Below are positions 1-64,000 of a DNA stretch of 64,000 nt, piece by piece. Position numbers and translations under genes: made by a program. The first letter of the stretch is position 1. Every line of letters begins with the position of its first letter. The notes under the pieces were generated by a model. It was not told the DNA's origin. It saw only the letters and a list, made by a program, of their open reading frames with translations, and ran no database searches. The DNA comes from Macrolepiota albuminosa (taxonomy: Eukaryota > Basidiomycota > Agaricomycetes > Agaricales > Agaricaceae), in contig JAMWFC010000124.1 in NCBI GenBank assembly GCA_027475525.1, positions 186,001-250,000 of the forward strand, given 5' to 3'.

Positions 1-516
1 TCCTGCACCTCTGCCGGCGCCTACTTCTTCCAAATGCTTGTCCGATGCCAAGCTTCCTCCTCTCTCCACCATCCCTCACTTCAATTCTGCCGCAGATTGG
101 GGTCTCTGGTATAATCTGGTGATGGCCTTGATCGACCACATGGGCCTCAATGGCCATGTTTGTCCTCTTCCCTCGCCTGATGCTCTTTTTGATCCCACAT
201 GCAAGGTTGTCGTCGCTCCTCCCTCCCTCCTCATACCACCCAGGACACCTCTCAGGCTTATGAAGTTTTTTGGAAGAACAACAACGTATGTTCCTACATT
301 ATTACTGGTAAATTATCTGCCAAAATTTTCAATTCCCTTCCCCTGGCTCGGGGTGGACCTTACAATTTCCCTGTCCAAACTGCTCACAATCTTTTGGACT
401 TCCTTCGGAAACGCTATAGTGTTGGGAGTGCTGCTTCGGCTCAACACGTCAAGGCTTTGGTCTTCAATCTTCATTGTGCTCCGAACACCATTCCTTCTTA
501 TGTCCAGGCATGGCGC
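1..516 (+). pseudogene. Copia-A gag, 5' part (interrupted)
   Basis: This is the first half of a Ty1/copia capsid (gag) gene, open at the left window edge, so its 5' LTR lies outside. Reading frame 2 gives a proline-rich start and then a tryptophan-containing stretch (ADWGLWYNLVMALIDHMGLN) of the kind found at the start of copia capsids. The reading then moves to another frame near position 200 and continues to about 516, so at least one frameshift is present. The gene stops where the LTR of gypsy-B begins. The same capsid resumes at 8966, directly after the 4-bp target duplication GCGC. The family call rests on the pol domains downstream at 9600-13060, which are clearly copia. Confidence 0.7.
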
Positions 517-1426
517 TGTAGTACTTGGTTGCAAGTAGTACTGATAGTTCTGGGGCTTTCTTGAAGTCTTAGAAAGTGACCTCTAATCCACACTGGTGCT
601 TGATGATAAAAACTTGATGTATTGGGTGCTTCACAGAATATCAAATATCCTGATGGGCAGAAGAAGGTTCTCAATAAACTCCAGCCTAAGCAGTTCACTC
701 CCTGGGAACCACCGAGCCTTTGTCTACCAATAGACTTCCAATGAGAGGTGTTCAATAAACTCTAGCCTAAGTGATTCACTCCCTGGGAACCACCGAGCCT
801 TTGCCTATCAATTGCCTGGTTATTCTCTACTCTACTTGGACTATTTATACTAATTTTCCAGTGCACAGACCACCAGATCACATGACTTTTTGCTCTTGAC
901 CTCCCAGCATTCCTGACCTAATTTGTTGTTCCATTTTCCATTTTGGTGATGCATGTTTCAGTGCCACCATTCCATTCATCTCTTCCTTCCTCCATTCAAT
1001 GCATGTTTCAGTGCCACCATTCCATTCATCCCTCCCTTCCTCCATTCAATGCATGTGCCACCATTCTATTCATCTCTTTTGACATCCCTCCATGCTTCTT
1101 TCCCTTTCCCCTTTCAGTCATATCAAATTGGGGATTGTCAGATCAGATCTTGATCTAGATCATCACAATTTGATCCCCTTTTGTCACCTCTGCCAGCTCC
1201 CATGCTTCCCCTCCCCATAACAGTGGTTGGACTATTGTTGAGTTGATAGCTTGAGCTGGTCCCTGCCCTTTGTTCTGTACTGTCTGTGTATTTATTGGGG
1301 TGTTTTTGGAGATATAATTTGTTGAGACTGCTACCAGGAGGCTTACAGTTTTCAGCCCATAATTAAATGTTTATTTTGACTTCTGGTGCATGTTGTGTCC
1401 CTGACTGCTGGTACAGCATCGTATCA
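517..1426 (-). repeat. Gypsy-B 3' LTR
   Basis: This is the downstream LTR of the minus-strand element. It is bounded by TGTAGTACTT on the left and GTATCA on the right, and its sequence matches 8056-8965 wherever I compared them. It contains its own internal repeats: a 50-bp unit ending in ATGCATG at about 948-1060, rich in CCATTCATC, and a diverged unit of about 82 bp at 671-830. Confidence 0.92.
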
Positions 1427-1446
1427 TCTCCCCCCCACCAAATAAA
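1427..1446 (-). other. Gypsy-B polypurine tract
   Basis: Directly inside the 3' LTR, the minus strand reads a G-rich purine run (GGTGGGGGGGAGA) ending at the LTR boundary. This is the usual position and composition of the plus-strand priming site of LTR retrotransposons. It supports both the orientation and the LTR boundary. Confidence 0.75.
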
Positions 1447-1632
1447 GACTGTCCTCAGTCATTCACAGTTCCAGATTAGGTCAAGTCCCATTTCTTTGCC
1501 ACAATTTCAAAAGATATGTCCTGGCCTCCTGTAATGTTTTTGAGGTCCCTTTTGCATGTTGTTGCTGTCTCCCCCTTTCACTCCAAAAGCCCTTCAAACC
1601 CTCCTCTTTGGCCTATTCTCTTTCTTCTCTTC

Positions 1633-4600
1633 TTACTCCTCCCAGTCATCATGTAGATGCACACCCTGAAGGTACAGGTCCTCCTCCACCTGTCTCTCAT
1701 TCTTTTCCTCCCTTAGTTCTTGTAGTTTAGATGGTGTAATGTCAATCCATTCTTCAATACTAGTAGGCAGAGTGATTTGCTGCCTGGCCTTGTAAGGTAT
1801 AACCCTAAAGGCAGCCACCCTCTCTTGCCACACAGTACCATCCAACTCTGCCACTATGTAGTTCCCTCCTTTGGTCCTAGTCAACACCACCATAGGTCCC
1901 CAATAGCGAGCAGACATTTTCCCACTTAGAGATTTAGCTGCCACTATGTTTCTAACCAGTACTAAGTCTCTTGGTTTGAACTTGTACTCCTTGATAGAGG
2001 CTTCATTTTCCCTTGTGAAGTTCTCTGCCCATCTCAACTTCTCCTTGCTGACTCTAGCCCTCATTTCCTCCACATGCTGGTAGTGCTTTGCCAGTGCTTG
2101 AGCCCTTAAGCCAATTAAGTCTTCTGTAGATACTGGTCCATCAGGCCAGTCTATCAACCAAGTGGCTTCCACTAAGTCCAAGGGTAGTATAGGATGTGCT
2201 CCAGTTACTAAGAAGAATGGGGAGCACCCAAATCTCTTTCTAACTGTAATCCTGTCTGCCCACATTACATGCCAGAAGAACCAGTACCACTTGGTTCTGT
2301 CTTCACAGGCTTTATACAAGGCCTGCCTCACATCCCAATGTGGTCTCTCTATCCTCCCATTAGCTCTAGAATTATAGGGAGCAATAGTTATGCCCTGTAT
2401 CCCATACTTCTTAGATAGCCAATGTACCACTTTTGTGAACTGCCCAGCATTATCTGTTACAATGGTGCTTATACAGCCCCATCTACAGATCACTTCTTCA
2501 AACAACCACTGCCCAATCAACTTGTGGTTATCCTTCTTCAAAGGTCTACCCTCCATCCATGAGGTTAAAGCACACCTCCCATGTACAATATACTTGCACC
2601 CATTTGAACTTGGTGTCATATGCATGGTATCCAAGTGTATGGTTTCAAATATACTGGGAGTATAGGCTACCACAGGCTGCCTGCATACTGCAACTTTCTG
2701 CCTAACTTGGCAAGCATGACAAGTGTCTATATACCACTTTACATCAGCCTCCATTTCTGGCCACCAAAACCTCTCCTCCAGTAAAGCCTTAGTTGCAAAG
2801 GTCCCTCTGTGACCAAGTGCATCATGAGCAGACTTTAGCATATACATTCTCCTGTCCTTCTCTATGACTAGCTTGTGCTTCCCCTCTTCTCCTCTCTTGT
2901 AAAACCTTCCCTTGAGATCAAAGAAGAACTGCCTTGCAAATCTAAGGAATTGACCTTCTTTCACCTCTCTGGGTACCTTTCCAGGATGCCTAAGCCAGTC
3001 CTGTACTAGGGGTAAGAGGTTATCTAAGGCTTTCCCCTTCTCAGTTCTCCTCTCTTCTTGGTACTCTTCTATAGTAGAGGCAGAGGGCCTTTCTGGCAGC
3101 AAGAGTGTAGATAAAGTTAAGACTGCTACTGGATTCAGTGTAGTCCCTGCTTTAGTACTCTGCTCTTGTAAGCCTAAGGCTATCCCTTGCTCTCTGTCTT
3201 TACCCAATCTCACTTCTTCCTGTACATCTTCTGGAGTGACTGCTAACAAGTAGCCTCCTCTTGTATCAATCTCATCCATGAAGTCCTCTAACTTGAGGGG
3301 CACATGTTCCTCCCAGCCAGGTACTTTGTTAATCTCATCTGGATACTCAAAGGACATTGGCTTTGGATCATCCAGTAAAGATGAGTCCACAGGAGGATAC
3401 TCTTCATCTCCTGGTTGCTTCTCCCTGCGAGATAGACCATCCATACTGAAAGTCTTTCCTGGCACATGCCTCAAGGTGAAGTGATACATAAGTACAGCTT
3501 CTACCCAGCGCATTATAGTAGCATTAGGTCCTATTCCTGGGTTGCTCAGCATGCCCTTGAGGTATTTAGCATCACTCTCAATGATAAGCTTTCTGCACCC
3601 TAGTAACCAATAGCTGCTAACTTGTAATGCCCTCATAAGACCATACAGCTCTCTCTTAGGTTGTGAAAACCTAGCCTCCCTCTCATTCAAGGTAATGGAC
3701 CCCAGTCTAGCACAAGTCCTCTGTTTTGGATTTGTACTGTCTTCTTGGAAGATCCCAAACCCAACAGCCATCCAAGAAGTGTCTACTGCCAAGATGACAG
3801 CTCCTTCAGACTCATAGTCTATAGGTCTTAGAGCTGCACAACTTGCTAACCTCCTCTTCATCTCCTTCATGGCCTCCTTCTGTTCTTCCTCCCAGACAAA
3901 AGCCACATCATCCTTAGTGAGCCTATTGATAGGCTCTGAGATCTTGGCATAGTCCTGGATGAACATCCTGAAGGTACCACAAGTTCCCAAGAACTTCCTA
4001 ACCTCAGAGACATTGCGGCAGTCTCCCCAACTCATGACCACTGCATATCTCTTTGTCTCTGGCTTGCGCCCCTCATAAGAACACAGGTGTCCTACTACAG
4101 TGATTTCATCTGCACATAGCACAGACTTAGTCCCTGAGAAGGTTCCTCCAGCATACTTGATGCGCTGAACAACTCTATTGACATTGTTCAGGTGCTCCCA
4201 TACAAAGCGCCTAATCCCTTGATTCTCTGCAATAGTCTCATACCCTCCTCCTTCCAACTCATACCTAGTCTCAGGTCCTCTTATTGGAACATCATCAATA
4301 TAAGGCCAAGTGACATGAGGTATCTCATCCTGCAAGATATAAGTAACATCATCATGGAAGATGGGAACTGAATTAGTCCATCCCATTGGCAATGTCACCA
4401 ATCTCAGAGCTCCATAAGGTGTCTGAAAGGTGGTATAGTCTCTAGACTTAGGGTCCAAAGTCCTTTCATCATATCCAACATAGAGGTCACACATCCCACC
4501 ACATGCTCTTCCAGCAAAGTGGTTGGCCAGTTCTTCTGTAGCAGGAGGTACTCCAGAATGAGCTATAGTGACTTTGTTTAGGGGTTCTAAACTGTGCACA

Positions 4601-5367
4601 AGCCTTAGACTTTTCCCATCCTTCTTCAGAACAGCAAACCATTGTGATCTATATGAGGAGTTTGACCTCTCATAAACCCCTGCTTCCAACTTCCTCTTAA
4701 TCTCCTTGCACAGGTCATTGTACTTCCCAGGAGGTATGGGTCTGTTTTTCAACACCCAAGGCTGGTGAGGTACTACTGGCATAACAACAGGTGGGAAGTA
4801 TTCCTCTTTGAACTTCCCCTTCTGACTGTCATTCCATGCAAAGGCCTCATTCTGCTGCATCATCAGCTGGTGCAGCAACTTCCTCTCTTCTGGCCATAGA
4901 AACTCTCCTTCATGTGCTTGGTCAATAATCTGCTTGCACTCCTCTGTGTACCTCCCAGTAGGTCTGAATTCAGGTGGATGTGGACTCAAAGGTGGCATAT
5001 CCTTTAAAGGATCACCAGTAATATTCCTCTCTATCCTGAACTCCTCTGGTGTAGTACCCAACACAGGTCTAACTTTCTTGGCAACAGGCTTATATTTCCC
5101 AAACACTTGTACAGTTTCCTCCTGGCTTTTCTCCCCCCCACTCTTTAACTCTTCAGGTAGGTAGCCTAGCTCTCCATTCAGGTAAGCTCCCAGCAACTGC
5201 CCTGTCCTTTCTCCTTCTCCTCCAGTAGCATGGTAAGCAGCCAAGTACACATCTCTGAGTTCTTGCTGCTCAAAACTCTTCTCCTTGACACAGTACCCCT
5301 TGATCCAGAAACCTTCCTCCTCACTCCCCTCTATCATTACTGCAGCCTCTCCTTGATCTGGAATCAA
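1633..5367 (-). CDS. Gypsy-B pol: reverse transcriptase, RNase H, integrase
   Basis: The 1244-codon frame encodes the replication and integration enzymes of gypsy-B. Reverse transcriptase is recognised by LKKDGKSLRLVH near residue 249 and the catalytic YIDD near residue 355. RNase H follows (AVDTSW near 527). The integrase zinc-binding segment (HDALGH and CHAC, about 850-885) is followed by the D, D and E catalytic positions in HLDTMH, VTDNAGQF and the NGRIER region (about 910-1005). No chromodomain is visible at the C-terminus. The first codon of the frame is TTG, overlapping the protease TGA as TTGA, so translation probably reaches it by reinitiation or frameshifting rather than at an independent start. 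The frame has no internal stop. Confidence 0.9.
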   Translation of the reverse strand: MIPDQGEAAVMIEGSEEEGFWIKGYCVKEKSFEQQELRDVYLAAYHATGGEGERTGQLLGAYLNGELGYLPEELKSGGEKSQEETVQVFGKYKPVAKKVRPVLGTTPEEFRIERNITGDPLKDMPPLSPHPPEFRPTGRYTEECKQIIDQAHEGEFLWPEERKLLHQLMMQQNEAFAWNDSQKGKFKEEYFPPVVMPVVPHQPWVLKNRPIPPGKYNDLCKEIKRKLEAGVYERSNSSYRSQWFAVLKKDGKSLRLVHSLEPLNKVTIAHSGVPPATEELANHFAGRACGGMCDLYVGYDERTLDPKSRDYTTFQTPYGALRLVTLPMGWTNSVPIFHDDVTYILQDEIPHVTWPYIDDVPIRGPETRYELEGGGYETIAENQGIRRFVWEHLNNVNRVVQRIKYAGGTFSGTKSVLCADEITVVGHLCSYEGRKPETKRYAVVMSWGDCRNVSEVRKFLGTCGTFRMFIQDYAKISEPINRLTKDDVAFVWEEEQKEAMKEMKRRLASCAALRPIDYESEGAVILAVDTSWMAVGFGIFQEDSTNPKQRTCARLGSITLNEREARFSQPKRELYGLMRALQVSSYWLLGCRKLIIESDAKYLKGMLSNPGIGPNATIMRWVEAVLMYHFTLRHVPGKTFSMDGLSRREKQPGDEEYPPVDSSLLDDPKPMSFEYPDEINKVPGWEEHVPLKLEDFMDEIDTRGGYLLAVTPEDVQEEVRLGKDREQGIALGLQEQSTKAGTTLNPVAVLTLSTLLLPERPSASTIEEYQEERRTEKGKALDNLLPLVQDWLRHPGKVPREVKEGQFLRFARQFFFDLKGRFYKRGEEGKHKLVIEKDRRMYMLKSAHDALGHRGTFATKALLEERFWWPEMEADVKWYIDTCHACQVRQKVAVCRQPVVAYTPSIFETIHLDTMHMTPSSNGCKYIVHGRCALTSWMEGRPLKKDNHKLIGQWLFEEVICRWGCISTIVTDNAGQFTKVVHWLSKKYGIQGITIAPYNSRANGRIERPHWDVRQALYKACEDRTKWYWFFWHVMWADRITVRKRFGCSPFFLVTGAHPILPLDLVEATWLIDWPDGPVSTEDLIGLRAQALAKHYQHVEEMRARVSKEKLRWAENFTRENEASIKEYKFKPRDLVLVRNIVAAKSLSGKMSARYWGPMVVLTRTKGGNYIVAELDGTVWQERVAAFRVIPYKARQQITLPTSIEEWIDITPSKLQELREEKNERQVEEDLYLQGVHLHDDWEE

Positions 5368-6368
5368 CTCCTCAAGGCTGAAGCTTTTCCCAACTCCTCT
5401 TGGTTGCCACTAGAGGGTGCCTTGCCCCTCTCATAAGTGGGTAGTGCAGTCCTCTTCCCAGTATTAGGATCCCTGATAGTGATAATTGCACTACCATCCT
5501 TCAGATTCTGCACATTACTCTCAGTGGCTGTATCAAATGGCCTCCCCAGTAATACGGTATATGCAGGTTTCTCAAATATATGCACTTGCAAGTATATTGT
5601 GAAACCCTCAGCAAACTTGAAGGGCACATTCTTGGCCATCCCCAAAGACTCATTAACCTGTTGATTGGCACTCTCCATGCGCAACCTTATATCAGGATCC
5701 CAAGTCAATCTCAAACTTAGTGCCTTGTCCAAAGCCATGCACACAATCTGAGACCCACTATCCAATATAGCCTCCACCTTAGCTTGGTCATTCACACTAG
5801 GGTACAGAGACCTCAACACTTGTAAGTCTCTGGCCACATAGACCACTTCTGGCCTATTCCCTGGTGGAAGCTGTTCCAAGAAGGTAGCCACACAATCCTC
5901 ATGAACCACTGATCCCTTTGGAATCCCCTCTTCTTCACTCTGAGAAATATGGTACCCTGGTTGAGGCAAGTCATCTATGTTGACCTGGCCCATTACAGAA
6001 GCACTTCTATCCTCTTGTGCAAAGACCTTGGCTGCTGTCCACTTGGTAGCACCTTCTCTCCTTCTCCAAGTCTTCTCCAGAGCCTCCTGTAAGGCTGGCA
6101 CCTTCAACAATTCCCTTGTAGAAATTGTCACCTCATTATCCAATATTTTGTTGACAATCTCATCCTCCCTTCTCTGCCAAACTCTGGGCTGGTACAGCTC
6201 TTTCTTGTCATTTTGAAATTTTACTATCTTCTCTCCATTGACAGCAGGCACCTGCTCAAAGGGCAGGTTCCCTTTGCCTACTTCTATAACTCCCCTTTGC
6301 CTTTTCAGATCACTCTCAGGTGGTAGTGGTGTCCTCAATTCAGGCTGGACCCTTCCATCTGCCACCAT
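5364..6368 (-). CDS. Gypsy-B aspartic protease ORF
   Basis: This 334-codon frame lies between gag and pol and opens with ATG. It carries a retropepsin-like domain: the active-site motif DSGS lies near residue 203 and the flap-side LLGRPF near residue 272, about the spacing expected in a retroviral-type protease monomer. The roughly 190 residues before it are charged and not recognised. Its ATG is 11 nt past the gag stop and in a different frame, and its TGA overlaps the pol frame by 4 nt. A separate protease frame is less common than a gag-pro or pro-pol fusion; reinitiation or frameshifting would be needed to make it. Confidence 0.85.
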   Translation of the reverse strand: MVADGRVQPELRTPLPPESDLKRQRGVIEVGKGNLPFEQVPAVNGEKIVKFQNDKKELYQPRVWQRREDEIVNKILDNEVTISTRELLKVPALQEALEKTWRRREGATKWTAAKVFAQEDRSASVMGQVNIDDLPQPGYHISQSEEEGIPKGSVVHEDCVATFLEQLPPGNRPEVVYVARDLQVLRSLYPSVNDQAKVEAILDSGSQIVCMALDKALSLRLTWDPDIRLRMESANQQVNESLGMAKNVPFKFAEGFTIYLQVHIFEKPAYTVLLGRPFDTATESNVQNLKDGSAIITIRDPNTGKRTALPTYERGKAPSSGNQEELGKASALRS

Positions 6369-6379
6369 CCTTGAGTTCT

Positions 6380-7819
6380 CTAAAAACCCTCCTGCTTCTG
6401 CTGGGTGTTCTTCTCATAAGTCTGACTCCTAGTAGTTATCATCAGACTTGCCACCAAGCTCTGCAGCTCCTCTATCTTCTTCTCCAAATCCTCTTTCTCC
6501 TTGGGCACTGCCTGTACATAGGTAGACACACTAGGCACCACAGTGACTGGTTCCTCTACCCATCCATAGAAGGCAGCAGCCTTAGAGTCCATGATAGTGT
6601 TGACCCTCTCTTTTGGAGACACATTAGGTGGACTCCTGGGAATGGGATCCCCAGAAGGTAGCCTAGGCCTGCCTTCAAAAAGAATAAGCTTGCCCTCTTG
6701 GACTTGAGCCCTGAGGTATTCACAGTCATTGGTCCTGTGTCCCAACTCCCAACAATGATAACAGTTTATTCCTGCTGCTGAACTGTTGCCTCCTGGAAAC
6801 TGGACAGTCTGTAAGGCCTGAGCAGGCATCCCCATCCTATTCTGCAGACTTCCCTGCATGGGAACCTGGCTCTTTGCCTTCCACTCATTGTTCATGGTCT
6901 GCATGAACCCCCTCAGACTGCTCATCTCCTTCCCCAGAGCCATGACTCCATCCTGGAGGTTAGCTAACCTCCCCTCAGTCTCCAAATCTGGCTCTTGCTT
7001 GACCTTGATCACCCCTGGGACCTTCTCCTGTGGACTGTCATTGTCCCTGAATGAGGTTCCAGAATCAACCAAAATAGCCACCACATTGATGATTTCCTTC
7101 AGATCATATCTATCATCCTTGTGTCTCCTCCTGGTTATGTCACTATAATGACCATATTTTTGCAAGGCCTGAGCCAGTATAAGTTCCCTGAAGGCTGGGA
7201 TGAAGCACTTAGTGAACTTCTCAACCAGTGCCCCATTTCCAAGCACCCCCTTCAACTTCTTGGCTTCAGCCCTAAACTTCCTGACCAGTGCATGGATCTC
7301 TTCTGTGTCATTCTGTCCCAACCTTGCATGCTCTCTACAGATCCTGTCAAGTACTGCCACACTCCCCTCATCAGAGATTGCCTCTGGGTAGGAATCTTGG
7401 ACCTCCTTGACAAAGACCTCCCAACTTGACTCATCACTAAAACTGTCCAATCCCCTCCACTCACTGTCTGTCTCTGCATCCACATACTCTGTCACCCTCT
7501 CCTTTCTCTCCTCAGCATCATTAATCCCTGCAGCCTTGAAGAGACTCTCCATCTTTCTGAGGAAGCGCCTGACTTCAGTGGGCTGTGTGTGGGTGAACCT
7601 AGGTGCATCTCTGCTTGTAGACAGAGGCAATTTTTGTCTTGTAACTTCTGGCATATTTGATAGATTTGTACTTGAAATTTTGATAGTTTTGGATGTTGCT
7701 TTTCTGCTTGATCTCAAGACTTGTTCAGGGTCCCCAACACTATTGAGTGTTGTGGTCTTGCTGCTCCTAGTAGTGGGCTTGTGTGCTTGCTCCCTAGGAC
7801 TGACCTTTTGCTTGGGCAC
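6380..7819 (-). CDS. Gypsy-B gag (capsid and nucleocapsid)
   Basis: The 479-codon frame begins with ATG and encodes the structural protein that packages element RNA. The central region (about residues 80-260) is helical and charged, as in gypsy capsids. One zinc knuckle of the form CX2CX4HX4C (CYHCWELGHRTNDC) lies near residues 351-364. A predicted coiled segment rich in K and E follows near residue 445 (KEKEDLEKKIEELQ). The 5' leader between this start and the LTR contains one of the 77-bp duplications but the coding frame is clean. It is the first of three consecutive frames read on the minus strand. Confidence 0.9.
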   Translation of the reverse strand: MPKQKVSPREQAHKPTTRSSKTTTLNSVGDPEQVLRSSRKATSKTIKISSTNLSNMPEVTRQKLPLSTSRDAPRFTHTQPTEVRRFLRKMESLFKAAGINDAEERKERVTEYVDAETDSEWRGLDSFSDESSWEVFVKEVQDSYPEAISDEGSVAVLDRICREHARLGQNDTEEIHALVRKFRAEAKKLKGVLGNGALVEKFTKCFIPAFRELILAQALQKYGHYSDITRRRHKDDRYDLKEIINVVAILVDSGTSFRDNDSPQEKVPGVIKVKQEPDLETEGRLANLQDGVMALGKEMSSLRGFMQTMNNEWKAKSQVPMQGSLQNRMGMPAQALQTVQFPGGNSSAAGINCYHCWELGHRTNDCEYLRAQVQEGKLILFEGRPRLPSGDPIPRSPPNVSPKERVNTIMDSKAAAFYGWVEEPVTVVPSVSTYVQAVPKEKEDLEKKIEELQSLVASLMITTRSQTYEKNTQQKQEGF

Positions 7820-7889
7820 TGTCCTCTTTAGCTTCTCTGGGGTAGACCCTCTTGGTGCAAATGAAATCTTGAATTAAGCTTGAGGTGAA

Positions 7890-8043
7890 CCTGACTTGCT
7901 GGTCCACAAATGAACTTGATGACAGTGTTTCTTGTTGGTAAACTTTCTAAGCCAAAGCCCCTCGCACCTGACTTGCTGGTCCACAAATGAACTTGATGAC
8001 AGTGTTTCTTGTTGGTAAACTTTCTAAGCCAAAGCCCCTCGCA
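7890..8043. repeat. 77-bp direct duplication, seam 1
   Basis: Positions 7890-7966 and 7967-8043 are the same 77 bases, head to tail. The pair lies in the leader of gypsy-B between the LTR and gag and touches no coding frame. Thirteen places in the window share this period, so an unmerged contig overlap is more likely than a real tandem repeat. Confidence 0.9.
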
Positions 8044-8055
8044 GTGGGCTCCAGA
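8037..8055 (-). other. Gypsy-B candidate primer-binding site
   Basis: On the minus strand, two bases inside the 5' LTR, the sequence reads TGGAGCCCACTGCGAGG. It starts with TGG, as expected for a site pairing with the CCA end of a tRNA primer. I cannot assign the tRNA without a tRNA set from the same genome. Confidence 0.5.
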
Positions 8056-8965
8056 TGTAGTACTTGGTTGCAAGTAGTACTGATAGTTCTGGGGCTTTCT
8101 TGAAGTCTTAGAAAGTGACCTCTAATCCACACTGGTGCTTGATGATAAAAACTTGATGTATTGGGTGCTTCACAGAATATCAAATATCCTGATGGGCAGA
8201 AGAAGGTTCTCAATAAACTCCAGCCTAAGCAGTTCACTCCCTGGGAACCACCGAGCCTTTGTCTACCAATAGACTTCCAATGAGAGGTGTTCAATAAACT
8301 CTAGCCTAAGTGATTCACTCCCTGGGAACCACCGAGCCTTTGCCTATCAATTGCCTGGTTATTCTCTACTCTACTTGGACTATTTATACTAATTTTCCAG
8401 TGCACAGACCACCAGATCACATGACTTTTTGCTCTTGACCTCCCAGCATTCCTGACCTAATTTGTTGTTCCATTTTCCATTTTGGTGATGCATGTTTCAG
8501 TGCCACCATTCCATTCATCTCTTCCTTCCTCCATTCAATGCATGTTTCAGTGCCACCATTCCATTCATCCCTCCCTTCCTCCATTCAATGCATGTGCCAC
8601 CATTCTATTCATCTCTTTTGACATCCCTCCATGCTTCTTTCCCTTTCCCCTTTCAGTCATATCAAATTGGGGATTGTCAGATCAGATCTTGATCTAGATC
8701 ATCACAATTTGATCCCCTTTTGTCACCTCTGCCAGCTCCCATGCTTCCCCTCCCCATAACAGTGGTTGGACTATTGTTGAGTTGATAGCTTGAGCTGGTC
8801 CCTGCCCTTTGTTCTGTACTGTCTGTGTATTTATTGGGGTGTTTTTGGAGATATAATTTGTTGAGACTGCTACCAGGAGGCTTACAGTTTTCAGCCCATA
8901 ATTAAATGTTTATTTTGACTTCTGGTGCATGTTGTGTCCCTGACTGCTGGTACAGCATCGTATCA
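8056..8965 (-). repeat. Gypsy-B 5' LTR
   Basis: This is the upstream LTR in element orientation: 910 bp, TG to CA, equal in length to 517-1426 and apparently identical. It should hold the promoter that drives the minus-strand transcript. The 4 bases to its right (8966-8969, GCGC) repeat the 4 bases left of 517. Confidence 0.92.
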
Positions 8966-9365
8966 GCGCATTGCTGTGAATCAGCTTTCACAGACCCCTT
9001 GGGACTTCACAGCATATGAGAAAATTCAGAAATTCATGGATGGCATTCCTAATCACCGCACCTTCACATTCTTATGTGAGGAAGTTTGTCAGTCTTGGAT
9101 CAACAGTCCAGGGGGTTCATTTGATTTTTACTCTCTGGCGGACACCATCCTTGAGACCAACATTGATGTCTGCTGTTGTTTGCATACCACGGGTTCTCAT
9201 TCCACCAAATCTTCAACTGTTCAGGCTTCTCAACGACTATCCGTTCCTTTGATTTCATCTACTCCTTTGACTACGACCACGCACCAGTCTTTCTCATCAG
9301 ATGTCTTACCTCCCCATCGCACACATGGACCCAATCCATCTCGGGACTCCGTCTCTTGCCCATGA
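8966..9365 (+). pseudogene. Copia-A gag, 3' part
   Basis: The copia capsid reading resumes here in frame with the part that ends at 516 (WR then IAVNQLSQTPWDF after removal of gypsy-B and one copy of GCGC). It contains the helix-rich capsid end (about 8970-9130) and a serine/threonine-rich linker, and stops with TGA at about 9363. No CCHC zinc knuckle is visible before the protease, which is unusual for copia gag and may reflect decay. Confidence 0.7.
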
Positions 9366-12300
9366 GCCAATATTGCACTCCCAGATGTCTCTCTTGACGA
9401 TTCTCCTTCTCATTCTTCTATTTTACAAGATTCTGTCAATAATGATGTATTACCTTCTGTACTCGAAGATGACGTGAATGACACCACTTTCCACCTTTGT
9501 GATTTGCCCATTGCCTCTGTCACGCCTCCATATCATGCATTTGTAAGCTCTACTGACCCCATTGTCTTGGCATCAATATCCTCTTCCTTCAACACAATTC
9601 TTGATTCTGGTTGTATGACTCATATCATCTGAGACAAACACTTTTTTTAGACTTACCACAAGGACCTTGCTGTTCCCGTTGCCACAGCAAACTGTGGGAA
9701 ATTGGACATCCTCGCTCATGAAAAAGTCAGGTTCCATGTCTTTATTGATGACAAGCCTGTCATTCTCATTCTTTTGGACTGCTTACATGCCCCTGACATT
9801 CTGATTAACCTACTTTCGGTTGGTTCCATGGTGGAACGAGACTTGGAATTATGTTTTGCAAAGGAAGCTACCACAATTTATTTTCTGGAATCCTCGCATT
9901 TCCATGGCAAATCCTTGCATGCTACTGTCCTGAACTATCTTTCTTTTCTTCAATGTGATTTCGTACTACCTGGACTACCTGACAATCTGTCATTACCGGC
10001 TTTTACATCTTCGTTGTTGAATTTTCCCAAAATTCTGGTCACTCCAGGCTTATGGCACCATCAACTTGGGCATCCTACAAAGGACACAACTCGGAACGTC
10101 TTGACTAAAGGCTGGGCAACTGGGGTTGAGTTTAAGGGTTTCTTTCAGGATGATAATTGCATACCCTGCATTATCGGCAAACAGCCAGCTCAACCTTTCA
10201 ACAACCATCATCATCGAGCCACTGCAGTCTGCAAGCTGTTTCACATGAATTCATGTGGCCCTTTTCTTACTCAATTGCAAATGGCAAATCATTGTATTTC
10301 CATTCTATTCTCGACGATTACTCCAACTATGGGAGCATGGTCCTGTTGTCGAAGAAAGACCAAGCATATAAGCACTTCACAGGTTTTCAAGCTCGCCTGG
10401 AACTGAAATCAGGCAATAAGGTTGAATCTGTTCAATGCGACAGTGCAAAGAAATTTGTTGAAGGCTGACTAAAAGACCACCTTGATAACAAGGGGATTAT
10501 GTTATAGCTGACAGCTGCATATGCTCATCAACAGAACAGGAAAGCAGAACAATATATTTGGACTTTAGAAGACACCGCCCAGACTCTCATGGCGGAAGCT
10601 GGACTTCCTATCTCTTTCCTTGGTGACGCAGTCCTCACAGCACAATACCTGCGGAATCGCTTGCCGACGACTACGTTACCCAACTTACAGACTCCTTACA
10701 AGATCATTGAAGGTTGTAAACCCAACATCTTGCATCTCTGAGTCTGGGGTTGTCAGTGTTTTGTACTATACCCGAAGGAGACACACCAAAAAGGGAATAC
10801 ACACTGGTTTGAAGCGATATTTGTTGGATACAAAGAGGGATGCATAGGATGGTGAGTCCAAGATATGACTGGTCAATATTTCTTCTCCCGGGATGTCGTC
10901 TTCAATGAAAATGTTCGTGGCAAGTTACAACCAAACGTTTCCCCATCTGTTGTACCACCTTCTTCCTTGATGTCAAGGGTTTCTCACATTAATTCATCCA
11001 ACACTCAATCTAGCATATTGAATTCACACACGACTGCAACGCCTCATGCAGTGGACGTTCTCCATGATACAGATCATCACATCACAAACATAGATCCACC
11101 CACTCGCCCTCGTCGAAAAATTATCATGACAGATGCAGGTCAAGCCTTTTATGAAGACATGTACAGGAAGAATGAATGTTTGCTTAAACTTCGGGCAGAC
11201 CATTGAGCGCAATTGCTTCCCCACCAAGGTCTTTCTGCCATAATAGATCTTGACACCTTATGCAGCACTGAAGACTTCGCACAACTAATGATAGACATCA
11301 CATGTTTTGAACCCTTTGCAATCAATGACTACAAAGTGTATGCAACTTTCGGTGTCGACATCCCGAAATTTAAGACCGGCAAATCTTACAACTTAGATAA
11401 AGCACCTGAAAACTTTTTTGAGGCGACACATCAGCCTGACACCGCTGTATAGCAGGTGGCAATGGAAAGAGAAGTGGACAGCTTACAGAAACTCCAAGTT
11501 TTTATGCCTGCTGATCTACCTCCAAATCAGAAGGCTATTGGAGTCTGCTGGGTCTATGTTCACAAGTTCAACCCTGATGGGTCGATAATTCGTGGAATGG
11601 AGAATGTGCGACTCATCACACAGGGCTTTAGTCAACAACTGGAGGATTATGGAATGACCTATGCACTGGTGGCAAAAATGATGAGTATTTGGATAGTCTT
11701 GGCTTATGCTGCAATGCACGATCTAGAACTTTTCATGTTTGACGTGAAAACCGCTTTCCTTAACGCTCCTTTGTCACAAGAGATTTACTGCAAACAGATA
11801 CCTGGGTTTCCAAATGCGGATTTGACAAAAGTGAACCGAGTTTTATGTGCTCTCTATGGATTAAAACAAGCTTCCCACAAGTGGTATGAAGTTATCAGGG
11901 AGGAACTGGAATCTTATGGTCTTGTCCAGTGTGGCGTCAATCACACAGTGTTCTATGGTCATTTCTCCAAACCTCCTGATGAATCCATCCCCTTACTCAG
12001 TAATGGTCAAGAACTATTTATAATCATTTGTCTTCATGTTGACAACGGACTCAACGCAACAAATTTGAAAGCTCTCTATGATTGGGTAATCAGCTGAATG
12101 AGGAAACGGTTCAAAGTAAAGGATTCTGAGATGACGGATCTATATCTTGGAATTCACATAGACAGAGACAGGTCGAAGAAGAAACTATGGTTATCTCAGA
12201 AAGGCTACATTCTTGACCTTCTAACGACATATCACTTGCTTGATGCAGCACCGTTATCACTACCTATTGCAGGGAAGATTGAAGAATTACCTGACCCTCC

Positions 12301-13070
12301 TCCGAATGCGTTACCAGAGATTGCAGATGAAGACATAACATCTCACTATCAGCAACTTGTCAGTTCAATACTATATCTCAGCTTATGTACATGACCAGAT
12401 CTGGCGTTCACAGCTATGTCACTAGGACAGCATAATTCGAACCCCACCAGGAAACACTTGTTAGCTGCGAAAAGGGTTTTACGTTATCTCTCTGGAACAC
12501 GGGATTATGCAATTGAGTACAATTTTTTGACATCATCTCAAAATCCTCCTGTTTGAATGATACTCCTAAATGATTTTGGTGCAGTCGATGTGGATTGGGC
12601 TTCAGACTCTAAAGATCGATGGAGTGTTTCGGGTTACGCATTCTTTATTTTCTCTAGTCTGGTATCTTGGTCATCCGTCAAACAACAAACCGTGGCTCTA
12701 TCATCTACAGAGGCTGAGTACATGTCGTTAGCTCATGCTATGCAAGAAGCCCTCGCCATTCGGTATTTTATGACTTCCCTAGATCTCCCGATTCCTCGCC
12801 CATTTCCGATATTCTGCGATAACAAAAGTGCCCTCAATATTGCAAATTCAGACTCAACTAATACATGATCCAAACATATAGACATCCGATACCACTTTAT
12901 ACGTCAACACCTTTGCAGTGGATCGTTTACTTCGTCGTGGATATTGACTTCCGAAATGGTCGCGGATATTTTCACGAAACCACTGGAAAAGGACCTGCAT
13001 TACAAGTTTGTGAAAGCATTGGGTATTGTAACTTTTTCTTAAGCTCTTATAAATTTCATCTATCATGACC
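9366..13070 (+). pseudogene. Copia-A pol (protease, integrase, RT, RNase H), decayed
   Basis: The copia domain order protease, integrase, reverse transcriptase, RNase H can be followed, but in many broken pieces. The protease motif is DSGCM near 9610 with a stop directly after. The integrase entry segment has WHHQLGH near 10055 and a following C/C pair; its core runs through 10230-10820 across frame changes. Reverse transcriptase at 11456-12097 reads VRLITQGFSQ and FDVKTAFLN, but the catalytic motif is HVDN instead of YVDD. RNase H at 12557-12868 shows SSTEAEYM and CDNKSA. A stop follows near 12866, and a copia-type C-terminus can be read to about 13060. Integrase before reverse transcriptase is what separates copia from gypsy. 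The element cannot act alone. Confidence 0.85.
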
Positions 13071-13091
13071 ACTTCGTCACTGATGGGGTTG

Positions 13092-13400
13092 TGTTAGACA
13101 GACATTATTCTGTTGGGTCAGTTTTACTACGTGGTCACATGATTCGAGACTTAAAGACACGATTACGTGACATTGCATCCTCAGTTGCTATCTGTCATTA
13201 CGACGATTCACTGAGGATGTAAGTGTCTCACTGTACTGTATGATAAACTTATTCTGATTGTACATTGTCGGACAGTACTACAACTGTTTCGTAGGTACGA
13301 TTAATATCAGTTGCTATCTGTCATTACGACGATTCACTGAGGATTACTACCTGAGGATTACTACAACTGTTTCGTAGGATCTTGGAACTGGTTCTACAAT
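13092..13400 (+). repeat. Copia-A probable 3' LTR
   Basis: After the pol end a purine-rich stretch (GATGGGGTTG) is followed by TGTTAGACAG, a typical LTR start. The end is uncertain; candidates are TTCTACA at 13392-13398 or TCTGAACA a few bases on. Inside, a 38-bp segment (13181-13218) recurs at 13307-13344 and a 20-bp segment (13276-13295) recurs at 13359-13378. The partner LTR would lie left of the window. Confidence 0.5.
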
Positions 13401-13763
13401 TCTGAACACCTATACTATTCCAGGGCTTCATGATCACATCAAGCCCATTCAATTGATTTGTCACTCTCATTGATCTGCAGTTGCAGTCCCCAGGGATGTC
13501 TAGCGGCATCCAACGGAACTTTTCAAACGAGTATACAGTTTTACCTGTTTGTGACAGTTCTTTCTCACGACATTTTGCTTCTTGTCTTTCAATACCACAA
13601 CAATCCCTTGGTCACTGAAATACTTTCCCTGATCAGAAGCTCCATCCGCAAGAGAAAAATTAGAAAGTCATGATGAACTACTGGTCGTGTCTCGGCGACA
13701 TAAAACAGGCGACGGATTTCGTTGCGAATCACCACGAAATTCTTTATTCTAAAGCTCTTCACC
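13401..13763. other. Spacer upstream of the first HsbA-like copy
   Basis: I see no gene. The last 160 bases resemble 15510-15670 upstream of the second copy, including a TATA-like CATAAAA at 13699-13705, about 60 nt before the ATG at 13764, and a shared TTTCGTTGCG motif. The duplication therefore included the promoter. Confidence 0.5.
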
Positions 13764-14210
13764 ATGCAACTCAAGAGGCTTTTCATATTTGTCTCCCTTC
13801 CGGTCTTCTCATTCGCTCAGACCACTCCCGCCCAGATTGAGAGCGACATCAGTAATAACCTTGCGTCTGCCCTGTCCGGCGACCTTGTTGCGCTCGAAGC
13901 CTTCCCCGTCAACAATGGCACACTGGCTGAGGCTATGGTATGTTTCATGATATACTAAGGCTGCATATGACGACTATTTTGATTCTCACCCAATTTCCTG
14001 TACACTTGATATGGGCCATTCACGCTGCTCAAATTAAAACTAATGAAACCATTGCTGCTGTCACGAATGACATTGATGTTCGTGTCTAAACAACGCTTTC
14101 CTTGGTATTCTAATAACGATTTGGTACAAGGATGCCAGCTGTCCATTGTCCGACAGTGATGCCTCTGCTATCCTTGATCTGTTGTGGTATGGAAATGGTA
14201 TTCGCCAAAG
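13764..14210 (+). pseudogene. HsbA-like gene, decayed upstream copy
   Basis: Exon 1 (13764-13937) is intact and encodes a signal peptide (hydrophobic core FIFVSLPVFSFA) followed by a QTTPAQIESDI segment closely matching the gene at 15671. The first intron keeps its GTATGT donor, but the acceptor equivalent to TATAG in the good copy reads TATGG (about 14014), so normal splicing looks lost. Exon 2 (14015-14077), the intron at 14078-14130 with a GTTCGT donor, and the start of exon 3 (CPLSDSDASAILDL) are still recognisable. After about 14190 similarity to the good copy ends and the C-terminal half is missing. It is best read as a dead tandem duplicate; expression of a truncated secreted peptide from exon 1 cannot be excluded. 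Confidence 0.65.
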
Positions 14211-15600
14211 TATATACACCTTTCAGTATATAACTGTAAGTGACATTAAGTCTGTGGATTCTCGAACTGATAAAACACTAATCTGTAATGATCTGGCCAA
14301 ATGATAGCGGATGCTGAAGAAATATCTCTATAAAGGTCAGGCGGCGCTAAGAACATCAAGCTAAGTATCCTGATTAGTCTTTTCTTACATATTCTACAAC
14401 TATAAATGTGGTCACGTATAGTTTGCTGATGAGAAAACAGTATGGTCACAAGATTTTGAATGTACCTTTTGCAACATGAATAAAAAAGAAAGAACGGCGC
14501 CTTGTGATCGGGCAAATGTTGATATTTACTACAGAACGTGCCTATGTGTATCCATTTTTTAAGGTAGGGGCTTCAGGCAAGATCCCTCGTCATATTCAGA
14601 GCCTTGCATCATTTTACGAGACCTCGTAGGGATTCGAAGGCAAGAACATCAACTACGTGTGGAGCTCACCACTTCTATATATATTTATCAAATGACAGCT
14701 GCTAGTGCGAAAAAGACAACGGGAGGTTACCTGTCATTTTAACTAAAAGAACAGATTCTTTCCCTGGTTTGTAATCACGGAAATGATCCTCGCTTTACAG
14801 CTATCTTTTAATCATCTCTGAAGACCACACAAAGAAAAGGTCAACTCATACGGAAAGAAATTAAAACGGGTAAAACTAGGTGCCGCCCGACATCATGGGA
14901 ACCGCGAACGGCCGAGATGAAGATACCTTTCAAGGTTGGTCAATAATTGAAAGGGCTTGATGGCGAGGTGATCGTGAGAGAACATATTTTCAAGTATTTG
15001 CGTGGAGGAAAAAGGGAAATTGACCATGATATGGGAAGGAATTTGTGGTCTGAAGGGGCTTAGTGGTGATGGAGCCCCTGTCGTGAAATTATGTTCGCTA
15101 GACGTTTTAGGGGACCTCAAATGTATTACTACAAGTAGAAGGTACAAAGAAGCCAATATACTTGAAAAGGAATCTCAGAAGAATCCAATGCGAGTGATAA
15201 AGAGAATTTGCCTGTGCAGAAGGCAGAACCTTCGGTCTGCCTGCCAATCATCAGAAGAACTTCTTGAAGTACTTGGGACTCGTAGTGCAATGAAGAAGGG
15301 ATCAATCTTCAGGCTTGTCTGGAATCACTCGCTCTCAAAAATGGCGGATTCGAGAGTGAATTGGTCCGCAGCAGACGAGGTGTATTTACATTTGAATCTG
15401 TTGAAATACTGATTCCTGAGGTATCAGACACGTTGGGAAATAGCAGAAAATTCTTGAGAAACACCTGTTGGAGACAGGTCATGGTGACTCCTGACAAATG
15501 GAGTCTTTAGGTAGCAATCCCACGATGATCGCTATACCTTGCCTAATCCGAAACTCCATCGCAACGGAAAATTAAGAAGGTAGAGCAATGATGATCTGGT
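14211..15600. other. Intergenic DNA between the HsbA-like copies
   Basis: About 1.4 kb with no supportable gene. Short open frames occur on both strands, the longest 136 codons at 15002-15412, but none shows domains, introns or a conserved copy elsewhere in the window. It may include the remains of the lost 3' half of the first copy, though I cannot align it. Confidence 0.4.
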
Positions 15601-15606
15601 CCATGA

Positions 15607-15613
15607 CATAAAA
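15607..15613 (+). promoter_or_regulatory. TATA-like element of the HsbA-like gene
   Basis: CATAAAA lies 58 nt before the start codon. The same heptamer sits at nearly the same distance before the decayed copy (13699-13705). Conservation between the duplicates is the only support. Confidence 0.4.
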
Positions 15614-15670
15614 GGAGCAACAAATTTCGTTGCGGACCACCACGAAACTCTCCCCTCAAATCTTTCCACT

Positions 15671-16365
15671 ATGCAATTTAAGAGTCTTTTTGTCTTATCC
15701 TCCCTTCCTGTCCTCTTATTTGCTCAGACCACCCCTGCTGAAATTGAGAACCAGATCAGTAATGTCTTTGCACCGGCCCTGGCCGCCGATATTGCTGCAA
15801 TCGATGCCTTCCCCATGAAGGGTGGCACACTCGATGAGGCTATGGTATGTCTTATCTATTAAGACTGCATAGATAGAGTTACACAAGCTCCTGTCTTGAT
15901 ATAGGCTATTCACAATGCTAACATTAACTTGAACAACACCCTGCTCACTCTCACCAGTGACATCAATGTTGGTAACTATCTTTATCAATGCCTTCCTTGG
16001 TTCTCACGATTATTTGGTATAAGACGGCCGGTTGTCCTTTGTCCGATAGCGATTCCTCTGCTATCCTTACTCTCTTTGAAGCTCAGGGTGGCAATATACA
16101 GCAGGCTTTGAAGGATGTAACCAAACGCGAGCGGGGCCTTGAAGCCGTAGGCGTGGTCCCCATTATTCTGCAGGACCTTTCAACCCTGCAAGCAACCAGT
16201 GACGAAATGGGAGAGGCACTTGTAAGCTGCGTGGCGGTATGTCCTTTGCTGAGTCTTTTTGCACAAACAACTGATGCCAACCAGTCCGACGTCGTCCCGA
16301 AAGTTGAGGCATTCCAGTCCTCGGTTGATGTTGCATTTTCTCGTGCCGTTTCTCGTTTCAGGTAA
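15671..16365 (+). CDS. Secreted HsbA-like hydrophobic-surface-binding protein
   Basis: Four exons can be joined: 15671-15844, 15905-15967, 16024-16236 and 16285-16365, giving 176 residues. All introns are GT-AG (60, 56 and 48 nt) with GTATGT or GTTGGT donors, and every exon ends on a codon boundary. The protein begins with a signal peptide (FVLSSLPVLLFA, probable cut before QTTP). An all-helical domain of about 155 residues with two cysteines (AGCPLSD and LVSCVA) follows. Length, signal peptide and helical pattern fit the fungal HsbA family, secreted proteins that bind hydrophobic surfaces and in Aspergillus recruit cutinase. The family call is from pattern, not a search. It is the only apparently intact host gene in the window and sits between transposons. 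Confidence 0.72.
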
Positions 16366-16786
16366 AAACTGTAACAAAGCTATCGCGAGTGGAATAAAGA
16401 GTCTATCCTCACCTTTAATGGACATTGTGTAGTGTGAGACGCGATGGTTGCTAAGTGGGTCAATATGCAGTCAATATCTCTCAGGGTTAGACACGCACCA
16501 GATGCTGGCAGAGTAATATTTTACCTGTATGCTATCAGAGTATAAGGTGCTATAGAATAAGGACTGTAAGTTAGAGTCATGGCTGATATATTATTAGGAG
16601 CAAGTGTTAAGGGATACGACTTGCCAGACCGGATCCGATCTAGATATATGTTATCTTATCTTATGTTTTTCTTTTCTTTCTTTATTCTATGGCACGTGGA
16701 TACCCTTACAGCTCGCCACATTCCATATGTGGCGAGCGATCGGTATTTGTCGGGCTTACAAACCTTAAATATTTTTCGTTAGATAT
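16366..16786. other. Intergenic spacer with a perfect hairpin
   Basis: No gene is seen. The 3' flank of the HsbA-like gene lies here. The only clear structure is the inverted repeat at 16711-16737, listed separately. Confidence 0.5.
16711..16737. repeat. 11-bp perfect inverted repeat
   Basis: GCTCGCCACAT (16711-16721) and ATGTGGCGAGC (16727-16737) are exact reverse complements separated by 5 bases. It could form a strong hairpin. It has no U-run to suggest a terminator and no transposon hallmark that I can see. Confidence 0.6.
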
Positions 16787-17158
16787 CACTGGGTGCAGGG
16801 AATGATCTTCTTTGACAAAACAATGTAAAAACACAGTAAAAATAATCCAATTAATTTTAGAATTTTATTTTAATATTTCTGTCAAAACTATAGAAAAAAC
16901 TTTGTAGCCAAATTTTGAATGGTACTTGGTCTGATTCTCTCAAATGCATTGGAGAGGACTATATCAGTCATTCTTGAACCCTAAGAATCAGAGCAAGCAT
17001 CCTGTGGCAATTTGTTCTCTAATTCTTTTGAGTTCAGTTAAAATACTTTTTCAATAATTTTGCCAAAAATATTCAAATAAAATTCTAAAATTAATTGGAT
17101 TATTTTTACAGTGTTTTTACATTATTTTGCCAAGGAATATCATTCCCTGTACCCAGTG
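16787..17158. mobile_element. MITE-1, 372 bp with long inverted termini
   Basis: The left end CACTGGGTGCAGGGAATG and the right end, read in reverse complement as CACTGGGTACAGGGAATG, open an inverted repeat of about 100 bp with a few mismatches. The flanking bases on both sides are TAT (16784-16786 and 17159-17161), a 3-bp target duplication. There is no coding capacity. Short length, long termini and a 3-bp duplication fit a non-autonomous DNA transposon, perhaps of the PIF/Harbinger group, though that group usually duplicates TWA. It lies just left of where the old gypsy C0 begins. Confidence 0.8.
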
Positions 17159-17179
17159 TATTCTGGGAAACACAAAAGC

Positions 17180-17219
17180 CACCCTCAGTCAAGCACACAT
17201 TACGGAGTGACTGAGGGTG
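17180..17219. repeat. 12-bp perfect inverted repeat
   Basis: CACCCTCAGTCA (17180-17191) and TGACTGAGGGTG (17208-17219) are exact reverse complements around a 16-base loop. It lies between MITE-1 and the truncated start of C0 and may mark a small rearrangement at that breakpoint. Confidence 0.5.
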
Positions 17220-17269
17220 AGCACAAGTCATTTACTCACTGTTGTTAGTATACTTATTGTTAAAGTCAA

Positions 17270-18540
17270 ACCTAGATACATTGCTGACAGGGTTGCCTAT
17301 CAGTGCATGCAAAATCAAGACCTGAAATGCCAGGGACATTCCTGGATCAACAACCAGGGTATTGTATTTGATGGGATAATGCCCATCAATGAAATGAGAT
17401 GGCAATATGTCCAAAGGACATGACAGCTGGACAGTGGGAGAGGGAATCCTCCTTCTTCAGAACTGAGTCAAGTTTCTGACCAACAGGCAATGGAGGAACA
17501 AGGGGGACAAGAGGCCCCACCTCACTGGAATAGTGCAGAGAGACCGTACTATACAGGTCAGTGACCTGTATGAGCATTTTCTGTGGTGCCTCCTGCTGAA
17601 GGCAGGAATAAAACACCTGGCATAACTGAGGTGACCAAGGTGTATACTGAGAATATGCACCAGCGCCTCAGTAGTATCATTGATGATGCTGTAGGCATAG
17701 CATTGCACCTACCAGAAGGTATAAAACCACGAAAGGCAGAGTCAAAGCACATTAACCTGTACAAGGGAGAGTCCAAGTTCAGTGACTTGGAAAATTGGAC
17801 GATGGATATGTGCAATCATCTGGCAGCATGCCAGTATGGTGGTGATTGACTGGACCAAGAATGTGTATTTGTTCTTCCTGAGTTCTTGGATGGGCCTGCC
17901 AAGGCCTGGTTCTGACATCACATCTTGCACTACAATTGTGCAAGACAGCAATGGATGTTCAAGAATGTAATCCTTGAACTATATAATAGGTTTGTGAGCA
18001 CATCTACCATGCAAAATGCCTGGGAGGTGTTTATTGTGACCTCCTACACAGAGAAATTGGATGTGCAAGGTTTCTATAACACCTTGATTGACTATGTGCA
18101 GAACATGTCTATTTACCCAGACAACTGGGTAATGATTGATACATTCCTGTGCAGGATACCTGATGCAATGAGAGAGTCCCTCATCTGCAATGACGGACTA
18201 TCTTCTGAAGTGAATACAGTAGAGAAATTTGTAGTGCATGCGTTGCGCTATGAGCAAGCCCACAAAATTGCCAAGCACTTTGATCTGCATCAATCAAAGA
18301 CTCAACTGGCAAAGAGGCCTGAACCTATGAGCAAGCCCACAAAATTGCCAAGCACTTTGATCTGCATCAATCAAAGACTCAACTGGCAAAGAGGCCTGAA
18401 CCTCAGAAGTTAAGGCACTTTCTGGGCCTGTCAGAAGGAAATGGTGGGTAATACAAACCCACAGTTTGTAGTAAGGTCAGCTCCAGGCCAGGAGCAATGC
18501 TTCTGGAGTGACCAACTGGCAGAGCGGAGGGACCCACCAG
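17270..18540 (+). pseudogene. Gypsy-C0 gag, N-terminal and capsid part
   Basis: It corresponds to C1 gag from about 28970 on: the segment reading NQDLK(C)QGHSWI, then the capsid core (GESKFSDLENWTMD, about 17765-18290). Frames change at least twice and stops are present, for example where CGT or CGA codons of C1 have become TGA near 17847. A 77-bp duplication at 18248-18401 adds a false shift. Similarity to C1 continues until the base before 18541, where solo LTR F begins. Confidence 0.85.
18248..18401. repeat. 77-bp direct duplication, seam 2
   Basis: The segment starting CTATGAGCAAGCC is repeated at a 77-bp period inside C0 gag. C1 has it once. Probable contig-overlap artefact. Confidence 0.88.
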
Positions 18541-19476
18541 TGATAGGCTTCTACTTGGACTGAGCACATCAAGGGGCACACTACAGGCCTATGGACACTG
18601 GCCATACTGGAGACCCTAGCAATCCTCTTGGACACAGGACACCATGGCCCTTAGCACTCGGTTATAGGTGTTGTTTATCAGTCTAAACCACCACTATTAA
18701 GCCTTCAGCATACACCACTCATTGACTTTAAAGAATTAGGAGATCCAGGACTTATGGTGCTAGTGCGATGGCAGGGAGGCAACTTTGACCAAACTCTGAT
18801 CAGTTCCATAAAGGGGTTAGCATTAGGCGCTGCTATTTGACAAGGCACTTCAATCAGAAGTCTAAAGAACCAGCAACAATGGAACAGAATATATTCTAAC
18901 CCAGCATTTTATTCATCAAGAATTGATACAAGGTTTAGTGCTGACATTAGAACTCACAGCGTCTGTCTAGGATTTCTGACCATACCCTATAGAGGCCTGG
19001 CCAATTGGAATTACACTAAAAAGTGAGCAGACTCATACAAGTTAAAGTCAGTTTAGAGTTGCCATGGCCAATGGGCTATAATGCCATTGGTCGCTGTTCC
19101 TCCATGTGTGCCAGTTGTCATTGACAGGTCGCTGTTACCTGTAACCATGAGGAGAGGTGCTAATTGGTAGTGCCATGTATGGTCTTATTTCAAAAATATA
19201 GTAGTGCATAGTATAAAAGATAGCTACTCTGCATGTACATAGCAATGAATCATAACCCTTGAGCACTCAAGTTACACTTAGTGTTCAATCACACTAGCAT
19301 TAGCCCAACATTGTCACCAAGTTGGGCACTAACCTTGTTTATCTCATCTTTGTCATTTGTAGTGCCACCTACGGGCACATTACACTGTGCTATTTGTCTT
19401 TATCTCTATATCTTTGCTTAGGCTACAGCACTTACAGTTTGTCAGGTAGCATCTGAGGTGCTATTTTCTAGTGCGT

Positions 19477-20536
19477 TGATGACGCTCAAATCAAGCTGAG
19501 TGCTGTGTGCAATATCACTAGTGCAGCTACTTAGCCAATATAACTTTGGGCATGCTAAGTGTGTGAGAGAGTCCTGGACAGGTCCTAGAGAACACACAGT
19601 AGGCAAAAGGTTGGTGGCAAGGAAAGTGGGTGATTAGAGGCACTTGCATAAGGCTCCAAAACATGGCTACAGGACACTAAAAGTTGCTAAGGGAAAGCAC
19701 TAAAAGCATGGAAAAGTCACTAAGGAAGGTGCTAAGAGGTGTGGGAAAAAGTCACTAAGAGGCACTAAGTGTTAGCACCTAGAATGTGATAATAAAAGGA
19801 TGAGATTGCTTAGTGGATCTAAGCAGGAAAGCCAAGCCGTAGTTGCAAGGCACTAGAGAGAGAGATAGAAAACTAGAGCAGAGTCCTCTTGCTTGACATG
19901 GTCAACAAGAGGTAGTCTGTGGCATATGGTGACCAAAATGTTGGGATATGATCCCTACTGCCAAATTGATTCTTGTACTACTAACAAAAGGTAAGTATTT
20001 ATAGTAAAGAAAGTTAGCCGATGCTAAGAGATTAAGCACCGCTAGAGGGTGGTGAACTGATGGAAATGTAAGTAAATGATGTGAATTGAATTGTATAGTA
20101 AAAATGCCCATAATGATGCTGTCATGAAAATACTTTATCATTTCATCCTGTAAGCGCTGCCACTGGCTAAGAGCATTATGCTGGATTGACTGATGCCAAG
20201 TGTCTGTGTAAATGTATAGCCTTGGAGTGCAAGTGGCAAGGTGCTAAGAGCATTATGCTGGATTGACTGATGCCAAGTGTCTGTGTAAATGTATAGCCTT
20301 GGAGTGCAAGTGGCAAGGTGCGGTGAGGTGTCAACAGTGGTGTAAAGAATAAGTAGTGCTATAAAAAGTGGTCTGAGAGTAATTGGAGTCTGTAGCTGCG
20401 AGTTATTAGTGTAAAAATATGGAAAAAATAGTGCCGGAAGCGCTAGAGCATGGCACTTCTTCTGGTGGTATTAGTGGGCCAATGTGAGGTGCAGGTATTG
20501 GTGCTATCTGTAGCCAGCCATGATGCAGGCTCATCA
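19477..20536. mobile_element. Insertion inside LTR F
   Basis: Relative to the inverted F copy at 56597-57639, this segment is extra. It begins TGATGACGCT and ends CTCATCA, with GCGT on both sides (19473-19476 and 20537-20540) as a likely 4-bp duplication. No ORF or known domain is visible. It may be another solo LTR. Its real length is about 980 bp once the 77-bp duplication at 20166-20319 is discounted. Confidence 0.55.
20166..20319. repeat. 77-bp direct duplication, seam 3
   Basis: GCTAAGAGCATTATGCTGG and the following bases recur at a 77-bp period (20166 and 20243). It is non-coding. Probable contig-overlap artefact. Confidence 0.88.
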
Positions 20537-20668
20537 GCGTCATTCTATCACATTTGCTCAAGCACACTGGAACTCTGTCAGGACTCCTCACAACTACACA
20601 TGCCAGGTGCTGGAGATGGCGTTGTACTGCATATTTGTCCAGTGCACCCAACTACAGTAGGCATCATC

Positions 20669-21662
20669 ACTAGTACAGGATCCTCAGCAGAGTCCACACT
20701 GAGAAGGTACTCAACTAAAACAGGCTGCTGACGTTGCCAAGATGCCAAATGGGCCTCCAAGGATTGAAGCAAGTCACCCTTACATGGTGAATACATGCTT
20801 CAAATGTGGCTGACCTAGACATTATGCTAATGCATGCCCAGAGGGTGGTGGATGGCCAGTGGCCAAGCCGCACACATATGTATGTGTGGCACACACAGCT
20901 ATCTCTGATGTAGAAGGGGTAGATTCAGGTAATGAACCTGACATTGAAGACAATGAGGTGGATAACCTCAGCAATGATGCATCAGAGGCTGAAAACACCT
21001 CTGATTCAGAAGAGTTATCAGACAACAAGTACGTTGAGGTTGACATATACAACAACAATTACTACACTCAGGAGTCAGATTCAGAGTTCATGGGGGCCCC
21101 AACAGATTACCTGGCCAGTGTGCTTGACCAACCAATCAGAGCAGCCAATGTGAAGGTGTATAAGACACACCTTTGCAAGGCTCCAGAGAAACTGGTGAGA
21201 CCAGTGTTGAAGCGCAAGGACAAGGAGTGCCTTGCGTCTTACATAGAGGTGAATGGCCACAAGGCATGGACCTTGTAGGACTCAGGGAGCATGACCACTG
21301 GGTTGACACCTCAGTTTTGTTAAGTGCATGATATCTACATTAGTAAGCTGAAGGAGCCACTACTCCTTCAGTTAGGCACTGTGGGCAGTCAAGCTGCAGT
21401 GCAGTTTGGAACACAGGCAATTATTGTCTGTGCGACATCAAGAATGAAAGAGCATCTGGACGTAGCAAATTTCAATCACTACGACATAATTATAGAGATG
21501 CCCTATATGAGACAGCATAATGTCCTTCTTGATTTCAAGAAGAATGAGGTAGTGGTGGATGGCAACACCATCCCTGCTGTACAAGTGACTGTAAACAATA
21601 GCAATGGATGTCTCTATCAACACCACGCCATGGAGAAGAAGCTGCTAGCCAGGTGACACTGA
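20669..21662 (+). pseudogene. Gypsy-C0 gag, zinc knuckle and protease part
   Basis: The C0 reading resumes after LTR F. The zinc knuckle of C1 is present near 20800, but the glycine/arginine positions after the second cysteine have become stops (CFKCG then TGA). An acidic segment (EGVDSGNEPDIEDNE) and the protease follow; the tryptophan before DSGS is a TAG stop near 21278 and DSGST reads DSGSM. The region ends in TGACTAG at 21660-21666, the same stop context as in C1 and D. Confidence 0.85.
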
Positions 21663-22151
21663 CTAGACAGTGGTAGGAAAGTGTCCACCATAGAGGATGG
21701 AGAGGATAAAGAGCAAGCTCATGTAAGCTTGCCAGCAAATAATCCAGCACTGATGGTGCTGGAAAGCAAGGCTGTATGAACATACTCTGAAGAGGGGGGA
21801 AAAGCCCCAGGAAAAAGTGTAAAAAGCAAAGTAAGGCTGAGAACAAGAGGCCTCAGTGTAAAACAAGCATGGAATGCCAACCAACGTTGTCTCAAGTCAG
21901 GGTTGAGGACCTTGTGGCAGATGATGAATGGTAAATAATGGAGGACAAGACATCCTCCACACAAATAGACCAGTCAATCTGGGATTGACCTGTACCTCAT
22001 CCCATGTTTGAATGGGCATTCAATCCATGGATGCCTGCTGAGTAGAATGAATTAGTAGTGTCTATGTACACATGGAATGGACCACGCTGGACTCCAAAGG
22101 AGGAGTCATATTGTCAGGCTAGTGCTGACAAGATCTTGCTACCAAGCAAGG
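21663..22151 (+). pseudogene. Gypsy-C0 pol, first part
   Basis: It is collinear with the start of C1 pol (31143-31680), including the VEDGEDEEQA-like lead and the FEWAF-like segment near 22010, with several stops. It ends at the duplication CAAGG (22147-22151), directly left of the gypsy-D LTR, and continues at 48894. Confidence 0.8.
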
Positions 22152-22324
22152 TGTAACGGAGTCATCCATGTTCCAAGCGTCAACAACGCTATAATCGTTT
22201 AATAGAGTATTACGTAAGATAACATCTTGTTTTCACTCTAAGTACTAGTCAATCCGATACTGCGGTCTGATTTAGCACTTGTGTGATACACACAAGATAG
22301 TTCTAACCCATAACTCCGGTTACA
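22152..22324 (+). repeat. Gypsy-D 5' LTR
   Basis: A 173-bp LTR, TGTAAC to GGTTACA, with a terminal inverted repeat of six bases (TGTAAC / GTTACA). It matches 48721-48893 with a handful of differences, mostly C/T or G/A. No TGG-type primer site follows it; a T-rich run does. Confidence 0.9.
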
Positions 22325-22435
22325 TTTTTTTAAATCTTCTGCTATCGGCTTTCGACTCTAGGCTTGTTACTGACTAGGCAACTATCATCAAAACCTCTCG
22401 ATTCTCTGTTGGCATCACGTTGAAAACGTGCTTCC

Positions 22436-25400
22436 ATGACTGGCTCTCTTGATCCGGATCCTCCGTTCCCAGCTGCAGACGCAGGTGACTTACCTGTGCT
22501 TCAAGCTGTGAAGACGCAATCTGCGTCAGCATACCAACCTCCGCCAAAGCGGGACGAAAAGATTCCTCGCGATGTCAGCGTGAGCTTTGGAATGCCTGGT
22601 GGGCTATCCGTATCACGGATGATGTCCATTGTACGACCTGGTGGTAAACCAGGAGAGAGATCCGCGGTCTCAGGAGTGTCGCTGCCAGCAAGCCAAATGC
22701 CTTCATTGATGTATCCGGTATTGCCTGAGAGCTCGTCAGCTCATTCTGAGGGTCAACCGGATATTACCCAGTACTCGGAAATGGTACAAGGCAGCGCATT
22801 TGCGCATAGTACCCCCTTCCGGACTGCACCTACTGAACGGCTGTTGGAATATGTGGCCGATGCGGCTACTGAACTGGGACCGTCGTCATTGATGACACAA
22901 GGACAGGCGCAAGGGCCAGCAATAGTGGTCAGTAGGGAGGACGACAATGTTGTAAGGTTGGAAAAGGCGTCAACAGTGCCTGGAATTACAGAGTTGCACA
23001 GACGGGCCAGCAAACAGCCGCAAGTGAGGCATGACAGCCTCAGGAGAGTTATGGACTTAGAGTCTGAGCTGGAATCCTCAGATGATGAGGAAAGCAAAAG
23101 GTCGCATTCGACCTTGTCTATCCAGTTACAGCTAGTATTGGACCGATATCCAGTGGTCGCAAAGGAATTGACGTGAAAGCGTCTTCAGCTTTATGTAGTG
23201 AAGCACTTACAGTTGCTGGCTGCTAGGAGCCACGATGTACCCCGTGCAGATTCGAATGAATATATCGAATTGTTTGTGCGCATCTTCGAACTCGAAGTAG
23301 TGGAATACCTTAAGCGCAAAGCGGCGCAAGGGTCAGCAGTCTCAACGGCTACTCCAGCCGACTCCGTAGAATGTGAGATGAGTGTGCGCAGACGAGCGCC
23401 ACTAATCGCGGACGCGATGGAATTGCTCAATGCGCCTCGTCAGGCTAATGAGTCTCAGCAAGACTACGTTCAGCGTCAGAACGCCGCAAACCGTCAACGC
23501 ATTGTTAGCGGAGTGCCTCAGCAGGCATTGTCTGAGGTGGAGACTGTAACGACGACTCCGGCAGAGCCAGAGGCACTACTTGCAGTGCAGGAGGTTAAGA
23601 CACCTCGTAAGCAAGTTACAATCAAGAAAGAGGTGGACGAAGTCCACATTCTTGAAGAGCGAACGCGACCACGACGCGTAGTGCGACGCGTCCACCTAGT
23701 GGACAACTGGAATGAACGCGTCAATTACCAGAGAATACGCAACCAGGACTTGCGCAATCATGGTGAGTCGTTAATTGACGATCAAGGGGTAGTCTTTGAA
23801 GGGCGTGAGGGTGTAACACCTGTTGATGATATGCGGCGACAATTCACGGCTCAGACGGCTGAACCAGACAGAGGTTTGGGTGGTAGTGATGATAGTAGTG
23901 ATCACTACGAACGGGGGGAGCCAAGTTGTCGCAATAACAACGATGGAGGTCGTGATTGCAAAAATAACGATCGAGACGATAATAATTGTCGTAATAGTGG
24001 CAGGCAGGCTGGTGGAGCACCAGAGAAGCCACAAGTAGGGCGACAGCCCACACCACGGCCAGAACGAACAGCCAATGAACACCTGTTTCGCAGTCCTTGG
24101 GCATTTTTGATGCCCGCACCTCATAAATTGCGTGAAACTACGCCGGGAATGAATGAAGTGGTCAGGATCCATATGGATCATATGCATGACCGCCTCACTC
24201 ATCTGGTGGATGACTCCCTTGGAGTCAGATTTAAGTTTCCTGCTGGGGTAAGTCCCCGTAAATCCGATGGTAAGCACATACATGCGTATGCTGGAGGACA
24301 TAGGTTCTCTCAACTGGAGGACTGGGCCATGGACGTGTGCTACCACCTGGCAGCCTGCTGCTATGGTGGAGATGACATGGACCAGGAGAGGATATTTGTG
24401 CTACACAAATTTATGGAGGGAGAGGCTCGGAATTGGTTCCGTCGCCATGTTCTCCACATTAATCGCGACAAATCGCATTGGACATTTAAAGAAGTCCTGA
24501 TAGGACTGTACAATCGTTTCGTCAATGCTGCTACAATGCAGGAAGCTCATGATGCCTTTAGAAAGGCAGTGTATGATGCTAAGACTGGCGTCCAGACCTT
24601 TTATGATGACCTGGTGGGTCATGCACAGAATATGGCTGTCTATCCAGACGAATACACTATACGCGAGACATTCCTGGACAGAATACCTGCAGACATGAGG
24701 AGAGCGTTGATACACGACAACAATTTGTCTCTGGAGGTCAATACTGTGACTGAATTCTTGGCGTATGCCATCCGTTATGAGCAGTTGACATGGACGGCGA
24801 ACCATTATGAGCAGCAGAGTTCCCGCCAAGGAACTGTGAACCGTCAGGCAGTGAAGGTGGGAACCTTCCTGGCCAAACAGACGGAGATGGAGAACAATCG
24901 CAATCCGCGATTTGTTGTTCGCAAGACAATTCCTGGAGGCCAACAGCCTCAATCAAAGCCTGCTGGACAATTGCCAGCGAAGGATAGCCGACCCTTTTTG
25001 GGTCAGAATCAAGTAGCACTGAGAGGAGTGGTGGCGCCTGCAGCGCGGATGACGGGCAAACCCACTGGGGTTCCAGGAGTGGCCCAGAGAAGGCCTGCAG
25101 GAGATCTCTCAGCGTGCTACAATTGTGGCAGGAGCAGACATTTCACTAAGGAATGCCCCGCCCCTCCTAAGGCACACATCCGAGCAGCCCATATGGCTGT
25201 GGCACCGAGTGATGTCGTCAGTGACGACAAAGACGAGGAGGTCGTCGACGACATGGAGGAGGAGCCGCAAGTAGAGGCTGACGGGTCGGAAGTGGATGAC
25301 GCCGAGAGCGTCCAGATTGATGGCAACAAATACGTCGCAGTGGACGTGTATGACAGCAACTATTATGCTCGTGAAGACAAGGAAGAACACCTGTTTGCAC

Positions 25401-25936
25401 TGACTGAGTGCCGTGGAGATCAGCACGTCCGAATGAGACATGTAACCCTGCAGAAGGCAACTAATAAGTTGCACAGGCCACGCTATACTCCCGAGGAGAA
25501 GGAGTGCCTGGTCACGTATGTTGATGTCAATGGACATCCAGCATGGACATTGTGGGACTCGGGGAGTACCACTACGGGCATTACGCCCCAGTTTGCTCAC
25601 GTTAACGTGATTCGCGTTCATGAACTGGAGGAGCCATTGATGCTCCAACTGGGGACCGTCGGGAGTCGCGCTATGGTACAGTTCGGCGTGGAAGTGAGAA
25701 TAAAGACGTCAGGGACGTCGACGGAGGAATATGTGGATATAGCGAATTTTGATCACTACGACATGATTATCGGCACGCCATTCATGCGTAAGAACAAGGT
25801 GTCGCTGGATTTTGTGAACAACATGGTCGTTGTGAATGGTACGCCCTTGAAGGCGGAGAAAGTGGTGTTGAACGAGACAGACGGTTGTTTGAGGCGCTAT
25901 CGCGTGACTGAGAAGCGGCGTGATGAACGCAACTGA
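22436..25936 (+). pseudogene. Gypsy-D gag-protease, one in-frame stop
   Basis: A single frame from the ATG at 22436 to the TGA at 25934 (1166 codons) broken only by a TGA at 23174-23176. At the equivalent place C1 has an arginine-rich TTRAR segment, so a CGA to TGA change is likely. The capsid core is at about residues 610-785 (HRFSQLEDWAMD, GLYNRF). A zinc knuckle (CYNCGRSRHFTKEC) lies near 893-906, an acidic linker follows, and a retropepsin-like domain has DSGSTTTG near 1040 and IIGTPFMR near 1110. The segment around 24000 is rich in N, D and R from local repeats. The terminal TGA is followed by CTAG and the pol frame continues in phase. Confidence 0.85.
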
Positions 25937-25940
25937 CTAG
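25934..25940 (+). other. Gypsy-D gag-pol junction, TGACTAG
   Basis: The gag stop TGA is directly followed by CTAG, and the downstream codons stay open in the same frame into pol. UGA-CUAG is a well-known leaky stop context in eukaryotes. The same heptamer is at the equivalent place in C1 (31140) and C0 (21660). Confidence 0.7.
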
Positions 25941-26247
25941 ATGGTCGCAGGAGAGCGACTGTACAGGAGGTGGAGGATGAACAGGCCCCACCAAAAAGCC
26001 TGCCGGCAGACTCGCCGGCTATACTGATGTCTGAGGAAGAGTTTCAAGGAACTCTGAAGAAGGGGAAGCACCCGGATGTGATTGGGTGTACCAATGGAAA
26101 GCCTAAACAGGCTGTACAGTGCAAGAATAAGCGTGGTAGACACATGGTGGAGTCGCTGGAATGCCAGCCGACTAGCTCTCGAGTGAAGGTTGAGGATCTC
26201 ATCAAGGACGAGGTGAATAGTACGATGGGAACTGTGGGTAGCACTAA

Positions 26248-26401
26248 GTCGCTAATGGATCGACCAGTGCCTCGGCCAGGAGTGCAATGGGCGTATGACC
26301 CACAAATGCCATGGGAGTGGAATGGTCGCTAATGGATCGACCAGTGCCTCGGCCAGGAGTGCAATGGGCGTATGACCCACAAATGCCATGGGAGTGGAAT
26401 G
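26248..26401. repeat. 77-bp direct duplication, seam 4
   Basis: GTCGCTAATGGATCGACC and the following bases recur at 26325. The pair sits in the pol linker of gypsy-D and breaks the frame. C1 has the equivalent segment once. Probable artefact. Confidence 0.9.
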
Positions 26402-27339
26402 AGTTGGTAGCGTCAATGGTGATGCAGGCTATGGGAAGGGTGCAGGCAACCCAGATGGGAGAAGTGTACCGTCATGCACGAGAGGACGAGATTTCTGAAA
26501 CATCGGATATTGTATTTGACGGACTCTTGCTGAAAGTGAGAAGTGTGCAGTCGTCGGCGAATACGACAAGGAAACAACCGGTTGTAAGGTTGAATCCGGG
26601 AGATCTCACAGAGGAGCATGTACGTGCCTTACAGGAGCGATTTGAACCAAAGGTTCAACCGCATATAGCACGCGTAGCCAAAGGAAAAGGTAAGGCTGTG
26701 AGCCTTACAGAGGAGGATATTCCTCGATTGCGCCAGCAATGGCAACTGGAGTTTGCTGATATCGTCAATGGAACGAAGGAAGAGCTTCCTCCGTGGCAGG
26801 AGGTTAATCATGAGATCAACCTCATTGACAATAACAAGCAGTACAAATATCATTTGCCTCGCTGCCCACGAGCACTACAGGATCAACTTCGTGAAAAGAC
26901 GAATAGATACATAAATGCAAAGTGGTGGGAACCACGACCGGCGGTGCAAGCTGCACCATTACTTTGTATTCCCAAGAAGGATGGAACGTTAAGGACTGCA
27001 TTGGATGCACGACAGCGCAATGATAATACAGTCAAGGATGTGACACCTCTTCCAGATCAGGAAGTAATACGAGAAGATGTTGCGACAGCAAAGTATAGGT
27101 CAAAAATTGACCTCACAGACGCATACGAACAGGTCCGCATACGCGAAGAGGATATACCGAAGACGCTGTTCTCATCCCTGATGGGGACGTTTGTGAGTAA
27201 CATCATGCAGATTGGTGATTGTAATGCACCGGCGACATTTCAGAGGTTAATGACCTCAATCTTCCGAGATGTAATTGGGAAGTTTATGCACGTCTATTTA
27301 GACGATATATTCATATTTTCTGACTCCATTGAGGAGCAT

Positions 27340-27493
27340 GAGCAGCACCTACGAGTCGTATTTGAACGGCTACAGAAGGCCAGTCTCTATCTCAAATGGA
27401 AGAAGTGCGAGTTGTAGAGCAGCACCTACGAGTCGTATTTGAACGGCTACAGAAGGCCAGTCTCTATCTCAAATGGAAGAAGTGCGAGTTGTA
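27340..27493. repeat. 77-bp direct duplication, seam 5
   Basis: GAGCAGCACCTACGAGTCG and the following bases recur at 27417, just after the YLDD motif of gypsy-D, generating an in-frame TAG that C1 lacks. It lies 33 bases from the C1 LTR. Probable artefact. Confidence 0.9.
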
Positions 27494-27525
27494 TGCAACG
27501 AGTATAGATTGTCTCGGTCACGTCA

Positions 27526-27716
27526 TGTAACAGATTATACCTAGTTAATTAATTAATATATACTTATATTAATTAATTATTATTACTCTACATACATGCT
27601 GGCTGCCTTACATAAGGCAGCCAATTTTACTGTCATACTCGTAGTACTAGAATCGAATATCGATCTGGTTCTGTTGGTGTGACCGTAAGGCTAACCATAT
27701 ACTTGACTTTGTTTCA
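27526..27716 (+). repeat. Gypsy-C1 5' LTR
   Basis: A 191-bp LTR, TGTAAC to GTTTCA. It contains an AT-rich palindrome at about 27545-27581 (TTAATTAAT arms) and a 22-bp hairpin GGCTGCCTTA/TAAGGCAGCC at 27601-27622. No TGG-type primer site follows; instead a small hairpin TTGAACC/GGTTCAA lies at 27722-27740. Confidence 0.9.
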
Positions 27717-27866
27717 CTTTTTTGAACCTTTCGGGTTCAATTCTGATACTACGGACAAAGACTACGGGTCTAGACTGATAGCCTAGACTGTGATTGCATT
27801 GAACAGTGTATCAACTTCTTTGACGCACGCTTCCGGGTAAAACAAGACGTAGCAACACTTGATTGG

Positions 27867-30800
27867 ATGGAGACCAATCAATCTACTGAACCGACACGCG
27901 ATGGTGAGACCATCGACCAGTCGTTGGCATATCCTCAATCTGCGGTGACTGACCCGGGTCGTCCCGGGTCAGAATATACAGAGGCCGAGCCTTCCCGGCA
28001 GCCTCAGGGAATGCCAGGGGGGACGCAATGGAGTGAAGTGCGGCCGACAGCTGTGCCAAGCGGTGCAGCGAGACCAGGGGCAGGTGTGGAAGACCTGGAA
28101 CAGCAGTTCGGCAGGGATCATGAATCTTCCATGCAGATTGGGAGGTCAGGGCGGCAATCCCAGAGCAGGAGTAGTGCTCAGGGACCTATCGAAGGTCGCA
28201 GACCTTCGTCGTACTTTCTGGGGAAGATGCCGAGGCAAGAGGCGGGCAGTTGGAGAGTTCCAACTGAATCCACTCCCATGACGCAACGTCAGCAGGGAGC
28301 CGGAGTGCCGCAGGAAACGACAATTCCTGAGCAAAGAACGCCAGCAGTACATTGGGAAGATGAAACGTCTGACGACGAAGAGAGTGGACGGAGTGAGTCC
28401 ACCCTTCAGGTTCAGTGTGCTATGCTATGGAAGAGATACCCTAGCATTACAAAGGATACCACGCGTGCTCGACTAGGACTGTATGTACTGAAGCACATAC
28501 GGTTGATACAGGCTAGAGGTGAAAATGTACCTCAATTGAATACTGTTGAATACATTACATTGTACGTTCAGATTCTTGAGCTGGAAGCCCAAGCATATAT
28601 GTATCGCAAGGCTAATCGAGGATCAGCTGCCTCGACTCCAGAGGGGGCAAACTTGATCCCGAATATACCCCCGGTGGCAAAGCCAGAGTTGTCTCCCCAT
28701 CTGGAAGAGGCAATGAGCAATATATATGCGCCCCAGCAAGCAGGAGAGTCTGACGAGCAGTTCGCTGCCAGGTTCGCTGCAGCACAAAGACAGAATGTAT
28801 TCAGAGGTCAGCGAAGGAGACCTCTGTCGACAACTGAATCGGTGTCTACCATACCTGTGGTAGATAGCAACCTACACGAAGCGGGGGAGCCAAGGCACCC
28901 TCACACAAAACAGGAATCAGTGGAGAATGTTCCACTGACAAATCAAGTGCCGTTGGCTGATAAGTTTGCGGAGAGAGTAGCTTATCAGCGCATGCGAAAC
29001 CAAGACCTGAAGCGCCAGGGGCACTCCTGGATAGACGACCAGGGAATTGTATTCGATGGGATAACGCCCATCGACGAGATGAGAAGGCAATATGTCCAAC
29101 GGACACGACAGCCTGACACCAGGAGAGGGGACCCGCCCACGGCGGATCCGAGCCGAGGCCCTGGAAAGCAGGTGATAGAAGAGCTAGGGGGACAGGAGAG
29201 CCCCCTGCATTGGAAGGGTGCAGAGAAAGTGCACTACACAGGTCACCGACCTGTACGTGCATTTTCCGTGGTACCTCCAGCGGAAGGTAGAAATAAAACG
29301 CCTGGAATAACTGAGGCGACAAAGGTGTATACTGAGAATATGCACCAGCGCCTCAGTAGTATAATTGACGATGCAGTAGGCGTAGCATTACGCCTGCCCG
29401 AAGGTATCAAACCGCGTAAGGCGGAGTCAAAACACATCCAACCGTACAGAGGGGAGTCCAAGTTTAGCGACTTGGAAAATTGGACGATGGATGTGTGCAA
29501 CCATCTGGCAGCATGCCAGTATGGGGGGGATCGTCTGGATCGAGAACGTGTGTTCGTGCTCCCGGAGTTCCTGGATGGACCAGCCAAAGCCTGGTTCCGT
29601 CATCATGTCTTGCACTACAATCGTGCACGACAGCAATGGACGTTCAAGGATGTAATCCTTGAATTATATAACCGGTTCGTGAGTGCATCCACCATGCAGG
29701 ATGCTCGGGAGGCGTTCATTGCAACCTCCTACACCGAACGATTAGGTGTTCAAGGTTTCTATGATACCTTGATAGACCACGCACAGAATATGTCTATTTA
29801 CCCAGATAACTGGGTAATGATTGATACCTTCCTGCGGGGGATACCTGACGCAATGAGAGAGTCCCTCATTTGTGATGACGGACTATCGCCCGAAGTAAAT
29901 ACCGTCGAGGAATTTGTAGCGCATGCATTGCGCTACGAGCAAGCCCACAAAATAGCGCGACACTTTGGGCTACATAGCTCAAAGGTTCGATCGGTAAACA
30001 AGGCTGAGCCTCGGAAGGTAGGCACCTTCTGGGCTCGTCGAAAGGAGATGGTGGGCAATATGAACCCGAGGTTCGTGGTAAGAGCAGCACCTCGGCAAGA
30101 CCGACGCTTCCGGAGCGACCGGCCGGGGGACCGTAGGGATGCACCGGCACAGGATGCTCAGAGAGGTCCGCGCCGAGAGGGTGTTCGACCGCATCAGGCT
30201 GCTGGTGAGGCTAAATTGCCGACACCGATTGGGCCACCGAAGTATGAAGCAGATCGCCCTTTCGTGGCGAGTAAGTGCTTCAAATGTGGTCGGCCTGGGC
30301 ATTTTGCGAATGCATGCCCAGTGGGTGGTGGAAAGCCTATGGGTAAGCCACGTGCCTATGTACGGGCGGCGCACACTGCTATCCCGGATGCTGAAGGGAT
30401 AGACTCCGGGAATGAACCTGATATGGAAGACGATGAGGTGGAGAACCTCATACCTGATGCACCAGAGGATGAAAACGCCTCTGTGGTAGAGGAGTTGTCG
30501 GATGATGAATACGTGGAGGTTGACGTATACGACAACGATTATTACGCCCGGGAGTCAGACTCAGAGTTCATGGGAGCTCTGACGGACTACCCGGTCAGCG
30601 CATTAGACCGTCCCGTTGGAGCAGCCAATGTTAAGGTGTATAAGGTACACCTTCGCAAGGCTCCAGAGAAGCTGGTGAGACCGGTGTTGAAGCGCGAGGA
30701 TAAGGAGTGCCTGGCGTCGTACGTTGAGGTGAATGGCCACAAGGCGTGGACATTGTGGGATTCAGGTAGTACGACTACTGGGGTGACACCCCAGTTTTGC

Positions 30801-31142
30801 CAAGTGCACGATATTTCTGTCAGTGAGTTGAAGGAGCCACTACTCCTTCAATTGGGTACTGTGGGCAGCCGAGCTGCGGTACAGTTTGGTACGCAGGCGA
30901 GTATCGTCTGTGCGAAATCAAGGACGAGGGAGTACCTTGATGTGGCGAACTTTGATCGTTACGACATGATTATAGGCACGCCGTATATGAGGAAGCACAA
31001 CGTTCTGCTGAACTTCAAGAAGAATGAGATAGTGGTGGATGGCACCACTATCCCTGCAGTGCGAGTGACCATAGATGATGGAGATGGACGTCTCCATCGA
31101 CACCGCGCCACAGAGAAGAAGGTGCTAGTCAGGCGACACTGA
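27867..31142 (+). CDS. Gypsy-C1 gag with zinc knuckle and protease
   Basis: An intact 1091-codon frame from the ATG at 27867. The N-terminal 300 residues are disordered (P, Q, G, S, E). The capsid core lies at about residues 520-700 (GESKFSDLENWTMD, WFRHHVLHYN, LYNRF). A zinc knuckle CFKCGRPGHFANAC is near 803-816, followed by an acidic stretch (EYVEVDVYDNDYY). A retropepsin-like domain has the catalytic DSGSTTTG near 965 and IIGTPYMRK near 1035. The protease is thus part of gag rather than of pol. The frame ends in TGA followed directly by CTAG and an open pol frame in the same phase, suggesting that a gag-pol fusion is made by readthrough. Confidence 0.92.
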   Translation: METNQSTEPTRDGETIDQSLAYPQSAVTDPGRPGSEYTEAEPSRQPQGMPGGTQWSEVRPTAVPSGAARPGAGVEDLEQQFGRDHESSMQIGRSGRQSQSRSSAQGPIEGRRPSSYFLGKMPRQEAGSWRVPTESTPMTQRQQGAGVPQETTIPEQRTPAVHWEDETSDDEESGRSESTLQVQCAMLWKRYPSITKDTTRARLGLYVLKHIRLIQARGENVPQLNTVEYITLYVQILELEAQAYMYRKANRGSAASTPEGANLIPNIPPVAKPELSPHLEEAMSNIYAPQQAGESDEQFAARFAAAQRQNVFRGQRRRPLSTTESVSTIPVVDSNLHEAGEPRHPHTKQESVENVPLTNQVPLADKFAERVAYQRMRNQDLKRQGHSWIDDQGIVFDGITPIDEMRRQYVQRTRQPDTRRGDPPTADPSRGPGKQVIEELGGQESPLHWKGAEKVHYTGHRPVRAFSVVPPAEGRNKTPGITEATKVYTENMHQRLSSIIDDAVGVALRLPEGIKPRKAESKHIQPYRGESKFSDLENWTMDVCNHLAACQYGGDRLDRERVFVLPEFLDGPAKAWFRHHVLHYNRARQQWTFKDVILELYNRFVSASTMQDAREAFIATSYTERLGVQGFYDTLIDHAQNMSIYPDNWVMIDTFLRGIPDAMRESLICDDGLSPEVNTVEEFVAHALRYEQAHKIARHFGLHSSKVRSVNKAEPRKVGTFWARRKEMVGNMNPRFVVRAAPRQDRRFRSDRPGDRRDAPAQDAQRGPRREGVRPHQAAGEAKLPTPIGPPKYEADRPFVASKCFKCGRPGHFANACPVGGGKPMGKPRAYVRAAHTAIPDAEGIDSGNEPDMEDDEVENLIPDAPEDENASVVEELSDDEYVEVDVYDNDYYARESDSEFMGALTDYPVSALDRPVGAANVKVYKVHLRKAPEKLVRPVLKREDKECLASYVEVNGHKAWTLWDSGSTTTGVTPQFCQVHDISVSELKEPLLLQLGTVGSRAAVQFGTQASIVCAKSRTREYLDVANFDRYDMIIGTPYMRKHNVLLNFKKNEIVVDGTTIPAVRVTIDDGDGRLHRHRATEKKVLVRRH

Positions 31143-31146
31143 CTAG
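31140..31146 (+). other. Gypsy-C1 gag-pol junction, TGACTAG
   Basis: TGA at 31140-31142 ends gag; CTAG follows and codons continue in the same frame through LDRGKKAPTVED-like residues into pol with no ATG until 31215. The context matches the established leaky UGA-CUAG stop. Confidence 0.75.
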
Positions 31147-34100
31147 ACAGAGGCAAGAAAGCGCCTACGGTTGAGGATGGAGAGGATGAAGAGCAAGCTC
31201 GTGTGAGCTTGCCCATGGATAGTCCGGCGGTGTTGATGCTGGAAAGCAAAGCTGTAGAGTACGAACGTACTCTGAAGAGGGGGGAGAGCCCCGAGATGAA
31301 GGAGATGAAGTGTGAAAAGGAGAGCCCCGAGATGAAGGAGATGAAGTGTGAAAAGCAGAATAAGTCTGAGGACAAGCGGCCTCAGCATGCGGCAAGCACA
31401 GAGTGCCAACCGACGTCGTCGCGAGTGAAGGTTGAGGACTTGGTAACAGATGATGACGATCAAGGACTGTTGAAGGATGAGGCGTCCTCCACACATACGA
31501 ATCGGTCAATCTGGGATCGACCAGTACCTCATCCCACATTTGAATGGGCATTTGATCCACGAATGCCTGCTGAGTGGAATGACCTAGTGGCGTCGATGTA
31601 TGCGTGGAATGGACCACGATGGACGTCGAAGGAGGAGTCATATCGTCAGGCTAGTGACGACGAGATATCATCGCCGAGTGAGGTGTTCTTCGACGGACTA
31701 TCTGTGACGTCGCGGAGAAGTAAGAGGGAAGTACCTGTGCGACTGCACATGCCGGATGACAGCGAGCTGAGGATTACTGCCCTCAGAGAGAAGTATGGCC
31801 GTCCAGCCGTACAAGCAAAGCTGTCCGGGCGCCCAGGCAAGGATGTGGACCGGAAGGGCAAAGGTAAAACCAGTGGTTTTACAAAGGAGGACATTCCGGA
31901 CCTACGATTGCAGTGGCAGCAGGAATTTGCGGATATTCTGAACGGAACCAAGGAGGAGTTACCTCCTTGGCGAGAGGTCAACCATGAAATCAACCTTATT
32001 GATGAGAATAAGGTGTATAAATATCATTTGCCTCAATGTCCAATGGCGCTGCAGCAGCAGCTCCGAGACAAGACCAATCGGTACCTGAGAGCCCACTGGT
32101 GGGAGGCTCAACCAGCCTCCCAAGCTGCTCCGCTATTGTGCATTCCGAAGAAAGATGGTACATTAAGGACGGCGTTGGATGCACGCCAACGCAATGACAA
32201 CACCGTGAAGGACGTGACGCCACTTCCGGATCAGGAAGTGATTCGAGAAGATGTGGCGAGAGCAAAGTTCAGGTCGAAAATTGACCTGACAGATGCGTAT
32301 GAGCAAGTGAGAATTCGCTTGTCTGATATCCCAAAGACAGTGTTCTCGTCAATCACGGGAACATATGTGAGCAACATTATGCAGATAGGAGATTGCAATG
32401 CTCCTGCGACATTTCAGAGGTTGATGACCTCCATCTTCCGGGATGTTATCGGGAGGTTCGTCCATATCTATTTGGACGACATATTCATATACTCCGATTC
32501 AATCGAAGAACACGAAGAGCATCTTCGTGTCATTTTCGAGCGACTGAGGTCTAACTTGCTATACCTCAAGTGGAAGAAATGCGAACTATATGCCGAGACA
32601 GTGGATTGCCTCGGACACAAGATTGATAGTCAGGGTATTCACCCTGACCAGGACAAAATCGATCGCATACGCGAATGGCGTGTGCCTCGTAACTATAATG
32701 ATGTGCAGAGATTTGTGGGACTAGTGAACTATATCGGCAATTGTCTGCCTGATATAACAGCATATACTGGACCGTTGATGTCTATTACTCAGAATGGTGC
32801 TCCATTTATATGGAGACCTATACATCAACGATGTTTTGAGATGATCAAGAGGATCTGCTCAAAGACACCAGTTATTCGTCCCATAGATCCCCGACGTGAT
32901 GAGCCAATTTGGCTCATCTGTGATGCCTCAAAGACCGGAGTAGGTGCAATGTACGGCCAGGGAAGCTCATGGCAAAATTGTCGGCCTGCAGGGTTCATGT
33001 CGAGGAAGTTCACCTCGGCCCAACAGAATTATGCGGTCCATGAGCTTGAAACGCTGGCGATACTTGAGGCGCTACTTAAGTGGGAAGATAAATTGATGGG
33101 ATATAAGATCCACATCATTACCGACCATAAAGCACTTGAGTTCTTCAAGACTCAAGCAACGTTGTCCCCCCGGCAACGCCGGTGGATTGACTATATGTCT
33201 CGCTACAACTTTGACATCACATATGTCAAAGGCGAACTGAACAAGGTGGCGGACTGTCTCTCGAGGTACTTCGAGAGCGATAGAGCAGGCGAACACCATG
33301 ATACGCATGAGTATGTCGATGCGGACATTCGTATTGATCCTCATGGCGATGATCTTCCGTATCATCGCTACAGAGAGGTGAAGGAGCATGTGGTCGAGCT
33401 TCGGGCTATGCAAGCTACCGAACTGCGACGCAGTCGACGACTGCAAGAGCGGCAAGAGGGCCGCGACATAGAGGCTGAGCAACTGGAGCAGGCCCAGCAA
33501 AAGGAGGCGACAAGGCCACACCAAAGTGAGACTGGAAGCAGTCGTGGACCGGATAGCCACGACATGACGCTCGCTGACGCGTTATCGCCTACAGGAGAGT
33601 ATCGTAACCCTCCTGTCCCTCAAACCGATGAGTACCTCCAGAAGGTGATGAGGGGCTATAGACGCGATGCGTTCTACACGGAAATCCGGCAGAACGCAGA
33701 CGCCCATCCACGCTTCAGCGTGGATGAGAACGGACTAGTCCGGATAACGAATGTTCGAGGACACGACGTGGTGTGCTTACCACGCGACCGAGCACTGCTC
33801 ACTAAGGTTGTCACTCAAGCTCATGAGGTTGTTGGTCACTTTGGAACCAACAAAACACTAGAATACCTGAGGCAGTGGTACTGGTGGCCTCAGATGCAGA
33901 AAGAAGTGATGCAGTTCTGCCAGACCTGCGAGGCCTGCCAGCGGTCGAAGACCAGCAATAGGAAGCCAGCAGGGAAGTTGCATTCCCTGCCCATCCCGAC
34001 AAAGCCGTGGGACTCCATTGGAATGGACTTTGTTGGCCCATTCCCCGAGTCCAAAGGGTATAACTACCTTTGGGTGGTCATTTGTCGAATGACGAGTATG

Positions 34101-35190
34101 GTACATTTGATACCAGTGCACACTACCATTACGGCGTCCGCGTTATCCTGGATCTACTTGAAGGAGATTGTAAGGCTACATGGCCTTCCAAGTTCAATCG
34201 TGAGCGATCGAGACACCAAGTTTACATCTCACTGGTGGCGAGAGCTTCACAAGCTCCTGGGAGCTAAACTACTCATGTCTACCTCGTTTCATCCGCAGAC
34301 GGATGGACAGACAGAGCGAGCAAATAGAAGTATTGCCCAGATCTTTCGTACGGTGGTCCGACCGGACCAACGCAACTGGGTGGATAGAATACCGCTAACT
34401 GAGTTCGCGATCAACGCGAGCGTGTCTGAGACCACGAAATATGCACCGTTCGAGCTCAACGGAGGGTACATGCCCTCCATGCTGCGCGAACTAAAGGCAG
34501 ACGGAGCCGTTCACAAAGGGGTAAAGGACTTTGCACAGCAAGCATTGGCGAATCTAGCCAATGCACACAATGCGATCATTGCCGCGCGTGTTGTACAGGC
34601 ACGACATGCAAATGATAGGCGAAGTGAGGAACCAGAACTAACGCCCGGGACGTTAGTGTAGCGCGTGTTGTACAGGCACGACATGCAAATGATAGGCGAA
34701 GTGAGGAACCAGAACTAACGCCCGGGACGTTAGTGTATCTGTCTACGGAGAACTTGAATCTCCGAAAGGAAGAGCGAGAAAGCTGTGTCCAAAGTTCATT
34801 GGACCATACCGAGTCTTGGTCGCAGAACCAAGCACGTCGAACTATGTCCTGGAGCTGCCTGCAGCTCTGCAAGCATGTCGGATTGTGCCTAAGTTCCACG
34901 TATCGTTACTTAGGCGGTATAACGCGAACGATGATGCTATGTTCCCTAATCGGGTGACTCCCAAGCCATATGATTTCGGTGCCAGTGACGAACAAGAGTG
35001 GTTCGTCGAGGACATCCTGGGCCATCGGTGGCAGGAAGGAACGCACCTCGAATTCGAGGTGCGGTGGAGTGCAGGTGATACGACATGGGAGTCGTACCAC
35101 ACATGTGCCAAGTTGGCAGCATTGGATCGGTACTTAGAACTGCAGGGCGTGAAGCGCCCAAATCAGCTTGCTAAGCGCTCACGTGCTTAG
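31143..35190 (+). CDS. Gypsy-C1 pol: RT, RNase H, integrase, chromodomain
   Basis: Open from the gag stop onward. Counting from 31203: RT has LCIPKKDG near residue 312 and YLDD near 423; RNase H has ICDASKTG near 572 and ITDHKALEF; the integrase zinc segment has HFGTNKT and CQTCEACQRSK (about 880-920); the integrase core has DFVGPF, VSDRDTKF and the TDGQTERAN glutamate. The C-terminal chromodomain is at 34990-35130 (EWFVEDILGHR, FEVRWSAGDTTWE). Two breaks occur late: seam 6 (34584-34737) makes a false TAG, and a real-looking one-base deletion near 34757 (CTCCGAAAGG where C0 and D have one more base) shifts the frame before the chromodomain. A 36-bp in-frame duplication lies at 31286-31357. 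Confidence 0.88.
31286..31357 (+). repeat. 36-bp in-frame tandem duplication in C1 pol
   Basis: Two copies of a 36-base unit encode ESPEMKEMKCEK twice in the linker before RT. C0 and D lack the second copy. Unlike the 77-bp seams it keeps the frame and has a different period, so it looks like genuine replication slippage. Confidence 0.75.
34584..34737. repeat. 77-bp direct duplication, seam 6
   Basis: GCGCGTGTTGTACAGGCACG and the following bases recur at 34661. It separates integrase from chromodomain in C1 and generates an in-frame TAG (34659-34661). C0 and D have one copy. Probable artefact. Confidence 0.9.
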
Positions 35191-35421
35191 ATTGATGGCA
35201 GTGATAAGATGAAGGCCGGATCAGTCGGATCTCGGATCGACCGAGTATCTGATCCTGATCGGATCACAAGTTGTCCAGATAGATAAGATGGAAGTTGATC
35301 TATCTGATGAGATAATGCGGATCGTGATGCAGAGGAGAGGGTCGGATCAGGTTATGTAACCTGATGATGGGGAATTTAATGTGTTTTTTCCCACCGACAC
35401 GTCGACGTTTTTTGTGATACC
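35191..35421 (+). other. Spacer between C1 pol and third ORF
   Basis: A 231-bp non-coding spacer rich in GATC-containing repeats (CGGATC, TGATC). It ends in a T-rich stretch (GTGTTTTTTCCCACC) before the ATG at 35422. It could hold a splice acceptor or an internal promoter for the third ORF; the acceptor is much clearer in gypsy-D. Confidence 0.45.
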
Positions 35422-38277
35422 ATGTCGTACCCTTACCAGCGTACGACCAGTGAGCAACAGCCTCAGAACCCACAGGGTTCTGGAGGAGGGGGGGATCGCC
35501 CCCAGCAAAACGTTCAGCAGTCTGTAACGACGCCGACTGTGGCGTCGTATCCAGTGGTGTCCCAGTTTGGGCAGAACCCAGCCCAATTTGGACAACCTCC
35601 GCAGTTTTACCCGCCGTTCTTCCAGATGCCGTATTTCCCAGGACCAGCTGGTCCTGGACAGCAGATGGGGGGACAGGTTATGTGGGGAATGCCAATGCCG
35701 ATGCAGCAGACGCAGACCCAGAGTGCAAGTACACTCCTTTCGGATGAGAAAGCACTAACTGCGCCACAGGTAGCACCCATGGACGTGGACGATGACGCGG
35801 GGCGTCAACAGCAAGTAAAGGGCGAGGTGGTGCAACCTCGACGACAGCGAGAAAGGACGCCGCCCCCGCAAGAGACGTATAGAAGAGACCGGAGGCGATC
35901 GCCTCCGAGGAGTACCGGGGCACGAGGAGGCGGGCCTCGGGAAATGGTTGGGCGCAGACGGGATGAGCCGGCAGCAAGGACGCAAAATCGAGGTCAACCC
36001 CGACCTCGAACACCGCCTCGACGGGCCTCTCCGTCACCCTGTCGTGCACCATCTCCGCGGCGCTTCTCGTACGCAGAGAAAGGAAAAGGAAAAGAGATCG
36101 GAACGCCGTTGGAGGTGTTGGACCCTCAGGCAGAGGCAGTCTGGCGACGCCTCATATCTGCCGGCCAGCGAGTACCACCGGAGTCCGCGTTTTTGGCGGA
36201 TCCGGTGGCTCAGGTGGTGATTACGGGCCTGCTCGATGAGATCGTTATGCTGCAACAGCGTAACGACAATACTATCAAGACATTTACGAACGCTATGAAG
36301 AAGCGTCCGTCGTCGTCGTTGGAGCAACCTGAGGCAAAACGCCTCAGAGCGCGAGATGCAGGACCGGAAGTTGAGGTGCGGGAATTGGGAGAGCTCACTC
36401 CGACCCCGGCCGAGTTACATGACGAGCTCGTGGAGGTTGACAACAGTTTACGAGGACTGTCCTCGTCAACACATGCGCCCTCCCAGCAGTCAGGGGCGAA
36501 GCGGCAGGATGAGGTGGTCCTGTCGGAAGTGGAGTTTGGAGCAGATGTTCCGCGAGGAGCAGACAGAGTTGTGATGCGGTTTGGAGCAGTGGTGCAGTTT
36601 GAGGCACCACTGAGGGCGTATGCGTCCGCGGTCCCCATAAAGGACACGAGGACGGACGCCGAGGTCGAAGGGCGACTATTAACGTTGGCTGCGCTCGGTC
36701 TGAATGAACCGAGCGACGGGAGTGATTATGGGGAGTCATCAGATGAGACCCCCTCAGAAGGAGAAACCCCCGCTAAACGCCGAGTGCGTTTAGACAAGAA
36801 ACGCAAGAAGGAGGCTCGGAGGAAGCACGAGGCCGCCCGGCAGGCAAAGGTCGATAAAGACCGGGTGGAGCAGGCCACAGGCCGTATTCCTGATGGCCTC
36901 GGGGTGTTTGTCAGCGGGACGCTGGTGGAGCGGTCCAACTGGTTCTACAGCGGGGCACTTGACCGCTATTTCTATTACTCCCGGCTCACCAATACAGTAT
37001 TTGTGAGCGACGAAGCCTTGGCCGCGAAGGCGCACGAGGAGGAAAAGGGAGAGAGGTATCACCATACCTCGAAGGAGTTGAATCGAGTGGTACCGAGGGG
37101 ATTCCCGATGAATCCCCAGCAGTTGCGAAAGCTTTATGAGCTTTCGCAGAACAAGTTTACGTCAGTGTCTTTGCGCACTGAGGCCTATTATCTGTTGCGC
37201 GAGTTTCAGCGCATCAGTATCAACTATTATACGTCGGTGAGGGATAGGACGATGACTCTGGTGTGTTCACCAGAGTACGAGCACATTTTGCCCCCTCTGG
37301 ATCTATCATCCCACCACATGAACATCGCGGTCATGCCGACCCCAGACGGGTACCTGCGATGGAAGGACCGAGCCGGAAGACCGTTTTTTACGCTTTCCGG
37401 GTTTGATTCCGAAGGTGTACGTTTCACCTTCGATCTGGACAAGCTGGCGCAGAACGTTCTCTACTTCTGTCGACCAGGGATGATGAATTCGGTATACGGC
37501 ATTGCAGTGGATCGGGCTTACCGCATTCACTGGCGCACTCTGCTGGGCCATGCCCTGACGTGTGGACTGTCCCCTTCGGGAAGAGCTCGGGGACGCTTTG
37601 CAAGGCTGTTAGCCTTGATTCTCGCGCATCCTGGGCTGTATTGTGAGGCGGTCGCGGATTACGACGCCGCCAACCCCAGCAACCCATTCGCACCCATGAG
37701 CTGGACTGACATCCAGTTCCGACCCCCGTACTTCGACGCGGCTAATGCCGTCAACATCACCGATGCTTACGTGCTACAGGCTATGATAGCCAACCGCGTA
37801 CCTATTGAGTGGGTGGACCACGCCTATACCTTCGGCGTGGTCTACCTCGAGAACCAGTTCCTTGCGGCCACAGCCTCCATTGACCAGTTCCGTGAGGTCG
37901 ACGATGAACGTCATCGTCGACTGGACCTCTATGGAGAGCCCGCAGCCATCACACGGTGGGACGATTGGCGATTGCCCACGGACAATGATATGATTCGTCT
38001 CCACGCACTGCTCGCCCGCGAATCCGATCAAGGTCATGAGTACCTTGAAAGTGGACTATATTATCCAGTGGGGATGAACCCCAACCGTCGAGACTTATGG
38101 CAACGCCGCTCTCGACACGGGCCCTATCCCCCCTCTCCGTCACACCCCTCCACGTCAGTTCAGGCTCCTACAGCCTCAACATCGTCGGGTCCCATCGCCT
38201 CATCATCCTCGTTTAACGTCGACACTGAGATGAGGAATGATACAGCTCGCGAGTTGTCACGTCCGCCGTCTGCGTAA
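35422..38277 (+). CDS. Third ORF of gypsy-C1, function unknown
   Basis: An intact 951-codon frame between pol and the 3' LTR, the place of env in retroviruses. I recognise no known domain. Residues 1-100 are rich in P, Q and G; 130-240 are basic and rich in R, S and P (RRDRRRSPP) like a nuclear or RNA-binding tail. A short conserved segment (AVWRRLISAGQRVP) lies near 240. An acidic patch (DYGESSDETPSEGE) and a basic helix (KKRKKEARRKHEAARQ) precede a folded-looking region at about 487-893, starting RIPDGLGV and including NWFYSGALDRYFYYS, IAVDRAYRIHWRTL and PIEWVDHAYTFGVVYLE. The tail is S/T/P-rich. No signal peptide or membrane segment is evident, so it is not an ordinary envelope protein. 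Homologous frames exist in D and C0. Confidence 0.88.
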   Translation: MSYPYQRTTSEQQPQNPQGSGGGGDRPQQNVQQSVTTPTVASYPVVSQFGQNPAQFGQPPQFYPPFFQMPYFPGPAGPGQQMGGQVMWGMPMPMQQTQTQSASTLLSDEKALTAPQVAPMDVDDDAGRQQQVKGEVVQPRRQRERTPPPQETYRRDRRRSPPRSTGARGGGPREMVGRRRDEPAARTQNRGQPRPRTPPRRASPSPCRAPSPRRFSYAEKGKGKEIGTPLEVLDPQAEAVWRRLISAGQRVPPESAFLADPVAQVVITGLLDEIVMLQQRNDNTIKTFTNAMKKRPSSSLEQPEAKRLRARDAGPEVEVRELGELTPTPAELHDELVEVDNSLRGLSSSTHAPSQQSGAKRQDEVVLSEVEFGADVPRGADRVVMRFGAVVQFEAPLRAYASAVPIKDTRTDAEVEGRLLTLAALGLNEPSDGSDYGESSDETPSEGETPAKRRVRLDKKRKKEARRKHEAARQAKVDKDRVEQATGRIPDGLGVFVSGTLVERSNWFYSGALDRYFYYSRLTNTVFVSDEALAAKAHEEEKGERYHHTSKELNRVVPRGFPMNPQQLRKLYELSQNKFTSVSLRTEAYYLLREFQRISINYYTSVRDRTMTLVCSPEYEHILPPLDLSSHHMNIAVMPTPDGYLRWKDRAGRPFFTLSGFDSEGVRFTFDLDKLAQNVLYFCRPGMMNSVYGIAVDRAYRIHWRTLLGHALTCGLSPSGRARGRFARLLALILAHPGLYCEAVADYDAANPSNPFAPMSWTDIQFRPPYFDAANAVNITDAYVLQAMIANRVPIEWVDHAYTFGVVYLENQFLAATASIDQFREVDDERHRRLDLYGEPAAITRWDDWRLPTDNDMIRLHALLARESDQGHEYLESGLYYPVGMNPNRRDLWQRRSRHGPYPPSPSHPSTSVQAPTASTSSGPIASSSSFNVDTEMRNDTARELSRPPSA

Positions 38278-38411
38278 ATTTTGTAGGCGGCTCATCTCCT
38301 TTTCAATTCATACTGTCGGTTAACGTCGGCGTTGTATTTTTTGACAGATGACTTGGACATTTTCGAGCCGTGGAGGACCAGAGCTCCTCCACATTGACTT
38401 AATTAGTGACC

Positions 38412-38565
38412 TGGACAAAAACGTGTCCCTCCTTACATCGAGACTGGCTACCAGTCTCAAAGGGGGGCATGTAACAGATTATACCTAGTGGACAAAAACG
38501 TGTCCCTCCTTACATCGAGACTGGCTACCAGTCTCAAAGGGGGGCATGTAACAGATTATACCTAG
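38412..38565. repeat. 77-bp direct duplication, seam 7
   Basis: TGGACAAAAACGTGTCCCTC and the following bases recur at 38489. The unit includes the polypurine tract (AAAGGGGGGCA) and the first 19 bases of the C1 LTR, so the LTR start appears twice (38470 and 38547). An LTR boundary is where a k-mer assembler would break. Probable artefact. Confidence 0.9.
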
Positions 38566-38737
38566 TTAATTAATTAATATATACTTATATTAATTAATTA
38601 TTATTACTCTACATACATGCTGGCTGCCTTATATAAGGCAGCCAATTTTACTGTCATACTCGTAGTACTAGAATCGAATATCGATCTGGTTCTGTTGGTG
38701 TGACCGTAAGGCTAACCATATACTTGACTTTGTTTCA
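38547..38737 (+). repeat. Gypsy-C1 3' LTR
   Basis: A 191-bp LTR matching 27526-27716 with one visible difference in the hairpin loop (38622-38643 reads GGCTGCCTTA-TA-TAAGGCAGCC; the 5' LTR has CA). It is preceded by the polypurine tract AAAGGGGGGCA and followed by the duplicated CGTCA. Confidence 0.92.
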
Positions 38738-39296
38738 CGTCATTGATGAGAAGGGCATTCATCCGGATATGGATAAGCTCGACCGAATCCGAGAGTGGCG
38801 TACTCCACGCACATATAATGATATCCAACGATTTGTCGGACTGGTGAACTATATTGGCAACTTCTTGCCAGACATCACTGCATACACTGGGCCACTTATG
38901 GCCATGACCCAGAATGGGTCACCGTTTCATTGGAGACCACTGCATCAGCGGTGTTTTGAGATGATTAAGCACTTATGGCCATGACCCAGAATGGGTCACC
39001 GTTTCATTGGAGACCACTGCATCAGCGGTGTTTTGAGATGATTAAGCACATCTGCACGAAAACGCCAGTCATCTAGCCAATTGACCCACGCATCAACGAG
39101 CCCATCTGGCTCATTTGCAATGCGTTGAAGACTGGGGTTGGGGCCATGTTTGGCCAGGGTAAAACGTGGCAGACTTGCCGACCAGGGGGATTTATGTCCC
39201 GTAAATTCAATGCTGCTCAGCAAAATTATGCTGTGCATGAGTTAGAAACACTCGCAATCCTGGAAGCCCTCCTAAAGTGGGAGGATAAACTGATGG
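38738..39296 (+). pseudogene. Gypsy-D pol, RT end and RNase H
   Basis: It continues the gypsy-D frame from 27525: DEKGIHPDMDKLDRIREWR (the RT connection region), then RNase H (GVGAMFGQG, NYAVHELETLAILEALLKW). A TAG replaces the arginine codon in the C1 equivalent VIRPIDP near 39075, and the first RNase H aspartate is changed (ICNALKTG against ICDASKTG in C1). Seam 8 (38893-39046) adds a false shift. The reading is cut at 39296 by the gypsy-E LTR. Confidence 0.85.
38893..39046. repeat. 77-bp direct duplication, seam 8
   Basis: CACTTATGGCCATGACCC and the following bases recur at 38970 in gypsy-D RT. C1 has one copy. Probable artefact. Confidence 0.9.
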
Positions 39297-40102
39297 TGTC
39301 ACGACCCCTCCCCCCCGGAACCTCCCCGGGACACCCCCGGAGTCCCATCCGGGAACCTCTTCCGTCAATCCCACAGCGCACCCCGCCCCCACCGCTACCG
39401 ACGCCGCCCTCACACGCATCAAGGACCACCATCAGCCATCAACGATCGCCATCAGCCAGCCCCCGGGACCCCTGCATCACGGACCCCGGGATCACCCGCC
39501 ATCAACGATCAGATCACGCGGCTCGCATACGGCCATCACGCATCACGCCCCACGCATCACGACTCCCTCCGCACCAATTGATCGCGCGTCCCCACACGCG
39601 CGATCCCGGTATACAGTCCCCGGCCGCTACTCAATGGCCCCCGGAACTCATCCCAGACACCCCGGAATCCCGAGACACGATCCGTAGTACTTATAGTATA
39701 GCTCCCCGTTGTATTCGACAGTCTTGATATTACATACTTTGCATAACTGTTACTTGGATATTGCGTGCCCTCTGTTTGACTGGTACGCCTCGTTTGGTAC
39801 GCTTCGACTGGCACGCCTTGGTATTCGCGTGCTATAAGTTTGGTACGCACTTCGCGACTCTTAAATTACTAACTTGGTCTCGTCTTAGAACCTCCGGTTC
39901 ACGACTCGACCCCCTCTAACCCTCAGCTACTCTCATCCAAAACCCCCGGACTCTAGTCCCCTCTCCCGGGATTACTCCTGTCCTCGTCTTGAACCCCGGA
40001 GTCCTAGCCCCGGAGTTCCAGACACCCGAGTATCCGTAGATCAAGTCCGCATCGTAAGGGCGTCGCTTTCCCGGAAAGCCCCCGATTCAGCGGAACCTGA
40101 CA
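39297..40102 (+). repeat. Gypsy-E 5' LTR
   Basis: An 806-bp LTR beginning TGTCACGACCCC and ending GGAACCTGACA. It contains CATCACG-rich repeats at 39470-39570 and a TATA-like stretch (CTTATAGTATAG) near 39690. Its boundaries are fixed by the solo LTR at 56368-58134, which is flanked by a 5-bp duplication. Confidence 0.85.
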
Positions 40103-40498
40103 TAATATCAAGACTCTTTCCTTACACCGTTCTTGATGGCTACGTATACTCACACCTACTACCCCACGGGGTACCAGACCGACCCTTACGGACGCCCGGT
40201 ACCCGACCACTACTCCGCGCAGACCCCCCGCCCTGTCTACCCACCCCTCCCATACGAACCTCAGTACCTCCACCGCCACTGGGCCCCCGACCCATCCTTC
40301 TATGATCTGGGGCCCTCAGCCAGTTGGGCCCCTCCGCCCAACCTAGCCATGGCACGACCCGTGGAGGTCCCCTCGTACCGGAGCATTCCCGGGGGCCTGC
40401 CGGAGACCCCTCCTGCACCCAGTGGGCCTCGCCCGATTCCCCCCAGCGAGGGCCCCTTTGCACCCACCCCCTACTACGGTTACCAGCGCCCCGTCCCC

Positions 40499-40652
40499 CA
40501 ACCCCGAGAAGCCCGAGGACCCCCCTACCCCGACTACCCCCCTCGTCATTACCCGGCCGCCGCTCCACCCGCTCGCAACCCCGAGAAGCCCGAGGACCCC
40601 CCTACCCCGACTACCCCCCTCGTCATTACCCGGCCGCCGCTCCACCCGCTCG
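40499..40652. repeat. 77-bp direct duplication, seam 9
   Basis: CAACCCCGAGAAGCCCGAGG and the following bases recur at 40576 in the gypsy-E gag. Probable artefact. Confidence 0.9.
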
Positions 40653-42595
40653 ACCCCTCCCTCGCCAATGGGACGACGACGCCTCGAGGAGTATGAACGG
40701 CAACGGGACGAGATACTCCGCTCTCTCAGGATCTCACCGGAGGACTTCGCGCAACGGACAAGGACGCTGCTTGTGGAGTTCGGGCACGACGACTTCGAAG
40801 GCACTCCGGAGGAATGGGCTCACTGCCTGGTCGAATTCGGGGATCGCCTCACGCGAGGAGACCTCCCGGAGCAAACCATGGTAAAGTATAGGCGCAATAC
40901 GATCCTCCGGGAAGAATTACAGCAGCTGCTCGACGAAGTCCACGCGTCCCCCTCCCCTCGGCCCCTCAACGACCCCGCGGACCCAGGTCGCTCGATTCAC
41001 ATTCGACGGGAACCCCCGGAACCGGCCCCAGCAGTCCCGGCAGCCCCCACGGTCCCCACTCCGGAGCAACGGCAACGGGAAGAACGGCAGAACGCCTCAG
41101 CCATACTACGGTCCCTCAACCCGACGGGAGGCCTCTTCGATCAACCCGCTGCTCGCACGGTAGGCTTGTCAACTCGCCGCAGGGCTAACTCCGTTCCTAG
41201 TACCTTCGAGACCTGGGGACAGCCTCAAAGACCCCTGGAACCCCTCCCGCGAACAGACAACGCCCGACCCCCGGCCCCGACGAACCCCGGTACAGCCCGG
41301 GTGGACACCCCTAGTACGGACGACACGTTATGCTACATTGACGAGCTCACGCGCGATAACAACGAACAACGTCCCGCGCCCGCGCCCGCCCCGGCACCAG
41401 CACCGCCCGCCACGTCCGCCCCGGCCCCTCCGGAACGCAACTTCCGCCGCGATCCGCCACCCCACTTCGACCTACGGAACCCCCCGCGACCCCCGATGCA
41501 AGCCCGACCCTCCCGGATTGAACGTCCCCCGCGCAACCCGGCACCCGACCCAGCACCTAACCCCCCTCCGATCGACCCAACCCCACCAAACCCTCCCCGA
41601 CCGCCTCCGCCCCCTCCCGCCGAACCTCGAGGACGACCCCCAGGACCCCCCCCTCCGCCGCCCCCTGCGTGGAGACCCGGGCCTCCTCCCGGCAGGAACG
41701 AGCCCCCGTGGGACAACGGGCCTCCCGGGCGTGGACCCCCAGGTGAGCCACCCGGAGGAGGCCCTCCCGGCGGGTGGGGCCCCGCCCTTGGTGCGTTTCC
41801 TCCTCAAGGAGGGGGGGGCAATCATTATTACTATTATTACAATGCTGGCCCCCCTCCCCGCAACACTGCCGGATCGGACGACGCTCGCGACGCCCTCGCC
41901 CGCGAAGGACGATTGGACATTCAAAAGCCCGACGCTTTCACGGGCCGGGACCCCCGAAAATGGCGTACCTTCCTCACACAGTGTCTCAATACGTTTCAGG
42001 CAAAGCCGCTCACGTTTCAGGTTGACAGCTCCCGGGTGGCCTTTGCCGCGTCGTACCTCCAGGGGATCGCCTTCGATCACTACACGGCCCTCATCCAGTT
42101 CGACCCCAACAACCCGGCACTCGCTCGCTGGCAAGCCTTCGTCGACGAGTTCTCCGGGAAATTCGGGATATACGACACCGTGGCCGAGGCCGAGGACAAC
42201 CTCTTCAACCTCCGGATGCGCTCTGAAGAACGTTTCACTACCTTCATCGTACGTTTTGAAAAGGAAGCTTACGAGACAGGTTGGAATTACAGCGCCCTCC
42301 GGTACGCCCTCCGCCGCGCCCTCCCACAACGTATCAAGGACGTCCTCCGACTCGCCCCGAAACAACCCTCCTACGACGGATACAAGGCCCTCGTCATGCA
42401 GATCGACCAGCGCTACTGGGAAGACCGCAGCGAGTATTCGAACTCCCGACCCCCCTGGAACCCTAGAGGAGGACCCCCTTGGCCCTCCGGCGAAGCTCCC
42501 AACCCCCAAGGTCGAAACCCCGGTCCCCCCGCGTTCCCTGGCGGCCGACCCCCGGTGAGTCGCGGCCCGCCCAATGCTAACCCCGGCAGCGGCAC

Positions 42596-42749
42596 CCGCC
42601 CCCAGGCCCAGCTCAACGCCGCCGTGGCCACCCAAGACCCGGGCGACGTGCCAAGCCCCGAGGAACCCCCGGCCGCCCCCAGGCCCAGCTCAACGCCGCC
42701 GTGGCCACCCAAGACCCGGGCGACGTGCCAAGCCCCGAGGAACCCCCGG
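42596..42749. repeat. 77-bp direct duplication, seam 10
   Basis: CCGCCCCCAGGCCCAGCTC and the following bases recur at 42673 in the gypsy-E gag. Probable artefact. Confidence 0.88.
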
Positions 42750-42762
42750 AGACCCCGAAGAC

Positions 42763-42916
42763 TTCGACTTCGACGACGAACGGGACGAGGAGGCCCTCCG
42801 AGCCAACCGGCTTCAAAAGAAGGGACGACCCTGGATCGATTCGACTTCGACGACGAACGGGACGAGGAGGCCCTCCGAGCCAACCGGCTTCAAAAGAAGG
42901 GACGACCCTGGATCGA
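42763..42916. repeat. 77-bp direct duplication, seam 11
   Basis: TTCGACTTCGACGACGAAC and the following bases recur at 42840. The encoded FDFDDERDEEALRANR segment therefore appears twice. Probable artefact. Confidence 0.88.
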
Positions 42917-43179
42917 GTCCCGACGGATGTGCAGGAACGACGGAGAAGGGAGGGTGTCTGCATACTCTGTGGTGAGAAAATCATTTCATCTCCGAGTGCC
43001 CCAAACGACAGGTCATGGGACGTGCCACCTGGACCTTCGAAGGGGAGGACGCCACCTACGAGTATTCGGAAAACGACCCGGCGATTTAGACCCGGAAGAC
43101 GCCCTAAATCGCGGAATCGACCCCGACGTCTTCTCCGCCCCGGTCTCGCACCTTCGCTCTACGACACTCATACAGGACA

Positions 43180-43715
43180 CCCTCACGGCTTACCTACCCT
43201 CCCACTCTTCGCACTCCCTCCTCCTCAAAACCCGCCTCACCCCCTCCGGAACTCCCCTCAACACCCTCGTCGACAGTGGCGCCACCGACAACTTCATCGA
43301 CGAAGCATGGTCTACCCTCGCCCCGGAACCCGCCCAGCGACTCCCGGTCCCGGTACGACTCTGCCTCTTTGACGGAGACGCCTCTACGGCGGGGGACATC
43401 ACCCACTTCGTGCGTATGCCCGTTACCTTCGCCAACGGACAGACTCACACCCTCCGGATGTCTTCGGCGGGGACATCACCCACTTCGTGCGTATGCCCGT
43501 TACCTTCGCCAACGGACAGACTCACACCCTCCGGATTGGTGACCAAACTTCACCCTTCCGCACCCCTGGTCCTAGGGCTCCCGTGGCTCCGAGACACCAA
43601 CCCCCGCATCGATTGGCGACACCTCACCCTTCGCCTGACCCGGGACCCGACCCCCGACGACCAGCAACTCCCCTTCGACATCCCCCACTCCTCAAAACCA
43701 ACCCCGAAGGCCTGA
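43180..43715 (+). pseudogene. Gypsy-E protease domain, first copy
   Basis: A retropepsin-like domain: NTLVDSGATDNFID near 43265, then LVLGLPWLRDTNPRIDW near 43570, the flap and C-terminal landmarks of Tf2-type proteases. The frame is continuous except across seam 12. Seam 13 follows at once, so the link to the second protease-like domain may be an assembly join. Confidence 0.75.
43383..43536. repeat. 77-bp near-duplication, seam 12
   Basis: The segment ending CACACCCTCCGGAT recurs 77 bases on (43459 and 43536). Here the two copies differ at the left by a substitution and one G in a G-run, so the joined contigs may come from slightly different copies. Confidence 0.75.
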
Positions 43716-43787
43716 CCCGGGACCCGACCCCCGACGACCAGCAACTCCCCTTCGACATCCCCCACTCCTCAAAACCAACCCCGAAGG
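43634..43787. repeat. 77-bp direct duplication, seam 13
   Basis: CCTGACCCGGGACCCGACCC and the following bases recur at 43711, exactly between the two protease-like domains of gypsy-E. Probable artefact. Confidence 0.9.
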
Positions 43788-43825
43788 ACCCCCGGACGAG
43801 CCCCCACCACCCCCGGACTCCAGTC

Positions 43826-44195
43826 CCGCTCGTCCCGATCCTTCGTCATCAATGCCAGGCTGGACGGCACCCCGGGACCGATATCGGCCCTTATCGACAG
43901 CGGAGCCACCGGAGTATTCATCAGCGACGCTCTCGACCTCCCTCACGACTCCCTCGACCAGCCCCTCCGCCTGCAACGCCTCGACGGCACCCCCTCCTCC
44001 TCCGGCCCCATCCAAAGGTCTCACTCGGGACGCGTGACCCTGGACAACAACTACGAGTTCACTTCCGACTTCCTGGTCACGCGACTTCACGAATCGACCC
44101 CGATGGTGCTGGGACTGCCCTGGCTGCGCGACACGAACCCCGACATCGATTGGAGGACGCTCACCATGACCTTCCCGGGACCCGAAGACCACCCC
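43826..44195 (+). pseudogene. Gypsy-E protease-like domain, second copy
   Basis: A second retropepsin-like reading: ALIDSGATGVFISD near 43890 and MVLGLPWLRDTNPDIDW near 44100, ending at the gap. It is related to but distinct from the first copy, so it is not a simple seam duplicate. It is either a real tandem protease pair or a contig from a sister element placed here. Confidence 0.65.
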
Positions 44196-44295
44196 NNNNN
44201 NNNNNNNNNNNNNNNNNNNNNNNNNNNNNNNNNNNNNNNNNNNNNNNNNNNNNNNNNNNNNNNNNNNNNNNNNNNNNNNNNNNNNNNNNNNNNNN
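44196..44295. other. Assembly gap of exactly 100 N
   Basis: A run of 100 N, the conventional size for a gap of unknown length. By comparison with C1 it hides the end of gypsy-E and about 1 kb of gypsy-D pol (RNase H end, integrase zinc segment, first catalytic Asp). Confidence 0.99.
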
Positions 44296-45330
44296 TGGGT
44301 AGTGATCTGCAGAATGACCAGTATGGTCCATCTCATTCCGGTGAGAACCACCATGACCGCGTCAGACTTGTCATGGATCTATCTCAAGGAGATAGTACGC
44401 CTCCATGGACTGCCAAGTTCAATTGTAAGCGATCGAGACACTAAGTTCACTTCCAAATGGTGGAAGGAGTTGCACAAACTGCTGGGAGCAAAGTTGCTCA
44501 TGTCAACGTCATTTCATCCGCAAACGGATGGTCAAACTGAATGCGCAAATAGAAATATCGCGCAAATCTTGCGAGTGTTTGTACGTCCTGATCAGAAGGA
44601 CTGGGTGGATTAATGTCCCCTCGTGGAATTCACGATAAACGCGAGTATATCAGAAACTACCGGGTATTCACCCTTTGAACTCAACAATGGCTACATACCA
44701 TCCATGATTTGTGAACTTTGTACGGACGAAGTTATTCATGTGGGAGTAAAGCAGTTTGCGCGCAACGCGCTGAGGAATCTGGCAGATGCCCATGACGCAA
44801 TTATAGAATCGCGTGTATTGCAGACCAAACATGCGAATAATCGCAGACATGATGAGCCGGACATCGAGAAAGGGAGCCTAGTGTACCTTTCGACGAAGAA
44901 CTTGAACCTGCCGAAAGGCAGGGCAAGTAAGCTGTGTCTGAAATGGATTGGACCATATAAGGTCCTTGAGGCGGAACCGAGCACGTCTAACTACGTGCTG
45001 GAACTACCCCAGGCGCTGCAAGCACGCAGGATAGTGCCCAAGTTTCACGTGTCGCTATTGCGACCGTATATGGTCAGTAGTGATGCGCTCTTTCCTAACC
45101 GCGCAACTCCGGAGCTGTATGACTTTGGAACTGGCAATGACCAGGAGTGGTTCGTAGATGACCTCATAGGTCATTGGTGGACGAAGGGAAGCCTCGAATT
45201 CAAGGTGAGGTGGAGCCTAGGTGATACTACCTGGGAACCGCTAGTGAACTGCAAAGACCTTGCAGCAATGGACAGGTACCTAGAGTTGCAGGGCGTGAAA
45301 CGCCCTCAGCAGCTAGCAAAATGTGCATAA
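44296..45330 (+). pseudogene. Gypsy-D pol, integrase core and chromodomain
   Basis: It opens inside the integrase core (ICRMTSMVHLIPV), with VSDRDTKF and the TDGQTECAN glutamate region. A TAA at 44611-44613 interrupts the frame, which then continues in the same phase. The chromodomain at about 45140-45280 reads EWFVDDLIGHWW, FKVRWSLGDTTWE and a LELQGVKRP tail, as in C1. The one-base deletion that breaks C1 just before its chromodomain is absent here (LNLPKGRASKLC). Confidence 0.88.
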
Positions 45331-45495
45331 TGCGCGTGTTGTGGTGGAATGTGGATGAAGTCCACTTTGATCGCCGGTGAGAAGCTAGGTGGCATGTATT
45401 TGTGGTTGTTTACACCACTAGCGGAGTTGGGAGATTGTTTTTTTTTTTCTTTCTTTTCTCAGTCCCAATACACGTAGTCTACGTGTCTAGTGATA
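45331..45495 (+). promoter_or_regulatory. Gypsy-D pol to third-ORF spacer with a splice acceptor-like site
   Basis: The spacer contains a long polypyrimidine run (45437-45460) ending in CAG at 45460-45462, a very good 3' splice site, 34 nt before the ATG at 45496. A short hairpin ACACGTA/TACGTGT lies at 45470-45486. C0 has a similar T-run followed by CTGAG. Splicing from an upstream donor could place the third ORF on a subgenomic RNA, as happens for env. Confidence 0.5.
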
Positions 45496-48359
45496 ATGGC
45501 CTATTGGGGGCCACAAAAGGGTGATCAGAGCCGGCAAGGCTCTAGTGAAGGGGGGAGACCCCCGAATATACAAAACCGTGATTTACCCGATCAGTACCAG
45601 AGGCAGCCACCATATCTGGCGGCAAGCCAATTTCAGTCAGTGGTGGCCTATCCAGGCCGTGATGAGCCACTTCCGTACCAGACACCCCTCCACTCGCAAG
45701 AGATGGAGGTCGATGACGAAGGGCGCTATGGGCGCCTGGAGGACAGCACGCGCCGTGAGCGCTACTATCAAGAACCGTCGTCACGTCCAACTGCGTCATA
45801 TCTGACGTATGCGGGTGTGGTGACGGGGCCACCGTCAGTACCATGGGCGCATCGGCCCGTGGAAGAGTCATATGGGGAGCCTGCGCCACAAGCGCAGAGT
45901 GTAGCAGTGCCAGACGTGCTGTTGGGCAGACTGGAAGCAGCAGGACAGCCAGTCCCTACAACTGCGTTCTTCCTGCAGGACAGTTTGGCCGTGATGGTAA
46001 TGGAGGGATTGCTCGACCAGATCGAGCTGATGAGGTCAAGAGGGCTAGATATCAGCCCAGTCGACCGGTCGACCCTCCACGGCCAAGGATGCCGTCAGAA
46101 GCACAATTTGCGTGCCATGAGCAGCCTGCTCAGCCCGTGGCTTTGTCATCGCGGTTACCCGAGTTGGGCCTGCAGGCCTCTTCAGAGTTGCTGGCTGCCG
46201 TTAGTGAACCCTTGGCAGGTCTGTCTCTGGGTCAGCAGGAAGCCGCATCATCTCGGGCCCTACCTAGAGGGTCCAAACCCGTCGCTGTGGCGCCAAGAGC
46301 GCCCGTTATTGTCACTCCTCACGCTGGGCCTGGAGGGAATACTCTGGCGCGAAATGCGCCTGCCCCTCCGGTGGCTCAGCCACAACCAGAATCGTCTGCC
46401 CTGACCAAGTCAGGGCCATCTCATCAGCGCCGCGGCCGCAAGCCGCCTCTCGATGCCTCCAAATTGGAGGTTATACTCTTTCCTGCTGGCATTCCCACAC
46501 GAGCGGGAGAAGTCCAGATGTTATTTATGCTGCCGGTGTTTGTACCGGCTCCACCAGAGAAGTATCCTGTGATCGTATTGACCCCAGACCCCCGTACGCC
46601 GGAGCAGTATGATGGTCTGGTGGCGACCTCGAGAGGGAAGACCAGGCCTGATAAAGGCAAAAAACCAGTACCATCCCTGTCCGACGAGAGCGACTATGGA
46701 GAGTCAAGCTCGGAGCAGGAGGAGGACGGGGAGGAGGGGGAATCGGCCGCAGACCGATTCCAACGAGTATCGCGCAATAAGCGCATTGCAAAGAAGAAGG
46801 CGATTCATGCCAAGGAGCTAAAGGCCCAGAAGTCTAGGGCCGAGGATGAATGCTCGGGGAGGATCCCCGATGGCTTGGGGGTGAAGGTGTGGGGTCCGCT
46901 CGATATCAAGCGAATGAACTCGTGCTTTAGAGGAGCACTCAGCCATTGCACCTATTATTCGTATGCCACGAATACGGTGCTGATGGGAGCTGACGCCAAT
47001 AGAGCGGCATCATATGAATATTCCTCTGGCCATCCTGCCCACATCCCGGGCATGATTGTGTATAAGCATGCCCCACACGGTCTTCCCCGCACTCCGCTAG
47101 AGCTGGACCGGCTCTATAAGTATTATGCAAATGTGCACATCCCACGTCGTGACAGAATCGTCGCATATATGTTGATCACAGAGCTCCAGATGTTCGCGCA
47201 GCGGACAGTTGAGGCTCTGCATGATCGAACCATGCAGCTCCTGATGAAGGAGCCTAGGTACCAAGAACTCGTCAACCCGATGCAGGGCCCTGATGACCTT
47301 GCTCTTGTCGAGCAACGACACATTCCGGGGCGCTTCTTGTGCACGAAAGACGATGGCACCACGGCGTTGCGCGTAATGCACGCTCAGGATCCAGCCACAC
47401 CGTTCGACCTCGACCAATTGGTGCAGTACGCGCTGGTCTTTGGCCGACCCGGGTTGGAAAATACCTATCAAGATATTGCCGTGGATCATGCCTATCGCAT
47501 GCACTGGTGGACCCTCTTCAGGTTCGCCTTATGTTGAGCTCTGTGCGCTAACAGCGCAGCCAAGCCGGTGATCGTGCAGCGCATGACCCTCGTTGTGGCC
47601 TGTCCAGGGCTTTATCGAGAGGTGATTGCCTCGTATGACGCCACGTTCCCCAAGCAGCCATTTGAGCCCCAACATGGGCCGCAGCTCGAAATTCACCAAG
47701 TTTACGTGCCCGACGACCATGCACGGAACTTTTCTGACAACGACGCATTACGCATCCTTCTACACAACCGGATCCCGCTGGAATGGGTGGACCAGACGTA
47801 CACGTACGGCGTAGTCTTCCTGGAACAGCAGTTCCATTCCCCCACGATGTTAATGGACATCTTTAAGCAGGTCAATGACGAGCGCATGGAGCGCCTCTCC
47901 AAGTATGGCACCCCTGCTGCAATCCCGCAATGGGATGGATGGCGGGAGATGACTGAAGACAATCACTATTGTCTTATGTTCAAGCACCACGAGGAGAGCA
48001 AGCTCCCAGAAAACCCTGAGGCCAACGGCCTCTATTACTTGATTGGCATGGACCCGAATCGGGTCAACCTCCTAAAACGCTTGGCAGCGCATGACCTGCC
48101 AACAGCGGACATGGACCCAGGCTGGGTCAATCTCCTGTCACGCACGGCAGAGCAGGGTACGCTCACCACCACAGCTTCAGCGATTAACGTCACACTAACA
48201 GAGCCTATGGTGGTAGACACACCTGCAGTCGAGGGGCCTATAACCCCACCGAGGACAGAATCGGTGCCTCCCCCTTCCGCGATTAACGTTGCACTGGAGG
48301 AGGAGGCAATGGTGACTGAGACGGGCGCGGTTGTGGGAGCATTGTCATCCGGGTCCTAG
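45496..48359 (+). pseudogene. Gypsy-D third ORF, one frameshift and one stop
   Basis: Homologue of the C1 third ORF. From the ATG at 45496 (MAYWGPQKGDQ) it reads through LLGRLEAAGQPVP, equivalent to the C1 RLISAGQRVP segment, then changes frame by minus one at about 46060-46090. The conserved region starts at RIPDGLGV near 46860 and includes IAVDHAYRMHWWTL (about 47480), a TGA at 47535-47537, and PLEWVDQTYTYGVVFLE (about 47780). It ends at 48357-48359. Sequence outside the conserved region has diverged strongly from C1, whereas the C-terminal region is clearly alignable, which indicates selection on that region. Confidence 0.82.
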
Positions 48360-48720
48360 ACCCATGTATACTTTATTGTGTATGTACTTCCGAGTATTTC
48401 ACTCGAACCATTTCAGCTGATACGCACTCTAGAGTCGCGTGTAGATACAGCGGACCCAGAGGAGGGGTCATCCTTTTTTGTTTTTTTTTATTTTGTTTAT
48501 ACATAACATTTTCTATCTACTGCTGGCGCACCCTGCGCCCTCGTCTGATAAGGACTGCTTCCTATTGTGTCCAGATGACACATCTCCACTGCGCATGAGT
48601 GCTAATGCCTTGCAGCCACACCATATGCGTGTATTCATCCGTTGTTTGCACTACTGTGCATCTTTCATCTCGCTTTACCTCCCTTTCTAAAGACCGAGTA
48701 TTCGGTCTCATTGGGGGGTA
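48360..48720 (+). other. Gypsy-D 3' untranslated region and polypurine tract
   Basis: Non-coding segment from the third ORF stop to the LTR, with a T-rich run near 48470-48500. It ends in TTGGGGGGTA directly before the LTR, a purine tract for plus-strand priming. Confidence 0.7.
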
Positions 48721-48893
48721 TGTAACGGAGTCATCCGTGTTCCAAGCGTCAACGACGCTATAATCGTCTAATAGAGTATTACATAAGATAACATCTTGTT
48801 TTCACTCTAAGTACTAGTCAATCCGATACTGCAGTCTGATTTAGCACTTGTGTGATACACACAAGATAGTTCTAACCTGTAACTCCGGTTACA
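48721..48893 (+). repeat. Gypsy-D 3' LTR
   Basis: A 173-bp LTR matching 22152-22324 with several transitions. It is followed by CAAGG, the duplicated target, after which C0 pol resumes at the VFFDGLSV segment. Confidence 0.92.
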
Positions 48894-49767
48894 CAAGGTG
48901 TTTTTTGATGGACTGTCTGTGACCTTGCAGAGAGGCAAAGAGAGTAAGCCCATGCAACTGCACACACCGGACAAGAGTGAGCTGAGGATTACTGCCCTCA
49001 GAAAGAAGTATGCTCATCCAGCAGCACAAGCAAAGTTAACTGTATGTCCATGCCAAGACATGGACCAGAAAGGCAAAGATAAAACTATTGGTTTTATGGA
49101 GGAGGATATCCTGAACCTGCAGCTGCAGTGGCAGCAGGAATTTGCAGATATCCTGAATGGAACCAAGGAGAAATTACCTCCTTGGCATGAAGTCAATCAT
49201 GAAATCAACCTTATTGATGAGAATAAGGTCTATAAGTACCATCTGCCACAATGTCCAATGGCGTTACAGCAGCAGCTTAGAGACAAGACCAATCAGTACT
49301 TAAAAGCTCACTGGTAACATCCCAAGCTGCACTGCTATTGTGCATCCCAAAGAAGGATGGTATCTTGAGGACCATGTTGGATGCTCACCAATGCAATGAT
49401 AACACAGTGAAAGATGTTATGCCACTTCTGGATCAGGAAGTGATTTGAGAAGATGTGGCAAAGGCCAAGTTTAGGTCAAAAATTGACCTGACAAATGCAT
49501 ATGAGCAAGTGAGAATTTGCTTGTCTGACATTCTGAAGACAGTGTTCTCATCAATCACAGGAACATATGTTAGCAACATCATGCAGATAGAAGACTGTAA
49601 TGCTCCTGCAATGTTTCAGAGGTTGATGACCTCTATCTTTCAAGATGTCATAGGAAGGTTCATCTATATATATCTGGACAACATATTCATATATTCTGAT
49701 TCAATTGAAGAACATGAAAAACATCTTCGTGTCATCTTTGAGCAACTGAGGTCCAATTTACTGTACC
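48894..49767 (+). pseudogene. Gypsy-C0 pol, linker and RT
   Basis: It resumes C0 pol after gypsy-D (FFDGLSVT) and runs through the RT: LCIPKKDG-like near 49340 with a stop before it, DLTNAYEQVRI, and the catalytic motif as YLDN at about 49675, where GAC has become AAC. Loss of the second catalytic Asp makes the RT dead. It ends at the duplication GTACC (49763-49767) before solo LTR H. Confidence 0.86.
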
Positions 49768-50286
49768 TGTCAGAGGACTCCTCATTTCTTCCTTCTTTCA
49801 CTCCTTATTCCTTCACTCTCCTTTTGTTTATTTCCTTATTTCTTCTATCATTCTCTCATTTTGCTGTTTCTATTCTCTCAACACTATTTGTTAGTACTAT
49901 TCTCAACCTTTGAGGTGCTCTAGTTCTTTAGCTATCATTCAGACAAGTGTGGGCCCTTCAGCACTGCTTCTAGACTGCTTATATAAGCTGGAGTTTGTCT
50001 TTCTAACTTCCAAAGTCTGGAGTTTTCCTGCCTTGTTTGCACAGTTGTTTGGTTAGTCAATTTTTGAGTTTTTGAGGTTTTGTTGTACTGTACAGTTGTT
50101 TCCCATGCTTCAGAAGCCCCAGAAGTGTCCAACCTGGCATAGAGAATCCCTAGACTTGTTTTCTTTGGATTTCCCTCTGCCAGGTGAGTAGTTATTATGA
50201 TATTGTTAGTACATACTCTAATACACTTTGGATCTCCCTCTGCCAGCTGTGTGACTAAGCCACAGCCTCTAGAGGTTGCCCTTACA
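49768..50286 (+). mobile_element. Solo LTR H, copy 1
   Basis: A 519-bp insertion from TGTCAGAGGACTCC to GGTTGCCCTTACA, flanked by GTACC on both sides (49763-49767 and 50287-50291). Removing it rejoins C0 RT at CTGTACCTCAAATGG. A related 415-bp copy sits at 60896-61310. There is no coding content; TG/CA ends and a 5-bp duplication indicate a solo LTR left by recombination. Confidence 0.9.
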
Positions 50287-52840
50287 GTACCTCAAATGGA
50301 AAAAATGTGAGCTATATGCCAAGACAGTAGACAGCCTTGGACACAAGATTGATAGTTAGGGTATTCACTCTGACCAGGACAAAATTGATCACATATGTGA
50401 ATGGCATGTGCCACAAACCTATAATGATGTCCAACAATTTGTTGGACTGGTAAACTATATCAGCAATTGTCTGCCCAATATAACAGCATATGCTGGACCA
50501 CTGATGTTCATCACTCAGAATGGGGCTCTATTTATATAGAGACCAATACACTAGTGTTGCTTCAAGATGATTAAGAGGATCTGCTCAAAGACACTAGTCA
50601 TTCGGCCAATCAACCCCAGGTATGATGAGCCGATTTGGCTCATCTGTGATGCCTCAAAGACTGGAGTTGGAGCAATGTATGGCCAGGGAAGTTCCTGGCA
50701 GAATTGCCATCCAGCAGGGTTCATGTTGAGGAAGTTCACTTCAGCACAACAGAACTATGTGGTCCATGAGCTGGAAATGCTGGCAATACTTGAGGTGCTC
50801 CTCAAGTGGAAAGATAAATTGATGGGATACAAGATCCACATCATTATGGACCATAAAGCACTTGAGTTCTTCAAGACTCAAGCAACGCTGTCCCCCTGGC
50901 AATGCTGGTGGATTGACTATATGTCCTGATACAACTTTGACATCACATATGTCAAAGGAGAATTGAACAAGATTGCCAACTGTCTCTTGAGATACTTTGA
51001 GAGTGATAGAGCCAGTGAACACCATGAATTGCATGACTATATCAATGCAGATATTTGTATTGACCCCCAAGGTAATACTATACCATTGCTACAAAGAAGT
51101 GAAAGAACATGTGGTAGAGCTTTGGGCCATGCAAGCAAATGAGCTTTAATGTAGTCAATGCTTGCAAGAGCAGCAAGAAGCCTGAGATCTAGAGGCTGAG
51201 CAACTAGAGCAGGCTCAGCCAAAGGTAATGGTAACGCCAAGTCACAATGCAACAGGCAGTGGCCTTGGACTGTATGGCCAAGACATTATGCTTGCTGACG
51301 TGTTGTCATCTGCAGAAGAGTATTCTGACTCTTCTGTGCCTCAAGGCAATGAGTTCCTATGTAATGTACATAGAAACTACAACCATGATGCATACTATGC
51401 TGAAATCCTGCAGAATGCAACAGCTCACTCATAATTTAGTGTGGATAAGAAAGGACTGATCTGGATAATGAATGTTTGAGGTTGCAAAGTGGTATGTTTA
51501 CTACACAACTGCACTATCATCACCCAGACCATTACTCAAGCTTGCAAAACTGTTGGGCACTTTGGAACCAACAAAATAGTGGAATACCTGAGGCAGTGGT
51601 ACTGGTGGCCACAGATGCAGAAGGAAGTGATAAAATTCTGCCAGACCTGTGAGGCCTGCCAGTGGTCAAAGACCAGCAATAAGAAACCAGCCAGGAAGTT
51701 GCATTCTCTGCCTATCTCAACAAAGCCTTGGGACTCCATTGGAATGGACTTTGTTGGCCCATTCCCCGAATCCAAAGGTTATAATTACTTTTGGGTGGTA
51801 ATTTGCTGCATGACCAGTATGGTGCACCTGATACCAGTGCACACAACCACAACTGTGTCAGAATTATTCTGGATAAACTTGAAGAAGATTATATGGCTAC
51901 ATAGCCTTCCCAGTTCAATTGTGAGCAATAGAGATGCAAAGTTCATGTCTCACTGGTGGCGGAAGCTGCATAAGCTTCTGAGAGCTAAACTGCTCATGTC
52001 AACCTTGTTCATCTGCAGACAGATGAACAGACAGAGCAAGCAAATAGGAGTATTGCTCAGATATTCCATACGGTGGTCTGACTAAACCAATGCAACTGGG
52101 TAGATAGAATACCTCTGATGGAGTTTGTGATTAATGCAAGTGTGTTGGAGACTACAAAATATGCACCGTTCAAACTCAATGGAGGATACATGCTCTCCAT
52201 GATCTGAGAACTTAGAGAGGATGGAGTCGTTCACAAAGGTGTGAAGGACTTAGCATGAAAAGCATTGGAGAATCTCACCAACATGCACAATGCTATCATT
52301 GCAGCATGTGTCATATAGGCACAACATGTGAACAATAAGTGGAGTGATGATTCTGAGCTAATGCCTGGGATGTTAGTATACTTGTCGACTGAGAATCTGA
52401 ACCTTCCAAGAGGGAGGATGAGAAAGTTGTGCCCAAAATTTATTGGGCCATACAGGGTCTTGGTTATGGAACCAAGCATATTGAACTATGTTCTAGAGCT
52501 GCCTGCAGTTCTGCAAGCAGATTGGATCATGCCTAAGTTTCATGTGGCATTACTTAGGCAATATAATATGAACAATGATGCTATGTTTTCTAATTGGGTG
52601 ACACCCAAGGCATATGATTTTGGGGCCAGTGACAAACAAGAGTGGTTTGTCAAAAAAATCCTGGGCCATTGGTGGCAGGGAGGAACACACCTTGAAATCG
52701 AGGTATGATGAAATGCTGATGATACGACATAGGAGTTGTACCACACATGTGCCAAGCTGGCAGCTTTGGATTGGTACTTAGAGCTGCAGGACGTGAAATG
52801 CCCAAGTCAGCTTGCTAAGCGCTCATGTGCTTAGTCTGAT
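50287..52840 (+). pseudogene. Gypsy-C0 pol, RT end to chromodomain
   Basis: It is collinear with C1 32560-35190: RT connection, RNase H (ICDASKTGVGAMYG near 50645), integrase zinc segment (HFGTNK, CQTCEACQ), core (DFVGPFPESKG) with the second catalytic region changed to VSNRDAKF, and a degraded chromodomain (EWFVKKILGHWW near 52640). Stops and frame changes are frequent, largely at former CpG sites. Confidence 0.88.
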
Positions 52841-53071
52841 AACTGTGATAAGATCTAGACTGGATCAGTCAGAATCTGAATCTGGGAGCAGATTTGATTC
52901 TGATTGGATCAGTTAGAGTTGGATAGATAAGATAAAGATAATCATTCATCTGATGAGATAGCGCAGATCAGGATGCAGAGATGTTATTTGGATCAGATTA
53001 TGTAACCTGATGACTGGGAATTTTCTTGTTTTTTTTTTCTACTGAGAGACTTACACATTGTCATTTTTGCC

Positions 53072-55960
53072 ATGTCATACCCATATCAAAGTACAGCTAA
53101 TCAGTCACAGCCTCAGAACCTACAGAGGTCTGGTGAAGAGGGGGAGCAGCCTCTACAACAACAACCTCAATTGCAACCAATAACAACACTGAGTGTGGCG
53201 TTATTGCCCATGGTGTCTCAGTTTGGACAGACCTCTGCCCAATTTAGACAGATGCCTCAATTCTTTCTGCAACACATGCCAATGCCCTACTTTCCAGGAC
53301 CAAACAGTGCTGGACAACAGATGGAACAACTGAAGGTGATGTGGGGTATGCCAATGCAGTTTCTGCAGGTGCAGACCCAGAGTGCAAGTGAACATACTAA
53401 TAGCGCCACAGATAATGCCCATAGAAGTTGACAGGGAGTCATTGCACACAGGGCCAGGATGAGGCAAGGTTGCTCAACCTCAACGACAACAAGATAGGAC
53501 ACCGCCTTCTCGAGAGGCTTACAGATGGGAGCGGAGGTGATCACCTTTTAGAAATATAATAGCGAGAGGAGGAGCACCCCACAAGTTTATAGGGCATAGG
53601 TGAGATGAGGGTGCACTGCAAGCACAAACACAAGGTTAGCTATGACCTCAAACACTGCTGCAACCATGAACGCTGCCATGTCAACAATTGCCCTCCCCTC
53701 AGCATGCTCTGTCTCCATGTCAGCTGATGTATGCAGAGAAGGGAAAAGGAAAGGAAGTGGTGATATCTTCTGAGATCTTAGACCTACAGGGTGAGATGGT
53801 GTGGAGATGCTTGGTGTCTGCCAAACAGAGAGTGCCATCAGAATTGTTGTTTTTAAAGGATCTTATTGCTCAGGTGGTGATAACTGGGCTGTTGGACAAG
53901 ATTGTCATGCTGCAACAGTGTAATGAGAATACCATCAAAACCTTTGCAAACATCCTGAAGAGGTGGCCAGTGTCACTGGAAGAGCAGGCTGAGGCAAAGC
54001 ATCTTGGAGCCTAGAGCACAGCATGTGACAAGAGGCTGCAAGAGGCAGGAGTTGTAGCTGAGGTGCAGAAGGCACCTCAGCATCAGAAGAAAGCAGAAGA
54101 GTTGACTCCAACTCCATCTGACCTGTACAATGAACTCATGCAGGTGGATGTCAGCTTACAAGGACTGTCCTCATCAGCACATGCTTCAGCCCATTCTGCA
54201 GGGCCTACAAGGCAGGAAGGTGAGGTAGTGTTGTCAGAGGTCACATTTGCAAAGGGAGTTTCCACTAGAGCTGATAGCTCCACCATGTTGTTCATGTCAG
54301 TGGTGCAATTTGAGGCACCACTGGATTCCTACACCTCCATGCCTGTGTTGAATGACATCCAGCCAGATGATGAGGTAGAAGGCTGGCTACCTACATTGGC
54401 ATCACTCAGACTAGCAGAGCTGAGTGATGAGAGCAATTATGGAGAGCATCCAGAGTCAACCCCATCAGAAGAAGAGACCACCGTTAACCACAGACTGCAG
54501 TTAAACAAAAATAAAAAGATCAATCCCAGGACCCAGCATGAGGCTACATGGCAGGCAAAAGTCAACTTGGACTGGGTGGAGCAGGCCATAGGCAGAATTC
54601 CTGACAGACTAGGAGTGTTTATTGACAGCAGGTCTGTTGAACAATCCAACTGGTTCTTTGATGGTGTGCTGGACCGCCACTTCTATTGCTCTTATATCTC
54701 CAACACCGTCTTTGTTGGAGACCACACTGTAGCCACCCTTTACCACAAGGCAGAAAGAGATGAAAGATATGCCCTGACCAACCCAGAGGTTGGAAAGGTA
54801 GTACCTTGGGAATTTCCAATAAATCCTCAGCAATTGCAAAAGCTCAGAGAGCTTTTGCAGAACAAATTCAAGGCTGTGTCAATGAGGAGAGAGGCATATT
54901 ACCTGATGCATAAGTTCTAGCACATCAGCTATAACTTTGATGCCTCCCTCCATGACCACATGATGGCTCTGGCATGCACACCAGAGTATGATCACATTAC
55001 TCTCCCACTTGACCTGTCCTCCCACCACATGAACTTGGTGGTCATGCCAACCTCTAGGGTTACTTGCAGTAGAAGGACCACAACAGGAAGCCATTTTTCA
55101 CACTAACTGGCTTTGACTCTGAAGATACCCAGTTTACTTTTGAACTGAACAAGCTAGCTCAGAACATCTTGTACTTTTGCCATCTGGATATGCAAAACTT
55201 GGTGTTGGGCATTGCAGTAGACTATGCCTACCACATCCACTGGAGAACAATAATGGGCCATGCCCTCACCCAAGCCCTCTCACCCTTGGGATGAGCCCAT
55301 GGATGTTTTGCAAGGCTGCTGGCCTTGATCATTGTGCACCTCAGGCTGTATTATGAAGCCATTGCAGCCCATGATGCCGCTTATCCCAAGAGTCTGTTCC
55401 AACCCATGAGCTAGACATCTATTCATGTTACCTAAGTTTGAGGATGCCATTGCCGTAAACATCATGGATACAGATATATTGCATACATTGATAGCAAACC
55501 ACATTCCCATCAAATGGATTGACCATGCCTATACCTTTGGCATGGTCTTCCTCAAAACTCATTTCTTTGAAGCAAATACCTCAATCAACTTGTACCATGA
55601 GGTCAACAACAAACATCATCATTGACTTGACCAATATGGCCAGCTGCCAGCTGTTGTCCAGTGAAATGGCTGAAGAAATTCCACCATTGATGATATGATC
55701 TGTCTGCACACACTATTAACACATGAATACTCACAAGGTCACAACTATGTCCAGTGGGGGCTGTACTACTCGGTTGGGCTGAACCCCAACCAACATGATC
55801 TTTGGCAGTGCCAGTCTTGCCATGAGCTATATTCATCCCCATCTAAGGTACAACCTACCACAGATCAGGCTCCAGTCACCTCAACATTGGCCATGCCAGT
55901 CGCCTCAACACTGAGATGAGGATTGACCTAGCTAGTGAGTTGGCACATCTGCCATCTGCA
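53072..55960 (+). pseudogene. Gypsy-C0 third ORF, decayed
   Basis: Homologue of the C1 third ORF with the same start (MSYPYQ) and order. The N-terminal part reads QPQNLQRSG and YFPGPNSAGQQ, then breaks near 53430. The conserved region begins RIPDRLGVFIDSRSVEQS near 54595, loses the frame at a TAG near 54918, and can be followed in pieces (IKWIDHAYTFGMVFLKT near 55520) to about 55960. The presence of all parts shows that the ancestral element already carried this ORF. Confidence 0.85.
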
Positions 55961-56171
55961 TAAAGTCATAGGCAGTTCATTCTTTTGTCAATTGTACTGT
56001 TGGTTAATGTCAGCTGGTGTATTTTTGAACAGATGGATAAGGACCTTGAGCCATAGAGGCAACCTGCCTCCACCTTATTGAACATTTAAGATTTTTTATT
56101 CCATTATGCTGCATGAGGACTGTACCCTGTCTGCCTATATGTAGACTGCCTAGCAGTCTAGATGGAGGGCA
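55961..56171 (+). other. Gypsy-C0 3' untranslated region
   Basis: It aligns with C1 38278-38546 and ends in a purine tract (GATGGAGGGCA) directly before the LTR start at 56172. No gene. Confidence 0.65.
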
Positions 56172-56367
56172 TGTAATGAACAGTAGATGTAGAGCTTGAC
56201 TCTATGGCATTGTATCAATGACCATTGGACTCATGTAATTATTTCAGTAAATAATTATATTTATTACATATTGTACATATTCTGTATGGCTGCCTTAGGT
56301 AAGGCAGCCAATTTTACTATCATACATAGTACTAGAATCAAACACCAATCTGGTTCTGCTGTGTGAC

Positions 56368-58134
56368 TGTCATGACCCCTCCTCTCTGGGACCATTCCAG
56401 GACACCTCTGGAACCCTATCCGAGACCTTCTCTCCAACCCCACAAATACACCCCACCATCACAACTACTGACACCGCCATCACCCAGCACCCCCGGCAAC
56501 CCCGCATCACAAACCCCAGGATCAACCACCATCAAACCATGATCAACAATTGGATCATGCTACTTGCTTCTGGCCATCACACATCACGCATCACGATGAT
56601 GACGCCAACTGTGGTTGGGTGCGCTGGACGTATACGCAGTAGAACGCCGTCTCCAGCGCCTGGCGTACGGGTTTGTGAGGAGTCCCGGCAGGGTCCCGGT
56701 GTGCTCGAGCAGAGGTGGTAGGACGATGCGCTAGACGGTAGCGCCTCGGGTGCTACCTAGCAAGTAGTAAGCGTCGTAGTTTAGGAGAAGTTATAGAGAA
56801 ATAAACGAATAGCGCAGCGTAGCATGCCCGTAGGTGGCACCGTAAACGACGAAGACGAGATAGACGAAGCTAGCGCCGAACTTGGTGGCAAAGTCAGGCA
56901 ATGCTAGCGCGATTTGAACGCTAAGTGTAACTGGGTGCTCAAGAGGTTACGATTTGTTTTTATATACATGGCAAGTAGCTAGTTTTTATACTATGTGCTA
57001 CATTATTTCCAAAATAAGTCCATTGACGGCGCTACCAATTAGCGCCTCCCTTCGTGACTGTAGCTAACGGCCACCTGTCAACGGCGACCTGCAGCACATG
57101 GGTGACGGCGACCAACGGCGACTCTAAAACTACTTAGAAGTGGTACGAGTTTGCTCACTTTTTGATGTAATTTAATTGGCCATGCCATCCTGGGGTATGG
57201 TCAGGGAATCCTCGACAGACGCCGTGAGCGCTAATTCCGGCGCTAAACATTGTACCATTTTTTGATAGATTTAAATGTCGGGTCTGCGTGTATCCTGTCT
57301 CGTCGTCATTGATTCTTTTAGACTTCTGATTGAGGTGCCTCGGTGATTGACAGCGCCAATTGCTAACTCCTTCCAGTACTGATCGGGGTTTGGTCAGAGT
57401 CCCCTCCCGCCGTTATGCTAGCGCTATGAGTCCTGAGTCTTCTTGGTCTTCAAAGTAACTGAGTGGAGTGCGCTGAGGGGCTGATACTGGTGATTGAGAT
57501 GAATGGATAAGTCTTGCCATAGAGCGCCCGCGCTAGGGCTGCTCTGTACCCAAGGCTGGTCGCTAGAGCCTTTAGTGTGTCAAGTGTTGGTCGGCCTATA
57601 ATGTCCCTTGATGCGCTGAGTCCAAGTAGAAGCCTATCAATAACTCCCTCCATGCCAATTGATCATGCGCTCCACACACGCAATCCCGGTATACAGTCCC
57701 TCTCCTGCTACTCAATGCCTCATGGAACTTATCCCAGACACCTGGACCTGGCTCCATAGTACTTATAGCATAGTTCCTCATTGTATTTGCTAGTCTTGAT
57801 ATTAACCTGATTGTTTGTGTGCCCTCTGTCTGACTGGTACATGCTGACTTGAACAATTGCATGCTCTGAGTTTGGTATGCACTTTGCAACTTAAAGTTTA
57901 CTAACCCGGTCTTGTCTTAGAACCTCCAGTTCTCGACTCGACCCCTTCATAACCCACAACTGCCAACCACCAAAACCCCTGAATTAAGTCCTTTTCCCAG
58001 AAGATCTCCCTGCTCGTGTCTTGAGCTCCAGAGTCCAGCCCCAGAGTTCCAGACACCTGAGTACACATAGGTCAAGTCCGCATCATAAGGGCGATTGCTT
58101 TCCTGGAAAGCCCCCAAATCAGTGGAACCTGACA
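56368..58134 (+). mobile_element. Solo LTR of the gypsy-E family
   Basis: From TGTCATGACCCC to GGAACCTGACA, collinear with 39297-40102 except for the F insertion at 56597-57639. Flanks are GTGAC (56363-56367 and 58135-58139). Removing it rejoins the C0 LTR. Many CpG sites of the full-length LTR are TG or CA here. Confidence 0.88.
56597..57639 (-). mobile_element. Solo-LTR-like F, inverted copy
   Basis: Reverse complement of the outer parts of 18541-20668: on the minus strand it starts TGATAGGCTTCTACTTGGAC and ends near GGCGTCATCA. It interrupts the gypsy-E solo LTR between CATCACGA and ATAACTCCC; ACGA/ATAA may be a diverged 4-bp duplication. It is rich in CpG, so younger than the plus-strand copy. 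A TATA-like TATAAAA and a second TATATAAAA are on the minus strand near 56965-56995. No ORF of note. Confidence 0.75.
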
Positions 58135-58174
58135 GTGACTATAAGGCTAAGCTATTTTACTTGACATTGTTTTA

Positions 58175-59007
58175 GTTGGACTGTCCATACTGTGATATGA
58201 GATGGTCAATCAAAACTGTCTGTGATGTGGGAGGGGACTTTAATTCAGTGGGAGGCTTTCTTTCTCTTTGTTTAGTTATCTTTTTTTGGTCACTCTGCAT
58301 CTTGTCTCTGAGTGGGGGTGTCAAAGGTTGAATTCAGCAAAAAGTGCATCACATTAGAATTACATAATTACAAGTTAGTTCCGAGGTCTACTTTAGTAGA
58401 CCAAGGTTTTACTACCTGCTTTGGCACACATTGTGTCTCTAAAATTTGTGCCCCTCATGTGATCTCAGCCATTGCTGTGTCTCTTCCTCTACAGGCTATG
58501 TCCTTGATAATTGCTCCTTTTCAGCTATCTTTACCAGCTATTACTACTGGCTATTACTATCATGTCCTCAAAATTTACTCTCTTTTAGCTATCTTTACCA
58601 GCTATTATGTTGCTCCTCTTTTCTGCTATCTCTGCTGATTAATTAATCAATTTTTTTATGTTAAAGGATTATACTTTTATTTTCTATATATCTATCTTTT
58701 AAGTTGTTCTTTTTCTGTATTGAGTGCATTATTGTTTTCTTCTTTTACCAAGTTGAGAGATTCTGTTTTTTTTTCTTCATATATATATATATGTTTTTTG
58801 AATAAGTATATATGTTTTTTTTTTCTTGAATATGTAATTTGTTTCATGTTGTTAAATGCCTTGTTTATTATTGTAATTTATTACATCTAGTACCTAGAAA
58901 GAGGAGCATGCATGAAAATTGTACAATTATGTGAATTTTTTTTTTGCTCTAGCAGTCATTATTCTGTTCTCTTTATTTATTTTCATCTTTGAAAATTAAA
59001 CCACATT
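58175..59007. other. AT-rich unique-looking DNA
   Basis: No supportable gene. T-runs and an ATATATAT tract (about 58780) dominate. A repeated GCTATCTTTACCAGCTATTA motif occurs near 58525 and 58590. Confidence 0.5.
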
Positions 59008-59150
59008 AGAGCATTTCTGCAGGGCGTTTCAAATTTTTGTTAAGTCTCGGTTGCCAGGGTTCTCTTGGCTAAGCAAATTTTCATTATCAACCATCAAATT
59101 TAAGCTAAATATCAAAATATGTCAAAATATGGGTGCTGCAGAAATGCTCT
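59008..59150. mobile_element. MITE-2, 143 bp
   Basis: The ends AGAGCATTTCTGCAG and CTGCAGAAATGCTCT are exact reverse complements of 15 bp, and both flanks are ATT (59005-59007 and 59151-59153). The size, termini and 3-bp duplication fit a small non-autonomous DNA transposon. Confidence 0.75.
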
Positions 59151-59181
59151 ATTGTCTTTGGTATTCATTGTGCTTATATAA

Positions 59182-59293
59182 GCTGATACTCCATCAACAG
59201 TTTATGTAAGCTGTTGCTCCAGCAATGGTTTACATCAGCTGATACCCTATCAATAGTTTATGTAAGCTAATGCTCTAGCAGTAGTTTATATAT
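59182..59293. repeat. 28-bp tandem repeat, four diverged copies
   Basis: Four head-to-tail units of 28 bases built on GCTGATACTCCATCAACAG with TTTATGTAA at the end. The copies differ from each other, so it is a genuine old microrepeat rather than an assembly seam. Confidence 0.75.
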
Positions 59294-59942
59294 TGCTTTT
59301 GTAATAGTTTATTGTTTGATTAATCTGTTCTGAAATTGCATTTTGACATATTGATTGAGTTTATAAATTTGCTTTCTTTTAGCATTTTATACCTAGTTGT
59401 CAATCTGCTATGATGCTAAGCATCATTGAATAAAAATTGTACATGAGAGTTGTCAATCTATAACTTCTTCTATTTATGCATATTTAAAGAGTCAACTGTT
59501 ATGATTTTAGTCTCTTATCTACATTAACTGATACACTTAATATATTGAAATAAATAATTAGAGAGCTATTAGAAACTGAGAAACTTTAATTAATCATCTT
59601 GGATATAAATTATATCTTTGACTTCGCCGCTTGCTCATTTCAACAATTGTTAATACAATATACTATGGTTAACGTAACAAGATTATAGCTTTGTGAGTTT
59701 GTATTGTTTATATTTTATTGACGTTTGGGCAAGACACCTCGCTGGTGCTCCGAACCTTCATGACTGGTAGCAAGATTTGAAAGTTTAACGTCCTGGATAG
59801 CAAATGCGTTAGCCACGATTCCCCACTTGAACTTAGGAGGCTACGACACAATGCTCGGATACAGGACTGGATTCCCATCGAAATCCTAGCATGACCCCTT
59901 GCGCGGACTGAGGTAAATGCTTTACTCACCAAGATTTACTTG
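59294..59942. other. AT-rich DNA and probable 3' end of the DIRS element
   Basis: No gene to about 59700. From about 59705 base composition rises to that of the DIRS element, so its 3' terminal region, where inverted and internal complementary repeats would lie, may be here. I could not identify such repeats. Confidence 0.4.
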
Positions 59943-61420
59943 TCATTTTCTGAACGCAAGCATCAATCTCAAGAAAGATTCGTGTAAGGCGGGTACAGCT
60001 CGCAAATAGGGAGCAAGAATTTGCTCATGTTTGGATAGGTATCTGTAAAAAGCATCGCTGGACCAGCGACCTATAGCCTTCATGGCTTTGAAGGGTACTC
60101 CTCTTAGCAGGTATTCTAGTGTGGCACCGATGCGAATCCCATGACCTTGTAGCGGCTCCAGGTTTGCTGCTTTAGCTGCCTTGGTGAGTACTTTGAGGAA
60201 TTTCTTTTTCGTCAGAGGTACTGATTTCTCTTTCTTGTTCTTATAAGCAAACAGTGGACCGTTTGGAGCGGGGTTGTTTATATTCAGGTGTTTCTCTAAA
60301 GCGTCTTTTGGGTCTGATGAGTCACTCTGTGCTCCCCATGACACTGTTTCCCCGTGTACTGCGGTTTTGATCCTTGGGAGGAAGAATGATGTGGTCTGAA
60401 GGCCAGACCGGTCAGTGGATGACGATACGTCACTCAGTTTCACGTGGATGAGGGGGTCGAATGCAGATAAAGTGGGGATGGTAAACTCCCCTAACCGAGC
60501 TGCGCTGTAAAAGCAAGTTGTCGTGCATGCAAAGATGGCTACGTTGAGTGGTTCTGGGTGTGGGGAGTCAATGCTAAGTTGATCGTGTATTGTTTTCAGG
60601 AACTCGACTGTGCAGGGACGTCTCTTTTTCTTTTTGGAGGAAGCAGGAGCTAATCTCTCTGCCGCTCTTAAGAGGGTATGCATGTGAGTGTCATCTATTT
60701 CCCAGCTCACGCTATGTAACAGGTGCCATGCCCTGACCCCAGCCAGAAAATTCTCAATTGCAGCTTTGGAGTAAGCCCCTGCTGAGGCTGCCACAAAGGC
60801 TTCAAGTATTTCTGGTGTGGCGGGAGCGCGTTGTGCTTCTGGTATATTCCTGAAGTCACAGAATACGTGGAAAAGTAATAACCCTGTGCCATAGGTGTCA
60901 GGGGACTCCTCGCTCTACTCTGCTTGTTGTCTGGTCACAATTTCCTTTTCTAGAATTCTGGAGAACTCCGGAGCATTTCCCATGCCCCAGAGTTCTCCAA
61001 GCCTCCCGGAGCTAGCCGTTGGATACTGTACAGTCGCTCCCACGCCTAATTCCAGAGCATTTCCCACACCCCAGAGTTTTCCAAGCCTTCTGGAGCTAGC
61101 CGTTGGATACTGTACAGTCGCTCTCATGCCTTTCTGCCCCCGTACTGATGTGCTGCACTGGCAGAGAAATCCTTAGACTTGTTTTCTTTGGATTTCCCTC
61201 TGCCAGGTGATTAGTTATTGATTGTACTGTCGTTACTGGCTCTAATACACTTTGGATTTCCCTCTGCCAGTTGTGTGATAGTGCCGCAACCTCCGGAGGT
61301 TGCCCTTACAATAGGTCTCCTTGGTAGAGTCAGCCCAAGCGGCGTTCATGACTGCAAAGACTCTGGCAAGATCCTCTCCGGACAGAGTACTGGGGGAAGA
61401 TGAATCTGTTGAAACGTCAA
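59943..61420 (-). pseudogene. DIRS tyrosine recombinase, split by solo LTR H
   Basis: The integrase-equivalent of DIRS elements. The N-terminal SAM-like part ends at 61311 (SGEDLARVFAVMNAAW, TKETY) and resumes at 60895 (GTGLLLFHVFCDF, EAFVAASAGAYSK). The catalytic domain to 59943 shows the first arginine in SAARLGEF, the HxxR box in GHGIRIG and the tyrosine in AFYRYLSKH. It would cut and rejoin a circular DNA intermediate without making a target duplication. Apart from the inserted LTR the catalytic domain is open for 283 codons. Confidence 0.85.
60896..61310 (+). mobile_element. Solo LTR H, copy 2
   Basis: A 415-bp insertion from TGTCAGGGGACTCC to GGTTGCCCTTACA flanked by ATAGG (60891-60895 and 61311-61315). 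It interrupts the recombinase frame between TY and GT codons. It shares both ends and the TTTGGATTTCCCTCTGCCAG segments with 49768-50286. A diverged internal duplication of about 84 bp (from 60971 and 61055) carries GGATACTGTACAGTCGCTC twice. Confidence 0.9.
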
Positions 61421-61821
61421 GTGACTGCGCCGGTCTCCACAGGTGGAGCCTTTCCCTGGCCATGACGTGAGGGCATAGTGGGGACCACACTGGAGTTAAA
61501 CCTGCAGGATATGGCATTGGTTTCCTTCTTTTCTCTCTGTGTTCAGAGTTGTGCAAGTTGATGGTGGGGCTATGGCTTTCTCCAGGATTCGGCGTAGGTA
61601 AGCCACTCGTTGGTTTGACATTGGATAGCCTCGTCTTGACGTTCGAGCATTGACTCATTCTGCTCTGTGCTTCTGCTAGCAGCCTTTTTTCACTTTCTTC
61701 TGCACTCCGGCTCAACTGTGAGACTCGATTTGTCAATGTTGACGATGTATTTAGCGATTTTGTGAGGGATGGGTACGGCTGGCAGTAGCGGTTTTTGCGA
61801 TGGAAACTCTCCTCTGGAGGG

Positions 61822-63726
61822 TCAATCTGCGGGATTGCACTCACTTGGACTGTATCTGGTGCATACGGCGATGTTGTATTGCTTGCAAGTTTTGTGGACG
61901 AGTTTGAAAATCTTGTTGACTTGTTTATTTTGACTCCTCCCTGTCCACCACCCTTCCACAACCCCTTGGTTATCGCCAAAGACCTTGATGCGGTGTTCAT
62001 TGTGTCTGGAGTGTGCGATCAACAAGACTATAAAGAGGAATCCCACCACCTCTGCCCAGCCGATGTCTCTTCCTTCACCTTTCCACCCTGGTATGAGTCT
62101 CCACATTCTCCACTCATCTCTGATGACGACTCCAATCTCTGTTTTGGAGCTTGTATCTGAGTAAGCTTCGATGTTTGTGTAGGCTTGCGGTTCCCAAATT
62201 GGCCTTGCCACTAGTTCACAAAGTATTTGCTGCTACCAGCGCAGGTCGTCTTCAGTTCCTTTTGGAGGATGGCGTGGCATGAACAGACGATTATGAAAGA
62301 TGCGCATGAAGGTTTCCAAATGGGTGAGGTAGGCTCTGCCGCTTGGAACCACATAGCAGGAATGTAGTAACTTTCCATAGAGCTTCTGGGCTTCTTCAAG
62401 GGTGTGACGCTTGGATTTTCCCCAGTCAGCAATTGCTTGTAGATATTTCTCTCTTTTTGGTTTGGGGATACTGACTTCACGTTGCCTAACGTTCCAGAGA
62501 AAGCCAATGTATATGACGGCGTCGCAGAATTCGACGTCTTTGGACTTTTCCCAGGGGATTCCCAGAGTTTCTGATAATGCGTCAATGTCTTGTTTAGCAT
62601 ATGAGTATTCTCTGTCGCTCTCGGATCTGGATGATGTCTTGGAAAGGTCAACAATTGGGAACTGCATATTTTCGTCATATTCATTCCATCCGTCCTCAAC
62701 GTTCTTTGCTCCTTGGTACCAGATTGTACCTCCTCTGTGCACTCTTCCCCCCCCTGCTCGTGCATTCTCAGCCCATTTCTCTCAGGCTTTATTGTAATTA
62801 TCCAGGTGTTCGAGTTTAATTCGGAAGAAAATATGATCGTCCACCCATTTTGACATTGGGCCCATTCCATTCGCCCTAAAAATCTCAACCCCTGCATCAC
62901 CCAGGATGCCATAACATCCGCAGCCTGAGCCCAGCCCAAAACAGTCCATTGTATCAATGGCAAAAGAATCTGGTTCCCGCAGTTTGACAACGAGGCCTGG
63001 CCACTGTGCTGGTTTAATTGGCACAGTTTGGTATGCCTCTTTAACATCATGTGTGGCTGCCTGCAAGTTTGAGGGTAGTCTGGAGATGAGTAGGTAAATG
63101 CTGTTAAATGTTCTCCAGGTACACGGAAATTGCGTGGAGTCGATTGCACTGTTGATAGATTGCATGCTGATGTTTGCATTCGATGCATAGGAGTAAGATA
63201 AGTTTTGTATAAGCCTGTACTTCCCAGGCTTGTTAGGTTTAGGGATAATGCTGAGCGGTGATGTCTGAAAGATTCTGATGATTTCCTCGACTTGCTGGCG
63301 TGTGAAAGGCCCAAGATAACATCCTTTGAGCATTTTGGTCTCAACGATTGCATCAAACTGGACCGACAAGTCGTCAACTGAGTCTTTGTTCGGAGGAGTG
63401 AAGGTTTGTGAGACTGGTGGTATCCCAGCATCAAACCTGAATTTGATGTCATGTGCCAGAGATGGGAACAATTCCAATATCCCTGCTTTGGCAATTTCCA
63501 ACTCCCAAGCTTGGTGCTTGTATGGAGTCACGAATTCAAAGCTGTTGCACGAGATGGCACCTTTGAGCGCCGTGATCCTTTTTGCCGCATCCGGAGCACT
63601 CATGTTTGTGCTCATGCGATGGAATTTGGCACCCTCGCGGTTTCTGCCAATCTGTGCAGAGTTCCTGGCCTTTGGGGTTGATGAGCCTCCCTCCTCTGTT
63701 TTGAGATACGTAAGACTTTTGCCCAT
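61822..63726 (-). pseudogene. DIRS reverse transcriptase and RNase H, three stops
   Basis: One frame can be read throughout. RT shows PLSIIPKPNKPGKYRLIQNLS near 63230 and the catalytic KWVDDHIFF near 62840. A TGA at 62782-62784 interrupts it, RT continues (YIGFLWN near 62500), a TAG at 62233-62235 follows, and RNase H reads AYSDTSSKTEIG, VFGDNQGVVEGW and SECNPAD, ending in TGA before PSRG. Related elements are expected to have a sense codon at these places; at least the first fits CGA to TGA. The start may be the ATG at 63615 (MSTNMSAPD), inside the end of the gag-like ORF, an overlap usual for DIRS elements. Confidence 0.85.
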
Positions 63727-64000
63727 TCCATAAGTCTTGTGCTGAACAGTGCCAGATATCGTGCGTGTGCTGACCGAGGCATACCGCGCAGGCTGCGTTG
63801 GTCATGTTGGCAGTGCCTGAGGATGAACCTGCACGTTGGGGAAAAAACAACTCTCTAGATCTCTCCTTTTTATGCTTTGTGTTGCGCTCAGATTGGGATG
63901 CTTTATTGTGTGCAGGAGATGGTGACCTTTTGCACTTTCCCCAATTAGCACTGTTCCAATTAGACGCATCATTTTTCAGCATGGTCAGCTCTGGAGACAT
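63536..64000 (-). CDS. DIRS gag-like zinc-finger ORF, C-terminal part
   Basis: The last 154 codons of an ORF that continues beyond the window. It holds cysteine/histidine clusters: CAVCLGQHTHDIWHC, then CTDWQKPRGC followed by histidines, and a knuckle CSGCGKKDHGAQRC of the form CX2CX4HX4C. Such clusters are typical of the nucleic-acid-binding first ORF of fungal DIRS elements. Upstream residues are K, S and R-rich. It overlaps the RT ORF in another frame. Confidence 0.7.
   Translation of the reverse strand: MSPELTMLKNDASNWNSANWGKCKRSPSPAHNKASQSERNTKHKKERSRELFFPQRAGSSSGTANMTNAACAVCLGQHTHDIWHCSAQDLWNGQKSYVSQNRGGRLINPKGQELCTDWQKPRGCQIPSHEHKHECSGCGKKDHGAQRCHLVQQL

What the first reader, a model, noticed from the sequence alone, without database searches (positions are those of the whole stretch)
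35422..38277. A conserved 950-codon third ORF in the env position of a fungal chromovirus, not an envelope protein
Seen: three independent element copies (C1 35422-38277, D 45496-48359, C0 53072-55960) carry a long ORF between the chromodomain and the 3' LTR. Two element families with different LTRs (C and D) share its C-terminal 400 residues (RIPDGLGV, the DRAYRIHWRTL-like and EWVDHAYTFGVV-like motifs) while the N-terminal half is disordered and has diverged. No signal peptide or hydrophobic membrane span is visible, and the N-terminal half is basic and arginine-rich. Inference: an additional, selectively maintained element protein, perhaps acting in the nucleus on RNA, chromatin targeting or silencing. 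I recognise no known family.
Basis: partly seen in the sequence, partly recalled or inferred. Interest (0 to 1): 0.88.

Follow-up and report, generated by a model that had tools for sequence, protein, structure and literature searches.

The report
Third gene of a mushroom retrotransposon
A jumping element in a fungus close to the termite-farmed mushroom Termitomyces carries a third gene of unknown function that selection keeps intact, and its coding DNA is unusually rich in small perfect hairpins.

Summary
The ORF is real: element C1 (27526-38737) carries an intact 951-codon ORF3 between the chromodomain region and the polypurine tract. The window's D and C0 copies are broken, but open copies exist elsewhere: 14 of 30 C loci and 20 of 30 D loci examined (the best-scoring ones). 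Within-family dN/dS is 0.18 in both families, so ORF3 is maintained by selection. It is not envelope-like by hydropathy and matches no Pfam, PHROG or PDB sequence at cut-off. Two AlphaFold models are poor (pLDDT 53.5 and 58.9), so the fold is unknown. All 74 hits of the widest search are Termitomyces. Unexpected: C1 holds 52 short perfect hairpins (1.0 expected), written by synonymous codon choice; D has a shorter-stemmed version. In ORF3 of both families inherited synonymous changes avoid the hairpin arms about sixfold to sevenfold, chance stems little; in pol the effect is weak. Hairpin positions are not shared between C and D, so the cause (selection, or self-templated copying during reverse transcription) stays open.

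The parts
27526..27716 (+). 5' LTR of C1 (191 bp)
   Evidence: one mismatch to the 3' LTR; CGTCA target duplication at 27521-27525 and 38738-38742
27867..31142 (+). gag-protease ORF of C1, 1091 aa
   Evidence: zf-CCHC and RVP_2 above Pfam cut-off
31203..35190 (+). pol of C1: RT, RNase H, integrase, then the chromodomain region; the frame is interrupted at an exact 77-nt tandem duplication (34584-34737) of the kind seen 12 times in the window
   Evidence: Pfam, sister copy, duplications; open pol frames of 1311 codons exist elsewhere in the genome
35191..35421 (+). pol-ORF3 spacer, hairpin-rich, with a 20-nt inverted repeat at 35346-35365 and a T-tract of variable length before the ATG
35422..38277 (+). 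ORF3 of C1, 951 codons, intact
   Evidence: dN/dS 0.18 within its family
35809..36066 (+). arginine-rich stretch, residues 130-215, family C only
   Evidence: 28% R, net charge +18; mostly a gap in D
36136..36291 (+). short N-terminal segment shared by C and D, residues 239-290
   Evidence: alignment A1
36772..36879 (+). basic segment, residues 451-486
   Evidence: net charge +10; helix in both models
36880..38136 (+). conserved C-terminal domain, residues 487-905, mostly helical in weak models
38531..38546 (+). polypurine tract before the 3' LTR
38547..38737 (+). 3' LTR of C1
22152..48893 (+). element D (LTRs 22152-22324 and 48721-48893, CAAGG duplication), split by C1; its ORF3 (45496-48359) is broken
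48895..55960 (+). 3' part of the older C-type element C0 (its 5' part lies at 17280-22151); its ORF3 (53072-55960) is broken

Best explanation
ORF3 is a third gene of a chromovirus clade in Termitomyces-like fungi. It encodes a soluble protein of about 950 residues: a mostly disordered-looking, fast-evolving N-terminal half with basic clusters, one short conserved segment, and a conserved, mostly helical domain of about 420 residues. Shown: the gene lies inside the element, recurs beside pol at many copies, begins at an ATG kept in all 22 distinct C spacer sequences aligned, and has been under purifying selection in two families. Inferred: it acts in trans on the element's own ribonucleoprotein or chromatin stage (nuclear transport, integration-site handling, or escape from CpG-methylation silencing) and not in cell entry. 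I put its identity as a selected non-envelope element gene near 0.9 and this class of mechanism near 0.35; the figure below is for the mechanism. How it is expressed (spliced RNA or internal promoter) is not known.
For: dN/dS 0.18 pooled over 12 distinct open C and 17 distinct open D sequences; shared non-CpG transitions 0.14 and transversions 0.19 relative to opportunity; 29 of 41 C-type pol places have an ORF3 place within 3 kb downstream on the same strand; no membrane span or signal-like start; KR-rich clusters in C and D; copies carry CpG-transition decay, as expected of methylated repeats (the link to methylation is established knowledge, not tested here).
Against: Nothing tested shows nuclear location, RNA or chromatin binding. 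The arginine-rich run is absent in D. KR clusters are common in unrelated proteins. The fold is unknown, so an enzyme is not excluded. Singleton non-CpG changes also lie below neutral expectation (0.52 and 0.20), so part of the low ratio is not cleanly explained.
Confidence: 0.35

Rival explanations
1. ORF3 is a particle-assembly or packaging protein that works with Gag on the element's hairpin-rich RNA.
For: Long accessory protein with basic segments; both families that carry it also carry the hairpins.
Against: No sequence similarity to the element's Gag (best E 1.7). Nothing links ORF3 to the hairpins except presence in the same two families.
Confidence: 0.25
2. ORF3 is an enzyme of unrecognised fold, as the GDSL and DEDDy ORF3s of bdelloid LTR elements are enzymes.
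For: The conserved domain has blocks of kept W, D, H, Y and R residues; enzyme-type ORF3s are on record elsewhere (PMC5408684).
Against: No Pfam match at cut-off; no known catalytic motif recognised.
Confidence: 0.15
3. ORF3 is a host gene captured by the ancestor of the clade and since diverged.
For: The protein is not Gag- or Pol-related and was found only in Termitomyces names.
Against: No non-element relative was found; but the searches of the own genome scored only the best 48 and 68 candidates, so a distant single-copy gene could be hidden.
Confidence: 0.1
4. ORF3 is a diverged envelope protein.
For: Position between pol and the 3' LTR only.
Against: No signal-like start and no membrane-span hydropathy; five cysteines in 951 residues.
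Confidence: 0.03

Closest known systems
Non-envelope ORF3s of bdelloid rotifer LTR retrotransposons (PMC5408684; abstract and passages seen)
   Same: A third ORF downstream of pol that is not an envelope gene and is specific to element families.
   Different: Those are GDSL esterases, DEDDy exonucleases or transmembrane or coiled-coil ORFs; ORF3 here matches none of the first two in Pfam and has no membrane span.
[quoted passage not shown] section 5 and passages read, figure not seen)
   Same: Chromodomain Gypsy elements of fungi with an extra ORF are on record.
   Different: The text seen does not say where that ORF lies or what it encodes, so identity with ORF3 could not be tested; no selection test is described in the parts read.
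VANC anti-silencing proteins of Arabidopsis VANDAL elements (PMC10398659, PMC5735166; search listing with start of abstract only)
   Same: Element-encoded accessory protein in copies that the host silences; a working analogy only.
   Different: DNA transposons of plants; no sequence match to any Pfam family here, and no anti-silencing assay.
Quasipalindrome-associated template-switch mutation (PMC7202029, PMC7954356; search listing with start of abstract only)
   Same: A copying error at imperfect inverted repeats; would give strand-symmetric hairpins at no fixed positions, as seen here.
   Different: Described there for E. coli and great apes, not as a trait of a retroelement genome; no birth event was shown here.

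Membership tests
Ty3/Gypsy chromovirus (the element) | LTRs with target duplication and polypurine tract; gag, protease, RT, RNase H, integrase in Gypsy order | tested here: met
Ty3/Gypsy chromovirus (the element) | C-terminal chromodomain on integrase | tested here: inconclusive
   Pfam Chromo in a sister copy at E 0.0017, 18.7 bits, below the 25.1 cut-off; SH3_Tf2-1 above cut-off
Retroviral or gypsy envelope | signal peptide and transmembrane span | tested here: not met
   hydropathy scan only: highest 19-residue mean 1.42, N-terminal 11-residue maximum -1.5; no dedicated predictor was on hand
dUTPase, GDSL or DEDDy accessory domains of LTR elements | recognisable domain in ORF3 | tested here: not met
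   no Pfam match at cut-off for C1 ORF3 or a D ORF3; distant homology not excluded
Known protein fold | structural match to a solved structure | tested here: inconclusive
VANC-like anti-silencing factor | loss of methylation at the element when expressed | not testable with these tools
   needs an experiment
Ordered RNA structure selected on the RNA strand (hairpins) | G.U tolerated more than A.C in stems; compensatory change | tested here: inconclusive
   one-mismatch 8-bp stems of C1: 29 GU, 25 AC, 63 other (random background about 3, 6, 25 per run). C1 versus C0: 20 of 26 doubly changed pairs stay Watson-Crick, 12 of these explained by CpG decay in both arms; the 8 others compare with 5-9 in slid controls

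The most novel reading that the evidence does not exclude
The C/D chromovirus clade carries a genome peppered with dozens of short perfect hairpins in coding and non-coding DNA. They are written at synonymous sites and kept perfect while the element replicates, either by self-templated copy-correction during reverse transcription or because they serve packaging or protection, and ORF3 is the clade-specific protein that handles this hairpin-rich nucleic acid.
Probability: 0.12. Interest if true: 0.85.

Novelty: new variant of a known kind. Interest (0 to 1): 0.6.

Why it matters
Non-envelope third genes of LTR elements are on record, but a long one kept under selection in two families of one fungal genus, without a recognisable relative, gives a concrete protein to test for nuclear, particle or anti-silencing action. 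The hairpin pattern is stranger: if it is copy-correction, a mutational drive is written over a retroelement's coding sequence; if it is selection, a retrotransposon carries a dispersed structural code. Both can be tested by RNA probing and by sequencing young insertions.

Tried and rejected
Pol read-through into ORF3: considered because some copies are open upstream of the ATG; rejected because the distance from the pol match to ORF3 varies by non-multiples of three (742, 743, 745, 747, 748, 750, 751 nt and others). Splicing: the D copy of the window has a T/C-rich tract ending in CAG before its ATG, C1 has no AG between its last T-tract and the ATG, and by eye I saw no convincing donor in the two leaders; undecided. 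Spacer as structured RNA: z -2.44, 2 of 200 shuffles as good; 4 of 63 pairs with double changes; weak. Fold searches from weak models (PDB, BFVD, VIA) gave nothing usable; absence of a listed family excludes none. Viral contigs: one scan, 19 pattern matches, none a relative. NCBIfam and PADLOC were not searched.

Hairpins. Fixed functional positions: rejected, since 2 of 20 C hairpins of ORF3 have a D hairpin within 6 columns against 2.16 expected. Protein-binding motif: no common sequence seen. Ascertainment of the arm depletion: chance stems (arm 4 with loop 9-30, arm 5 with loop 9-40; four reference copies) show none at p under 0.05, but arm 6-7 with loop 12-120 shows a mild one (p 0.006-0.039). 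The pol 3' end repeats the depletion only weakly (arm at least 6: 7/153 against 51/515, p 0.048; arm at least 7: 5/93 against 57/594, p 0.24). In C, singletons too are fewer in arms (2/238 against 54/1529, p 0.026). Not confined to the clade: 20.1 kb of 3' flanks of 19 C copies hold 13 with arm at least 8 against 2.3 expected, and window 56000-64000 holds 7 against 1.2; some of that DNA may belong to related elements, which I did not check. One C1 hairpin is counted twice because it lies in a 77-nt duplication. Literature on hairpins in LTR elements: listings only, nothing on point. On ORF3-like genes; on anti-silencing; PMC3248453: passages only.

Full report
The frame at 35422-38277 exists and encodes 951 residues. 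It sits inside a complete LTR element, C1: LTRs 27526-27716 and 38547-38737 differ at one of 191 positions, CGTCA flanks both ends, and AAAGGGGGG precedes the 3' LTR. Gag with zinc knuckle and protease, then RT, RNase H and integrase lie before it; a sister copy gives SH3_Tf2-1 and a sub-threshold chromodomain. C1 lies inside D (LTRs 22152-22324 and 48721-48893, 7 differences in 173, CAAGG duplication), and D lies inside an older C-type element, C0, whose gag and pol pieces lie at 17280-22151 and resume at 48895.

The window is G000:C93:186001-250000 of a 100.1-Mb assembly in 129 contigs. A search with C1 ORF3 gave 50 matches (48 of 2237 candidates scored); one with the Termitomyces protein P0004 gave 198 matches of D type in pieces (68 of 1948 candidates scored); both are lower bounds. 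Of the 30 best C loci, 14 have no stop in the matched stretch (12 distinct sequences; two of them, L015 and L020, match only from residue 15); of the 30 best D loci, 20 are open over more than 900 codons within the piece held (17 distinct). C-type pol was found at 41 places, and 29 have an ORF3 place within 3 kb downstream on the same strand; 31 of the 50 ORF3 matches are so paired; capped lists limit both numbers.

Selection. Pooled dN/dS is 0.177 over the 12 C and 0.181 over the 17 D sequences. Because copies decay by CpG transitions, I repeated the test by mutation class on 24 distinct C sequences (28 of 30 loci; one with a shifted frame and one truncated were left out, four duplicates collapsed). 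Shared variants have N/S relative to opportunity of 0.14 (non-CpG transitions) and 0.19 (transversions), lower in the C-terminal domain (0.09, 0.12) than in the N-terminal half (0.18, 0.31). Shared CpG transitions give 0.79 and singleton CpG transitions 1.12. Against a clean picture, singleton non-CpG classes also lie below 1 (0.52, 0.20). C against D is saturated at synonymous sites.

Relatives. Three searches found 3, 19 and 74 proteins, all with Termitomyces names: the first two only T32_za158, the third also T159_Od127, Mi166 and J132. They scored 7991, 7992 and 402 candidates that share short words, and element genes are often left out of annotations (general knowledge), so absence elsewhere is weak evidence. 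The host is probably a Termitomyces or near it; not tested further. C and D differ more in ORF3 (35% over the matched stretch) than in gag (43%) and pol (68-82%, but 43% over the first 126 residues); C1 and C0 likewise (ORF3 48-58%, gag 69-71%, pol 65-86%).

The protein: a Q/P-rich start, an arginine-rich run (130-215) in C, a segment shared by C and D (about 239-290), an acidic stretch (331-450, net -14), a basic segment (451-486, net +10) and the conserved domain (487-905). A hydropathy scan shows no span or signal-like start. No Pfam match reaches its cut-off, PHROGs gives none, PDB sequences none below E 0.3. AlphaFold models of the C1 domain (30 sequences, pLDDT 53.5) and of its D relative (66 sequences, 58.9) are mostly helical and confident only in parts. 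Fold searches gave nothing usable. The fold is unknown, not shown to be new.

Expression. The ATG preceded by CC is kept in 22 of 22 distinct C spacer sequences while the last T-tract before it varies from 4 to 14, so translation from that ATG is likely and frame continuity with pol is not kept. The window's D copy has a pyrimidine tract ending in CAG before its ATG. Spliced RNA and an internal promoter are both open.

An unexpected property of the same DNA. C1 is full of short perfect inverted repeats. With arm at least 8 and loop up to 12, gag has 15 against 0.40 in dinucleotide shuffles, pol 14 against 0.33 and ORF3 15 against 0.43 (30 shuffles each). Shuffling synonymous codons, which keeps protein and codon usage, leaves 0.87, 1.13 and 0.53. 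With loop up to 8, C1 as a whole has 52 against 1.0. Two D stretches of the window and two D copies are enriched 3.7-6.1-fold at arm 6 or more and 4.9-9.5-fold at arm 7 or more, with none at arm 9. Three other stretches of the window (517-8355, 8356-17200, 39301-44290) hold 5 with arm at least 8 against 2.5 expected; 56000-64000 holds 7 against 1.2 and 16 kb of E. coli 6 against 1.2; flanks of C copies are enriched too, 13 against 2.3. Loops of 3-7 are preferred. Of 20 hairpin sites in ORF3, 15 are perfect in at least 17 of 24 copies.

Inherited variation avoids the arms. Shared non-CpG synonymous variants in ORF3: C 3 of 238 opportunities in arms against 142 of 1529 outside (p 1.5e-6; p 1.4e-6 to 5.5e-5 with three other reference copies); D 4 of 243 against 153 of 1473 (p 5.2e-7). 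D singletons are not significantly fewer in arms (13/243 against 117/1473, p 0.19); C singletons are (p 0.026). CpG transitions are not fewer in arms, and D singleton ones are more frequent there (18/48 against 54/265, p 0.015). Chance stems show little, long-loop stems a mild depletion, the pol 3' end a weak one. The shared arm variants leave the partner unchanged in all but one copy; among all pair states that differ from C1, one changed on both sides and 98 did not. One-mismatch stems hold GU and AC about equally (29, 25). C and D hairpins do not coincide. Equal GU and AC, free positions and both strands alike fit self-templated copying during reverse transcription better than selection on RNA folding; the near-absence of paired changes within families does not favour copying, which should sometimes spread a change to both arms. 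I leave the cause open.

Mechanism of ORF3: I favour a trans-acting nuclear or ribonucleoprotein accessory role (0.35) over an assembly protein (0.25), an unknown enzyme (0.15), an old host capture (0.1) and an envelope (0.03). Nothing here links ORF3 to the hairpins except that both mark families C and D.

Noticed in passing
27526-38737 (C1); also D and C0: Short perfect hairpins throughout coding and non-coding DNA (52 with arm at least 8 and loop up to 8 against 1.0 expected), built by synonymous codon choice; inherited synonymous changes avoid their arms in ORF3 of C and D.
   Followed up: partly
7889, 18248, 20166, 26248, 27340, 34584, 38412, 38893, 40499, 42596, 42763, 43633: Twelve exact tandem duplications of 77 nt, one of them in the pol frame of C1; the constant length points to untrimmed overlaps of an assembler with word length 77 (inference).
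   Followed up: partly
17280-55960: Triple nesting in one orientation: C0 split by D, D split by C1.
   Followed up: partly
C family loci L001-L030: Copies decay mainly by CpG transitions: 142 non-stop plus 7 stop singleton CpG transitions at 482 opportunities against 91 other singleton transitions at 2371.
   Followed up: partly
35346-35365: A 20-nt inverted repeat in the pol-ORF3 spacer; its right half and loop are the same in all 11 spacers aligned, its left half varies at one position in two.
   Followed up: no
38621-38644: A 24-nt perfect palindrome in the C1 3' LTR with a TATA-like core.
   Followed up: no
45440-45463: T/C-rich tract ending in CAG ahead of the D ORF3 start, like a 3' splice site; not seen in C1.
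   Followed up: partly
alignment of 24 C copies, columns 2092-2119 (C1 residues about 695-705): Seven copies differ from the commonest form at five consecutive codons, all by synonymous changes, beside a hairpin; perhaps recombination between lineages.
   Followed up: no
517-8355: Another LTR element on the - strand (gag, protease and pol ORFs) with no ORF of 200 codons or more between pol and its 3' LTR and no excess of hairpins.
   Followed up: no
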